Positions 1 to 45,256 of a DNA stretch of 45,256 nucleotides are shown piece after piece (position 1 is the stretch's first letter; the number at the start of each line of letters is the position of its first letter). The stretch lies in contig JAKLER010000003.1 of NCBI GenBank assembly GCA_022711615.1, positions 1 to 45,256 of the forward strand. The letters are read 5' to 3'. The stretch is from Acidobacteriota bacterium (GTDB lineage: Bacteria; Acidobacteriota; Thermoanaerobaculia; UBA5066). The notes under the pieces were generated by a model. That model had not been told where the DNA came from. It did not search any database and saw nothing but the letters and a program-made list of their open reading frames with translations. The translations under genes were made by a program, and so were the position numbers.

Positions 1-1
1 G

Positions 2-1834
2 ATCCCGCCCGAGGCGGCGAGGAGCGCGTCGCCTCTCGCGCTCGTCGGCCTCGTCGGCTCGATTGACAACGACATGGCCGGGACCGACATGACGATCGGC
101 GCCGACACGGCCCTGCACCGGATCGTTGAAGCCGTGGACGCGCTCGTCTCCACCGCCGCCAGCCACCAGAGGACCTTCGTCGTGGAGGTGATGGGGCGCC
201 ACTGCGGCTACCTGGCGCTGATGAGCGCGCTCGCGACGGGCGCCGGGTGGGTCTTCATCCCCGAGGCGCCGCCCGAGGGGGACGACTGGGAAGAGAAGCT
301 CTGCGCCGTCCTGGCCGAGGGGCGAAAGGCGGGCCGCCGCCACTCGACGGTGATCCTGGCCGAAGGGGCGGTCGACCGGCAGGGGCGCCCCATCGAGGCG
401 GAGCGGATCCGGAAGCTCCTCGAGGAGCGCCTCGGGACGGAGACGCGGACGACCGTCCTCGGCCATGTCCAGCGCGGCGGCGCCCCGAGCGCCTTCGACC
501 GGACGATGGGGACGCTCCTCGGCGTCGCGGCGATCGAGGAGGTCGTCCGCTGGGGGCCCGACGACGTCCCCTGCCTCATCGGGCTCCGCGAGAACCGCGT
601 GACGCGCGTGCCGCTCCTGGAGAACGTCGAGAAGGCGCGGGCAGTCGGCGAGGCGATCCGCTCAGGCGACTTCGAGCGGGCGATGACGCTCCGCGGGACG
701 TCCTTCCGGAGCTCCTTCCGGATCATGAAGACGCTCGTCCGTGCCTTTCCCCACGGGCCGCGAGACGGTCAGCGGCGGAGGCGGTTCCTCGTCCTCCACG
801 CCGGACCGCCCGCGCCGGGGATGAACACCGCCGTGCGCGCGGCGGTCCGCCTCCTCGTCGACCAGGGGCACGTCGTCCTCGGCGCGCGGGGCGGATTCGA
901 CGGGCTCCTCGCCGGCGACGTCGTGCCGCTCGACTGGATGAGCGTGAACGGCTGGGTCTCGCTCGGCGGCGCCGAGCTCGGGACGAGCCGCAGGGTCCCT
1001 GCGGCGGAGGACCTCGGGGCGCTCGCCGAGGTGCTGGCGGCGCGCCAGGTCGAAGGCGTACTCCTCGTCGGCGGCTGGGCGGCCTACCAGGCGGCGGGCC
1101 GGATGCAGTCGGCGCGCGCGGAGCACGCGGCCTTCCGCGTCCCGCTCGTCTGCGTGCCGGCGGGGATCGACAACTCCCTCCCCGGCTCCGAGCTCGCGAT
1201 CGGCGCCGACACGGCGCTGAACGCGATCGTCGAGGCGGTGGACCGGATCAAGCAGTCGGCCGTCGCCTGGAAGCGGACGTTCGTCGTGGAGGTGATGGGG
1301 CGCTGGTGCGGCTACCTCGCGGTCCTCTCCGGCCTCGCGACCGGAGCCGAGCGGGTCTTCACCCACGAGGAAGGGATCACGATGAAGGCGCTCGAGCGCG
1401 ACGTGGCGAGCCTCGTCGAGGGGTTCCGGAAGGGGAAGCGCCTCGCGCTGATGATCCGGAACGAGAACGCGAGCCCCGTCTTCACGACGGACTTCCTCCG
1501 GCGGCTGTTCGAGGCGGAGGGCCGGGGCGCGTTCGACGCGCGGCAGGCGATCCTCGGGCACCTCCAGCAGGGGGGCGACCCGACCCCCTTCGACAGGATC
1601 GTGGCGACCCGCTACGCGGCCCGGGCGGTGGAGGTCCTCCTCGAGGAGAGCGCGAAGGAGAGCCCCGCGGCCGTCTTCCTCGGCGTCCAGTCGGGCCGCC
1701 TGACGGCGTTCCCGCTGGACGCTCTCGCGTCGATGGTCGAGCCGGAGTTCGAGCGCGCCAGGGAACCGTGGTGGCGCTCGATCGAGCCCGTCGTTCGGCT
1801 GCTCGGACAGCCGGGGCCTTCGGCGAAGGCGTGA
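2..1834 (+). CDS. eukaryotic-type tandem-domain 6-phosphofructokinase, 5' partial
   Basis: Phosphorylates fructose 6-phosphate in glycolysis. The reading frame is open from base 2, so the start lies upstream of the window. Two PFK domains are joined near codon 260. The N-terminal half has GSIDND followed by GTDMTIGADTALHRI, then EVMGRHCGYLAL and GHVQRGG, so its catalytic Asp is kept. The C-terminal half has GIDNS in place of TIDND and GGWAAY where catalytic PFKs have GGDGS. This matches the regulatory half of eukaryotic PFK-1, which carries GGFEAY at that site. Stretches such as WVFIPE and DDWEEKLC also resemble animal and fungal PFK more than the usual ~320-residue bacterial PfkA. The likely arrangement is a catalytic N-half and an allosteric C-half. 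ATP as donor is inferred, because the N-terminal nucleotide loop is outside the window. Confidence 0.9.
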   Translation: MPPEAARSASPLALVGLVGSIDNDMAGTDMTIGADTALHRIVEAVDALVSTAASHQRTFVVEVMGRHCGYLALMSALATGAGWVFIPEAPPEGDDWEEKLCAVLAEGRKAGRRHSTVILAEGAVDRQGRPIEAERIRKLLEERLGTETRTTVLGHVQRGGAPSAFDRTMGTLLGVAAIEEVVRWGPDDVPCLIGLRENRVTRVPLLENVEKARAVGEAIRSGDFERAMTLRGTSFRSSFRIMKTLVRAFPHGPRDGQRRRRFLVLHAGPPAPGMNTAVRAAVRLLVDQGHVVLGARGGFDGLLAGDVVPLDWMSVNGWVSLGGAELGTSRRVPAAEDLGALAEVLAARQVEGVLLVGGWAAYQAAGRMQSARAEHAAFRVPLVCVPAGIDNSLPGSELAIGADTALNAIVEAVDRIKQSAVAWKRTFVVEVMGRWCGYLAVLSGLATGAERVFTHEEGITMKALERDVASLVEGFRKGKRLALMIRNENASPVFTTDFLRRLFEAEGRGAFDARQAILGHLQQGGDPTPFDRIVATRYAARAVEVLLEESAKESPAAVFLGVQSGRLTAFPLDALASMVEPEFERAREPWWRSIEPVVRLLGQPGPSAKA

Positions 1835-1843
1835 CCGGCCAGG

Positions 1844-1895
1844 GCGTCTCCCCCTCGAAGAACGACCCGCTCCCGAGGCCGGTCTCGTCGCGGTG
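1844..1895 (-). repeat. 52-bp repeat, copy 1 (intergenic)
   Basis: This copy differs at only two positions (1861 and 1876) from 5684-5735. It lies 9 bp after the stop of the tandem PFK gene, in the gap before the convergent gene at 1961. Read on the minus strand it would encode the same GHRDETG...EGET peptide that ends the pyrophosphate-PFK at 5679, but here it belongs to no gene. The rest of the gap (1896-1960) shows nothing I recognise. Confidence 0.85.
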
Positions 1896-1960
1896 GCCGG
1901 GCGAAAAGGGAGTCTCCTGCCGGTCGAGGCGTGCGGCAGGACGGGGCTTCGGCGACCTTC

Positions 1961-4513
1961 CTATTCCTGGAAGCGGTACTCGTAGTGGAAGTGGATCGCG
2001 GCGCCGTTCCCGCCGGCCCCGGCTCCCTGCCCCCACGTTCGCACCGTGACGACCTGGACGTCCCCGTCCTCGGGGCTTCTCCAGCCGAGGTCGAGGGTAA
2101 CGGACCGACTGTCGGGCGGCTTCCGGGCGGCTGACCCCAACCCTCCCTGGAGCACGCTCCCGTTCCATGTCGTCTGACTGACGAAGTTCGCGGCCTTGGG
2201 AGGCGCCGTCGCGCGTATCGCCTCTGTCCGGCCCGTGGACACGGCGATCTCAGCGCCCCAGCCTACCCGTGGCTCGGGGACCCGGATCGAGTCGAGTCGA
2301 AGCGTCACGTCGAAGGTCTCGTCCCGTCCGACCGAGGCCGGAAGAGGGCTCCAGCTCATTGCGTAGTCGAATTGCCACGTCGTCTGCCGGTCGGGCACCG
2401 TCACGTGAATCTTCGCGGAGTTGACGCCGGCCTCCGCCGTCGCCCGGGAGCTCGTGACCCGTGGGTCCTTCCAGACGTCGTTCCATTGCCTCACGAGCAC
2501 CCATCGCCCGGGGCCCTTCTTCGCCACCGGCGTCGGAGGGGCGGCCGTCTCCTTCTCGACCGCGGCGGTGGCGCGGTCCTCGGCCAGCACGGTCCCGTCG
2601 GGATGGACGAGCTTCACGGTGAACGGGTACTCGCCTTCCCGGACGAGGACCGGGGCCACTTTGGACGTCGAGCCCTCGGTCGCCACGACCTCGCCCGCGC
2701 CCGGCCACGACCATTCGAAGCGGTAGACGCCCTCGGGCCGGGCGTGAGCTTCGAAGTCGAACGTGGCTCCGGGCGGTCCGACGCCGCGCCGAGGCTGGAT
2801 GACGACCTCGTGCCGGAGCTCGTACGGCGGGCTCTCGAAATGGCGGCTGCCGGAGTCGATCTCGACGTGGAGCTTCTGGCCGTGCGCGAAGGAGTAGAGC
2901 TCCTCCTCGCCGGTCAGAGCGGTTCGACCGTCCGACACGAAGACTCGGAGCGGAGCCTTCACCATCTTTCCCGCGACGTTCTCGATCGTGTCGAGGAGGC
3001 CCTTCCGGAAGTGCAGCTTCCGGGTGGCCTCCACCTTCCCGCCGCGGGTGATGACGAGGGCGCCGGGCCCGGTGTACGCGACGTCGAGGTCGAAGGCCGA
3101 CCATGCGGGGTCGCGCTCGCGGAGGTGGACCATCCCGGGCTCGATACGGACGACCTGACGCCCCGAGGAGCCGTCCGGGCCGGGCCCCTCGAGCCGGTAC
3201 TCCGCCTTCAGCTCGAGGGTGGGGAAGAAGAGGTCCATCAGGTCGGCGCAGGCGTGGATGGCGACGGGCAGGAGGGCGGCCGCCTGCTCGCGGGCGAACG
3301 CCTGGGGAACCATGTACGGACCGAGCTTGCTCGTGAAGCCCGAGGCGGTCTCGAGCCCGGGGCCGAAGATCACCGAGTGATCGGGGTCGAACCAGTGGAA
3401 GCTGAGGCGTTCCTGGGCCATCGGGACCTCGCGCCCCGCGACCCTGCCGAGCAGCTTCGTCACGGCCCGCTTCCCGACGAAGCCCCGGACCGTGGCCGTC
3501 CGGACCACGAGGTCGCCGAACTGGGGCGAGGGATAGGGCGGCATGCCGTTCGTCGGGAGCGTCCCGGTGCGCCGGTCGAAGATCGTGTCCATCGAGTAGA
3601 AGGTGCGATTCGTGAAGAGAGCGACCTGGCGGGAAAGCGCCCTCGGCGCCTGGAGCGTCCCGCCGGCACTTGAGAGGTAGGGCCTCAAGGCCGCGTCGAT
3701 GACGGGGCTCGCGGCGGCGAGGCGGACGTCCGAGGTCGTCACGGCGGACTCGATCGGCTCGTCCATCGGGTGCGAGTCGTTTCGCACGTGGGCCGGCTGG
3801 GTCATGTCGCCGATCATGTGCATCGCCTCGCCGAGCGCCCGGTAGGCGCGGGCGAGGTAGAGGGAACGCTGCTCGGCCGCGTTCCCCGGCACGAGGCTTA
3901 CGTTCGTCTTGAAGTGGCTCTCTCGGAGACCGGGAGGAGGCGGGACGTCCTCCGGAGTCTCCATCGCGAGCTTGTACGCGACCATTCCTTGACGAAGGCT
4001 GAAGGGATTGTCCGGGTGGTCGAGGGCCCAGGTCACGGCCTCGATCCCCGGGCTGTCGTAGGTGCCGTGCGCCCAGAGCTGATCCGTCAGGAACGGCACC
4101 CCCGCCACCTGGAGCGGGTCGTAGAAGTGCCTCACCGAGGCGTAGAGGTGCGGCTCGTCGGCCCAGTCGCCGCCGAGGCTGATCCAGGCGGGCATGGCGT
4201 GACGCGCTTCGCCGATCTCGTAGGCCTCTGCGAGGCCTCCCGACGGCTTGACGAACATCGTCGAGCTCGTCACGGCGATGCCGCGGTGCAGGGCCTTGCG
4301 CTCGTCGGTCGGGACCGGCCCGAGCCGGAACTTCTCGGACGGCTCCCGTTCCATCTTCGCGAAGAACGCGGCCACGGCCTCGGCATTGATCTGCCTGTGG
4401 GGGGCCTGCGTCCAGCCCCGAAGCGGCGTCACGACGCCCAGAATCGTCAGCGCGAGCGCGCCGGAGGCGACGCGCGCCGTCCGGGCGCCCCTCAGAAGTC
4501 GAAGAGGACCCAT
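1961..4513 (-). CDS. secreted zinc-dependent phospholipase C / S1-P1 nuclease-like protein
   Basis: An 850-residue exported protein. Residues 1-33 look like a signal peptide (Arg-rich start, then a hydrophobic stretch). They are followed by WTQAPHRQI, compatible with the N-terminal Trp and His that bind zinc in the PLC/S1-P1 superfamily. Further family marks are a DEP...RHFYDP stretch and, near residues 228-245, HMIGDMTQPAHVRND, the HxxGDxxQPxH zinc motif. An Ig/PKD-like beta domain (about 570-660) and an unrecognised beta-rich tail (about 680-850) follow. The substrate, phospholipid or nucleic acid, cannot be decided. The ATG at 4513 lies inside the end of the FHA gene (22-nt overlap), which suggests coupled translation. 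The frame is open further upstream, but only this start gives a signal peptide. Confidence 0.75.
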   Translation of the reverse strand: MGPLRLLRGARTARVASGALALTILGVVTPLRGWTQAPHRQINAEAVAAFFAKMEREPSEKFRLGPVPTDERKALHRGIAVTSSTMFVKPSGGLAEAYEIGEARHAMPAWISLGGDWADEPHLYASVRHFYDPLQVAGVPFLTDQLWAHGTYDSPGIEAVTWALDHPDNPFSLRQGMVAYKLAMETPEDVPPPPGLRESHFKTNVSLVPGNAAEQRSLYLARAYRALGEAMHMIGDMTQPAHVRNDSHPMDEPIESAVTTSDVRLAAASPVIDAALRPYLSSAGGTLQAPRALSRQVALFTNRTFYSMDTIFDRRTGTLPTNGMPPYPSPQFGDLVVRTATVRGFVGKRAVTKLLGRVAGREVPMAQERLSFHWFDPDHSVIFGPGLETASGFTSKLGPYMVPQAFAREQAAALLPVAIHACADLMDLFFPTLELKAEYRLEGPGPDGSSGRQVVRIEPGMVHLRERDPAWSAFDLDVAYTGPGALVITRGGKVEATRKLHFRKGLLDTIENVAGKMVKAPLRVFVSDGRTALTGEEELYSFAHGQKLHVEIDSGSRHFESPPYELRHEVVIQPRRGVGPPGATFDFEAHARPEGVYRFEWSWPGAGEVVATEGSTSKVAPVLVREGEYPFTVKLVHPDGTVLAEDRATAAVEKETAAPPTPVAKKGPGRWVLVRQWNDVWKDPRVTSSRATAEAGVNSAKIHVTVPDRQTTWQFDYAMSWSPLPASVGRDETFDVTLRLDSIRVPEPRVGWGAEIAVSTGRTEAIRATAPPKAANFVSQTTWNGSVLQGGLGSAARKPPDSRSVTLDLGWRSPEDGDVQVVTVRTWGQGAGAGGNGAAIHFHYEYRFQE

Positions 4514-5574
4514 CGGTCGTCCCTCCGGCACCATCGGAGGTAGAAGTCGAATCCGTCGATCGTCACCGTGTACTCGGCGGTCCGGACCGTCGTCGCGACG
4601 GACGGCTCCGCGGGGGGCGCGAGGAAGGTGAGCTGCGATCTCTCGAGCAGGTCGGCGAAGGAGGCCATCGCCGCCGGCTTGTTGCGGAACAGGGCGGCGT
4701 ACGTCGCCTGCCGCTCCGTGGCGATCCAGGAGACCGCCTCGTCCACCGCGCCGGCCCTCAGCGCCCGCTGGAACGCGCTGAGGCTGTCGCCGATCCGCCG
4801 CCGCTCGGCTTCGAGGTCCGGGTACTCCTTCCAGTCGTCGACGGGCGGGGGGGGCGCCGGGGGCGCCTGCGCGGTCGCGGTCTCGATGGCCCGTCGATTC
4901 CCGTCGCCTGCGTCGCCGCCGTCCGCGCCCGGGTGCGACCCCCAGAACCACCAGCCGAGGGCCCCGAGCAGGAGGAGGAGCGCGGCCGCTGGCGCCGCGA
5001 CGAGAAGACCCCGTGCGAACGGCGAGCGTCGCCGCGCGGAGGTTTCGGGCCGCTTCGGGGTGGGGCGGGGGAGAGGCGCGGGGACCGGGGGAAGGAGGCC
5101 GGGGATCGCAGTCGCCGGGGTCCATCGATCGAGGCCGGGGCCCCAGAGCTCGTCGTCAGGCGCAACCTGTCCGTTCGCCGCGAAGCCGGTCAGGTCCTCC
5201 CAGGCGTACGGGCCGAGGCGTTGGCCGCCCCGGGCGAGGAAGTAGCTCGCGTCCCCGTCGGCGGCGTCGGGCGGCGTGCCGGCCGCCGGGACGTCGCGAA
5301 ACTCGAGCTCGACTCCGCAGAGCCGGACGCGGTCGCCGTCTTTCAGGAGAGCTCTGGAGACGCGGCGCCCGTTCACGCAGGTGCCGTTGGAGCTGCCGAG
5401 GTCCTCGATCGCCCAATCGTCCCCGCTCCGCACGAGGCGCGCGTGGTGGCGGGAGACTCCCGGGTCGGCGAGGACGAAGTGGTTGTCGGGCTCGCGGCCC
5501 AGGCCGAGCGGGCCGTCGCCGCCCAAGGGCTCGGAACGGCCCGTCTCCCCCGTGCACCACCGGATCTCGGCCAT
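4492..5574 (-). CDS. FHA and GYF_2 domain membrane protein
   Basis: A 360-residue protein. Residues 1-100 form an FHA domain, a phosphothreonine-binding fold, with GREPDNHF, SRHHARL and GSSNGTCVNG. A GYF_2-type domain follows (about 108-160, LGPYAWEDL and ELWGPGLDRW), then a Pro-rich linker, one transmembrane helix (about 187-212) and a C-terminal domain of about 140 residues that I do not recognise. The N-terminal domains should be cytoplasmic and the C-terminal one outside. The ATG at 5574 has an AGAGG ribosome site 7 nt upstream. The gene overlaps the secreted zinc protein downstream by 22 nt, so the two probably form an operon. No Ser/Thr kinase partner is seen in the window. Confidence 0.8.
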   Translation of the reverse strand: MAEIRWCTGETGRSEPLGGDGPLGLGREPDNHFVLADPGVSRHHARLVRSGDDWAIEDLGSSNGTCVNGRRVSRALLKDGDRVRLCGVELEFRDVPAAGTPPDAADGDASYFLARGGQRLGPYAWEDLTGFAANGQVAPDDELWGPGLDRWTPATAIPGLLPPVPAPLPRPTPKRPETSARRRSPFARGLLVAAPAAALLLLLGALGWWFWGSHPGADGGDAGDGNRRAIETATAQAPPAPPPPVDDWKEYPDLEAERRRIGDSLSAFQRALRAGAVDEAVSWIATERQATYAALFRNKPAAMASFADLLERSQLTFLAPPAEPSVATTVRTAEYTVTIDGFDFYLRWCRRDDRWVLFDF

Positions 5575-5678
5575 GAACGACCTCTGCCGGGTCTCCCCGG
5601 AAGAGGGAACGGACGCCCGCTCCCTCCGCGACTTCCCAGTATCGCCCAGGCGGTCCCCGGCCGCCCCGAACCCGCCGG

Positions 5679-7022
5679 CTACAGCGTCTCCCCCTCGAAG
5701 TACGACCCGCTCCCGGGGCCGGTCTCGTCGCGGTGACCCGAGGGCAGGAGAACGATCGGCGGGAGCTCGTTCTCGACGAGGTAGCCGAAGCGCTGCCGGA
5801 AGTCGGCGAGCGACATGCCGCAGGTGGCCGCGAACTTCGCGAGCTCGTGCGGGTCCTCGAAGTCGTCCTTCCGGAGCCGGATCATGTAGCGGCGCGCGAT
5901 CGCGTACCGGGTCGAGTGGACGTCCACCATCCTCACTTTCGTCCGTCCCGTCGCCGGGTCGAGCATCTGCTCGAACGGGATCGCGACGAAGTTCCCCCCC
6001 TGCATCGAGACCATCGCCCCCGTGCCGCCGGAGAGGATGTACTTGGCCGCGCAGTACCCGAGGTCGCGCGTGTACTCGAGGTCGAACGGGATCGGGTCGG
6101 CGCAGCGGAGCTCGTAGCCGATGTTCTTGTCCGTGACGGTCGCCTTCACGCCGAGCTTCTTCAGCTCCTCCTGGACGGCCATCTTCAGGATCTCGCCGAT
6201 GTTCACGTCGGCGATCCGGAGGTGCCCGTGGGCGTCCCTCTCGGCCTCCGCGAGCCCCTTCAGCTCCTCGGGGTCGAGCTCGAGGACGAGCCCCTCGGCG
6301 ATGATCGCCACGCCGTCTCGCCGCCCGTAGCTGAGCCTCTTCAGGATCGCCCCGACGAGCGTGTCGACGATCGCCTTGAACCTCACCTTCTGCCCCTGGA
6401 ACTCCTCCGGGATCAGCGTGAGAGTTGCTCCCGCGGCCTTGCCGATCCCGAGGGCGAGGTGGCCGGCCTTCCTCCCCATCGCGATGACGAAGTACCAGCG
6501 CGAGGTCGTCCGCGCGTCGACCATCAGGTTCTTGACGATCTCGACGCCCACATGGCGCGCCGTCTGGAAGCCGAAGGTGTCGACGTCGGGCGGGAGGTCG
6601 AGGTCGTTGTCGATCGTCTTCGGGACGTGGACGACGGCGATGCGGCCGTCGGCCTTCTCGGCGAGCTTCATCGCGGAGAAGGCCGTGTCGTCGCCCCCGA
6701 TCGTGACGAGGCGGGAGACGTTGAGGCGAAGGAGCGAGATGACGGCGTTCTCGAGGAGCTGCGGGTCCTTCGTCGGGTTCGCGCGGGCGATGCCGATGTG
6801 CGAGCCGCCGCGGAAGTGGATCCGGCTCACCTCTTCGATCGTGAGCGGGTGGACGTGCTCGATGTTCCCCTGCATGAGCCACTGGAAGCCGTCGCGGATG
6901 CCGAGGACGGAGACGCCCTCGAGCTCGGCGCGGATCGTGGCCGCGCTGATGACGCTGTTGATGCCGGGCGCCGGCCCGCCGCCGACGAGGATGGCCATGT
7001 TCTTGTGCGGGCTCGTGGTCAT
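5679..7022 (-). CDS. pyrophosphate-dependent phosphofructokinase-type enzyme
   Basis: Predicted to phosphorylate fructose 6-phosphate reversibly with pyrophosphate (447 residues). Donor-determining motifs are of the PPi type: GGDDT near residue 110 in place of GGDGS, and PKTIDNDL near 133 in place of PGTIDND. The N-terminal loop GGGPAPGINS and AMGRKAGHLALG are also present. The start at 7022 has GGAGG just upstream and a TAGACT -10-like hexamer at 7044-7049 (minus strand). The last ~17 residues (GHRDETGPGSGSYFEGET) coincide with a 52-bp repeat also found at 1844-1895, so this tail may be an addition to the enzyme. Having a second PFK of a different class within 5 kb suggests separate control of glycolytic and reverse flux. 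Confidence 0.88.
   Translation of the reverse strand: MTTSPHKNMAILVGGGPAPGINSVISAATIRAELEGVSVLGIRDGFQWLMQGNIEHVHPLTIEEVSRIHFRGGSHIGIARANPTKDPQLLENAVISLLRLNVSRLVTIGGDDTAFSAMKLAEKADGRIAVVHVPKTIDNDLDLPPDVDTFGFQTARHVGVEIVKNLMVDARTTSRWYFVIAMGRKAGHLALGIGKAAGATLTLIPEEFQGQKVRFKAIVDTLVGAILKRLSYGRRDGVAIIAEGLVLELDPEELKGLAEAERDAHGHLRIADVNIGEILKMAVQEELKKLGVKATVTDKNIGYELRCADPIPFDLEYTRDLGYCAAKYILSGGTGAMVSMQGGNFVAIPFEQMLDPATGRTKVRMVDVHSTRYAIARRYMIRLRKDDFEDPHELAKFAATCGMSLADFRQRFGYLVENELPPIVLLPSGHRDETGPGSGSYFEGETL
5684..5735 (-). repeat. 52-bp repeat, copy 2 (3' end of PPi-PFK gene)
   Basis: Matches 1844-1895 at 50 of 52 positions with no gaps. Here it supplies the C-terminal codons of the pyrophosphate-PFK and ends about 5 bp before its stop. 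Similarity ends sharply at both edges. Confidence 0.85.
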
Positions 7023-7074
7023 GAGGCCTCCGTGAGGCGGGGAAGTCTACGGCAGCGGGAGGGAGACGGAGGCC

Positions 7075-8994
7075 TCACGCGGACGGAACGAGCGGGCGCG
7101 TGAGCGCGGCGAACGTCGCCGGCCAGGACGCGGGGCGGGCTCCGTCGCGCCCGAGGGCGGTCCCGGGGAAGAAGGGGGCGGCCGCCTCGCCGAGGCGCGC
7201 GGCGAGGGCGAGGTCCCCGGCGTCGCGGGCGGCGAGCGCGCGCACGACGAGGACGGCGGGGGCGGCGGCCCGCTCCTCGGGGAGCGCCGCCAGCGCCGCG
7301 CGGAGGGTCTCCTCTCGGCGGAGGAGGCGCAGGCTCTCGAGGAGGAGGGCGTCGGACCCTTCGCCCGGGTCGAGGCGCGCGAGCTTTCGAGCGAGCTCGA
7401 GGGCCCGCTCGAGCCGCCCCGCCTCGTGCGCCCGCCCGACCTGCTCGGAGAGGGAGGCGAGGTAGACGGCGAAGGACGCCGGGTCCGCGATCCCCCGCCC
7501 GAGCGCGCGACCGAAGAAGCTCCAGCCCAGCGGCGGCGCGACGACGTCGGCGAGCTCCGGCGGGAACGGCACGAGGCGCGGCCCGAGCTCGGGCCGGCGC
7601 TCGTACCAGGGCGGACGGGCGAGCCGCTCCGCCCGGCTCTCCGCGGAGCGCGGCGCGGAGGCGGCCGCGTACCACGGGTAGAGGAGGAACGGCGAGGCGA
7701 GCGGCTCCTTCGAGAGGACGTTCTCGGGGGAGACGCTCGGCCTCCCCGCGTCGTCGGGGCCGACGGCGAGAGGGGGGACCACGCGCTCGAGCTCCGGCGT
7801 GAGCGGGGCGCGCCGGCAGTTCGCGACGTAGGTGTCGACGAGCGAGGGGTGGACGAGGAGCGGCGGAAGGTTGAGCGCCACCGAGAGGACGGCGACGGCC
7901 CGTCGGCCCCCGGTGCCGAGGCCCTCGGCGGCGAGCGCGGCCCACGGCGCAAGGAGCGGCACGGCGGGGATGAGGAGACGCGGTCCCCAACCGCCGACGC
8001 CGTGCCAGGCCCACCAGGCGGCGGCGGTGGCGAGGAGGACCAGGAACGCGAGGACCGAGCCGGCCGCGGCGAGACAGAGCGGCGCGTCGCCCGGGCGGCG
8101 GAGCGCGCGCGAGAGAGCTGCGGCCGCGAGGAGCGCCGCCGGGAAGAAGAGGACGAGGCCGCGATTCGGCCCGACGAGGAGCCGCCAGAGGCCCTCGGGG
8201 AGCGGGTGCGTGAAGCCCTCCCCTTCGTAGCCCGAGAAGAGCCGGCCGAAGCGGTGGAGCTCGAAGGCGACCCATGCGGCGACGGGGAGAGCGGCGCCGG
8301 CCGCGGCGGCCGCGAGCCGCCGTCCGCGGAGCGCGGACGCGGCGAAGAGCGGGAGGAGGAGGATCGGCGCAACGGCGGCGAGGCTCGACTTGACGAGGAG
8401 CGCGGCTCCGGCAGCGAGGCCGGCGCCGAACGCGCGGCGGCGGGAGACGCGCGGGTCGTCCTCTCGGACGGCGCCGAGGGCGAGGAGCAGCGTGCCGGCC
8501 AGGGCGGCCGCCTGGAGAGCCTCGGAGAAGTCGGAGGTGGCATACGACCCGAGCGGCCCGCCGAGCGACGCGAGGAGGATCGCGAGCCCCTGGAGCGAGG
8601 TCGAGGCCCCGGCGAGCCGGGCGATCCCGCCTGCGGCCGCCGCCGCGAGGAGGACCCCCGCGAGCGGCGCGAGGAGGAAGAGGGGCTGGGAGGTGCCGGG
8701 CCCGAGCGCGCCCTCGACGGCGGGCGCGGCGGCCGCCGCCGGGAGCTGGGCGAGACTCGCCCCGAGGCCGTAGCGCGAGACGGCGTCGGCCTCGCGCTCG
8801 AACGCGCGCGGGGCCCCCTTCCCGATCCCGAGCTCGCCCGTCTCGACGATCGCGACGGCCGTGCCGATCGTCTGCCGCCCGTCGGAGACCTTCCCCGCGT
8901 GCCGGTCGTCGGCCGTAAGGAGGAGCGCCGCGGCGACGGCGAGGAGCGCCCCGCGGGCGGGGCGCGGCAGGGCGGGGGCGGGCCGGGATGGCAC
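7075..8994 (-). CDS. GT-C type membrane glycosyltransferase with helical C-terminal tail
   Basis: A 639-residue integral membrane protein. The N-terminus has a hydrophobic anchor followed by SDGRQTIGTAVAIVETGELG, a stretch I associate with polyprenyl-phosphate-dependent glycosyltransferase-like proteins. Roughly nine hydrophobic segments follow up to about residue 390. AWWAWHGVGGWGPRLLIPAV resembles the W-rich loop before the last helices of GT39/GT-C relatives. From about 500 to 639 the sequence is Ala/Arg/Leu-rich and helical, possibly TPR-like. The chosen GTG (8994) gives a clean N-terminal helix; a TACCCT hexamer lies 6 nt upstream. It diverges from the radical SAM gene at 9079. The sugar and acceptor are unknown. 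Confidence 0.65.
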   Translation of the reverse strand: MPSRPAPALPRPARGALLAVAAALLLTADDRHAGKVSDGRQTIGTAVAIVETGELGIGKGAPRAFEREADAVSRYGLGASLAQLPAAAAAPAVEGALGPGTSQPLFLLAPLAGVLLAAAAAGGIARLAGASTSLQGLAILLASLGGPLGSYATSDFSEALQAAALAGTLLLALGAVREDDPRVSRRRAFGAGLAAGAALLVKSSLAAVAPILLLPLFAASALRGRRLAAAAAGAALPVAAWVAFELHRFGRLFSGYEGEGFTHPLPEGLWRLLVGPNRGLVLFFPAALLAAAALSRALRRPGDAPLCLAAAGSVLAFLVLLATAAAWWAWHGVGGWGPRLLIPAVPLLAPWAALAAEGLGTGGRRAVAVLSVALNLPPLLVHPSLVDTYVANCRRAPLTPELERVVPPLAVGPDDAGRPSVSPENVLSKEPLASPFLLYPWYAAASAPRSAESRAERLARPPWYERRPELGPRLVPFPPELADVVAPPLGWSFFGRALGRGIADPASFAVYLASLSEQVGRAHEAGRLERALELARKLARLDPGEGSDALLLESLRLLRREETLRAALAALPEERAAAPAVLVVRALAARDAGDLALAARLGEAAAPFFPGTALGRDGARPASWPATFAALTRPLVPSA

Positions 8995-9064
8995 GGCGGG
9001 AGGGTACCGCAACGACGCGGCGCGGCGCGGCCGGGACGTTGCCGGACGGCGCCGGGGGCGCGTG

Positions 9065-9070
9065 GATAAT
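9065..9070 (+). promoter_or_regulatory. -10-like hexamer, probable leaderless start
   Basis: GATAAT (5 of 6 to TATAAT) ends exactly 8 nt before the ATG at 9079. No Shine-Dalgarno sequence fits between them, so transcription would begin at or next to the start codon. The same spacing recurs at 20098 and 36003. Confidence 0.5.
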
Positions 9071-9078
9071 CCGTCCGA

Positions 9079-10197
9079 ATGAACGCCTCCCCGGACGACG
9101 TCTCCCGATCCGCCGCGCCCCTCTCCGGCGCGGCTCGCCTGGTGGCGAGCCCCTACCTCCATTTCGACGGCTGGCAGGTCGTCAACCCCCTCACGAATGT
9201 CACGCTGACCCCGGCGGACCGCCTCTTCGCCCCGCTCCACGACCTCCGGGCCTCTCGTCCCGTCGACGGCGCGATCGGGCGGGAGCTGCAGGACGGGCTC
9301 TGGGCGATTCCCGACGGCACCGACCTCTCGACGCGGTTCCGCCTCAAGGTCGTGTCGCTCGAGGCCCACTCCGTCTGCAACCAGGCCTGCTACTTCTGCC
9401 CGGTCTCGGTCGCCCCCCGCGAGAAGAGCTTCATGCCGACCGAGCTCTACGAGCGGATCGTCGCGGAGCTTTCCGCCTTCCGCGACACGATCGAGGGCGT
9501 CTGCATGAACAACTACAACGAGCCGACGGTCGACCGCCGGTTCGTCCAGCAGGTGGCGACGATCAAGGCGGCGGGCCTTCCGCCGGCCGTCCTCTCGAAC
9601 GGCTCCGGCCTGACGCCGGACCGGGTCGACGCGCTCCTCGGCCTCGGCGGCCTGCGCTACCTCTCGGTGAACATCTCGACGCTCGAGAAGGACCGCTACG
9701 CCCGGGATCGGGGCGTCGACCAGCTCGAGACCGTTGTCCGGAACCTCGACTACATGCGCGACAAGCCGGTCGCAGAGGAGATGGACCTCGTCGTCCTCGG
9801 CGGGGGGGACGAGCCGCACCAGAAAGCCCACCGGGAGATCACCGAGCGGTACGGCGGGAGCCGTTTCAACGTCCGGCCGTTCGAGGCCCGGGACCGTGCC
9901 GGCTGGCTCCCGACCGGGGTCCGGCCCGCGGAGAAGCACCGGAAGCTCCGGGGATGCGACAACGTCGGCTCCCGGCCGCTCGAGCACCTCCACGTCACGG
10001 CGGAGGGGAAGTGCATCTTCTGCTGCGAGGACTACGACGAGAAGCTCGTCGTGGGCGACCTGAAGACGCAGAGCGTCCGCGAGGTCCTGGAGGGGCCGGC
10101 CCTCGCCCTCCTGCGGCGGTGGTCGTACGGCGTCGAGGAGGCCCCGGACGACTTCATCTGCCGCTCGTGCATCGCCGCCCGGACCGAAGGTGAGTGA
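9079..10197 (+). CDS. radical SAM/SPASM protein 1
   Basis: A 372-residue radical SAM enzyme. The cluster motif CNQACYFC places Cys at 100, 104 and 107. A SPASM-like C-terminus supplies further cysteines for auxiliary Fe-S binding: C293, C312, C315, C316, C361 and C364, with the spacing CIFCCEDYDEK...CRSC. About 90 residues precede the core. In the family, such enzymes modify peptides or small molecules. Here the next gene is a Wzt-type ATPase overlapping by 8 nt, and further glycosyltransferases follow, so a role in surface-glycan building or decoration is more likely. The substrate is unknown. The ATG at 9079 is supported by the GATAAT hexamer 8 nt upstream. Confidence 0.85.
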   Translation: MNASPDDVSRSAAPLSGAARLVASPYLHFDGWQVVNPLTNVTLTPADRLFAPLHDLRASRPVDGAIGRELQDGLWAIPDGTDLSTRFRLKVVSLEAHSVCNQACYFCPVSVAPREKSFMPTELYERIVAELSAFRDTIEGVCMNNYNEPTVDRRFVQQVATIKAAGLPPAVLSNGSGLTPDRVDALLGLGGLRYLSVNISTLEKDRYARDRGVDQLETVVRNLDYMRDKPVAEEMDLVVLGGGDEPHQKAHREITERYGGSRFNVRPFEARDRAGWLPTGVRPAEKHRKLRGCDNVGSRPLEHLHVTAEGKCIFCCEDYDEKLVVGDLKTQSVREVLEGPALALLRRWSYGVEEAPDDFICRSCIAARTEGE

Positions 10198-11371
10198 CGC
10201 CGCCTTCGCCTTCGAGGGCCTTTCGAAGGTCTATCGCCTCTATGCGTCTCCTCGCGACCGCCTCCTCGAGGCGCTCACGGGGCGCCCCCGGCACACCCCG
10301 GTCCACGCCCTCCGGGGCGTCTCCGCGACGGTTCCCCGCGGCTCGGTCCTCGGGGTCATCGGCGAGAACGGCTCCGGGAAGTCGACGCTCCTGAAGATCC
10401 TCGCGGGGACGACGGAGCCGACCTCGGGGACGATCCACCTCCCCGGGCGCGTCGCCGCGATCCTCGAGCTCGGCTCCTCGTTCCACCCCGAGGTGACCGG
10501 CCGCCGGAACGCGGTCCTCCAGGCCGCGCTCGCCGGCCTCACGAAGGCCGAGATCGCGGCGGCGCTCCCCGAGATCGAGGCCTTCGCGGAGCTCGGGGAC
10601 TTCTTCGACCGGCCGGTGAGGACCTACTCCTCGGGGATGACGATGCGCCTGGCGTTCGCCGTCGCGACGGCGGTCCTCCCCGACGTCGTGATCCTCGACG
10701 AGGCCCTGGCCGTCGGGGACGGCCGCTTCCAGAAGAAGTGCGTCGACCGCCTCCACGACCTCCGCTCGCGGGGCCGGACGATCTTCCTCTGCAGCCACGC
10801 CCTGTACTACGTCTCCACGCTCTGCGAGACGGCGATCTGGCTTCGGGACGGGGAGGTCGCGGCGCTCGGCGAGGCCCAGAAGGTCGTTCTCCAGTACGAG
10901 GAGTACCTCGCGCGGAAGGAGCAGGAGCGCACGGCGGCGGCGCCCGCGGCCCTCCAGGACTCGCTCGGCCGGTTCACGTCGATCCGGCTCCTCGACGGGG
11001 CCGGGAGGGAGTCGGCGGTCTTCGCGCCGGGGGACCCCTGGGTCCTGGAGCTCGCGTTCGAGGGGGACACGCCGGAGCGCCCCCTCCACGTCCACGTCGC
11101 GATCGTCACGCCGGACCAGGTCACCTGCTTCGTCGCCGACTCGAAGGTCTCGGGCACGGGGCCCTTCGTCGGGAAGGCGCGGCACGAGATCCGCCTGACG
11201 GTCGAGTCCCTCCCGCTCGCGAAGGGGGAGTTCATCCTCGTGATCTTCCTCGGCGACGAGAAGGGCCTCGCCCTCTACGACGCCCGGAGCGACGTCCGGT
11301 TCCGGGTGGAGTCGGACCGCTGGACGAGCGGCTTCATGACGGTCCCGGTCGGCTGGGAGACGCTCGGGTGA
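10190..11371 (+). CDS. Wzt-type ABC transporter ATPase with polysaccharide-binding tail
   Basis: A 393-residue ATPase predicted to drive export of a polysaccharide across the inner membrane. The nucleotide-binding domain (1-245) has Walker A GENGSGKST near 57, signature YSSGMTMRL and Walker B VVILDEALAVGD, typical of the O-antigen/teichoic acid export family. Residues about 255-393 form a beta-rich C-terminal domain like that of Wzt, which in the family recognises the glycan end. The GTG start at 10190 overlaps the upstream radical SAM gene by 8 nt, and the downstream GT4 gene starts within its stop codon (GTGA), so the three are probably co-translated. The Wzm-type permease partner is absent from the window. 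Confidence 0.88.
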   Translation: MSDAAFAFEGLSKVYRLYASPRDRLLEALTGRPRHTPVHALRGVSATVPRGSVLGVIGENGSGKSTLLKILAGTTEPTSGTIHLPGRVAAILELGSSFHPEVTGRRNAVLQAALAGLTKAEIAAALPEIEAFAELGDFFDRPVRTYSSGMTMRLAFAVATAVLPDVVILDEALAVGDGRFQKKCVDRLHDLRSRGRTIFLCSHALYYVSTLCETAIWLRDGEVAALGEAQKVVLQYEEYLARKEQERTAAAPAALQDSLGRFTSIRLLDGAGRESAVFAPGDPWVLELAFEGDTPERPLHVHVAIVTPDQVTCFVADSKVSGTGPFVGKARHEIRLTVESLPLAKGEFILVIFLGDEKGLALYDARSDVRFRVESDRWTSGFMTVPVGWETLG

Positions 11372-12441
11372 AGGTCGTCTACCTCCTCAACGGCACCGCG
11401 CTCTGCGGCGGGGTGAAGGTCGTCTACCAGCACGTCGCGATCCTGCGCCGCCTCGGGGTCGACGCCGAGGTCGTCAGCACGACGCCGCCGAGCGACTGGG
11501 CGCCGGAGTCGTGGTCGTTCTACCGGCAGGTCCCCGACCTGACGCCGGAGGCCATCGGGCCGGCCGACGTCGCGGTCGGCACGATGTACCACACCGTCCC
11601 GCAGGCGATGGCCGTACCGGGGGCGCGAGCGTTCCACTTCTGCCAGGCGTACGAGGCGATCTACGAGCCGGCGCGTCCCCTCTGGCCCGAGATCGAGGAG
11701 GTCTACCGCCTCCCGGCGACGAAGCTCGTCGTCTCGCCGCACCTCGCCGAGCTCGTGAAGGAGCTCTACGGGCAGGAGGCGGTCCACATCCCCCAGCCGT
11801 TCGACGCCGACGCGTTCTCGCCGCGGAGCGGGGCGCGCCCGCAGGACGGGACGTTCCGGGTCCTCCTGACGGGGCAGTGGAGCGTCCCGTTCAAGGGAAT
11901 TCCCTGGGCGACGGAAGCGCTCCGCGCGCTGAAGGGCGAGATCCCGCGGCTGCGGCTCGTGAGGATGTCGCAGGACGCCCCTCCCGAGGAGGTGGCGGCC
12001 TGGCCGGAAGCCGAGCGTCACATCTGGGTGCCTCCCGCCTTCGTCCCCGACGTCTATCGGAACGTCGACCTCTTCGTCGGTCCGTCCACGGAGGTCGAGG
12101 GCTTCGGCCTCCCGACGATCGAGGCGATGTCGTGCGGCCTCCCCACGGTCCTGACCGACATCGGGGCCTTCCGCGGCATCGACCCCGACGCGCGGGCCTC
12201 GATCCGGATCCCGGTCTTCGATTCGGGGGCGCTCCAGGCGGCGGTCCGCCGCCTCGCGGACGACCCGGGCCTCCGCGCGCGGCTCGGGACCGAGGGTCGG
12301 CGAATTGGCCGGACGTATCACGCCGGCCGGACGGGCGAGGCGCTCCTGGCGGCGTTCGGGGCACGACCGGCGGGCGCCGGGTCGGGTCTTCGTCGGGGAG
12401 CGCGGGCGCTGGCGTCCTTCGTCCGCGGCGGAGCCGGATGA
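11368..12441 (+). CDS. GT4-family glycosyltransferase
   Basis: A 357-residue GT-B fold enzyme expected to transfer a sugar from a nucleotide donor to a growing glycan in the cytoplasm. It starts with LLNGTALCGGVKVVYQH, resembling the N-terminal Gly-rich loop of GT4 enzymes. It carries the donor-site motif EGFGLPTIEA (E-x7-E) followed by CGLPTVLTD. The GTG at 11368 overlaps the Wzt stop by 4 nt. Residues after about 330 are Gly/Ala/Arg-rich and may be a disordered tail. Donor and acceptor cannot be told from sequence. The gap that follows (12442-12579) contains a short Arg-rich ORF but no clear terminator. Confidence 0.85.
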   Translation: MKVVYLLNGTALCGGVKVVYQHVAILRRLGVDAEVVSTTPPSDWAPESWSFYRQVPDLTPEAIGPADVAVGTMYHTVPQAMAVPGARAFHFCQAYEAIYEPARPLWPEIEEVYRLPATKLVVSPHLAELVKELYGQEAVHIPQPFDADAFSPRSGARPQDGTFRVLLTGQWSVPFKGIPWATEALRALKGEIPRLRLVRMSQDAPPEEVAAWPEAERHIWVPPAFVPDVYRNVDLFVGPSTEVEGFGLPTIEAMSCGLPTVLTDIGAFRGIDPDARASIRIPVFDSGALQAAVRRLADDPGLRARLGTEGRRIGRTYHAGRTGEALLAAFGARPAGAGSGLRRGARALASFVRGGAG

Positions 12442-12579
12442 CGCCGAAGCGCGGGGACCGGCGGACGCGCCCTGGCGCGCCGGCGGGTCTCGGGCGGGCG
12501 GAAGCCGACCCCGGGCGCTGGGATACCATCCCGAAGGAATGAGACGGAGACGCACCCATCGGCCCCGCGGGAGTCGCCC

Positions 12580-13500
12580 GTGGCCGACCTGAAGACGACC
12601 TGCGAGACGGTGGTCTTCTGCTCCTCGGCGGGCCACTGCCAGCTCGACTGCGACTACTGCATCATCCACCCCGTCGTGAAGCGCGAGCCGTCCCTCGTCT
12701 ACGAGGACGTGCGCTTCTTCCTCGACGAGGTCGGGACGCGGACGTTCTTCATCTTCTCCGGCAAAGGGGACTTCTTCGCCGGCTACCCGAAGCGGGAACG
12801 CTTCCTCGACCGTCTCCTCGACCACGACGTCGAGGTGGCGCTCGACGTGAACGGCGTCCTGCTGAACGAGTACCCGGAGCTCGCGGAGGAGAAGCTCGCG
12901 AAGGTCCGCGCGGTCAACCTGACGCTCCACTACAAGCAGGTGCGGGACAAGAGGGTCGAGAAGGCGTGGGAGACGAACGCGCGAACGATCCTCGAGAAGC
13001 ACCGGGGCGAGCTGATCCTCGGGACGATCTTCTCGCCGCTCCTCTCGGACCTCTGGGAGGAAGGGCTCGCGTACTACCGCGACACGGTCTTCGCGGCGAC
13101 CGGCCGGAAGGTCTGGGCGATCCGGGACTGCGACCGGCCATTCGACGCGGCGCAGGAGGAGCTCTTCGAGAGCCTCCTCGAGCGCTACGCGGCCGTCGTC
13201 GAGAAGGAGCACAAGGACGACTTCTCGGCCCCGTTCGCCGGGAGGGAGGCGGTCCTCTGCCCGGCCGGGCGCGACTACTTCCGGATCTGGAACGATGGAC
13301 GGGTGCAGGGCTGCCCCTGGATCCCCGGCCTCGCGGATCTCGGGAACCTGAAGGAGCGCCGCCTGGAGCGGCGGAACGCCCCCTTCCGCTGCACGACGCC
13401 GCGCTTCTGCGACTGCTACGACATCCACCAGCTTGGGAAGATGGGCTACGAGGACGCGACCCCGGCGCTGCCCGTCCTCTCCTCCGGGGCCGCGCGGTGA
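12580..13500 (+). CDS. radical SAM protein 2
   Basis: A 306-residue radical SAM enzyme with the cluster motif very near the N-terminus: CQLDCDYC (C20, C24, C27). The next residues, IIHPVVKREPSLVYED, and the stretch FIFSGKGDFFAGYPKRERF differ from the other two radical SAM proteins in the locus, so it is a separate subfamily. C-terminal cysteines in CPAGRDYF, GCPWIP and CTTPRFCDCYD suggest at least one auxiliary Fe-S site. The GTG start is followed directly by this core. The third radical SAM gene begins within its stop codon (GTGA), pointing to a coupled pair. I do not recognise the substrate. Confidence 0.8.
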   Translation: MADLKTTCETVVFCSSAGHCQLDCDYCIIHPVVKREPSLVYEDVRFFLDEVGTRTFFIFSGKGDFFAGYPKRERFLDRLLDHDVEVALDVNGVLLNEYPELAEEKLAKVRAVNLTLHYKQVRDKRVEKAWETNARTILEKHRGELILGTIFSPLLSDLWEEGLAYYRDTVFAATGRKVWAIRDCDRPFDAAQEELFESLLERYAAVVEKEHKDDFSAPFAGREAVLCPAGRDYFRIWNDGRVQGCPWIPGLADLGNLKERRLERRNAPFRCTTPRFCDCYDIHQLGKMGYEDATPALPVLSSGAAR

Positions 13501-14483
13501 GCGATGCCGTCCCGCAGGGCGCGGAGCTCGAGGTCCGCGCCCTCTTCCGGGACGAGGCGGCGGAGACCCACGCGGAGCGGCGGGCGCGGCTCGCCTCCGA
13601 CGATCCGGACCTCTGGGAGGGGATCGCCTTCCCGGTCGAGTTCGCGCTCGAGCTGGCGGCCGTCTGCAACCTCGCCTGCGTCATGTGTCCCGTGCCGACG
13701 ACGAGCCGGAAGCGGCGCCTGATGGACGAGGCGCTCTTCCGGAAGGCCGTCGACGAGGTCGCCTCGGAGACCGGCTTCGTCCTCTTCCCGCAGGGCTTCG
13801 GCGAGCCGATGCTCCACCCGAAGTGGGCGGAGCTCCTCGCCCACGCGAAGGCGAAGAGGATCGGGCCGATCGTCGTCCTGACGAACGGGACGCTCCTGGA
13901 CGAGCGGAACGTGGCGCGGCTGCTCGACCTCGACCTCGACGCCCTGGTCGTCTCGATCGACGGCGTCGAGCCGGAGACCTACGCGGCCGTCCGGGTCGGA
14001 GGGGACCTCGGCGTCGTCGAGGCGAACGTCCGGCGATTCCTGGCCGCGCGCGGCCCGGCGCCGCGTCCGCGCCTCGTCCTCCGGATCATTCGGATGAAGG
14101 AGACCGCGGCCCAGATCTCCGCCTTCTTCGAGCGATGGCGGCCGCTCCTCGGGCCGGCCGACGAGATCGCCATCAACGAGTTCAACGACTGGGCGGGGAA
14201 GGTCGAGGACCGGAGCGACGCGCCACGTCCGCAGCCGGCCGCCGCGGCCGCGGGCCGCCCGCCGTGCCGGATGCTCTGGATGAACCTCTCCGTCCACGCC
14301 GACGGCAAGGTCTCGGCGTGCTGCCACGACAGCGAGGACGAGCTGATCGTCGGCGACCTGTCGAAGGGGGACACCGTCCGCGGGATCTGGGAGGGGCCGG
14401 CGCTGGCGCGGCTGCGGCAGGTCCACCGCGAAGGGCGCTTCGAGGAGCTGCCGATCTGCCACGCCTGCCGCAACCAGGCGTAG
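13497..14483 (+). CDS. radical SAM/SPASM protein 3
   Basis: A 328-residue radical SAM enzyme with CNLACVMC (C57, C61, C64). LTNGTLLDE and SIDGVEPETY are typical of the SPASM group acting in peptide or glycan modification. C-terminal cysteines occur in CRMLW, SACCHDSEDELIVGDL and ICHACRNQ. This tail pattern (CC...D..E.L.VGDL) closely parallels that of radical SAM protein 1, so these two belong to the same subfamily. The GTG at 13497 overlaps the preceding stop by 4 nt. The gene converges with the GNAT gene, leaving only 19 bp between stops. Confidence 0.85.
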   Translation: MSDAVPQGAELEVRALFRDEAAETHAERRARLASDDPDLWEGIAFPVEFALELAAVCNLACVMCPVPTTSRKRRLMDEALFRKAVDEVASETGFVLFPQGFGEPMLHPKWAELLAHAKAKRIGPIVVLTNGTLLDERNVARLLDLDLDALVVSIDGVEPETYAAVRVGGDLGVVEANVRRFLAARGPAPRPRLVLRIIRMKETAAQISAFFERWRPLLGPADEIAINEFNDWAGKVEDRSDAPRPQPAAAAAGRPPCRMLWMNLSVHADGKVSACCHDSEDELIVGDLSKGDTVRGIWEGPALARLRQVHREGRFEELPICHACRNQA

Positions 14484-14502
14484 ACGGCGGCGCAGCCGGC
14501 GC

Positions 14503-15468
14503 TCAGAAGACGTCGTGGTCGGCGAAGCGATAGTCGAACGACGAGCCCGGAGCGAGGAAGTCGAAGCCGTCGGCGATCGGGTGCATCAGGAGGACGGTGT
14601 CCGAGAGCTCGGGCACGAACGCGAGCTCTCCCTCGAGACGCGAGGCGAGGAGCCCTCGCTGGGGGGAGCGAAGGACCATCCGGTCCGCCGCGACCGCCCC
14701 GAGCCCCTCCTGGATCGCCGCGAGCAGGTCGACGAGCGTGCCGTCGGACTCGGAGGCGACCTGGAGGTCGACGAGGGCGACGCGCCCCTCGCGGATCGCG
14801 GCGACGGCGTAGCCGCGAGAAGTCCCGCGCCAGTCGAGGAGCTGGAACGTTCGATAGGCGAAACCGGGCCGGGAGAAGCGCCAGGCGAGCGTCCGGACCG
14901 AGCGGTCGGTCCGCCAGCCGGGCCGCGCGTGGAGGAGCTCGGCGAGCGGCTCGTGCGCGCGTCCGAACGGCTCCCCCTCGCTCACGCGGAGGAGCCGGCG
15001 CCGCAGCCGTCCGAGGAGCGGCGGTGCGTCGAGCCGGCGGCCCCGCTCCGCGCACGGCTCGGCCAGGACGCAGCCGAAAAGGCGCTCCTCGATCTTCCTC
15101 GCGCGCTCGTTCGGGAACCCGAAGTCGAAGAGCGTCCCGGCCTCCGCGTTGATCCGCCGGAAGAGCTCGCCGAGGCGCTTGAACATCCCGGCCCGTCCGA
15201 GCGCGCGCGAGTCGGGGCGCGTCATGACGTCGACGACGGTGTTCCCCTGCTGGTCCATCCCCTCGCCCCGGTAGCGCGTCCCGAGGGCCCCGATGAAGCC
15301 GAGCGCACGGCCGTCCTCGATCGCGAGGGCGCTGAGAGCCGGGTGGGGGTTGACGTCGTACTTCCAAGCGAGGTCGGCGGCGTTCGCCGGCGCCTTGAAC
15401 GCCACCTCGAAAAGCTCCAGGATGGCGGCCCGATCGCTCTTCCCGGCCGGTCGGAATTCGATCGCCAC
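14503..15468 (-). CDS. GNAT-family acetyltransferase-like protein
   Basis: A 321-residue protein whose N-terminus (IEFRPAGKSDRAAILELFE) and ALGFIGALGTRYRGEG...VDVMTRPDSRALGRAGMFKRL fit the acetyl-CoA-binding half of GNAT enzymes. Residues beyond about 150 form a second, less clear domain, so this may be one of the two-lobed acyltransferases found in glycan loci. The GTG start at 15468 is favoured because the protein reads directly into the GNAT motif and a TACCCT hexamer lies 10 nt upstream. The first 28 codons and the upstream region are duplicated at 18899-19019. The substrate may be an amino sugar, but that is inferred from context only. Confidence 0.7.
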   Translation of the reverse strand: MAIEFRPAGKSDRAAILELFEVAFKAPANAADLAWKYDVNPHPALSALAIEDGRALGFIGALGTRYRGEGMDQQGNTVVDVMTRPDSRALGRAGMFKRLGELFRRINAEAGTLFDFGFPNERARKIEERLFGCVLAEPCAERGRRLDAPPLLGRLRRRLLRVSEGEPFGRAHEPLAELLHARPGWRTDRSVRTLAWRFSRPGFAYRTFQLLDWRGTSRGYAVAAIREGRVALVDLQVASESDGTLVDLLAAIQEGLGAVAADRMVLRSPQRGLLASRLEGELAFVPELSDTVLLMHPIADGFDFLAPGSSFDYRFADHDVF

Positions 15469-15504
15469 GGCGCGCGGAAGGGTACCACCCGATGATCTCG
15501 ACCG
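15384..15504 (+). repeat. 121-bp direct repeat, left copy
   Basis: Matches 18899-19019 at 115 of 121 positions with no gaps. It contains the first 28 codons of the GNAT gene (minus strand), the divergent intergenic region and the first codons (ATGATCTCG) of the plus-strand gene at 15492. The two copies bracket a 3.4-kb segment holding two convergent GT-C genes. Confidence 0.92.
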
Positions 15505-17423
15505 CTGCCCTCTCCGGCTCGAGAACGTCGACGCCGCCTCAGCCTCCGGAGTCGCTCCGTTCGGGCGAGCCGAGGAGGGACGCGGGTCCGCCGGCCGATG
15601 AAGCCGGCGGCCCCGAGGCTCGCGACGGGTGCGCACCGGCGCCCGCTGGGGGGCGCGGGAGACGTCCGCGAAGGCGCGCCGCCGGCCTGATCGCCGTCGC
15701 CCTCGTCGCGATCGCCGGCTGGGTCGCCGGCGAGCACTCGCGCCGAAGCACGTGGTGGACGATCGACGAGCCGGCGCACGTCAAGGCCTCCCGGGAGCTG
15801 CGCGAGGGACGAGGCGTCGTCTCGAATTTCGAGCACCCCGTCCTGATGAAGGTCCTCGGCGCGGCCGGTCTCGGGGCGGCGCCCGCGGGGACCGCCATCG
15901 AGACCGTCCGCAGGGCCCGGAGGCTCTTCCCCGTCGTCTTCGGCGCGCTCCTCCTCGTGACGGGACTGTGGGTCCGCGCGAGAGCCGGAGCGGCGTGCGG
16001 GGCGTTCGCCGCGGGAATTCTCCTGATCGAGCCGTCGTTCCGCTCGAGCTCGGGAATCGTCCACACCGACGTCCTCCTGACGTTCTTCCTCGTGTCGGCG
16101 GCTGCGGCCCTCGACCGGTCCACGCGAGGCCGCCGCGTCTCGGTCGTCGGCCTCGTCCTCTCGGGACTCCTCTACGGCGGGGCGCTCGTGTCGAAGTACT
16201 CCGCTCTCCCTTTCCTGGCGGCGTTCGCCGGCGTGGCCTGGCTTCGCGTCGCCGCCGCGGGCCGGTCGCCCGTCTCGCGGGCGCTCCGAGCCGGCCCTCT
16301 GGCCCGTGCCGCCGCCCTGACGGCAGTGACCGTCGTGACGCCGGCCCTCGCGACTCTCGTCGCCGTGCAGCAGGCCGTGACCGGGCCGACGCCGCCCGAG
16401 GCTCTGCGCGCGGCGATCCGGCGGAGCATCGCGGACCGCGGATTCCACCCGAGGACCTCCGCGACGGAGCTCCTCTCCACGGCGGCGGAACGGCTGCCGC
16501 GGGGACTCGCGGCGTACGCAGCGGGGCTCGAGTGGGTCGAGAAGGGAAGCCGTCCCGGCGGTCGGCTGAACTACCTGTTCGGGGAGGTCTCCGGAGACGG
16601 GTTCCTCCTGTATTTCCCCGTCGCGCTCGCCCTCAAGATGACGACGGCCACCGTGGCCTTCTTCGGCCTGGCGCTTCTGGCGGCGCCGGGACTCGTGGTC
16701 CGGGCCCTCCGGCGGGGCCGGAGCCGCCTCGTGGGCGTCGCCTGCGCCCGGACCTTCGTCCCCCTGACGCTCGGCCTGGCCTATTTCGTCCTCGCGATGG
16801 CGGCGAGGCTGAACATCGGGGTCCGTCACGTGATGCCGGCCACGGCGCTTCTCGTCGTCGGGGTCCTGATCGGGCTGCGCGCGGTCTCGCCCTTCCGGCC
16901 TCGCGCTCGCGCGCTCCTCCTCGCAGCGACGGCGCTCCTGGCGGCGGTCGAGGCCGGGCCGGCCTGGGGGCGGGAGACGAGCTTCGGGAACGTGATCGCC
17001 GGTGGAGCCCGCGGCCTCCGTGGAAAGCTCTCGGACTCGAACGTCGACTGGGGCGCGGGACAAGGACGGATGTTCGAGCGGGTCCGGCGCGGGGACCTCG
17101 GTCGCGTCGCGGCCCTGACGTTTCCGCTCTGGCTCGATCCGGACCAGCGCGCCCAGCTCGCGATCGACGCCCTCGAGGCCCCCGTGACGGCCGAGAGGAT
17201 CTGCTCCTACGATTCCGTCTTCGTCTCCGTCTACGTCTGGGATTCCCTCGAGGCCCTGATGCGGAACCGCGAGACTCACGCAACGTTCGAGAGCCTGAGG
17301 AGGTCCTACGGCCCGGCCCTGGCCGTGCGCGGCTGCGCAGCCGCCGTGGAGGAGGTCGGGCCGGAGTACCTCCTGTTCCGGGTGGGGAGGCCGGCCGCGC
17401 GGGGCCCTTCGACCACGAGGTAG
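15492..17423 (+). CDS. GT39-like membrane glycosyltransferase
   Basis: A 643-residue integral membrane protein. Residues 1-65 are Pro/Gly/Arg-rich, probably cytoplasmic and disordered. A first helix (about 66-82) leads into TIDEPAHVKASREL and FEHPVLMKVLG, the DEP and HP motifs of polyprenyl-phosphate-sugar-dependent GT-C enzymes. Further marks are GLLYGGALVSKYSALPFL, LNIGVRHVMPA and LSDSNVDWG. It should transfer a sugar from a lipid carrier on the periplasmic side. The only in-frame ATG/GTG/TTG before the first helix is 15492, and that start lies inside the 121-bp repeat, so the promoter and first codons are shared with the GT2 gene at 19007. The atypical N-terminus may therefore be a junction product. 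Confidence 0.75.
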   Translation: MISTAALSGSRTSTPPQPPESLRSGEPRRDAGPPADEAGGPEARDGCAPAPAGGRGRRPRRRAAGLIAVALVAIAGWVAGEHSRRSTWWTIDEPAHVKASRELREGRGVVSNFEHPVLMKVLGAAGLGAAPAGTAIETVRRARRLFPVVFGALLLVTGLWVRARAGAACGAFAAGILLIEPSFRSSSGIVHTDVLLTFFLVSAAAALDRSTRGRRVSVVGLVLSGLLYGGALVSKYSALPFLAAFAGVAWLRVAAAGRSPVSRALRAGPLARAAALTAVTVVTPALATLVAVQQAVTGPTPPEALRAAIRRSIADRGFHPRTSATELLSTAAERLPRGLAAYAAGLEWVEKGSRPGGRLNYLFGEVSGDGFLLYFPVALALKMTTATVAFFGLALLAAPGLVVRALRRGRSRLVGVACARTFVPLTLGLAYFVLAMAARLNIGVRHVMPATALLVVGVLIGLRAVSPFRPRARALLLAATALLAAVEAGPAWGRETSFGNVIAGGARGLRGKLSDSNVDWGAGQGRMFERVRRGDLGRVAALTFPLWLDPDQRAQLAIDALEAPVTAERICSYDSVFVSVYVWDSLEALMRNRETHATFESLRRSYGPALAVRGCAAAVEEVGPEYLLFRVGRPAARGPSTTR

Positions 17424-17448
17424 AGCGGGGGGGCGCCGGCCGCGCGTC

Positions 17449-18828
17449 TCAGCGGGCGAAGTGGTACGGCGGGCGCAGCCGCGAGCCTCCCGGGCCGGAC
17501 ACCGCGCGGAGAGCGGGGTCGGTAAGCGACAGGTCCCGAGCCGCGTTCGCGCAGAAGAGAGCCATCGCGAGGGCGGCGACGATCCTCCGCCCGCGACTCC
17601 ACGCCGCCGGGACTCGGGACGCACCGAGGAGACCCGCCGCCGCGCAGAGGGCGGGATAGGCCGGGAGGAGGAAACGCGGGTCGCCGATCGAGACCTGGTA
17701 CGGGAGGAGGACCGCGGCGGTCATCGCCGCCGCCAGGCGGAAGGCCGGCAGGTGTCCGGAACGCGCGAAAGCCAGGAGGGCGACCGCGAGCAGGATCGGC
17801 AGGGAGAGCGCGACCGTCGCGTAGGTCGCAAGGACCACGGATCGCGGTCTCTCCCCGGCCCAGCCGTGCCCGTAGACGTAGATCAGGTCCCGTTTGGGCG
17901 GAGCGAAGTTGTAGGAGGCGCGGGCGAGGAAGAGGCGCACCTGCTGGAGAGGATGGTCCCGGAGGAACGCCCGGACGCGCGGCGCGAGGAGTCTCGCCTG
18001 GGCCTCCTTGTCGAGGTCGACGCCCGGGACGACGGGCATCGGGTCGATCCGCCCGGTCGCGTCCGGGTTGTTGCCGACCCAGAGGTTGTAGACGTCGTTC
18101 GGACAGCCGATCCGGAAGACCCCCGTCGTCCTCCATCGCGAGACCGCGTGAAGGAACAGTCCCGAGAAGGCGACGAGGACGACGCCGAGCGAGGCAGCGA
18201 GGCGCCGGGAGAGGGACCCGCCGCGAGCGGGCCGGGGAAGGAGGACGAGGACGGCGAGCGGAACGGCGAGGAGCACCAGTCCCGTTCGGACGAGCGCGAG
18301 GCCCGAGACGACGAGCGCCGCGGAGAGCAGCCTCCAGGCCGCGGGTCTGCGCGACCCGTCGAGGGAGAGCCAGAGAACCAGCGCGACTCCCGGCAGCGCG
18401 AGGTTCTCGCTGGCGAGAGTCGAGGTCGCGAGGACGGCGTAGGCGTTGAAGGCGAGGAGGGCGGCGGCGAGGGCGCCGGCACTGGTACCGGCGACCCGGC
18501 GAATCGAGTCTCCGGCGAGAAGAGCGGCCCCCGCGCCGAGGACGGCCTGCAGGAGGTAGACGATCCGGGGCCGGACGCCGAGCGCTTCGTAGACGAGCCA
18601 GAGGAACCACGCGTAGCCGGGAGGGTGATGGGACGTCGGAACGGAGGCCCCGTTCGCCGCTGCGAGGGCCATCGCGTGGTAGCCGTCCACGTCGAAGAAG
18701 CCGGGCTGAAAGCCGATGGCGTGGACGAACCCGAGCCGCAGCGCGAGACCGGCCGTGGAGATCAGCGCGAGGAGAGCGAATCCGCTCGCCGGTGCGGGAG
18801 CCGGTCGGCCGTGGTCGGGGAAAGCCAT
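17449..18828 (-). CDS. GT39-like membrane glycosyltransferase, second
   Basis: A 459-residue membrane protein with about ten hydrophobic segments. After the first helix it has FFDVDGYHAMALAAA (acidic catalytic loop position) and SHHPPGYAWFLWLVYEALG, then TSTLASENLALPGVALVLWL and GDPRFLLPAYPAL, a pattern shared with dolichyl/polyprenyl-phosphate mannosyltransferase relatives. It converges with the other GT-C gene (25 bp between stops). Its ATG overlaps by one base (TGATG) the stop of a 51-codon ORF made from a duplicated GNAT gene start, so translation is likely coupled to that remnant. Sugar specificity is unknown. Confidence 0.78.
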   Translation of the reverse strand: MAFPDHGRPAPAPASGFALLALISTAGLALRLGFVHAIGFQPGFFDVDGYHAMALAAANGASVPTSHHPPGYAWFLWLVYEALGVRPRIVYLLQAVLGAGAALLAGDSIRRVAGTSAGALAAALLAFNAYAVLATSTLASENLALPGVALVLWLSLDGSRRPAAWRLLSAALVVSGLALVRTGLVLLAVPLAVLVLLPRPARGGSLSRRLAASLGVVLVAFSGLFLHAVSRWRTTGVFRIGCPNDVYNLWVGNNPDATGRIDPMPVVPGVDLDKEAQARLLAPRVRAFLRDHPLQQVRLFLARASYNFAPPKRDLIYVYGHGWAGERPRSVVLATYATVALSLPILLAVALLAFARSGHLPAFRLAAAMTAAVLLPYQVSIGDPRFLLPAYPALCAAAGLLGASRVPAAWSRGRRIVAALAMALFCANAARDLSLTDPALRAVSGPGGSRLRPPYHFAR

Positions 18829-18983
18829 CAGGAGCCGCGCGTCGCGACTCGAGCGGCGTCCGACGTGAAGACGGCCCGCCGGTCGAGAAGCCCGGCGCTC
18901 GCCGGCGCCTTGAACGCCACCTCGAAGAGCTCCATGATGGCAGCCCGATCGCTCTTCCCGGCCGGTCGGAACTCGATCGCCAC
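18828..18983 (-). pseudogene. truncated GNAT gene start, now a 51-codon leader ORF
   Basis: It starts with GTG at 18983. Residues 1-28 (MAIEFRPAGKSDRAAIMELF and onward) match the start of the intact GNAT protein at 15468, with only an I/L-to-M change at position 17 among the first 20. After AFKAPA the sequence leaves the GNAT frame homology, and the ORF runs 23 more codons to a TGA that overlaps the ATG of the GT-C gene. It cannot be a working acetyltransferase, but it keeps the original promoter region and may feed ribosomes to the downstream gene. Confidence 0.8.
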
Positions 18984-19019
18984 GGCGCGCGGAAGGGTAG
19001 CACCCGATGATCTCGGCCG
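18899..19019 (+). repeat. 121-bp direct repeat, right copy
   Basis: Second copy of 15384-15504, in the same orientation at a constant offset of 3515 bp. Six mismatches: A/G in the GNAT codons, one in the intergenic GGTAC/GGTAG, and one in codon 4 of the plus-strand gene. Here the plus-strand reading frame (MISAVFVSY) is natural for a GT2 enzyme. Confidence 0.92.
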
Positions 19020-20068
19020 TCTTCGTCTCCTACCGATCCGCGGCGCTCGCCGAGCGCGCGATCGCGACGTTCCGCGGGGAGGCCCGCCGGACGGGGCGGG
19101 AGGCCGAGGTGGTCGTCGTGGTGAACTCGGGCGACGGCGCGGAGCGGGACGCCCTCGTCCCCCACGCCGACCGCGTCCTCCTCCCTCCGCGGAACCTCGG
19201 CTTCGCCGGAGGGCTGAACGCCGGCATCGCGGCGGCTCGGGGCGGCACGCTCCTCCTCGCGAACCCCGACCTTCTCTTTTGCGAGGGCTCCGTCGCGGCC
19301 CTCGTCGACGCGGCCGAGGCCGGGGGCATCCTCGCAGCCGGGCCGGCGCTCTACGCCGACGGCGCGCGAAGCGTTCTCCTTCCCCCGGCGGAGGAGGGGC
19401 GCCCGGAGGAGCTCGCGCGGAGAACGCTCGCGGCCGACCCGGCCCGGGCCGCCCGTGTCTTCCGGCGCGACGCGCGGCGGGCGGCGGTCCAGGCGGAGCG
19501 CGCCGCGGCCGGCGAGAGCGCTGCCGTCCGCGGCCTCTCGGGGGCGCTCGTCGCGGTCACGCGCGCCGCGCTCGAGGCGGTCGGGCCGTTCGACGAGGCG
19601 TACCCGCTCTACTACGAGGAGAACGACTGGCAGAGAAGGCTCCTGGCCTGCGGGGGAGGGCTCGTCTACGTCGGCGGCGCGCACGTCGTCCACCTCTTCG
19701 CGCAGAGCACGAAGACCGAGCCGCGGGTCGCCGCCTGGTTCGCGGAGTCCGAGCAGCGCTACTACGCGAAGCACTTCGGCGAGACGGGGCGGAGGGGCCT
19801 CGCCCGCCTCGCATCCTGCGCGCCGTTCGAGGCGCCGCCGCTCCCCGTCAGGGACGGCCTCTCCTGGGACGACGCGGCCCTCGCGGCGGTCGCGATCTCG
19901 CCGTTCCGGCACTTCCGGCCGTTCGCGCTCGCGCTCGTGCCGCCCGGCGAGAGACGCTGGACGCCCCCGGCCGACCTCGTGGCGGCGCACGCCGGCGAGG
20001 CGCTCTTCGTCCGCGCGTTCGCGCGGACGACGGGCTCGACCCTCGCCGAGGCCCGCCTCGCCGGCTGA
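19007..20068 (+). CDS. GT2-family glycosyltransferase
   Basis: A 353-residue GT-A fold enzyme. It has the GT2 opening ISAVFVSYRSA, the nucleotide-binding region LPPRNLGFAGGLNAGIAAA, the metal-site equivalent LLLANPDLLF and the acceptor-side YYEENDWQRRLLA. The arrangement is closest to rhamnosyltransferase-like members of the family. It is probably cytoplasmic and adds one sugar to a lipid-linked glycan. The ATG at 19007 sits in the right copy of the 121-bp repeat, facing away from the GNAT remnant. The next gene, a large GT2 fusion, begins 43 bp after its stop. Confidence 0.85.
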   Translation: MISAVFVSYRSAALAERAIATFRGEARRTGREAEVVVVVNSGDGAERDALVPHADRVLLPPRNLGFAGGLNAGIAAARGGTLLLANPDLLFCEGSVAALVDAAEAGGILAAGPALYADGARSVLLPPAEEGRPEELARRTLAADPARAARVFRRDARRAAVQAERAAAGESAAVRGLSGALVAVTRAALEAVGPFDEAYPLYYEENDWQRRLLACGGGLVYVGGAHVVHLFAQSTKTEPRVAAWFAESEQRYYAKHFGETGRRGLARLASCAPFEAPPLPVRDGLSWDDAALAAVAISPFRHFRPFALALVPPGERRWTPPADLVAAHAGEALFVRAFARTTGSTLAEARLAG

Positions 20069-20097
20069 CGCGGCGGCTCTCCCGGGCGCCCGGCCGG

Positions 20098-20103
20098 TAG
20101 AAT
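20098..20103 (+). promoter_or_regulatory. -10-like hexamer TAGAAT, probable leaderless start
   Basis: TAGAAT ends 8 nt before the GTG at 20112, the same spacing as at 9065 and 36003. The 8-nt spacer (CGCGCCGC) has no Shine-Dalgarno sequence, and no -35 hexamer is evident. Confidence 0.5.
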
Positions 20104-20111
20104 CGCGCCGC

Positions 20112-23100
20112 GTGGCTCCCCCCTCCCCGGACCCCTTCCCCGAGCGACGACTCCTCCCGTACGAGACGACCCGCCTCGAGGCGCGGCGAGTCCTCGTCCT
20201 GGCGCCGCACGCCGACGACGAGACGTTCGGCTGCGGCGGGACGCTCGCCGCGCTCGTCGACGGCGGCGCGCGGGTCGACGTCCTCGTCGTCACCGACGGC
20301 GCCGGGGACGAGCCGGACGCCGAGGCACGGCGGCTCGTCGGCGCGCGGCGCCTGGAGGAGACGCGCGAGGCGCTCCGCCGGCTCGGCGGCGGCGCGGCGC
20401 GCTGCGCATTCCTTCCCGACCGTGGGCTCGGGCGCACGGGCGACCCTCTCGCGGCGGCGATCGAGAGCGGCCTCCTCGCGGCCCTTCCCGACCTCGTCTT
20501 CGTCCCCTCGCCCGTGGAGGTTCACCCCGATCACCGAGCCGTCGCGGAGGCGTTCCTCTCCCTCTTCGCGGGCGACGCCGGGCGCCGCCTCGTCGCGGCG
20601 CTTCCCGAGGGGGCCAGGGCGGCCTTCTTCGAGGTCTCCCAGCCGTTCCGCCCGAACGTCCTCGTCGACGTCTCGATGACGATCGCCCGCAAGGAGGCCG
20701 CGGTCGCGGCGTTCGTCTCCCAGCTCGACGGCCACGACTACGCGGCCTTTGCGCGGGGGCTGGGGCAGTACCGGAGGATGAGCCTTCCCCGGAGCGTGGC
20801 GTCGGCCGAGGGGTTCTTCCTCGTGGCGCTCGCGGAGCTGCCCGCCATCGACGTTCACCGTCTCGCGCGGGCGATCGGCCCAACGCTGTCGCCGGGGGAG
20901 CTCTTCCCGGCCACCTCCCCGGAGCTGCCGACGGTCGAACCGGCCGCCGGTCTTCCGGTCGGGAGGGGAGACGGCACGCCGCTCGTCAGCGTCGTCCTCC
21001 GGACGAAGGACCGACCGGAGCTCCTCGCCGAGGCGCTCGCGAGCGTCGCGGCGGAAACGGGCGTGCCGCTCGAGGCGGTCGTCGTGAACGACGGCGGCGC
21101 CGACGTCTCGGGCGTCCTCGCGCGCTTCCCGGGTCTCCGCCTTCGGCTCGTCGACCTGCGACCGGGGCGCGGCCGGGCGGCGGCGGCGAACGCGGGGGTC
21201 GAGGCCGCGACCGGACGGTTCGTCCACTTCCTCGACGACGACGACCTCCTCCTCCCGGGCGGGCTCCCGGCGCTCGCCGCGGAGGCGCGGGAGGCCGAGG
21301 TCGTCTACGGGCGCGTCGAGGCGTTCCGCTGGAGCGGGACAGGGGAGGGACGGCTCCGGACGCCGTTCCGTTCCTTCGCCGAGCCGTTCGACGACGCGGC
21401 GCTCCTCCTGGAGAACTTCATCCCGATGAGCGCGCCGCTGCTCCCGCGGGAGGCGCTGCTCGCGGCCGGCGGGCTCGACGCGGCGCTGGAGAGATTCGAG
21501 GACTGGGACCTCTTCCTCCGCCTCTCGCAGACGCACCGCTTCCGGCTCGTCGACGTCCCCGTCTCGGAGTACCGCGTCTTCCCGGGGCACTTCGTCGACG
21601 ACCCCGACGCCGCGACGACGCAGGAGAGGGACCGCGTCGCCGTCCTGCGCAAGCACGCCGGCCGCTACGGGCCGGAGGCGCTCTCGGCGATCCTCCTCCA
21701 CGTCAAGAAGGACCTCCTGCCGAGGGAGGTCCGCCGGGAGGTCGCCGCGGTCGAGACGCTCCTGTCTCGCGCGACGGAGGAGTCGGTCCGCGAGAGGGAC
21801 CGCCTCGAGGCGGAGCGGGCCGACGCGGAACGGCGCGCGGGACGGACGCTCGCGACGCGGGCCTCGGTCGTCGTCGTCAACTTCGACGGGCGGCACCACC
21901 TCGAGAAGTGCCTTCCCGCCCTCGAGGCGTCGGACCCGAAGCCGGGAGAGGTGATCCTCGTCGACAACGGCTCCTCCGACGACAGCGTCGCGTGGGTCCG
22001 CGAGCGGCACCCGGCCGTGAAGGTGCTGCCGATGGGGGCGAACCTCGGCTTCGGCGAGGCGAACCGGCGCGGCGCGCTCGAGGCGCGCGGCGACTTCCTC
22101 GTCCTCCTGAACTCGGACACCGTCGTCGAGGAGGGCTGGCTCGCGGGGCTCCTCGCGCCCCTCGACGCCGAGCCCGAGATCGCGGCGACCTGCTCGACGC
22201 TCCGGCTGCTGGCGACGCCGGAGCTCCTGAACGGCCTCGGCGGCGGGATGACCCGCCTCGCCTACGCGTACGACCACGGGTACCGCTTCCCGTACGCGCC
22301 ATGGGACCCGTCGGGGGAGGAGCCGCGCCGGCACGACGTCCTCTTCCCGACGGCCGCGGCGATGGCGATGCGGCGGCACGAGTTCTTCGGCCTCGGCGGC
22401 TTCGACCCGGCGTTCTTCATGTACCACGAGGACGTCGACCTCGGCTGGAGGCTCTGGCTCCTCGGCCGGCGCGTCGTCGTCTGCCGGGACTCGGTCGTGA
22501 GGCACGCCTTCCTCGGGACCTCGAAGGCCGTCCGGGGCCTCGACTGGAGGCTGAAGCTCGGGGTCCGCCACGCCGTCCGCTCGATCCTGAAGTACGTCGA
22601 GCCGGTCGAGGCGGCGAAGGTCCTTCGGTGGCACGCGGTGCTCCTCGCGCGGGCGGGTGCCTGGCGCCTCCTCGCGCACGCCGTCCTCTGGAACCTCCGC
22701 CACCTGCCGGGGACGCTCCGCCTCCGCGCCGAGACGAACGCGAGGCGCAAGCGGTCCTCGGAAGAGCTCCGCCGCGCGGGCCTCGTCCTTCGGGCGCTGC
22801 AGCCGCCACCGCCGCCGGAGGCGCCGCGCTTCCGCGAGGTCCGGTGCGACGCCTGGATCGTCTCGAACGTCCTCCTCCCGGGCGAGCCTTCCGGCGAGAG
22901 CCGTCTCGGCTGGGGCTGGTACGGGCCGGAGCACGACGGGACGGCCTCGTTCCGCTGGACCGCCGGCGACGCCCGGCTGGGGCTGCGGGTCGCGCCGGGC
23001 GCGGAGGGGCGGCTGAAGATCGTCGCCCTCGGCAGCCCGGCGGCGCCCGCGGGCCCGCTCCGGGTGACGTGCAACGGGCGGGAGACGACGGCCGAGCTCG

Positions 23101-24185
23101 AGCCCGGCGCGTGGCGCAACCTGGAGGTCCCGGTCTCCGCCGCCGCGGACGGATTCCTCGACGTCGTTCTTCGATCGCCGTCCGGCGTTCCGGACGACGC
23201 ACAGGGGAGCTGGGACTTCCGGAGGCTCGGCGCGGGCGTCCGGAGCGTCGCGTTCGTTCCCGCGGCGCCCGAGGAACGGCACCCCCTCGCGTCGGTCTCC
23301 GTCGTCATCCCGACGTACGAGCGGAAGGCGGTCCTCGAGGAGACCGTCCGCGCGCTGGCGTCGCAGACCGTCCGGCCCCTCGAGGTGATCGTCGTCGACG
23401 ACGGCTCGAAGGACGGGACGACGGAGCTGCTCCATCGGCTCCGGGAGGAGCTGGCCGACCGGCTCGACCTCGTCCCGCTCCGCCAGCCGAACCTGAAGCA
23501 GGGACGGGCGCGGAACCTCGGCGTCGCCCACGCGAGGGGGGCGCTCGTCCTCTTCCTGGGAGACGACACGATCCCCGAGCCCTCCTGCGTCGCCGAGCAC
23601 CTCGCCGCGCGCGCGTCCCGTCCCGGCGCCTGCGCCGTCATCGGCTTCACCGGCTGGCACCGGGAGAGGATGCGGGTGACGCCGTTCCTCGACTTCGTCA
23701 ACGGCCACGGCCCGCAGTTCTCGTTCGACCTCCTCCGCGACGGCCAGGAGGTCCCGTTCACGACGCTCTACACCTCGAACGTCTCGATCCCCCGCGACCT
23801 CCTCGGCGAGGAGCCCTTCGACCACCGCTTCACGTCGTACGGCTGGGAGGACTGCGAGCTCGGCTGGCGCCTTTCCTCGGCGGGGCTCCCCATCGTCTAC
23901 CGGAAGGCCGCCGCCACCCGGCACGTCCACCCGCAGACGATGGCGCAGTTCCTCGCGCGCCAGGCGCACGTTGGCCGGGCGATCGACGTCCTCTACGAGA
24001 TCCACCCGGAGCTCGAGGGGAACCGCTGGCTTCCGCCGCCGCGCCCGCGCTTCCGCCACCGGGCCTTCTCGTTCGCCTATCGAGCGCTGGGGCGGGTGGC
24101 CGCGCGCCTCGACTCGGCCGGGGTGCCGCTCCCGCTGCGCGTCTACCACGCGCTCGTGGCCTGGGCCTTCCACTCCGGCCGCTGA
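20112..24185 (+). CDS. PIG-L deacetylase fused to three GT2 domains
   Basis: A 1357-residue multidomain protein. Residues about 20-260 are a PIG-L/LmbE zinc deacetylase with APHADDE (H33, D35, D36) and HPDH (H138, D140, H141). GT2 domain 1 (about 288-530) has SVVLRTKDRPELL and LDDDD at 375-378. GT2 domain 2 (about 582-860) has VVVVNFDGRHHL, NSDT with D669, and YHEDVDLGWRLW. Residues about 905-1050 form a beta-rich, carbohydrate-binding-like spacer (SRLGWGWYGPEHDGTASFRW). GT2 domain 3 (about 1060-1357) has SVVIPTYERK, GDDT at D1151-D1152 and WEDCELGWRL. There are no membrane helices, so it should work in the cytoplasm. It could deacetylate an N-acetyl sugar and add several residues to one chain. 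The frame is intact throughout, so the fusion is not an annotation artefact. Confidence 0.88.
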   Translation: MAPPSPDPFPERRLLPYETTRLEARRVLVLAPHADDETFGCGGTLAALVDGGARVDVLVVTDGAGDEPDAEARRLVGARRLEETREALRRLGGGAARCAFLPDRGLGRTGDPLAAAIESGLLAALPDLVFVPSPVEVHPDHRAVAEAFLSLFAGDAGRRLVAALPEGARAAFFEVSQPFRPNVLVDVSMTIARKEAAVAAFVSQLDGHDYAAFARGLGQYRRMSLPRSVASAEGFFLVALAELPAIDVHRLARAIGPTLSPGELFPATSPELPTVEPAAGLPVGRGDGTPLVSVVLRTKDRPELLAEALASVAAETGVPLEAVVVNDGGADVSGVLARFPGLRLRLVDLRPGRGRAAAANAGVEAATGRFVHFLDDDDLLLPGGLPALAAEAREAEVVYGRVEAFRWSGTGEGRLRTPFRSFAEPFDDAALLLENFIPMSAPLLPREALLAAGGLDAALERFEDWDLFLRLSQTHRFRLVDVPVSEYRVFPGHFVDDPDAATTQERDRVAVLRKHAGRYGPEALSAILLHVKKDLLPREVRREVAAVETLLSRATEESVRERDRLEAERADAERRAGRTLATRASVVVVNFDGRHHLEKCLPALEASDPKPGEVILVDNGSSDDSVAWVRERHPAVKVLPMGANLGFGEANRRGALEARGDFLVLLNSDTVVEEGWLAGLLAPLDAEPEIAATCSTLRLLATPELLNGLGGGMTRLAYAYDHGYRFPYAPWDPSGEEPRRHDVLFPTAAAMAMRRHEFFGLGGFDPAFFMYHEDVDLGWRLWLLGRRVVVCRDSVVRHAFLGTSKAVRGLDWRLKLGVRHAVRSILKYVEPVEAAKVLRWHAVLLARAGAWRLLAHAVLWNLRHLPGTLRLRAETNARRKRSSEELRRAGLVLRALQPPPPPEAPRFREVRCDAWIVSNVLLPGEPSGESRLGWGWYGPEHDGTASFRWTAGDARLGLRVAPGAEGRLKIVALGSPAAPAGPLRVTCNGRETTAELEPGAWRNLEVPVSAAADGFLDVVLRSPSGVPDDAQGSWDFRRLGAGVRSVAFVPAAPEERHPLASVSVVIPTYERKAVLEETVRALASQTVRPLEVIVVDDGSKDGTTELLHRLREELADRLDLVPLRQPNLKQGRARNLGVAHARGALVLFLGDDTIPEPSCVAEHLAARASRPGACAVIGFTGWHRERMRVTPFLDFVNGHGPQFSFDLLRDGQEVPFTTLYTSNVSIPRDLLGEEPFDHRFTSYGWEDCELGWRLSSAGLPIVYRKAAATRHVHPQTMAQFLARQAHVGRAIDVLYEIHPELEGNRWLPPPRPRFRHRAFSFAYRALGRVAARLDSAGVPLPLRVYHALVAWAFHSGR

Positions 24186-24305
24186 CCCCTCCGCCGGAGG
24201 GGCCGTCTCGCCGGCGGGACGGGCGTGGACGGCAGGGAGATTGCTTCTGACTCGTCGAGCGGTCCGCCGGTCCCTCGGGGAGGACGGGCCGCAGCGGAGG
24301 CCGCC

Positions 24306-25673
24306 ATGACCGATCCGAAGCTCTCCCGCACATCCTCCCGGACGGCGACCTGGTCGCGCCCGGGCCTCGCCGGCGCGCTCGTCGCGCTGCCGGCTCTCCT
24401 TCTCGCGCCGACCGCCTTCGCCCAGCGCGAGCCGGGGACGGCCTCGCCGAGCACGGGGTCCGCGCCGGCTCCGTCCTCCTCGGCCTCCGCGCCGTCCCGC
24501 TCCTCCCCGTCGCCGAGCTACTCGGCGCCGGCGCCTTCGGCCCCGCGGAGCGCTCCGGCGCCCTCGGCGGGCTCTCCTTCGACGCCGCGCCGCGCGGCCG
24601 CCCCGAGGGAGACGAGCGCGGGAGCGCCGGCGCGTCCGGGACGGGGCGTCGTCGCCGCCGAGCCGCGCGACGGACGGAGCGGCGGCTCGACGTCCGCGAC
24701 CGCCGGCGGCGGGGGCGGGAGGGTCCCCGGGGTCGTCGCGGCGCATCCACGCGGGCCGGGCTCCGGGTCGCACCGGCACCCGCGGCGCCGGTACTACTCG
24801 CCGTACACCGGTTGGGGCGGGACGTCGTGGTGGTGGGGCGGTCCCTGGGACTGGTGGTGGTGGGGGAGCCGCTTCGGCCCGTACCACTGGGGCTTCGGCG
24901 GTGTCGTCATCGTCGAGGACTACAGCCCCGACCCGTACCGCTACGCCCGGGTCGACACCGACGTCAGCCCGGAAGCGGCCGAGGTCTACCTCGACGGCAC
25001 GTTCATCGGCTCGGCCGACGACTTCGACGGCTATCCCGACTTCCTCTGGCTGGAGGCCGGCAAGTACACGATCGAGTTCCGCCACCCCTCGTACGAGACC
25101 CTCAAGCACGAGGTCGAGGTTCGGCCCGGACAGGCCCTTCGCTTCCGGGACGACCTGAAGCTCGAGCCCGGCAAGAAGCGGCTCGAGGCGACCGAGCCCC
25201 CGCGCCGGGGCACGCCCCACGGGCGGGTCTTCGGCAAGCCCGAGGAGCCCCGCCGGGACCGGACGGGACGCTTCGAGGCGCGAGCCGAGGCCGATCGCGA
25301 GCGCGACCGGGAAGAGCTCGACGACCTCGATGAGCTCGAGGAGCTCGCCGAGGAGCTGAAGGAGGCGGACGAGGACATCGCCCCGGCGCCGAAGCCCCGC
25401 ACCGACGCGAAGGAAGGGCGCTCCGCTCGCGAGGCGCTCCCCGCCGAGCGAGGCCGGCTGCGCTTCGAGATCCAGCCGGCCGACGCGGCGGTCTACCTCG
25501 ACGACGAATACATCGGCACCGGCAAGGAGCTCGCCGGGCTCCGCCGGGGCGTTCCGGCCGATGCCGGCAGGCACACCGTCTCGGTCGTCCGCCCGGGTTT
25601 CGTCACGAAGACGATCGAGGTCGAGGCGAAGCCGGGAGCGGCGATCGACGTCGTCGTCGAGCTCGAGAAGTAG
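24306..25673 (+). CDS. exported PEGA-domain protein
   Basis: A 455-residue secreted or surface protein. Residues 1-40 are a signal peptide (hydrophobic run ending at TAFAQ). Residues 40-165 are a Ser/Pro/Ala/Gly-rich low-complexity region. A striking Trp/Gly-rich patch follows (about 168-200, SWWWGGPWDWWWWGS). Two PEGA-like beta repeats are seen: VDTDVSPEAAEVYLDGTFIG (about 217-290) and FEIQPADAAVYLDDEYIG (about 388-455). They are joined by an acidic helical, possibly coiled-coil segment rich in Glu/Asp/Arg (about 315-360). PEGA domains are thought to bind surface polymers, which fits a role next to the glycan locus. The ATG at 24306 was chosen for its GGAGG-like site and the signal peptide; an in-frame ATG at 24225 is less likely. 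The 120-bp gap before it (24186-24305) shows nothing clear. Confidence 0.78.
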   Translation: MTDPKLSRTSSRTATWSRPGLAGALVALPALLLAPTAFAQREPGTASPSTGSAPAPSSSASAPSRSSPSPSYSAPAPSAPRSAPAPSAGSPSTPRRAAAPRETSAGAPARPGRGVVAAEPRDGRSGGSTSATAGGGGGRVPGVVAAHPRGPGSGSHRHPRRRYYSPYTGWGGTSWWWGGPWDWWWWGSRFGPYHWGFGGVVIVEDYSPDPYRYARVDTDVSPEAAEVYLDGTFIGSADDFDGYPDFLWLEAGKYTIEFRHPSYETLKHEVEVRPGQALRFRDDLKLEPGKKRLEATEPPRRGTPHGRVFGKPEEPRRDRTGRFEARAEADRERDREELDDLDELEELAEELKEADEDIAPAPKPRTDAKEGRSAREALPAERGRLRFEIQPADAAVYLDDEYIGTGKELAGLRRGVPADAGRHTVSVVRPGFVTKTIEVEAKPGAAIDVVVELEK

Positions 25674-25690
25674 CGGACCGCATCGCCGCC

Positions 25691-25724
25691 CGGGCGGGGC
25701 GCGCCTTCGGGGGCGCCCCGCCCG
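25691..25724. terminator. bidirectional hairpin terminator with UUCG loop
   Basis: A perfect 12-bp GC stem (25691-25702 with 25713-25724) encloses a C(UUCG)G tetraloop after one G-G mismatch. It lies between the convergent PEGA and holB genes, 17 bp and 9 bp from their stops. No strong U-tract follows on either strand. Confidence 0.75.
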
Positions 25725-25733
25725 GCCCGCGTC

Positions 25734-26693
25734 TCAGAGCGCCCGCAGCGAGAGCGCGAAGGCCTCGGCGGCCAGGCGCGGGTTCCGGCGCGAGTCGGGA
25801 AGGTCGCCGGCCTCGCGGAGCGCCCGGCGCGCCGCTTCGAGCAGGACGTCGACCCCCGCTTCGGAGAGCCGGGCGAGGTCCCGGTAGCGCTCGACGTGAT
25901 GGACGGTCCTGCCGGCGGGGTCGGTGCCGGCGGCGACCGCGTCCCTGAGGAGGCGTGCGAGGAGCGAGAGGCGGTCCGCGGTCGCCCCGGCGTCCTCGGC
26001 GGCGAGCCGGCCGGCGAGGACGAGCGCCCAGCCCGTGGAGCGCGACAGGAGGAGCCCCGAGACCGCCTCCAGCAGGGCGTCGCGCGTCTCCCGCGCGGCG
26101 CCGAGGTCCAGGTCGCGCGCCTCCTCCTCGCCCGGAGGGCCGAAGGCCGCGCGCGCGGACGCATCCTCGGGCGGCATTCCGCCGGCGACGAGGGCGGCGA
26201 CGAGCGCCTCCCGGGAGAAGGCGGGGAGCCTGCGGAGGACGAGCCGCGAGAGGATCGTCGGCGGGAGGAGGCGGGGGCGCGTGGCGGTCAGGACGAACCG
26301 TGCGCGCGACGGCGGCTCCTCCAGGACCTTCAGGAGCGCGCTGAACGCGGCCGACTCCGTCCGGTCGACGTCGAGGAGGACGAGCACGCGGCGCGTCCCC
26401 TCGTACGGCAGGCGCGAGGCGTCGGCCGAGATTGCGCGGACGAGCGCCGTCGGGATCGTCGTCTCCTTCGACTCGGAGGACTCGACGAACGGAGGCGTGT
26501 TCGCGCGGCGCGCCCTCTCGGGGGCGGCGACGAGGAGGTCGGGGTGCTCGCGGCGGGCGACGCGGCGGCAGTCGGGGCATTCGATCGTCCGGTCGCCGCT
26601 CCGGCAGAGGAGGGCGGCGGCCACGTCGAGCGCCTCCGCTTCGAGGCGCCGCGACCCGCGCCCGGTCAGGAGCTGGACGGGAACGTCGGTCAT
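25734..26693 (-). CDS. holB: DNA polymerase III delta' subunit-like protein
   Basis: A 319-residue clamp-loader subunit acting at the replication fork. The RFC-like core shows ECPDCRR and a further Cys upstream (partial zinc finger), LVLLDVDRTESAAFSALLKVLEEPP and ARFVLTATRPRLLPPTILSR. The SRC motif reads SRL here, and there is no convincing Walker A, as expected for a non-hydrolysing delta' rather than the gamma/tau subunit. Its ATG overlaps the tmk stop by 4 nt (ATGA). The tmk-holB order is a common bacterial arrangement and supports the call. Confidence 0.82.
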   Translation of the reverse strand: MTDVPVQLLTGRGSRRLEAEALDVAAALLCRSGDRTIECPDCRRVARREHPDLLVAAPERARRANTPPFVESSESKETTIPTALVRAISADASRLPYEGTRRVLVLLDVDRTESAAFSALLKVLEEPPSRARFVLTATRPRLLPPTILSRLVLRRLPAFSREALVAALVAGGMPPEDASARAAFGPPGEEEARDLDLGAARETRDALLEAVSGLLLSRSTGWALVLAGRLAAEDAGATADRLSLLARLLRDAVAAGTDPAGRTVHHVERYRDLARLSEAGVDVLLEAARRALREAGDLPDSRRNPRLAAEAFALSLRAL

Positions 26694-27343
26694 CGCGCCG
26701 CCCGGAGCGCCTCGAGGTCGCCGGCGACCTGCTCCGCAAGGGCCTCGACGGGGCGGGTCCCGTCGAGGACGAGGAAGCGGTCGGGCTCCCTCCGCGCCCG
26801 GGCGAGGTAGGCGGCCCGGACGCGCCTGTGGAAGGCGAGCGCCTCGCGCTCGATCCGGTCCTTCCCCCCGCGCGCGGCGGCGACTCGGGCGAGCCCCGTC
26901 GCGGGCGGGCAGTCGAAGAGGTACGTCCGGTCGGGCTCGAGCCCGCAGAAACGCGCGTGGAGGAGGTCGACGAGCTCCTCTCCGAGGTCGCGCCCCGCCC
27001 CCTGGTAGGCGCGTGAGGCGTCGGTATAGCGGTCGCAGAGGACGAGCGTTCCGGCGGAGAGCGCCGGTTCGATCGACTCCGTCAGGTGCTGCCGCCGGTC
27101 CGCGAACATCAGGAGGAGCTCGGCCCGCGGGTCGAGCTTCCCGGCGTGGAGGAGGAGCCGCCGAAGGCGAGCCCCGGCCGGCGTGCCGCCCGGCTGGCGC
27201 GTCACGAGGAGCGGCACGCCGAGCCGGCGGAGACGCCGGGCGAGAATGCGGAGCTGGGTCGACTTGCCGGAGCCCTCGATCCCCTCGAAGGTGACGAAGA
27301 GGCCCCTCCTGCTGCGGGCGGTCACGAGGCGCGATTCTCGCAT
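26690..27343 (-). CDS. tmk: thymidylate kinase
   Basis: A 217-residue kinase that converts dTMP to dTDP. The P-loop reads FEGIEGSGKSTQ (about 19-30); then LLVTRQPGGTPAG, the DRY-type motif CDRYTDASRAYQGAGRDL and the lid region RGGKDRIE. Length and motif order are normal for bacterial Tmk. The ATG at 27343 gives about 12 residues before the first beta strand; a GTG 6 codons later is an alternative. A palindromic GTATAC at 27384-27389 lies about 40 bp upstream and could serve this gene and the divergent phosphatase gene. Confidence 0.93.
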   Translation of the reverse strand: MRESRLVTARSRRGLFVTFEGIEGSGKSTQLRILARRLRRLGVPLLVTRQPGGTPAGARLRRLLLHAGKLDPRAELLLMFADRRQHLTESIEPALSAGTLVLCDRYTDASRAYQGAGRDLGEELVDLLHARFCGLEPDRTYLFDCPPATGLARVAAARGGKDRIEREALAFHRRVRAAYLARARREPDRFLVLDGTRPVEALAEQVAGDLEALRAAR

Positions 27344-27383
27344 GCAGGCGGCACGGGTCTCGGAACCGACCGGGGCGGCCTCC

Positions 27384-27390
27384 GTATACT
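27384..27390. promoter_or_regulatory. shared -10-like GTATACT between divergent genes
   Basis: GTATACT lies midway between the tmk start (27343, minus) and the phosphatase start (27433, plus). GTATAC is its own reverse complement, so it could act as a -10 element both ways. On the plus strand GGAACC (27362-27367) lies 17 nt upstream of TATACT, resembling an ECF-type -35 element. This is a weak call from sequence alone. Confidence 0.3.
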
Positions 27391-27432
27391 TCGTGCGCCC
27401 CCGACGCGAGAGCCGATCGAGAGAAGAGTGCC

Positions 27433-29997
27433 GTGACCCCCGCGCCGCCCGCAGCCCGCCGGAGGGCCATCGTCGTCGTCGGGGTCGTCGGCGCGCTGAT
27501 CGCGCTCATGTCGGTGGCCGACATGTTCCTTCCGAAGGCGTGGGACGGCGTCGTCCCGGACACCTACGCCGAAAGCGGGCTCCAGGTCCGCGCCGTCGTC
27601 CGGGGCGGGCCCGCGGAGGCGGCGGGCATCCGCCCGGGCGACACGATCCTCGGGATCGGCCGGCGGATGCTGAACACGCCGGCCGAGGCGGCCTCCGAGC
27701 TCGGCCGGCAGGCGGCGGGAGAGACCGTCCCGTACCTGATCAAGCGGGGAGAGCAGGTCCTCGAGCGCGAGGTCCTCCTCTCCCCCTACCGGCTCGGGTC
27801 GGCGTCGTACGTCTACTACGCCCTCCTCGGCGGGCTCTTCTTCGGCCTCGGCCTCTTCGTCTACTCGCGGCGGGCCGGAGACGAGGCGGCGGAGGTCTTC
27901 TTTCTCCTCTGCGTCCTCTTCATGCTCTTCTTCGTCTGCCGCCTGCGGCCGTCCAGCTACTACTGGATCGACTGGTTCGTGCAGGTGGCGGGGACGCTGG
28001 CCCTCTTCCTCCTCGGCGCGGTCTTCCTCCACTTCTTCCTCCTGTTCCCGCGCCGGAAGGTCTTCCGGTTCGCGGAGGCGCGCCCGGGAGAGGAGCCGCC
28101 GGCGGCGCCGCTCGTCCTCCTCCAGCGGTTCCTGAACGGGTCGCCCGCCCTCTTCGTCATCCTCTACACGCTCCCGCCGGCGTTCTACGCCCTCCAGATG
28201 GCGGTCCTCCGGAGGACGGGCGACCGCTCCGCGCTCGTCTACGGCGCCCCCCGGGCGAACTGGATCCTCCTCGCCGACTACCTCGTCCTCGGGCTCCTCG
28301 CGCTCGCCCACTCCTGGTGGACGGCGCGCGAGAAGACGACGCGGCGGCCGATCCTGGTCCTCCTGCTCGGCACCCTCGGCGGGATCGTCCCGTTCGTCCT
28401 CTTCGCGGTCTACTTCCCGTCGCTCTTCCGGGACGAGCGCTACCTCGCCTGGGGCGTCGTCCCGATGGCGCTCGTGCCGCTCACGTTCGCCTACGCGATC
28501 GTCCGGTTCCGCCTCTTCGACGTCCAGGTCATCGTCGGCAAGTCGATCGTCTACGCGATCCTGACGGCGATCGTCACGGGCCTCTACGCCCTCGCCGTCG
28601 TGGCGGGGAACGCCCTCGTCTCCTCGCGGACCCTCTCGCCGCTCTTCGCCTTCGCCTTCGGCCTCGCGGTCGTCCTGCTGGTCGACCCGCTCCGGCGGAG
28701 GATGCAGGCGGTCGTCGACCGGGTCTTCTTTCGCGACCGGGCCGATTTCCAGTCGGCGTTCCGCGACATCAGCCGGCAGGTCGTCGCGCAGCTCGACCGC
28801 GGCAAGATGCAGCAGCTCCTCACCGAGAGGACGGCGGAGCTCCTCCGGCTGAGCCGGCTCGACCTGCTGACGCCCCGTCCCGAGGACGGAGCGCTCGCCG
28901 ACCCGCGGCGGGGAGACGTGGCGCTCCCGGTCGGCGCCGCCCTCGGTCGGCTCCTCGTGGAGCGGGACGCCCCGGTCCCCCTCCGCGACCTCGACGCGTG
29001 GGCGCTCGACGCCCCCTCGCGGACCTTCCTGAAGGCCCAGCTCGAGCGGGGCGTCCGGGTCCTCGTCCCGGTCGCGACCCGCGGCCGGCTCCTCGGCGTC
29101 CTCGCAGCCGGGGAGAAGAAGTCGGAGGAGGAGTTCCACAAGGAGGACCTCGACAACCTCGTCACGATCGCGAACCAGGGGGCCCTCGGCCTCGAGGTGG
29201 CGGCGCTCCACGAGCAGCTGACCCGCCGCGCCGAGGTCGAACGCGATCTCGAGATCGCGCGCGACATCCAGGTGAGCCTCTTCCCGCGCGAGCTCCCCCG
29301 GATCGCGGGCATCGAGCTCTACGGCATCAGCCTCCCGGCGAAGGTCGTCGGCGGCGACTTCTACGACTTCCTGCCGGTCGACGGCGGCTTCGACGGGCGC
29401 GTCGCCCTCGTCGTCGGCGACGTCTCCGGAAAGTCGATCCCGGCCTCGCTCCTGATGGTCGCGGCCAAGGAGATCGTCTATGCCCGGTCGATGCAGGACC
29501 CGGAGCCCTCGACCGTATTCCGCGAGTCGAACCGCCGGATCTACGAGATCAAGCGGAGGATGTTCGTCTCGCTCGGCTACTTCCTCTACGACCCTCTCCA
29601 GCTGACGCTCCACTACTCCATCGGCGGGCAGCCTCTGCCTCTCGTCGTCCGCGGGGGAGAAGCCGTCGAGCTGCCGGCCCCGGTCAGCCGGCTCCCGCTC
29701 GGCGCCCTCCGGGACACGACCTACGACGCGAAGACGTTCTGGCTCCGGAAGGGGGACCTCCTCCTCTTCTACACCGACGGTCTGAACGAGGCGATGTCGG
29801 TCGAGAACGCCTATTTCGGCGACGAGCGCCTGAAGGCCTCCCTCGTGCGCCACAGCGCGGCGCCGCTGCCGGAGATGGCCGAGGAGATCCTCGAGGACAT
29901 CCGGCAGTTCACGTTCGGGGCCGAGCAGTCCGACGACGCCACGTTCGTCCTCCTCCGGGTGACGGGGGCGAAACCCGCACCGGCGGGGTCCGTATAG
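27433..29997 (+). CDS. PDZ / membrane / GAF / SpoIIE-type protein phosphatase
   Basis: An 854-residue membrane-bound PP2C-type Ser/Thr phosphatase. One N-terminal helix (about 12-30) is followed by a PDZ domain (about 45-120, GGPAEAAGIRPGDTILGIG) that should face the periplasm. Several more membrane helices run from about 125 to 415. A GAF-like region (about 440-600) and the SpoIIE phosphatase (about 615-854) follow, with KVVGGDFYDF near 637, VGDVSGKSIPASLLM, YTDGLNEA and SDDATFVLL. The usual NAGH motif reads SIGGQ. In partner-switching systems such enzymes dephosphorylate a STAS antagonist, and one is encoded at 33862. The PDZ domain suggests that it reads an envelope signal. GTG start at 27433 with GAGAAGAG upstream. 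Confidence 0.85.
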   Translation: MTPAPPAARRRAIVVVGVVGALIALMSVADMFLPKAWDGVVPDTYAESGLQVRAVVRGGPAEAAGIRPGDTILGIGRRMLNTPAEAASELGRQAAGETVPYLIKRGEQVLEREVLLSPYRLGSASYVYYALLGGLFFGLGLFVYSRRAGDEAAEVFFLLCVLFMLFFVCRLRPSSYYWIDWFVQVAGTLALFLLGAVFLHFFLLFPRRKVFRFAEARPGEEPPAAPLVLLQRFLNGSPALFVILYTLPPAFYALQMAVLRRTGDRSALVYGAPRANWILLADYLVLGLLALAHSWWTAREKTTRRPILVLLLGTLGGIVPFVLFAVYFPSLFRDERYLAWGVVPMALVPLTFAYAIVRFRLFDVQVIVGKSIVYAILTAIVTGLYALAVVAGNALVSSRTLSPLFAFAFGLAVVLLVDPLRRRMQAVVDRVFFRDRADFQSAFRDISRQVVAQLDRGKMQQLLTERTAELLRLSRLDLLTPRPEDGALADPRRGDVALPVGAALGRLLVERDAPVPLRDLDAWALDAPSRTFLKAQLERGVRVLVPVATRGRLLGVLAAGEKKSEEEFHKEDLDNLVTIANQGALGLEVAALHEQLTRRAEVERDLEIARDIQVSLFPRELPRIAGIELYGISLPAKVVGGDFYDFLPVDGGFDGRVALVVGDVSGKSIPASLLMVAAKEIVYARSMQDPEPSTVFRESNRRIYEIKRRMFVSLGYFLYDPLQLTLHYSIGGQPLPLVVRGGEAVELPAPVSRLPLGALRDTTYDAKTFWLRKGDLLLFYTDGLNEAMSVENAYFGDERLKASLVRHSAAPLPEMAEEILEDIRQFTFGAEQSDDATFVLLRVTGAKPAPAGSV

Positions 29998-30034
29998 ATT
30001 TCCGAGGGCCTCTGGGCCCGGAAGGGACCGTTCC

Positions 30035-31453
30035 GTGACGAAGCCGCGCGTCCGAAAGCTCTTCCTCGCGGCCGCGGCCCTCGCCGTGGTGGCCGGGGGG
30101 ACCGCGTTCGCCGTCCTCGCGAGGGACCGGCGCGAGGTGACGACCCGCTCGGCGGAGGCCTACCGGTTCTACCGTCAGGGGCTCGAGAACGAGCGCCGGC
30201 TCTACCACAAGGACGCCCTCGCCGCCTACGCGAAGGCCCTGGAGCTCGACCCCCATTTCGCGATGGCGACGCTCCGTCTCGCCGGCCTCTTCGCCGGGAG
30301 GGACCGCGACCGGGCCAGGTCCCTCGTCCAGTGCGCCGCCCAGAGCCGTGAGGTCCTGAACGAGCACGAGCGCCTCATGCTCGACATCGCCGAGGCGGAG
30401 CTCCTCGCCGGCGATCCGAAGCGGGCGGCGGAGCGGATCCGGGCGTACGTCGAGCGGTTCCCCGAGGACCCGGAGGGCTACTTCCGGCTGGCGGGGGTCC
30501 TCGTCCGCGAAGGGAAGCCCGACGAGACGCTCGCCACCTACGAACGGCTCGTGGCGCTCGACCCGAACCAGGCCATCGCTTACAACTACCTCGGCTACTA
30601 CTTCGTGAGGCGCCGCGACTTCGTGAAGGGCGAGGACTTCTTCAAGCGCTATCGCTTCCTCGCCCCCGACCAGGCGAACCCCTACGACTCCCTCGGCGAG
30701 CTCTACGCGAACACGGGCCGCTACGCGGAGGCGGAGGAGCACCTGAAGCGGGCGCTCGAGATCAAGCCCGACTTCCTTCCGGCCGTCGGGCACCTCGGGA
30801 CCCTGGAGGCGAGCCGGGGGAACGCGGAAGGCGCCGTGACGTGGTACCGGCGCGCCTCCGACATGGCGGAGACGTGGAAGGAGCGCTACGCCTTCGCCGG
30901 AGCCGCCGTCATGGCGCTCCTCGACGTGGGGCGGCCCGAAGACGCCCTTGCCCTCCTCGACGAGGTCGTCGCCGCGGCTCCGCACCGGGACGGCAAGGAC
31001 GCCGTCGTGATCCGATGGAGCTACCTCCGCTCGAGGGCGATCGTCCTCGCTCTCGCCGGGCGCGTCGACGAGGCCGAAGCGGAGCTCGCCGGCCTTCCGG
31101 AGCTCCCTCCCGACCTCGACGCGGACGGGAAGATGGCCCTTGAAAAGAGCCTGTCGGGGCCGAAGGCGGCGTTCGCTTCCGCCCGCGGGGATCTCGAGGG
31201 GGCCGTCCGGCATTTCCGGGAGATCCTCGCGGCCGAGACGGAGCGCGGGATGGGGGACTTCGGCTACTACCCGTCGATCTTCCGCGTGAGGGCTCGGCTC
31301 GCGGACGCGCTCGTCGCCCTCGGGCGGCGGGAAGAGGCGCGAGAGGAGCTGCGTCCCGTGCTCGCCGTGAACCCGCGTTTCGCGCCGGCTCTCGAGGTCC
31401 TCGCCCGGATCGACGGGCGCGCCGCCGCGACGACGGGAGACGCCGGGCGCTGA
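30035..31453 (+). CDS. membrane-anchored TPR protein
   Basis: A 472-residue protein with an N-terminal helix (about 9-28, LAAAALAVVAGGTAFAVLA) acting as signal anchor. Tetratricopeptide repeats follow from about 45 onward, for example DALAAYAKALELDPHFAMAT, AIAYNYLGYYFVRR and YAEAEEHLKRALEIKPDFLP. The TPR part should be in the periplasm or outside and act as a protein-binding scaffold. The GTG at 30035 is preceded by GAAGGGA. A short GGGCC/GGCCC hairpin and TATAGA (29993-29998) precede it, so it may have its own promoter. It is followed after one base by the sigma-54-type activator gene. Confidence 0.78.
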   Translation: MTKPRVRKLFLAAAALAVVAGGTAFAVLARDRREVTTRSAEAYRFYRQGLENERRLYHKDALAAYAKALELDPHFAMATLRLAGLFAGRDRDRARSLVQCAAQSREVLNEHERLMLDIAEAELLAGDPKRAAERIRAYVERFPEDPEGYFRLAGVLVREGKPDETLATYERLVALDPNQAIAYNYLGYYFVRRRDFVKGEDFFKRYRFLAPDQANPYDSLGELYANTGRYAEAEEHLKRALEIKPDFLPAVGHLGTLEASRGNAEGAVTWYRRASDMAETWKERYAFAGAAVMALLDVGRPEDALALLDEVVAAAPHRDGKDAVVIRWSYLRSRAIVLALAGRVDEAEAELAGLPELPPDLDADGKMALEKSLSGPKAAFASARGDLEGAVRHFREILAAETERGMGDFGYYPSIFRVRARLADALVALGRREEAREELRPVLAVNPRFAPALEVLARIDGRAAATTGDAGR

Positions 31454-31454
31454 G

Positions 31455-32942
31455 ATGGCGGTCCGGGTCGCCCGCTCCAGCGAGTCGTTCGACCTTCGCA
31501 AGAAGGTCCTCCGGCTCGAGACGCTCTACGACGTCTCGCGGGCGCTGAACGTCCTTCGCGACGAGCAGGCGCTCGTCGACGAGATCGTGGCTCGCGCCGT
31601 GGCCCTTCTCGACGCCGAGCGCGGGTTCGGGGTCGTGTTCGAGGAGCAGTCGGGCCCGGCCGTCGTCTCGACGGTCTCGTTCCCGACCTTCCCCGGAAGC
31701 CTCGCCGCCGCCTCGGACCCGTTCGTCCTCGATCTCTGCCGGGCGCGCGGCCCCCTCTCTCGGACGGGGGAGACCGTCCTCGGAAGCGCGGCGGGAAGCG
31801 TCGTCGGCGCGCCGCTCGTCGTGCGGGACCGCGTGCTCGGCGTCCTCGTCGCGCTCGAGAGGGAGGCGCGGGGAGGGGGCGCAGCGGCGTTCGACGACGG
31901 CGACCGGCGCTTCCTCGAGTCGGTCGCGGCCCTGGCGGCGCCGGCGCTCGACGCCCTCCGCCAGCTGCGCGCCCTCGAGGCCGACGTGGACCGGCTCCGG
32001 GAGGAGAACCGCGCCCTGAAGGGCTCGCTCGGGATCGACGAGCTCCTCGTCGGCGACTCGGCCGGCATGCGCCGGGTCAAGGAGCTCGTCGTGCGGGCGG
32101 CGGCGTCCCGCGTCGGCGTCCTGATCCGCGGGGAGAGCGGCACGGGCAAGGAGCTCGTCGCCCGGCTCCTCCACGCGGCCTCGCCGCGCCGGGACGGGCC
32201 GTTCCTGGCACTCAACTGCGCGGCGGTGCCGGAGACTCTCCTCGAGGCCGAGCTCTTCGGCATCGAACGGGGCGTGGCGACGGGGGTCGAGGCGCGGCAG
32301 GGGAAGTTCGAGCTCGCCACGGGCGGGACGATCTTCCTCGACGAGATCGCCGACGCCCCGCTCGCGATCCAGGCCAAGCTCCTCCGCGTCCTCCAGGAAA
32401 GGGAGATCGAGCGGCTCGGCGGCCGGCGGCGGATCCCGGTCGACGTCCGGGTCGTGGCGGCGACGAACGCCGACCTCGAGCGGTCGATCCGCGAGAAGAG
32501 GTTCCGCGAGGACCTCTACTACCGGATCCGGGTCGTCGAGATCCCGCTGCCGCCGCTGCGCGAGCGACGGGAGGACATCCCGCGCCTCATCGGGCACTTC
32601 CTCTCGCGGATCGCGGCGCGCGAGGGGCGGCGGCCGAAGTCGCTCGCGCGCGAGGCGGTCGCGCGCCTCCTCGACTACCCGTTCCCGGGGAACGTGCGCG
32701 AGCTCGAGAACCTGCTCGAGGGAGCGGTGGCGCTCGTGCCGGGCGAGACGATCGAGGCCGGCGACCTGCAGCTGCGCGGGGGCCGGACCGGGCCAGGTTC
32801 GGACGGCTCTCTCGACCTGGCGACGCTCGAGCTCGAGCACATCCGGAGGGTCCTCGAGTCGGTCGGAGGGAACAAGAGCGAAGCAGCGCGCATTCTCGGC
32901 ATCAATCGCCGGACCCTCTATCGAAAACACGTGTCCAATTAG
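31455..32942 (+). CDS. sigma-54-type enhancer-binding regulator with GAF domain
   Basis: A 495-residue transcription activator. The GAF-like sensor covers about 15-180, a short coiled coil about 180-200, and the AAA+ domain about 203-435, with Walker A GESGTGKE at 226 and Walker B GGTIFLDEIAD. A Fis-type HTH (about 450-493, GNKSEAARILGINRRTLYRK) ends the protein. The sigma-54 contact loop, usually GAFTGA, reads GVATGV (273-278). The Phe that contacts sigma-54 in classical members is absent, so coupling to sigma-54 may be changed. It starts one base after the TPR gene, so the two are probably co-transcribed. It is followed by an AT-rich intergenic region that it may itself control. Confidence 0.88.
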   Translation: MAVRVARSSESFDLRKKVLRLETLYDVSRALNVLRDEQALVDEIVARAVALLDAERGFGVVFEEQSGPAVVSTVSFPTFPGSLAAASDPFVLDLCRARGPLSRTGETVLGSAAGSVVGAPLVVRDRVLGVLVALEREARGGGAAAFDDGDRRFLESVAALAAPALDALRQLRALEADVDRLREENRALKGSLGIDELLVGDSAGMRRVKELVVRAAASRVGVLIRGESGTGKELVARLLHAASPRRDGPFLALNCAAVPETLLEAELFGIERGVATGVEARQGKFELATGGTIFLDEIADAPLAIQAKLLRVLQEREIERLGGRRRIPVDVRVVAATNADLERSIREKRFREDLYYRIRVVEIPLPPLRERREDIPRLIGHFLSRIAAREGRRPKSLAREAVARLLDYPFPGNVRELENLLEGAVALVPGETIEAGDLQLRGGRTGPGSDGSLDLATLELEHIRRVLESVGGNKSEAARILGINRRTLYRKHVSN

Positions 32943-33166
32943 CACAGCGGGACTATTTGGCGCGTTGCGCGCAACTCATTGTGTTTGCAATAATTATAGC
33001 CTTGTGTGCTGACGGGGCTGATGTGATGTGGCGTTTTGTCGCTATCAAAACAGAGGCCAATCGGGTCTGTCGCTGTAAGTATCTGAAGATGAGATGTTTA
33101 GGATGTGTTTGATGGACGGGGTCGTTCTGGCGCAGGTGTTGCGTCATTCCGTCGCGGGAGGAGTCG
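32943..33166 (+). promoter_or_regulatory. AT-rich intergenic region with 12-bp palindrome and hairpin
   Basis: This 224-bp gap is visibly far richer in A and T than anything else in the window, especially 32943-33110. It holds a perfect 12-bp palindrome GTTGCGCGCAAC (32964-32975), an AT run TAATTATA (32991-32998), and a small hairpin GTTTTG-N7-CAAAAC (33033-33051). TTGG at 32957-32960 and GC at 32971-32972 have the GG-N10-GC spacing of a sigma-54 promoter, but the -12 side matches poorly. No convincing ORF covers it. The likely role is a regulated promoter for the partner-switching genes that follow; an untranslated RNA is possible. Confidence 0.5.
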
Positions 33167-33391
33167 ATGGAACGCAGCATGGGACTGTCGGATCGGCCGG
33201 TGCCGGGATGTCCCGTCGGGCGTGCCCGCGCGGAAGGCGACCGGACCGCTCCCGTCGAAGGCGAGCGCCGGGTCCCGGGCCTGCTCTCCCTTCTCCTCCT
33301 CGGCGAGGCCGCGGCGTTCGCGGCGCTCCAGGTGTCGGGTAACATTCCCGAGATCGTGACCGTGCTCGTCCGGGCTCTCCTGCTGCTCTGA
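33167..33391 (+). CDS. small membrane protein of unknown function
   Basis: A 74-residue ORF with a strong ribosome site (GGGAGGAG, 33156-33163) in front of ATG 33167. Residues 1-35 are polar and Arg/Glu-rich; residues about 36-74 are hydrophobic (VPGLLSLLLLGEAAAFAALQ, then NIPEIVTVLVRALLLL), one or two membrane helices. It lies 17 bp upstream of the RsbW-like gene. The C-terminus could anchor or tune the kinase. I know no family for it. A longer ORF on the opposite strand has no ribosome site and looks like a shadow. Confidence 0.55.
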   Translation: MERSMGLSDRPVPGCPVGRARAEGDRTAPVEGERRVPGLLSLLLLGEAAAFAALQVSGNIPEIVTVLVRALLLL

Positions 33392-33408
33392 CGCGCCGAG
33401 CACCGCCG

Positions 33409-33852
33409 ATGCCGACGGCCGACACACGAGAGGTCCACCTCACCATTCCGGTCGCCCCGGAGATGGAGATCGCCGCGACGGCTCAGGTCGCGGCGCTGGG
33501 CGAATGGATGGAGCTCGGCCGCGACAAGATCGACGAAGTGAAGATGGCCGTCGTCGAGGCGTGCATCAACGCGTTCGAGCACAGCGGGACCCCCGACCAC
33601 CGCGTGGAGCTGCGGTTCCGAGTCGGCACCGAGAGGTCCGAGAACGGGGGCCGCGCCTACCTGGAGGTCGACGTCCTCGACAACGGCCACGGCTTCGACC
33701 CGGCGTGCGTCGCTTCGCCCGAGATCGGGAAGAAGCTCCGCGCGCCGCACAAGAGGGGGTGGGGGCTTCGTATCATCCGGAGCCTCATGGACGACGTGAG
33801 GATCGAGAGCGGCGAGCGCGGGACGATGATCGTGATGCGGAAGTACCGCTGA
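33409..33852 (+). CDS. RsbW-like serine kinase / anti-sigma-type ATPase
   Basis: A 147-residue GHKL ATPase-fold protein. The N-box reads VVEACINAFEHSG, the G1 box DNGHGFD and the G2 region KRGWGLRIIRSLMDDV. Length and motifs fit RsbW/SpoIIAB relatives, which phosphorylate a STAS antagonist and otherwise hold a sigma factor or other partner. The STAS gene starts 9 bp downstream and a SpoIIE phosphatase follows, completing a partner-switching set. No sigma factor gene is adjacent, so the target is unknown. Confidence 0.88.
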   Translation: MPTADTREVHLTIPVAPEMEIAATAQVAALGEWMELGRDKIDEVKMAVVEACINAFEHSGTPDHRVELRFRVGTERSENGGRAYLEVDVLDNGHGFDPACVASPEIGKKLRAPHKRGWGLRIIRSLMDDVRIESGERGTMIVMRKYR

Positions 33853-33861
33853 AGGGCGACG

Positions 33862-34224
33862 ATGAGCGAGACGCTGAAAGTGACCCTGGAGAAGCCCGAC
33901 GGGACGGTCGCGATCCTCCGGACGGACGGGTACATCAACAACACCGGCGGAGAGGAGATCGCCCGTCAGGCCTACACGCTCCTCGGCGAAGGAACGGTCC
34001 GCCTCCTGCTCGACCTCGAGAAGACGAAGATCGTGAACTCCATCGGGATCTCGATCCTGATCGAGGTGCTCGAGAAGGTCCTGGACCAGGGTGGGCGCCT
34101 CGCGTTCTGCCGCCTGACGCCGACGATCGAGAAGACGTTCCAGATCATGGGCCTCGCGCAGTACGCGCGGATCTTCCCCGCTCCCGAGGACGCCCTGACG
34201 TGGCTGCGCGGTGAGGCGGAGTAG
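33862..34224 (+). CDS. STAS-domain anti-sigma-factor antagonist
   Basis: A 120-residue STAS protein of RsbV/SpoIIAA type. The phosphorylation loop is KIVNSIGISILIEVLE, with the Ser of NSIG as the probable target of the upstream kinase. Canonical members have DSSG/DSTG, so the first acidic residue is Asn here. VRLLLDLEKT and GRLAFCRLTPTIEKTFQIMG are typical of the fold. Dephosphorylation by the SpoIIE enzyme at 34234 and perhaps the one at 27433 would free it to bind the kinase. Confidence 0.88.
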   Translation: MSETLKVTLEKPDGTVAILRTDGYINNTGGEEIARQAYTLLGEGTVRLLLDLEKTKIVNSIGISILIEVLEKVLDQGGRLAFCRLTPTIEKTFQIMGLAQYARIFPAPEDALTWLRGEAE

Positions 34225-34233
34225 CACGGACCC

Positions 34234-35922
34234 ATGCGCGCCGACGTCCCGGGGGCCCACGCGCTCCTCGCGACGCTCGACCCGGCCTCGGCCGGGAATG
34301 CCCTACTCGAGCCGGTCCTCGAAGCGCTCCTGAAGGGAGCCGGGGGCTCCCGGGGCCTCGCGGTCGACGCGGGAGCCCGATGCCACCCCGCCGCCCGCGG
34401 CCTCGACCCTCTCCCGTCGGAGCTCGCGGAGCTTTCCTCGGGCCTCGCGAAGGGGGGCGCTCCCGGGGCGAGCCGCGGCCCGGAGCTCCTCGTCCGGATC
34501 TTCGGGACGGAGCCGCCCGAGGGAGAGCCGCCGTTCGACCCGCGGGTCGTTCCGCTGACCGTGGGCGACGAGACGCTCGCCTGGGTCGCCCTCGAGCGCT
34601 CCCCGGCCGACCCGGTCGGATTCGCCTCCGTCGCCGCGCACGCGGCATCCCTCCTCGCCTGGGTGCGGATGTCGGAGAAGGTCCGCGAAGCGGACTTCGA
34701 GCTGAAGTACCGGGTCTGGGAGCTCGAGAGCATCTACGACGTCGGCCTCTCCATCGCGAGGACGCTGGACCTCGAGTCGCTCGCCGACGAGATCCTGATG
34801 AAGTCGGTCTCTCTCCTGAATGCGCGGAGCGGGACGCTCGTCGTCCGGCCCGGCGGCCCGGCGGATGGCGGGAACGCCGTCTTCGTCCGGAGCTTCGGGA
34901 CCCCGCTCGTGGAGCCGGGCTCGGTGGAGGAGCCCGACGGCGCCGTCCTGGTCTGCAACCGGCGCGAAGACCGGCCGGCGTCCCTTGCGGGCGCTCCGGC
35001 CGAGAAGCTCCTGGCGGTCCCGATCTCCTCGGAAGGGCGCCCGCTGGGGCTCCTCGTCGTCGCCGACAAGGAGAACCGGCAGGGAGGGATCGACGACTTC
35101 GGCCCGGCGGACGTGCGGATCCTCTCGCTCTTCGGGAACCAGGCCGCGATCGCGCTCGAGAACGCTCGCCTGCACCGCGAGGCGGTCGAGAAGGAGAAGA
35201 TGGAGCGCGAGATCGAGATCGCCGCCTCCATCCAGCGGGCGATCCTCCCGACGACGCTCCCGGCCGTCTCCGGCATCCTGATCGCCGCCGGGAACCGGCC
35301 GACCCGGCAGGTCGGAGGCGACTTCTACGACGTCTACCCGCTCCCGGACGGACGCGTCGCGTTCTGCGTGGCCGACGTCGCCGGGAAGGGGATCCCCGCG
35401 GCGCTCCTCGTCTCGACGGTCCACGCCTGCATCCACCTTCTCGTCGAGGCGGGGTCGTCCGACCTGACGGCGCTCGTCGCCCGGACGAACCGCCATCTCG
35501 CCCGCTTCTCCTCGACGCGGAAGTTCGTGACGCTCTTCATCGCGGTCTATGACCCGTCGGACCGGAGCCTCCGCTACGTGAACGCGGGGCACAACCCCGG
35601 TATCCGGATCTCGGCGGCCGGTACGGAGCTCCTGCCGAGCGGCGGCGTCCCGATCGGGATGTTCGAGTCGGCGACGCAGGCCGAGAGCCGGCTCGTCCTC
35701 GCCCCGGGGGACCTCGTCGTCCTCTACTCCGACGGGATCACGGAGGCGGTCGACGCGAAGGACGAGGAGTTCGGGATGGAGCGGCTCACGCGCCTCCTCG
35801 AGTCGGGGCGTGCGCTGCCGCCGAACGTGCTGAAGGACCGGATCTTCGCCGCGGTCGAGAGCTTCACGCGCGGCGTCGCGCAGTACGACGACCAGACGGT
35901 CCTCGTCGCCCGGCCGACCTGA
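34234..35922 (+). CDS. GAF-domain SpoIIE-type protein phosphatase
   Basis: A 562-residue cytoplasmic phosphatase. Residues 1-155 are not recognised. A GAF-like domain covers about 165-315, and a short coiled coil (AVEKEKMEREIEIAASIQRA) connects it to the SpoIIE domain (about 330-562). Phosphatase motifs are complete: QVGGDFYDVYPLPDG, VADVAGKGIPAALLVS, VNAGHNPGI, LYSDGITEAVDAKD and QYDDQTVLVA. It likely dephosphorylates the STAS protein encoded 9 bp upstream when the GAF domain senses its ligand. The ATG at 34234 lies closely behind the STAS stop, which fits one operon. Confidence 0.9.
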   Translation: MRADVPGAHALLATLDPASAGNALLEPVLEALLKGAGGSRGLAVDAGARCHPAARGLDPLPSELAELSSGLAKGGAPGASRGPELLVRIFGTEPPEGEPPFDPRVVPLTVGDETLAWVALERSPADPVGFASVAAHAASLLAWVRMSEKVREADFELKYRVWELESIYDVGLSIARTLDLESLADEILMKSVSLLNARSGTLVVRPGGPADGGNAVFVRSFGTPLVEPGSVEEPDGAVLVCNRREDRPASLAGAPAEKLLAVPISSEGRPLGLLVVADKENRQGGIDDFGPADVRILSLFGNQAAIALENARLHREAVEKEKMEREIEIAASIQRAILPTTLPAVSGILIAAGNRPTRQVGGDFYDVYPLPDGRVAFCVADVAGKGIPAALLVSTVHACIHLLVEAGSSDLTALVARTNRHLARFSSTRKFVTLFIAVYDPSDRSLRYVNAGHNPGIRISAAGTELLPSGGVPIGMFESATQAESRLVLAPGDLVVLYSDGITEAVDAKDEEFGMERLTRLLESGRALPPNVLKDRIFAAVESFTRGVAQYDDQTVLVARPT

Positions 35923-36002
35923 GCTGCGGGGGCGCCGCCCGCGGGTCGGCGCGCCTGAGGCCATTCTCCGTTTCAGGACGGCCGGGGCGGCACGGCGCTC
36001 GC

Positions 36003-36008
36003 TAGAAT
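36003..36008 (+). promoter_or_regulatory. -10-like hexamer TAGAAT, probable leaderless start
   Basis: TAGAAT ends 8 nt before GTG 36017. The spacer GGCCCCTC contains no ribosome site and no -35 hexamer is seen in the preceding 40 bp. Confidence 0.5.
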
Positions 36009-36016
36009 GGCCCCTC

Positions 36017-36781
36017 GTGAGGACGTCGCACGCATCGCCGGCCCGAGGGTGGAGAATCGGGAGCGTGGTGGCCCTCCTCGGCGGGCTCCTCGGCTCGGGG
36101 TGCCCCGGATCGACCAGCGGCCCCGACCCGACGGCCCGTGCACGTGCGGGAATGGTCGATCGCCAGATCGTCGCCCGGGGCGTGAAGGACGACCGCGTCC
36201 TCGCGGTGCTCCGGGAGGTCCCGAGGCACCTCTTCGTCCCGCCGGACCAGGCGGCGCAGGCCTACGAGGACCATCCGCTCCCGATCGGGAGCGGCCAGAC
36301 CATCTCCCAGCCCTACGTCGTGGCCTTCATGAGCGAGCAGCTCCGGCTCACCGGGACGGAGAAGGTCCTGGAGATCGGGACCGGCTCCGGCTACCAGACC
36401 GCCGTCCTCTCGCGCCTCGCCGCCCGCGTCTTCACGATCGAGATCCGGCCGGAGCTCGCCGAGCAGGCGGCGGCGCGCCTGAAGGAATTCGGGGCGGAGA
36501 ACGTCGAGCTGCGCGCGGGGGACGGCTTTTTCGGCTGGCCGGAGGAGGCCCCGTTCGACGCGATCCTGGTGACGGCGGCCCCGGAGAAGGTCCCCGAGCC
36601 GCTCGTCGCCCAGCTGGCGCCGGGCGGGCGAATGGTGATCCCTGTCGGCGGCTTCTACCAGGAGCTGAAGGTCCTCGAGCGGACGCCGGACGGGATCCGG
36701 GAGACGAGCGTCCTGCCGGTCCGGTTCGTCCCGTTCGTCGGAGAGGCCGAGCGGCACCGCGAGGGAGAGGGCGAGCGTTGA
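36017..36781 (+). CDS. pcm: exported L-isoaspartate O-methyltransferase
   Basis: A 254-residue protein that methylates isoaspartyl residues to start repair of damaged proteins. The family core begins near residue 44: MVDRQIVARGVKDDRVL, RHLFVP, then AYEDHPLPIGSGQTISQPY and the SAM loop VLEIGTGSGYQTAVL. An extra N-terminus (1-40) has Arg residues, a hydrophobic run and LLGSGCPGS, an imperfect lipobox. This suggests export or a lipoprotein, unlike the cytoplasmic enzyme of E. coli. The GTG at 36017 is supported by TAGAAT 8 nt upstream. An internal start at the methionine near residue 46 would remove the export signal and is the main alternative. Confidence 0.88.
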   Translation: MRTSHASPARGWRIGSVVALLGGLLGSGCPGSTSGPDPTARARAGMVDRQIVARGVKDDRVLAVLREVPRHLFVPPDQAAQAYEDHPLPIGSGQTISQPYVVAFMSEQLRLTGTEKVLEIGTGSGYQTAVLSRLAARVFTIEIRPELAEQAAARLKEFGAENVELRAGDGFFGWPEEAPFDAILVTAAPEKVPEPLVAQLAPGGRMVIPVGGFYQELKVLERTPDGIRETSVLPVRFVPFVGEAERHREGEGER

Positions 36782-36828
36782 GCCCGACGCTCCCTCCGCC
36801 CGCGGCGTCACGATAGTCTCGTCCGAGC

Positions 36829-39800
36829 ATGCGCGCACCGATCGCAGCCCTCGCGGCGCTGGGCCTCCTCGCCGGCGCGCAGGCTTCGAGCGTCCGCGGG
36901 GAGGTCGACCTCGCCCGCCCCTCGGTCGCGACGTACGGCGAGCGCGACGGACTCCCGCAGGGGACGATTCACGCGATCGCCTTCGACAGCCGCGGCTACC
37001 TCTGGGTCGGCACGCAGGACGGCGCGGCGCGGTTCGACGGCCGGATCTGGTCCCCGCTCGACATGCCCGACCGGGCGGTGTCGAACTACGTGCGGGCCGT
37101 CGTCGGCACGCGGGACGGGAGCCTCTGGTTCGGCCGCGAGGAGGGAGGCGTCGTCAGGCAGCGGGACGGCGTGACCGACGTCTTCGACGGTGCCGCCGGA
37201 CTCCCGTTCGGCCGGGTCAACCATCTCCTCGAGGCGGCGGACGGGACGCTCTGGGCGGCGACCCACGGCGGCGGCGTCGCCCGCTTCGACGGGACGAGGT
37301 TCGAGCCGGTCGGGACCGGGCTTCCCGATCCGAGGGTCTGGAGCCTCCTGGAGCGGCACGACGCCTCGGGTACGTCACGCATCGTCGCGGCGTGCGAAGG
37401 GGGCGTCGCGGAGCTGGGCGACGGGGGGCGCTTCGCGCCGATCGACCTCGGCGTGTCGCTCTCCGGGTTCAGCGCGAACGCGCTCCTCGAGACGGACGAC
37501 GGCGGCGAGCGTTCGCTCTGGGTCGGGACGTTCGGAGCCGGCCTCTTCCGCGTCCGCGCGGGGAGCGTCACGCGATTCGGACCCGAGGAGGGCCTCGGGA
37601 GCCGGTTCGTCACGAGCCTCGCGGCGACCGGCCCCCGTGGCTCGGAGACGGTCTGGGTCGGCACGCGCGACGCGGGCCTCTACCGGCTGCGGGGACGCGC
37701 GTTCGAGCCCGTGGCGCTGGGGGCGGGTCCGCTCTCGATCTACGCGCTGGCCGCGGGCGGCGCCGGAGCGCCGGAGACGCTCTGGGTCGGAACGCGCCTC
37801 TCCGGGCTTCACCGCGTCGAGCCGACGCCCTGGGCGCCGTTCGACGAAGACTCGGGCCTCCCGGGCGACCAGGTCTTCTCTTTCCTCGAGACCCGCGGCC
37901 CGGGGGGCGGGCCGGGGGTCTGGATCGGCACGAGCCGCGGGGCCGCCCTCCTTCGCGGGGGACAGCTCTCGGTGAGCGGGCCGGCGTCGGCGCTGCCCGC
38001 CGGCGAGGTCCGCTCGTTCGCCGAGGTTCGCGGCCCGGGAGAGGCGTCGGAGCTCTGGGCGAGCCTGACCGGGGCAGGGATCTTTCGCCGGGAGGGAACA
38101 CGATGGCGACCGATCGAGGCGCGGCCCGCGTTCCGCTCCGACGACGCGAGCGTCCTCCTCGCCACGCGGGACGAAGCGGGACGCCCCGTCGTCTGGGCCG
38201 GGAGCGAGAGGTCCGGGCTCGGCCGCTTCGCGGCGGGCCGCTGGACGACGCTCGGGGAGGGGGACGGGCTCCCGGCCCGCTCCGTCCTCTCGCTCCTCGA
38301 GACCCGGAGCCCTCCCGGGAGGACCCTCTGGGTCGGGACGCGCGGGGGCGGCCTCGCGGAGGTCTCGGGAGGCCGGGTCGCGAGGGTCCACGACCGGACG
38401 AGCGGACTTCCGAACAACGTCGTCCTCGCGCTCGCCGAGGTGGCGTTGCCGGGCGGCCTGCGCGAGCTCTGGGTCGGGACGCGCGGCGGCCTCGCGCGCC
38501 GGAGCCTCGACGACCCCGACGCGGGGTGGTCGATCCTCACCACGGAGAGCCGGCCCCCGCTCCCGAGCGACGTCGTCCTCTCGATCGCGCCGGTCCCCGG
38601 CGGCTCCGCCTTCCTCGGTACGAGCAGGGGCGTCGCGCGCCTCGAGCCGGCCCGGTCGGGCGGCGGGCTCGAGGTCTCCACGTTCGGCACGAACGAAGGC
38701 CTGCCGAGCGCCGCCTGCAACCAGGGGAGCCTCGTCGACGGGGCCGGCCGCGTCTGGATCTCGACGGCCGCAGGCGCGGCGATCTTCGATCCGGCCCGGG
38801 CCCGGGCGGCGAAGCCGGCTCCCCGCCCGCTCGTCCTCGAGCGTTTCGTCGCCGGCGGCGCCGCGCGCCCCGGCGAGGGGGAGGTGACCCTCCGGCGGCG
38901 AGAGGCCGACGTCGCCTTCGAGTACGCGCTCCTCGCCTATCACGGCCAGTCGCTCGTCCGCTACCGGACGCAGCTCGTCGGGCGGGAAGCCGCGCCGACG
39001 GAGTGGACGACGGCGCACCGCCGCGAGTACACGAACCTCCCTCCCGGGGAGTACGTCTTCCGGGCCTGGGGGCGCGACGCCGACGCGACGGTCTCGGGCC
39101 CGCTGGAGGTTTCGTTCCGGGTGACCCAGCCCTTCTGGCGCCGCCCCGCCGCCCTCGTCCTCTGGTCGCTCCTCGCGGCGGCGCTCGGCCTGGCGGTCGT
39201 CCACCTGCGGGAGCGCCGGCTGCGACGGAAGGCGAGCGAGCTGGAGGCGGTCGTCCGCCTCCGGACCCGCGAGCTGGAGACGGCGCGGGACGCGGCGCAG
39301 GCAGCGATGGAGAGCAAGGCCCGCTTCCTCGCCCACATGAGCCACGAGGTGCGGACGCCGCTGAGCGCGGTCCTGGGCTACGCGGACCTCCTCGCGGAGG
39401 AGCTGCGGGAGCGCGGCGCCGACGACCTCCTCCCCGACGTCGAGAAGATCGAGCGGGCCGCCCGGCAGCAGCTCTCCCTCGTCAACGAGGCGCTCGACCT
39501 CTCGAAGCTCGAAGCCGGCGGCGCCGAGCTCCACCTGACCGAGTTCGACGCGGAAGCCCTCGTCCGCGAGGCGGCCGAGACCGCGTGGCCCCTCCTGAAG
39601 AAGGGGCGCAACCGCCTCGAGACCCGCGGCGTCGACGGCCTCGGGCGGGTCCTCTCCGACGAGGGGAAGCTCCGGCAGGTGCTCCTCAACCTCCTCTCGA
39701 ACGCCGCACGCTTCACGGAGGGGGGGACGGTTTCGGTGGAGGCCGCGATCGACGGGGGCTTCCTGACCATCCGCGTGGCCGACACCGGGATCGGGATGAC

Positions 39801-40014
39801 GCCCGAGCAGCGCCAGCGCATCTTCACCCCCTTCGCGCAGGCGAGCCCGGGGCACGCGGCGCGTTTCGGCGGGACCGGCCTCGGCCTCGTCATCTCGCGC
39901 GGCTACTGCGAGCTCCTGCACGGCTCGCTCGAGCTCACGAGCGAGGCGGGAAGGGGCTCGACCTTCACCGTGCGCGTACCGGCGCGGCTCGACAGGCGGA
40001 CCTCGGGGCGCTGA
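36829..40014 (+). CDS. two-component propeller / Y_Y_Y sensor histidine kinase
   Basis: A 1061-residue transmembrane histidine kinase. A signal peptide (1-23) precedes about 14 short propeller repeats with recurring LWVGT and GLP..V motifs (about 35-650). A Y_Y_Y-like beta domain follows (about 680-755, ending near TVSGPLEVSFRVTQPFWRRP), then one helix (about 763-783) and a coiled coil. The HisKA motif MSHEVRTPL lies near 836, and the ATPase domain has LLNLLSNAARF, DTGIGM and GGTGLGLVIS (about 930-1055). Unlike many relatives it carries no receiver or DNA-binding domain, so a separate response regulator outside the window is needed. In Bacteroidota such sensors often read polysaccharide fragments. 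TAGTCT (36814-36819) precedes the ATG by 9 nt. Confidence 0.9.
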   Translation: MRAPIAALAALGLLAGAQASSVRGEVDLARPSVATYGERDGLPQGTIHAIAFDSRGYLWVGTQDGAARFDGRIWSPLDMPDRAVSNYVRAVVGTRDGSLWFGREEGGVVRQRDGVTDVFDGAAGLPFGRVNHLLEAADGTLWAATHGGGVARFDGTRFEPVGTGLPDPRVWSLLERHDASGTSRIVAACEGGVAELGDGGRFAPIDLGVSLSGFSANALLETDDGGERSLWVGTFGAGLFRVRAGSVTRFGPEEGLGSRFVTSLAATGPRGSETVWVGTRDAGLYRLRGRAFEPVALGAGPLSIYALAAGGAGAPETLWVGTRLSGLHRVEPTPWAPFDEDSGLPGDQVFSFLETRGPGGGPGVWIGTSRGAALLRGGQLSVSGPASALPAGEVRSFAEVRGPGEASELWASLTGAGIFRREGTRWRPIEARPAFRSDDASVLLATRDEAGRPVVWAGSERSGLGRFAAGRWTTLGEGDGLPARSVLSLLETRSPPGRTLWVGTRGGGLAEVSGGRVARVHDRTSGLPNNVVLALAEVALPGGLRELWVGTRGGLARRSLDDPDAGWSILTTESRPPLPSDVVLSIAPVPGGSAFLGTSRGVARLEPARSGGGLEVSTFGTNEGLPSAACNQGSLVDGAGRVWISTAAGAAIFDPARARAAKPAPRPLVLERFVAGGAARPGEGEVTLRRREADVAFEYALLAYHGQSLVRYRTQLVGREAAPTEWTTAHRREYTNLPPGEYVFRAWGRDADATVSGPLEVSFRVTQPFWRRPAALVLWSLLAAALGLAVVHLRERRLRRKASELEAVVRLRTRELETARDAAQAAMESKARFLAHMSHEVRTPLSAVLGYADLLAEELRERGADDLLPDVEKIERAARQQLSLVNEALDLSKLEAGGAELHLTEFDAEALVREAAETAWPLLKKGRNRLETRGVDGLGRVLSDEGKLRQVLLNLLSNAARFTEGGTVSVEAAIDGGFLTIRVADTGIGMTPEQRQRIFTPFAQASPGHAARFGGTGLGLVISRGYCELLHGSLELTSEAGRGSTFTVRVPARLDRRTSGR

Positions 40015-40245
40015 GCCGGCGCCGGCGGGAGGACCGCCGGGCACCTCCGGCGCCTCCCGTTCGGGCTTGCGACGCCGCCCGATCGCGCTCATCGTTCCCC
40101 GATCGGGATACGAAGCGACGACGGCGTCTGGCGCCACCTCCTCGGGCTCGCGCGGCCCTACCGGGGCCGGTTCCTCGTCATCGCGGTCCTCGCGCTCCTC
40201 GGTACGGCGGCGGACCTCGTCGAGCCGCTCGTCTACCGCGCCGCG

Positions 40246-42270
40246 GTGAACGACGTCGCGGGGCTCTTCGTGTCTCGGGCGGGGGCCGGCGCCTCGTCCG
40301 GGCTCGAGGACGAGGAGGAGGCGGCGCCGCCGGCCAACGGCCCCCGGGCCGCTCCAGCCGCGGAGGGAGGCGCCCCCGCGCTCCTCGTCCCGACGCCCGT
40401 GCCGACCGCCGTCCCGACCGCGGGGAACGCCGGCGCGGCGACGGCAGGACGGCCGTCCGCCCACCGCCGCCACCGCCGGGCCGCGAGGCCCGGTGCGCCG
40501 GGGCCGAAGGCGACGGCCGCCCCGGCGCCGCCGCCCGCCCGCGAGCCGCACCGCTCCGACTACGTCGCCCCGCGGACGCCCGAGCAGGCGATCTCGACGC
40601 TCCTCGTCGCGGTCGGGCTCCTCCTCGTGACGGGGGTCCTCGGCTACGTCTTCTCGCTCGCGGCGGACAACCGCAGCACCGTCCTCGCGAGCCGGATCGA
40701 GGCGGACCTGATCCAGTCGACCTTCGGGCACGTCCTCCGCCTGCCGCTCGCGTTCTTCAGCCGCCGCGCGAGCGGCGGCCTCGCCAAGCAGATCGACCAG
40801 TCCGACCAGGTCGCACCGATCGTCACCGCCTTCGCGCAGGAGGTCGCGCCCGAGGCGATCCGGATGGCGGGCGTCTTCGCGATCATGGTCTGGCAGAGCG
40901 GCCGGCTCTCGATCGTCGCGCTCGCGCTCCTCCCGCTCTACCTCCTCCTCGCGGTCCGCTCCGCGCGCCGGCTCGAGTCCGGGCTCGACGGGTACTACGA
41001 GAAGTGGGAGGAGGTCTCCGCCCGGATCCAGGACGCGCTCGCGTCCGTCAAGACGGTGAAGCTCTCCGGGGCCGAGCCGCGCGAGGCCGAGAAGCTCCGC
41101 GGGTCCGCGACGCGGGCGTACGACGACTACCTCGCCCGCAACCGGCTCTCGAACCGCTATCTCCTCGGCGAGGTCGTCGTCTCCCACTTCAGCAAGGCGC
41201 TCGTCTTCGGGTACGGCGGATGGCTCGTCCTCGAGCGCCAGCTCACGCCGGGCGACGTCGTGATGTTCGTCGCCTATCTGGACCGGCTGTACGGGCCGAT
41301 CGACTCCTTGAGCAGCATGGCGGTCACGCTCCAGCAGCACGTCGCCTCGCTCCGCCGCGCCGTCCGGCTCCTGGAGACCGCGGGGGGAGAGGAGGGCGGG
41401 AGCGCCCTCGCGGCGGGACCCGGCGCGGTCGAGTTCCGCGACGTCCGCTTCGGCTACACGGAGGGCCGCGAGGTCCTCCGGGGCCTGAGCCTCACGCTCG
41501 CGCCGGGGACGGTCACGGCGCTCGCCGGGGCGTCCGGCGCGGGGAAGACGACGACCGCGGACCTCCTCCTGAAGCTCTATGAGCCGCAGTCCGGCGAGGT
41601 CCTCGTCGACGGCCAGCCCCTCTCGCGGCTCGACCCTTCGACCGTGCGCCGGGAGATCGGCGTCGTCGCCGCGGACGGGGCCGTCTTCCGGGGCTCCCTC
41701 GCGGACAACATCCGCTACAAGCGCCCCGACGCGACCGACGAGGAGGTGCGCTCGGCGGCGCTCGCGGCGGGGCTCGGACCGGCTCTCGAGAGGCTCCCGG
41801 AGGGGCTTCAGACGCCGATCGGGGAGCGGGGTGTCGGCCTCTCCGTCGGCGAGCGCCAGAGGCTCCAGCTCGCGCGCGTCCTCGTCTCGCGTCCGCGGAT
41901 CCTCGTCCTCGACGAGGCGACGGCGAACCTCGACGTCGAGACGGAGGCGGAGATCAAGCGCTCCCTCGCCCGGATCGAGCCGCAGCCGACCACGCTCCTC
42001 ATCGCGCACCGCTACGCGACGCTCCGCGACGCCGACCGGGTCGCCGTCCTCGACGGCGGGCGCGTCGTCGAGGAAGGGACGCCGGAGGAGCTCGCGGCGG
42101 CAGGAGGCTGGTTCGCCCGGCTCGCGTCGGTGAGCGACGACGGAGCGGCCCGGGTGGAGGGCGGGGCGTGCCCGGGTCCGGCCGACGCAGAGGACGGCGC
42201 GGAGGAGGAGGGCTCGGGAGAAGGCGACGAGGAGGCCGCTGCGGACGACGAAGGCTCGGTGGGGGTGTGA
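40246..42270 (+). CDS. ABC exporter (fused membrane and ATPase domains)
   Basis: A half-transporter of the ABCB/MsbA type, 674 residues from the first GTG. The protein clearly begins earlier: in the same frame 40108-40245 encodes SDDGVWRHLLGLARPYRGRF and a full first helix ending LGTAADLVEPLVYRAAVND. No ATG, GTG or TTG occurs in that frame after the previous stop at 40014. Between helix 1 and helix 2 sits a ~100-residue Ala/Pro-rich insertion. The ATPase has Walker A GASGAGKTT, signature LSVGERQRL (LSVGE instead of LSGGQ), Walker B ILVLDEATANLD and H-loop LIAHR. The C-terminus is a Glu/Asp-rich tail. The substrate is unknown. Confidence 0.85.
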   Translation: MNDVAGLFVSRAGAGASSGLEDEEEAAPPANGPRAAPAAEGGAPALLVPTPVPTAVPTAGNAGAATAGRPSAHRRHRRAARPGAPGPKATAAPAPPPAREPHRSDYVAPRTPEQAISTLLVAVGLLLVTGVLGYVFSLAADNRSTVLASRIEADLIQSTFGHVLRLPLAFFSRRASGGLAKQIDQSDQVAPIVTAFAQEVAPEAIRMAGVFAIMVWQSGRLSIVALALLPLYLLLAVRSARRLESGLDGYYEKWEEVSARIQDALASVKTVKLSGAEPREAEKLRGSATRAYDDYLARNRLSNRYLLGEVVVSHFSKALVFGYGGWLVLERQLTPGDVVMFVAYLDRLYGPIDSLSSMAVTLQQHVASLRRAVRLLETAGGEEGGSALAAGPGAVEFRDVRFGYTEGREVLRGLSLTLAPGTVTALAGASGAGKTTTADLLLKLYEPQSGEVLVDGQPLSRLDPSTVRREIGVVAADGAVFRGSLADNIRYKRPDATDEEVRSAALAAGLGPALERLPEGLQTPIGERGVGLSVGERQRLQLARVLVSRPRILVLDEATANLDVETEAEIKRSLARIEPQPTTLLIAHRYATLRDADRVAVLDGGRVVEEGTPEELAAAGGWFARLASVSDDGAARVEGGACPGPADAEDGAEEEGSGEGDEEAAADDEGSVGV

Positions 42271-42275
42271 GGCCG

Positions 42276-42297
42276 GCCGGGGGAGCCGGCCCCCGGC
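42276..42297. terminator. hairpin between convergent genes
   Basis: An 8-bp GC stem GCCGGGGG/CCCCCGGC (42276-42283 with 42290-42297) has a 6-nt loop, between the stops of the ABC exporter (42270) and the TPR gene (42320). A second pairing, GGCCGGC with GCCGGCC (42271-42277/42285-42291), competes with it. There is no U-tract. Confidence 0.5.
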
Positions 42298-42319
42298 GCC
42301 GGAAGCCCGAGCCGCGTCG

Positions 42320-43318
42320 TCAGCCGCGCGCCCCGGCGCGGCGCCCCTCCTCCCCGCCCGGCGGGTCGAGCGCGAGAAGCCGGCCGCGGACGGCGCGAGC
42401 CTCCTCCTTCCGGCTCGTCCGCTCGAGCTGCTCCGCGAGCGCGCGGAGGAGCTCCGGCTCGGACGGGTCGCACGCAGCCGCGCGCTCGAGCTCCGCCGTG
42501 GCGTCCGCGGGCCGCCCCGTCTCGCCGAGGAGGAGCGCGAGGTCGTAGTGGATCCATCCGTTCCGGCCGTCGAGGCGGAGCGCCCGCCGGTAGAACGACT
42601 CGGCCTCCGGCGCGCGCCCCCGGTCCCGGAGGAGGTTCCCGAGGCCGACGAGCGGCGCCGGGGAGCGCGGGTCGAGCCGCGCCGCCTCGCGGAGCCGCTC
42701 CTCCGCTTCCCGCCAGCGCTTCGCGGAGGCGAGGAATGTCCCGTACCCGTTCAGCGTCGCCGCCCGCTCGGGGACGTGTCCGGCGCCCTCCTGGAGCTTC
42801 AGGAGGTAGAGGAAGTCCGACTCCTCGAGCCCCTCCGGGTTCGCGGCGCCCCAGTCGGGGTCGGAGTCGACGGCCCTCACCTTCGCCTCGAGCCGCTCCT
42901 CGTCGACGTCCAGGCGCTTGTTCTCGGAGAGCTCGAAGGCTCGCCCGAACGACTCCTCGGCGAGCTTGTACTTCCCTTCCGCGACGAAGGCCCTCCCGAG
43001 GTCGACGTGCTTCTGCACGACGCGGCGCGCCTGGAAGCGATCCCACTGCTCCTCGATGGACGGGACGAGGAACGCGAGGACGACGACGAGCGCGCTGCTC
43101 GCGCCCGCGACGAAGGCGCTGAAGCGCTGCCAGCGTGTCGGCGCGGACTCCTCCTCCGGAGCCGCCTCCTCCCTCGCGATCGCGGCGATCTTCTCCCGCA
43201 CGCGCGGGTCGGCGAGGAGCCGCTCGAGCTCGGCGACGCCGGCGGGGCGCCCCGGCGCGGGAGCGTACGCGCCGGATCGTCCCGCGTCGGCGGGCGCGTC
43301 AGCTCCGGGCCGGTCCAT
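42320..43318 (-). CDS. membrane-anchored TPR protein
   Basis: A 332-residue protein. Residues 1-60 are polar and include ELERLLADPRVREKIAAIAR. One membrane helix (about 68-90, FVAGASSALVVVLAFLVPSI) is followed by tetratricopeptide repeats (about 105-320), for example YKLAEESFGRAFELSEN, WREAEERLREAARLDPRSPA and PEAESFYRRALRLDGRNGWI. It is a likely scaffold at the membrane. The ATG at 43318 lies within the end of the BON-domain ORF (20-nt overlap), consistent with a single minus-strand operon from 44344 down to here. Confidence 0.8.
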   Translation of the reverse strand: MDRPGADAPADAGRSGAYAPAPGRPAGVAELERLLADPRVREKIAAIAREEAAPEEESAPTRWQRFSAFVAGASSALVVVLAFLVPSIEEQWDRFQARRVVQKHVDLGRAFVAEGKYKLAEESFGRAFELSENKRLDVDEERLEAKVRAVDSDPDWGAANPEGLEESDFLYLLKLQEGAGHVPERAATLNGYGTFLASAKRWREAEERLREAARLDPRSPAPLVGLGNLLRDRGRAPEAESFYRRALRLDGRNGWIHYDLALLLGETGRPADATAELERAAACDPSEPELLRALAEQLERTSRKEEARAVRGRLLALDPPGGEEGRRAGARG

Positions 43319-43515
43319 CGACCTCGAGGCGGTCCTCGACCTCCTCCACGCCCGGAAGCTCGCGGACGGCCTCCTCGGCCTGCTTCCGGAGCATCGGGAG
43401 GTTGACCCTGCCTCCGAGCGTGACGCGGCCGCTCGCTTCCTCGAAGGAGAGGAGGTCGAAGGGGCCGTCGTAAGGGAGCCGGAGGAGCTCGGTGCGGACC
43501 TTCGACCCGCGTCAC
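43299..43515 (-). pseudogene. BON-domain ORF with apparent frameshift after the start
   Basis: In one minus-strand frame, 43299-43500 encodes a BON-like domain: VRTELLRLPYDGPFDLLSFE, then GRVTLGGRVNLPMLRKQAEE and LPGVEEVEDRLEVDG. That frame has no ATG, GTG or TTG before the domain and is closed upstream by the DUF2127 gene's TGA. A GTG overlapping that TGA (43515-43513) has the operon's usual spacing but lies one frame off. Removing one G near 43499-43500 would join MTRVE to VRTELL. So either the gene carries a 1-nt insertion or the sequence has an indel error. BON domains usually bind membranes or lipids. Confidence 0.6.
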
Positions 43516-43973
43516 GGCCGCCGGCGTCGCCGCTCGAGCAGGAGGCCGGCGAGGTACGTGACGACGGCGAGGTTCAGGAGGAGGAGCGCTCCCCTCAGCG
43601 GGGAAGGTCGGGAGACGAACGCGGCGACCTCGAAGGGGACGTAGAGGGCGGCGGAAAGGGCGCCGAGCCACTCCGCCCACTCCCGCTCCCGGAAGAGGCC
43701 CCAGCCCTCGAGGAGGCGGAGAAGCGCGTAGGAGAAGGCGCCCGCCGCGAGCCACCGGAGCCTGGCGTCGTCGAGGTGATCGGCCGCCTCCAGAAAGCTG
43801 CGCGGGGCGTGCCCCGCCGGGTTCAGGTGGAAGTGACGCACGACGTGCTCGGCGAACGCCTGCGCGTCGCGGTGAACGAGGGCGAACGCGCCGAGGCCCG
43901 CGAGGAGGACGAGCGCTCCCTTCAGGCCCTCGAGCGTCGCGACGGCGCGCCGCCCGCGCCGGCCGGGGCTCAC
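43512..43973 (-). CDS. DUF2127-like membrane protein
   Basis: A 153-residue integral membrane protein with about four helices. The opening ATLEGLKGALVLLAGLGAFAL, then HRDAQAFAEHVVRHFHLNPA and LRLLEGWGLFREREWAEWLG, and YVPFEVAAFV fit the DUF2127 family, whose function is not known. The GTG start at 43973 overlaps the stop of the upstream pore-like protein by 4 nt (GTGA), so the two are likely translated together. The C-terminus ends in a run of Arg. Confidence 0.75.
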   Translation of the reverse strand: MSPGRRGRRAVATLEGLKGALVLLAGLGAFALVHRDAQAFAEHVVRHFHLNPAGHAPRSFLEAADHLDDARLRWLAAGAFSYALLRLLEGWGLFREREWAEWLGALSAALYVPFEVAAFVSRPSPLRGALLLLNLAVVTYLAGLLLERRRRRP

Positions 43974-44344
43974 CGCTCTCCCCGAGTCTCGTCGCCGGGG
44001 TCGTCGTCCGCCTCGAGGTGGAAGCGGTGGAGGAAGCGGTGGAAGGCGGGCGCGAAGACGACGCCCGCCGCCGCGAGGAAGACGAGGCCGCTGAAGAGGG
44101 CGTAGGCCGAGGCGAAGAGCTTCCCGCCCGTGGTCCGGATCGGGTCGACCGGACCCATACCGCCGAGGATCATCGACGCGTCGAGGAGCGCGTCGACCCA
44201 CGGGAGCCCTTCGAGGAGGTGGTAGCCGAGGACCCCGATGGCGAGGGCGGCTCCGACGAGGAGCCCCGAAGCTCCCGCATGGAGAAGCTGGCGGCGGAGG
44301 AAGCCGGAGCCGGAGAGGAGGGGCTCGGCGTGTCGCTCGAACAT
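43970..44344 (-). CDS. two-helix protein resembling a K+ channel pore without its filter
   Basis: A 124-residue membrane protein. Helix 1 is about residues 24-45, a re-entrant-like loop about 50-70, helix 2 about 75-100, and a His-rich amphipathic end FHRFLHRFHLE follows. The loop and second helix, WVDALLDASMILGGMGPVDP then TTGGKLFASAYALFSGLVFL, follow the layout of two-helix potassium channels (DAL...TT..G..FA..YAL). The TVGYG selectivity filter is replaced by GGMGPVD. It may be a channel relative with other selectivity or a non-conducting homologue. The ATG at 44344 is the first gene of this minus-strand group. Confidence 0.65.
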   Translation of the reverse strand: MFERHAEPLLSGSGFLRRQLLHAGASGLLVGAALAIGVLGYHLLEGLPWVDALLDASMILGGMGPVDPIRTTGGKLFASAYALFSGLVFLAAAGVVFAPAFHRFLHRFHLEADDDPGDETRGER

Positions 44345-44450
44345 GCGGACCCTCCATGCAATCGGGGGGCCGGGCCACGGCGGCCCGCGGCCGGCGGCGG
44401 AATCGCGAATCGCGCCGCGCCCGGCCGCGCGCTCTGCTACGGTTCGCGCC

Positions 44451-45256
44451 GTGACGGCCGCACCCGTCGGGGTCGCTCCGAGTCCCCGGACGCCCGGCTC
44501 CGCCGCGGCGGGGCGCGCGATCGACCTGCTCCTCCTCGCGGCCCTCGGCGCCTCGATCGCCGGGATCGTCGCGCTCGCCGAGGAGTGGGGGGCCCCGCTC
44601 CGCGAGGCGGCGCCGATCGACCTCGTACCCTCGGCGCTCCCCGGCTACACGCTCCTCTCGCTCTCGCGCGGCCTCGCCGCCTACGTCCTCTCGCTCCTCT
44701 TCACGCTCGTCGTCGGGACCGCGGCGGCCCGATCGCGGCGCGCCGAGCGGGTCCTCATCCCGCTCCTCGACATCGGACAGGGGATCCCGGTCCTCGGGTT
44801 CCTCCCGGGGCTGGTCCTCGGCATGGTCGCGCTCTTCCCGCGGACGAACGTCGGCCTCGAGCTCGCGTGCGTCGTCATGATCTTCACGGGGCAGGTCTGG
44901 AACATGGCCTTCTCCTTCTACGGGTCGCTGAAGGGCGTTCCGGCCGAGATGTACGAGGTGGCGCGCCTCAACGGCTTCTCCCGCTGGAAGACCTTCCGCG
45001 TCGTCGAGCTCCCTTCGGCCGTCATCGGCCTCGTCTGGAACTCGATGATGTCGATGGCGGGGGGCTGGTTCTTCCTGACGGTCAACGAGGCGTTCGTCCT
45101 CGGCGGGCGGGACTTCCGCCTCCCCGGCGTCGGCTCGTACATGGCGGTGGCGATCGAGAAGGGCGACACGAGGGCGATGGCCTGGGCCGTCGTCGCGATG
45201 ACGGCGATGATCGTCGCGGTCGACCAGCTCCTCTGGCGCCCGCTCGTCGTCTGGTC
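44451..45256 (+). CDS. ABC transporter permease, anion type, 3' partial
   Basis: At least 268 residues, continuing past the window edge. After an N-terminal helix (about 25-45) comes a binding-protein-dependent permease domain with several helices. The EAA loop reads EMYEVARLNGFSRWKTFRVVELP, which contacts the ATPase. The stretch MSMAGGWFFLTVNEAFVLGG and the large size point to the duplicated anion permease type (COG4986-like), related to nitrate/sulfonate/bicarbonate systems. If so, a second permease domain should follow outside the window. The GTG at 44451 is preceded by TACGGT with a 7-nt spacer. The gap 44345-44450 shows nothing else. Confidence 0.82.
   Translation, partial: MTAAPVGVAPSPRTPGSAAAGRAIDLLLLAALGASIAGIVALAEEWGAPLREAAPIDLVPSALPGYTLLSLSRGLAAYVLSLLFTLVVGTAAARSRRAERVLIPLLDIGQGIPVLGFLPGLVLGMVALFPRTNVGLELACVVMIFTGQVWNMAFSFYGSLKGVPAEMYEVARLNGFSRWKTFRVVELPSAVIGLVWNSMMSMAGGWFFLTVNEAFVLGGRDFRLPGVGSYMAVAIEKGDTRAMAWAVVAMTAMIVAVDQLLWRPLVVW

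Follow-up and report, generated by a model that had tools for sequence, protein, structure and literature searches.

One gene of the analysed DNA (hereafter the window, the whole stretch of 45,256 nucleotides) encodes a sugar deacetylase, three sugar transferases and a domain resembling sugar-binding modules in a single polypeptide, and comparison with its relatives indicates that this is a real fusion. With a probability of roughly 0.6, we consider its product to be a single-chain cytoplasmic module which assembles a cell-surface glycan of the kind that depends on an ABC exporter (Wzm/Wzt). This reading builds on the observed domains with their intact motifs, on their conservation and adjacency, on the probable repetition of the fusion, and on the type of locus; from these we infer a common substrate, the order of steps, the sugars, re-acylation and glycan binding. 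The parts of the gene are as follows.

20112-24185, + strand: fused gene, 1357 aa (PIG-L, GT2-A, GT2-B, helical linker, beta-sandwich, GT2-C)
20193-20561, + strand: PIG-L (LmbE-type) zinc de-N-acetylase core (Pfam, E 9.5e-23; HADDE and HPDH motifs)
20967-21671, + strand: GT2 domain A, residues 286-520 (DDDD and EDWD motifs; alignment)
21672-21851, + strand: charged linker from GT2-A to GT2-B that drifts freely (dN/dS)
21852-22619, + strand: GT2 domain B, residues 581-836 (NSD replacing DXD; HEDVD motif)
22620-22826, + strand: helical linker, residues 837-905 (AlphaFold2 model)
22827-23276, + strand: beta-sandwich spacer, residues 906-1055, with a fold like that of carbohydrate-binding modules (AlphaFold2, fold matches)
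23283-24011, + strand: GT2 domain C, residues 1058-1300, followed by C-terminal helices (GDD and WED motifs)

The gene starts with GTG and translates without interruption over 1357 aa. Its frame is also open in the 5' direction as far as 19455, but this extra stretch overlaps the GT2 gene just before it, which is read in a different frame. The combination of one PIG-L and three GT2 domains in a single protein, proposed in a preliminary description made from the sequence alone, is borne out by this frame and by Pfam, in which residues 28-150 matched PF02585 with 81.5 bits against a curated cut-off of 28.2, and three separate stretches matched Glycos_transf_2 (PF00535, E 2.8e-64). Catalytic motifs had been reported for all four enzyme domains, and alignments of relatives confirmed them as kept and conserved. 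The zinc site of the PIG-L domain (H33-A-D35-D36, H138-P-D-H141) and the GT2-A residues D375-D378 and E463-D-W-D466 are invariant or nearly so; N667-S-D669 and E773-D774 of GT2-B, and G1150-D-D and W1245-E-D of GT2-C, are conserved. Each GT2 domain thereby carries a DXD-type metal motif and an ED motif for the catalytic base (DDDD/EDWD, NSD/HED and GDD/WED, respectively), and the motifs are intact also in the probably independent fusions of a second clade. An NXD motif occurs as well in one GT2 module of Klebsiella O7 ORF6 (PMC11231755). Among solved structures, relatives of the PIG-L domain include diacetylchitobiose deacetylase and BshB, and the nearest to GT2-A is PglI. NCBIfam names such as EpsD, MftF and PglI were considered for sugar assignment and discarded, every match lying far below cut-off.

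A beta-rich spacer between the second and third GT2 domains had likewise been described, and structure prediction with AlphaFold2 yielded a confident beta-sandwich for residues ~905-1055 (pLDDT 91.2). In Foldseek searches its nearest solved folds were carbohydrate-binding jelly rolls, the PDB matches being mostly carbohydrate-binding modules (CBMs) or CBM-bearing enzymes. The jelly-roll beta-sandwich is common to the spacer and to CBM6, CBM22, CBM35 and CBM36 (E about 1e-4 to 1e-3), at a low sequence identity of 6-19% among the matches listed and with modest TM values of about 0.4-0.5, which denote likeness of fold alone and are not proof of binding. Pfam, NCBIfam and PHROG profiles gave no match to the spacer, nor did CBM family profiles; its sole sequence-profile match in the PDB, a designed protein at E 0.065, was taken as chance.

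The reading frame is not open by chance: four more members of the host family keep the protein at 91-66% identity, with a whole-protein dN/dS of 0.21-0.44 in the three pairs measured. Purifying selection, as judged by dN/dS, acts on every catalytic domain, and the two linkers are near 1 in most comparisons (0.31, 1.06 and 0.99 for the GT2-A/GT2-B linker against three relatives). An artefact, be it an error of assembly or binning or a decayed, functionless read-through frame, is extremely improbable: the source genome is a draft of 546 contigs, but eight more draft genomes share the architecture, four of them in the host family at 66-91% identity, and selection acts on each catalytic domain, so that by sequence comparison the conserved relatives already refute it.

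Five genomes from the host family (f1) have the same four-domain order, as do four of genus g66, which belongs to another family (f6) of the same class. In the PIG-L tree a single clade of fused proteins was rejected (AU p = 1.3e-5), and in the core tree it received a p-AU of 0.029. As the PIG-L phylogeny sets the two fused groups apart, the fusion probably arose twice; a less probable alternative is an ancient fusion followed by many later splits. Elsewhere the parts are unfused and often encoded by neighbouring genes, some with 4-base overlaps: at locus L103, genes for PIG-L-GTA, a GT4, GTB and GTC follow in a row with such overlaps, and at L010 a PIG-L gene overlaps a GTA-GTB-spacer-GTC gene by 4 bases. 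In L108, from the same order as the host, an unfused set occupies the same chromosomal locus and is followed by PEGA, HolB, Tmk, SpoIIE and TPR genes in the order of the host locus. Splitting into parts that lack joint function, named in the preliminary description as grounds for abandoning its proposal, is thus not what relatives display, since in many of them the split parts stay adjacent and the fusion probably formed twice. At many split loci (L012, L013, L015, L117) PIG-L was not found in the stretch examined, and GTB-spacer-GTC is therefore evidently able to function without a linked PIG-L. PIG-L-GTA is more constant as a unit than the GT modules downstream of it, which are exchanged between GTB-spacer-GTC, two other GT2 domains, and WbsX with RgpF. 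By eye, unfused PIG-L-GTA proteins have long C-terminal tails rich in Arg, Glu and Leu. As three gammaproteobacterial proteins also combine PIG-L with three GT2 domains, the composition is rare and not unique.

The surroundings of the gene in the window point to the type of locus.

9079-10197, + strand: radical SAM/SPASM protein, conserved neighbour
10190-11371, + strand: Wzt-type ABC exporter ATPase (ABC_tran and a C-terminal Wzt_C carbohydrate-binding domain)
11368-12441, + strand: GT4-type glycosyltransferase
12580-13500, + strand: radical SAM protein (below the Pfam cut-off)
13497-14483, + strand: radical SAM/SPASM protein
14503-15468, - strand: GNAT-type acyltransferase, recurrent partner of PIG-L
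19007-20068, + strand: upstream GT2 glycosyltransferase, conserved neighbour (Pfam; relatives)

The GNAT family adjoins PIG-L in several phyla, and in 28 of 61 genomes the two are no more than 10 kb apart; near the PIG-L genes of families f9 and f6 it was not found. In several relatives the gene run includes Wzt relatives as well, and on a Methyloprofundus plasmid a PIG-L-GT2 fusion is accompanied by Wzm, Wzt, radical SAM and GNAT genes. No Wzm permease was seen among those window genes that were scanned with Pfam, which did not cover every gene; a PF01061 (ABC-2 permease) search of the host's own genome listed none on this contig and several elsewhere. These missing permease and GNAT genes, like the split loci in which PIG-L was not found and the modest fold similarity of the spacer, weigh against the assembly-module reading.

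In the proposed role, the GT2 domains would extend a lipid-linked chain sugar by sugar, and PIG-L would take the N-acetyl group off an N-acetyl-amino sugar, most likely while this sugar is at the growing end. The GNAT encoded at this locus may then put an acyl group back on the exposed amine. The beta-sandwich, placed as it is between GT2-B and GT2-C, probably either grips the growing glycan there or serves as a rigid spacer, and the fusion would fix the ratio and ensure the closeness of enzymes that are encoded elsewhere by adjacent, sometimes overlapping genes. Possible, though somewhat doubtful, is a stronger form, in which the protein would be a self-contained assembly line that extends a chain, de-N-acetylates it and extends it again before it leaves the protein, while its jelly roll keeps the glycan in place between two of the transferases. 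Such a protein would be the glycan equivalent of a multi-domain synthase and would have come about more than once through fusion of adjacent, overlapping genes. The preliminary description had likewise suggested that the assembly could deacetylate an amino sugar and add up to three sugars without releasing the chain; this is supported in part, by the catalytic motifs kept in all four enzyme domains.

Two other roles were weighed against the assembly of an exported glycan. The four domains could belong to one pathway and yet differ in the molecule they act on or in the stage at which they act; PIG-L would prepare either a small precursor or the chain's first amino sugar and the transferases would build the chain later, in which case the fusion would serve co-expression and complex formation and not the hand-over of one chain. 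The separation of PIG-L from GTB-spacer-GTC in many genomes, and the constancy of PIG-L-GTA while the modules behind it are swapped, are consistent with this; the occurrence of the same four-part fusion in two distant clades suggests instead that the closeness of all four parts matters, and we regard such a division of stages as rather unlikely. Distinctly improbable is a role in protein glycosylation or in making a short, fixed oligosaccharide (e.g. a core-type, S-layer or flagellin glycan) in place of an exported polysaccharide. PglI, the solved structure closest to GT2-A, does come from a protein-glycosylation pathway, and a PIG-L gene stands beside a GNAT gene in the Pseudomonas LPS core cluster (PMC8005017), but Wzt with its Wzt_C domain in the window, the Wzt relatives in the gene runs of several relatives, and Wzm and Wzt alongside the plasmid-borne relative argue against it.

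A specific chemistry is predicted for the single-chain glycan-assembly module by a fusion that probably happened more than once and by a GNAT that keeps recurring as its partner: while the glycan is being assembled, an amino sugar would be de-N-acetylated and then perhaps re-acylated. A comparable step, suspected but unproven, involves DnpA in the Pseudomonas LPS core (PMC10579960). The idea can be tested with few genes, as relatives are present in the cultured Ectothiorhodospira magna and Rhabdochromatium marinum.

The preliminary description knew of no characterised enzyme with this domain order. This fits the literature searched, from which most subscription journals were absent and in which no characterised enzyme joining a PIG-L de-N-acetylase to glycosyltransferases was found; the make-up as such is shared with the gammaproteobacterial proteins, and single-chain enzymes with several GT modules are well known from ABC-exporter-dependent O-antigen assembly (PMC11231755). 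WbdA, WbbB and Klebsiella O7 ORF6 (PMC11231755) likewise have several GT modules per protein, spread over one or several proteins depending on the relative, as here, and come from loci with a Wzt bearing a carbohydrate-binding domain; the O7 protein resembles the fused protein in having DXDD and NXD motifs in its GT2 modules and an internal carbohydrate-binding-like domain. In contrast to this type, which has a methyltransferase-kinase or Kdo-transferase terminator, the fused protein has a built-in PIG-L de-N-acetylase, three GT2 modules, a beta-sandwich placed between two GT modules, and no long coiled coil that could be seen without a predictor. The best PDB sequence-profile match to the GT2-B/GT2-C core was the chondroitin polymerase KfoC (K4CP, E 1.5e-36), which also has two GT2 domains in one chain; the likeness is local to the domains, the overall arrangement differs (TM 0.2-0.3), and KfoC has neither a deacetylase nor a match to the beta-sandwich. 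Foldseek with the core at full length gave local GT matches only, and at such low overall TM values (0.2-0.3) we claim no global structural homologue for the core. With MshB, BshB, diacetylchitobiose deacetylase and DnpA of Pseudomonas aeruginosa, the last of which is also found with a GNAT-type gene (PA5003) in a glycan cluster, the protein shares the PIG-L family and its zinc-site motifs, whereas here PIG-L is fused to glycosyltransferases.

The open reading frame at 20112-24185 (+) was translated as an unbroken frame of 1357 residues with a GTG start. Searches against Pfam identified a single PIG-L domain (E 9.5e-23) and three Glycos_transf_2 stretches, so that the preliminary description of one protein with a PIG-L de-N-acetylase and three GT2 domains proved correct, including its coordinates. 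The domains are arranged in the following order:

residues 28-150, PIG-L (Pfam), first domain
residues about 286-520, GT2-A, second domain
residues 581-836, GT2-B, third domain
between GT2-B and the spacer, helical linker
residues 906-1055, beta-rich spacer, between the helical linker and GT2-C
residues 1058-1300, GT2-C, followed by C-terminal helices

By alignment, the motifs of PIG-L (H33-x-D35-D36, H138-P-D-H141) and GT2-A (DDDD, 375-378; EDWD, 463-466) are retained. GT2-B carries NSD (667-669) and HEDVD (772-776), GT2-C GDD (1150-1152) and WED (1245-1247), with the key residues of both invariant or almost so in a 16-sequence alignment; in the Klebsiella O7 polymerase, one GT2 module likewise has NXD replacing DXD (PMC11231755). 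The closest solved relatives are TT1542, diacetylchitobiose deacetylase and BshB for PIG-L, PglI for GT2-A, and the K4 chondroitin polymerase for the core formed by GT2-B and GT2-C. The PIG-L and GT2 domains have dN/dS ratios of 0.09-0.44, and the spacer of 0.16-0.49; of the linkers, PIG-L/GT2-A gave 0.8-1.8 and GT2-A/GT2-B about 1 in two of three comparisons. All parts are present, intact and conserved, and they are linked.

The spacer has no family match in Pfam, NCBIfam or PHROG. It was modelled within the GT2-B-spacer-GT2-C core (pLDDT 89.8, pTM 0.87) and on its own (pLDDT 91.2), and most of its Foldseek matches were carbohydrate-binding modules, from families 6, 22, 35 and 36, or else enzymes bearing them (E from 7e-5, TM about 0.4-0.5). 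Further Acidobacteriota proteins contain weak sequence relatives (best E 1e-8 to 1e-15), and many of these proteins, judged by eye, look like multi-pass membrane glycosyltransferases; in many such proteins (L141-L156), distant relatives of the spacer form the end. The domain seems to represent a widespread unnamed family. The predicted carbohydrate-binding-module-like fold of the spacer is thus well supported, and we infer that it would bind glycan.

The window is part of a 4.5-Mb draft genome of 546 contigs, with close relatives recorded as Acidobacteriota / Thermoanaerobaculia. The four-domain protein was found in this genome and four more of its family (91%, 88%, 73-74% and 66% identity to the window protein; the 88% relative is spread over two contigs, and the start of the 73-74% one lies off its contig), as well as in four genomes of one genus of another family (L157-L160), where contig ends cut two of the four. 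Elsewhere the parts occur in other arrangements:

L009, L010, L014: PIG-L and A-B-spacer-C as separate proteins
L116, L117: A and B-spacer-C as separate proteins
L012, L013, L016: B-spacer-C
L015, Rhabdochromatium: B-spacer-B-spacer-C
L103-L111: PIG-L-A, then B and C consecutively

The tandem frame of L015 (5989-10215, 1409 residues) belongs to a cultured strain, Rhabdochromatium marinum DSM 5261. As B-spacer-C extends to Chromatiales, Betaproteobacteria and Desulfonatronospira, its distribution suggests horizontal transfer. PIG-L and three GT2 domains are also combined in three proteins of Gammaproteobacteria, from Methylococcales, Halothiobacillus and Ectothiorhodospira magna; their frames span 1222-1310 residues, and a spacer profile search did not find the spacer in them.

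In the PIG-L tree, the fused proteins of each family branch together with stand-alone PIG-L proteins from that same family; constraining all fused proteins to one clade cost 94 log-likelihood units (p-AU 1.3e-5), and the core tree gave the same, weaker result (p-AU 0.029). Two separate origins of the four-domain fusion are the simplest reading of these trees, a single old fusion with several later splits being a possible alternative.

Where unfused, the parts are often closely coupled. In L103, PIG-L-A, a GT4-type gene, B and C are four genes, each overlapping by 4 bases; the GT4-type gene also sits between A and B in L108, a relative of the same order, and PIG-L overlaps A-B-spacer-C by 4 bases in L010. 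By our count, PIG-L-A and B lie at most 10 kb apart in 28 genomes, with C also within range in 13. The unfused genes of L108 are flanked as in the window, upstream by radical SAM, Wzt, GT4 and GT2 genes and downstream by PEGA, HolB, Tmk, SpoIIE and TPR genes (33-53% identity), and the fused gene therefore occupies the place held in L108 by separate genes. The window PEGA-domain protein (24306-25673), directly 3' of the fused gene, has a low-complexity N-terminal half, Ser/Pro/Ala-rich and Gly/Trp-rich, and its relative in L108 holds the same position.

Genes upstream of the fused gene encode three radical SAM proteins, a Wzt-type ATPase that carries Wzt_C, a GT4, a GNAT acyltransferase and a further GT2. 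The radical SAM genes (9079-14483) fall within one glycan locus, and the first also adjoins Wzt, as a conserved neighbour, in a second family of this order. An insertion of roughly 3.4 kb within 15378-19030 contains two genes:

15492-17423, +, PMT-like membrane glycosyltransferase
17449-18828, -, PMT-like membrane glycosyltransferase

It is bounded by direct repeats of 138 nt (15378-15515 and 18893-19030, 91% identical), the second leaving a stub of the GNAT gene start, and is missing at this site in two close relatives (L119, L171).

GNAT relatives stand directly upstream of PIG-L in several phyla. Among the 61 genomes of the relative search, we counted such a relative at most 10 kb from PIG-L in 28; family f9, and most of f6 (the other family with the fusion), had none within that distance. 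In the Pseudomonas LPS core cluster, PIG-L adjoins a GNAT-annotated gene (PMC8005017), and the PIG-L protein DnpA has been speculated to strip an acetyl group before an unidentified enzyme adds L-alanine (PMC10579960). A Methyloprofundus plasmid encodes a single 1327-residue PIG-L-GT2-WbsX-RgpF protein near Wzm, Wzt, radical SAM and a GNAT of the same family as the one in the window (E 2.9e-86); the plasmid (AP023241.1, stretch covered 1-20000) derives from a mussel gill sample, and the protein is annotated as hypothetical.

Most likely, the fused protein would extend a lipid-linked glycan in the cytoplasm, with PIG-L de-N-acetylating an amino sugar at the growing end and the product destined for ABC-type export; the freed amine may be re-acylated by the GNAT. 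We infer that the domains would share a common chain, held by the spacer, as we do the order of the steps and the sugars.

The literature searched yielded no description of a PIG-L-glycosyltransferase fusion. In ABC-exporter-dependent O-antigen assembly, multi-module glycosyltransferases that include carbohydrate-binding and terminating domains are well documented (PMC11231755), and the fused protein probably works like these. It differs from them in its built-in de-N-acetylase, its three GT2 modules and the jelly roll separating two of these, and is a variation on known multi-module glycosyltransferases rather than a new kind of enzyme.
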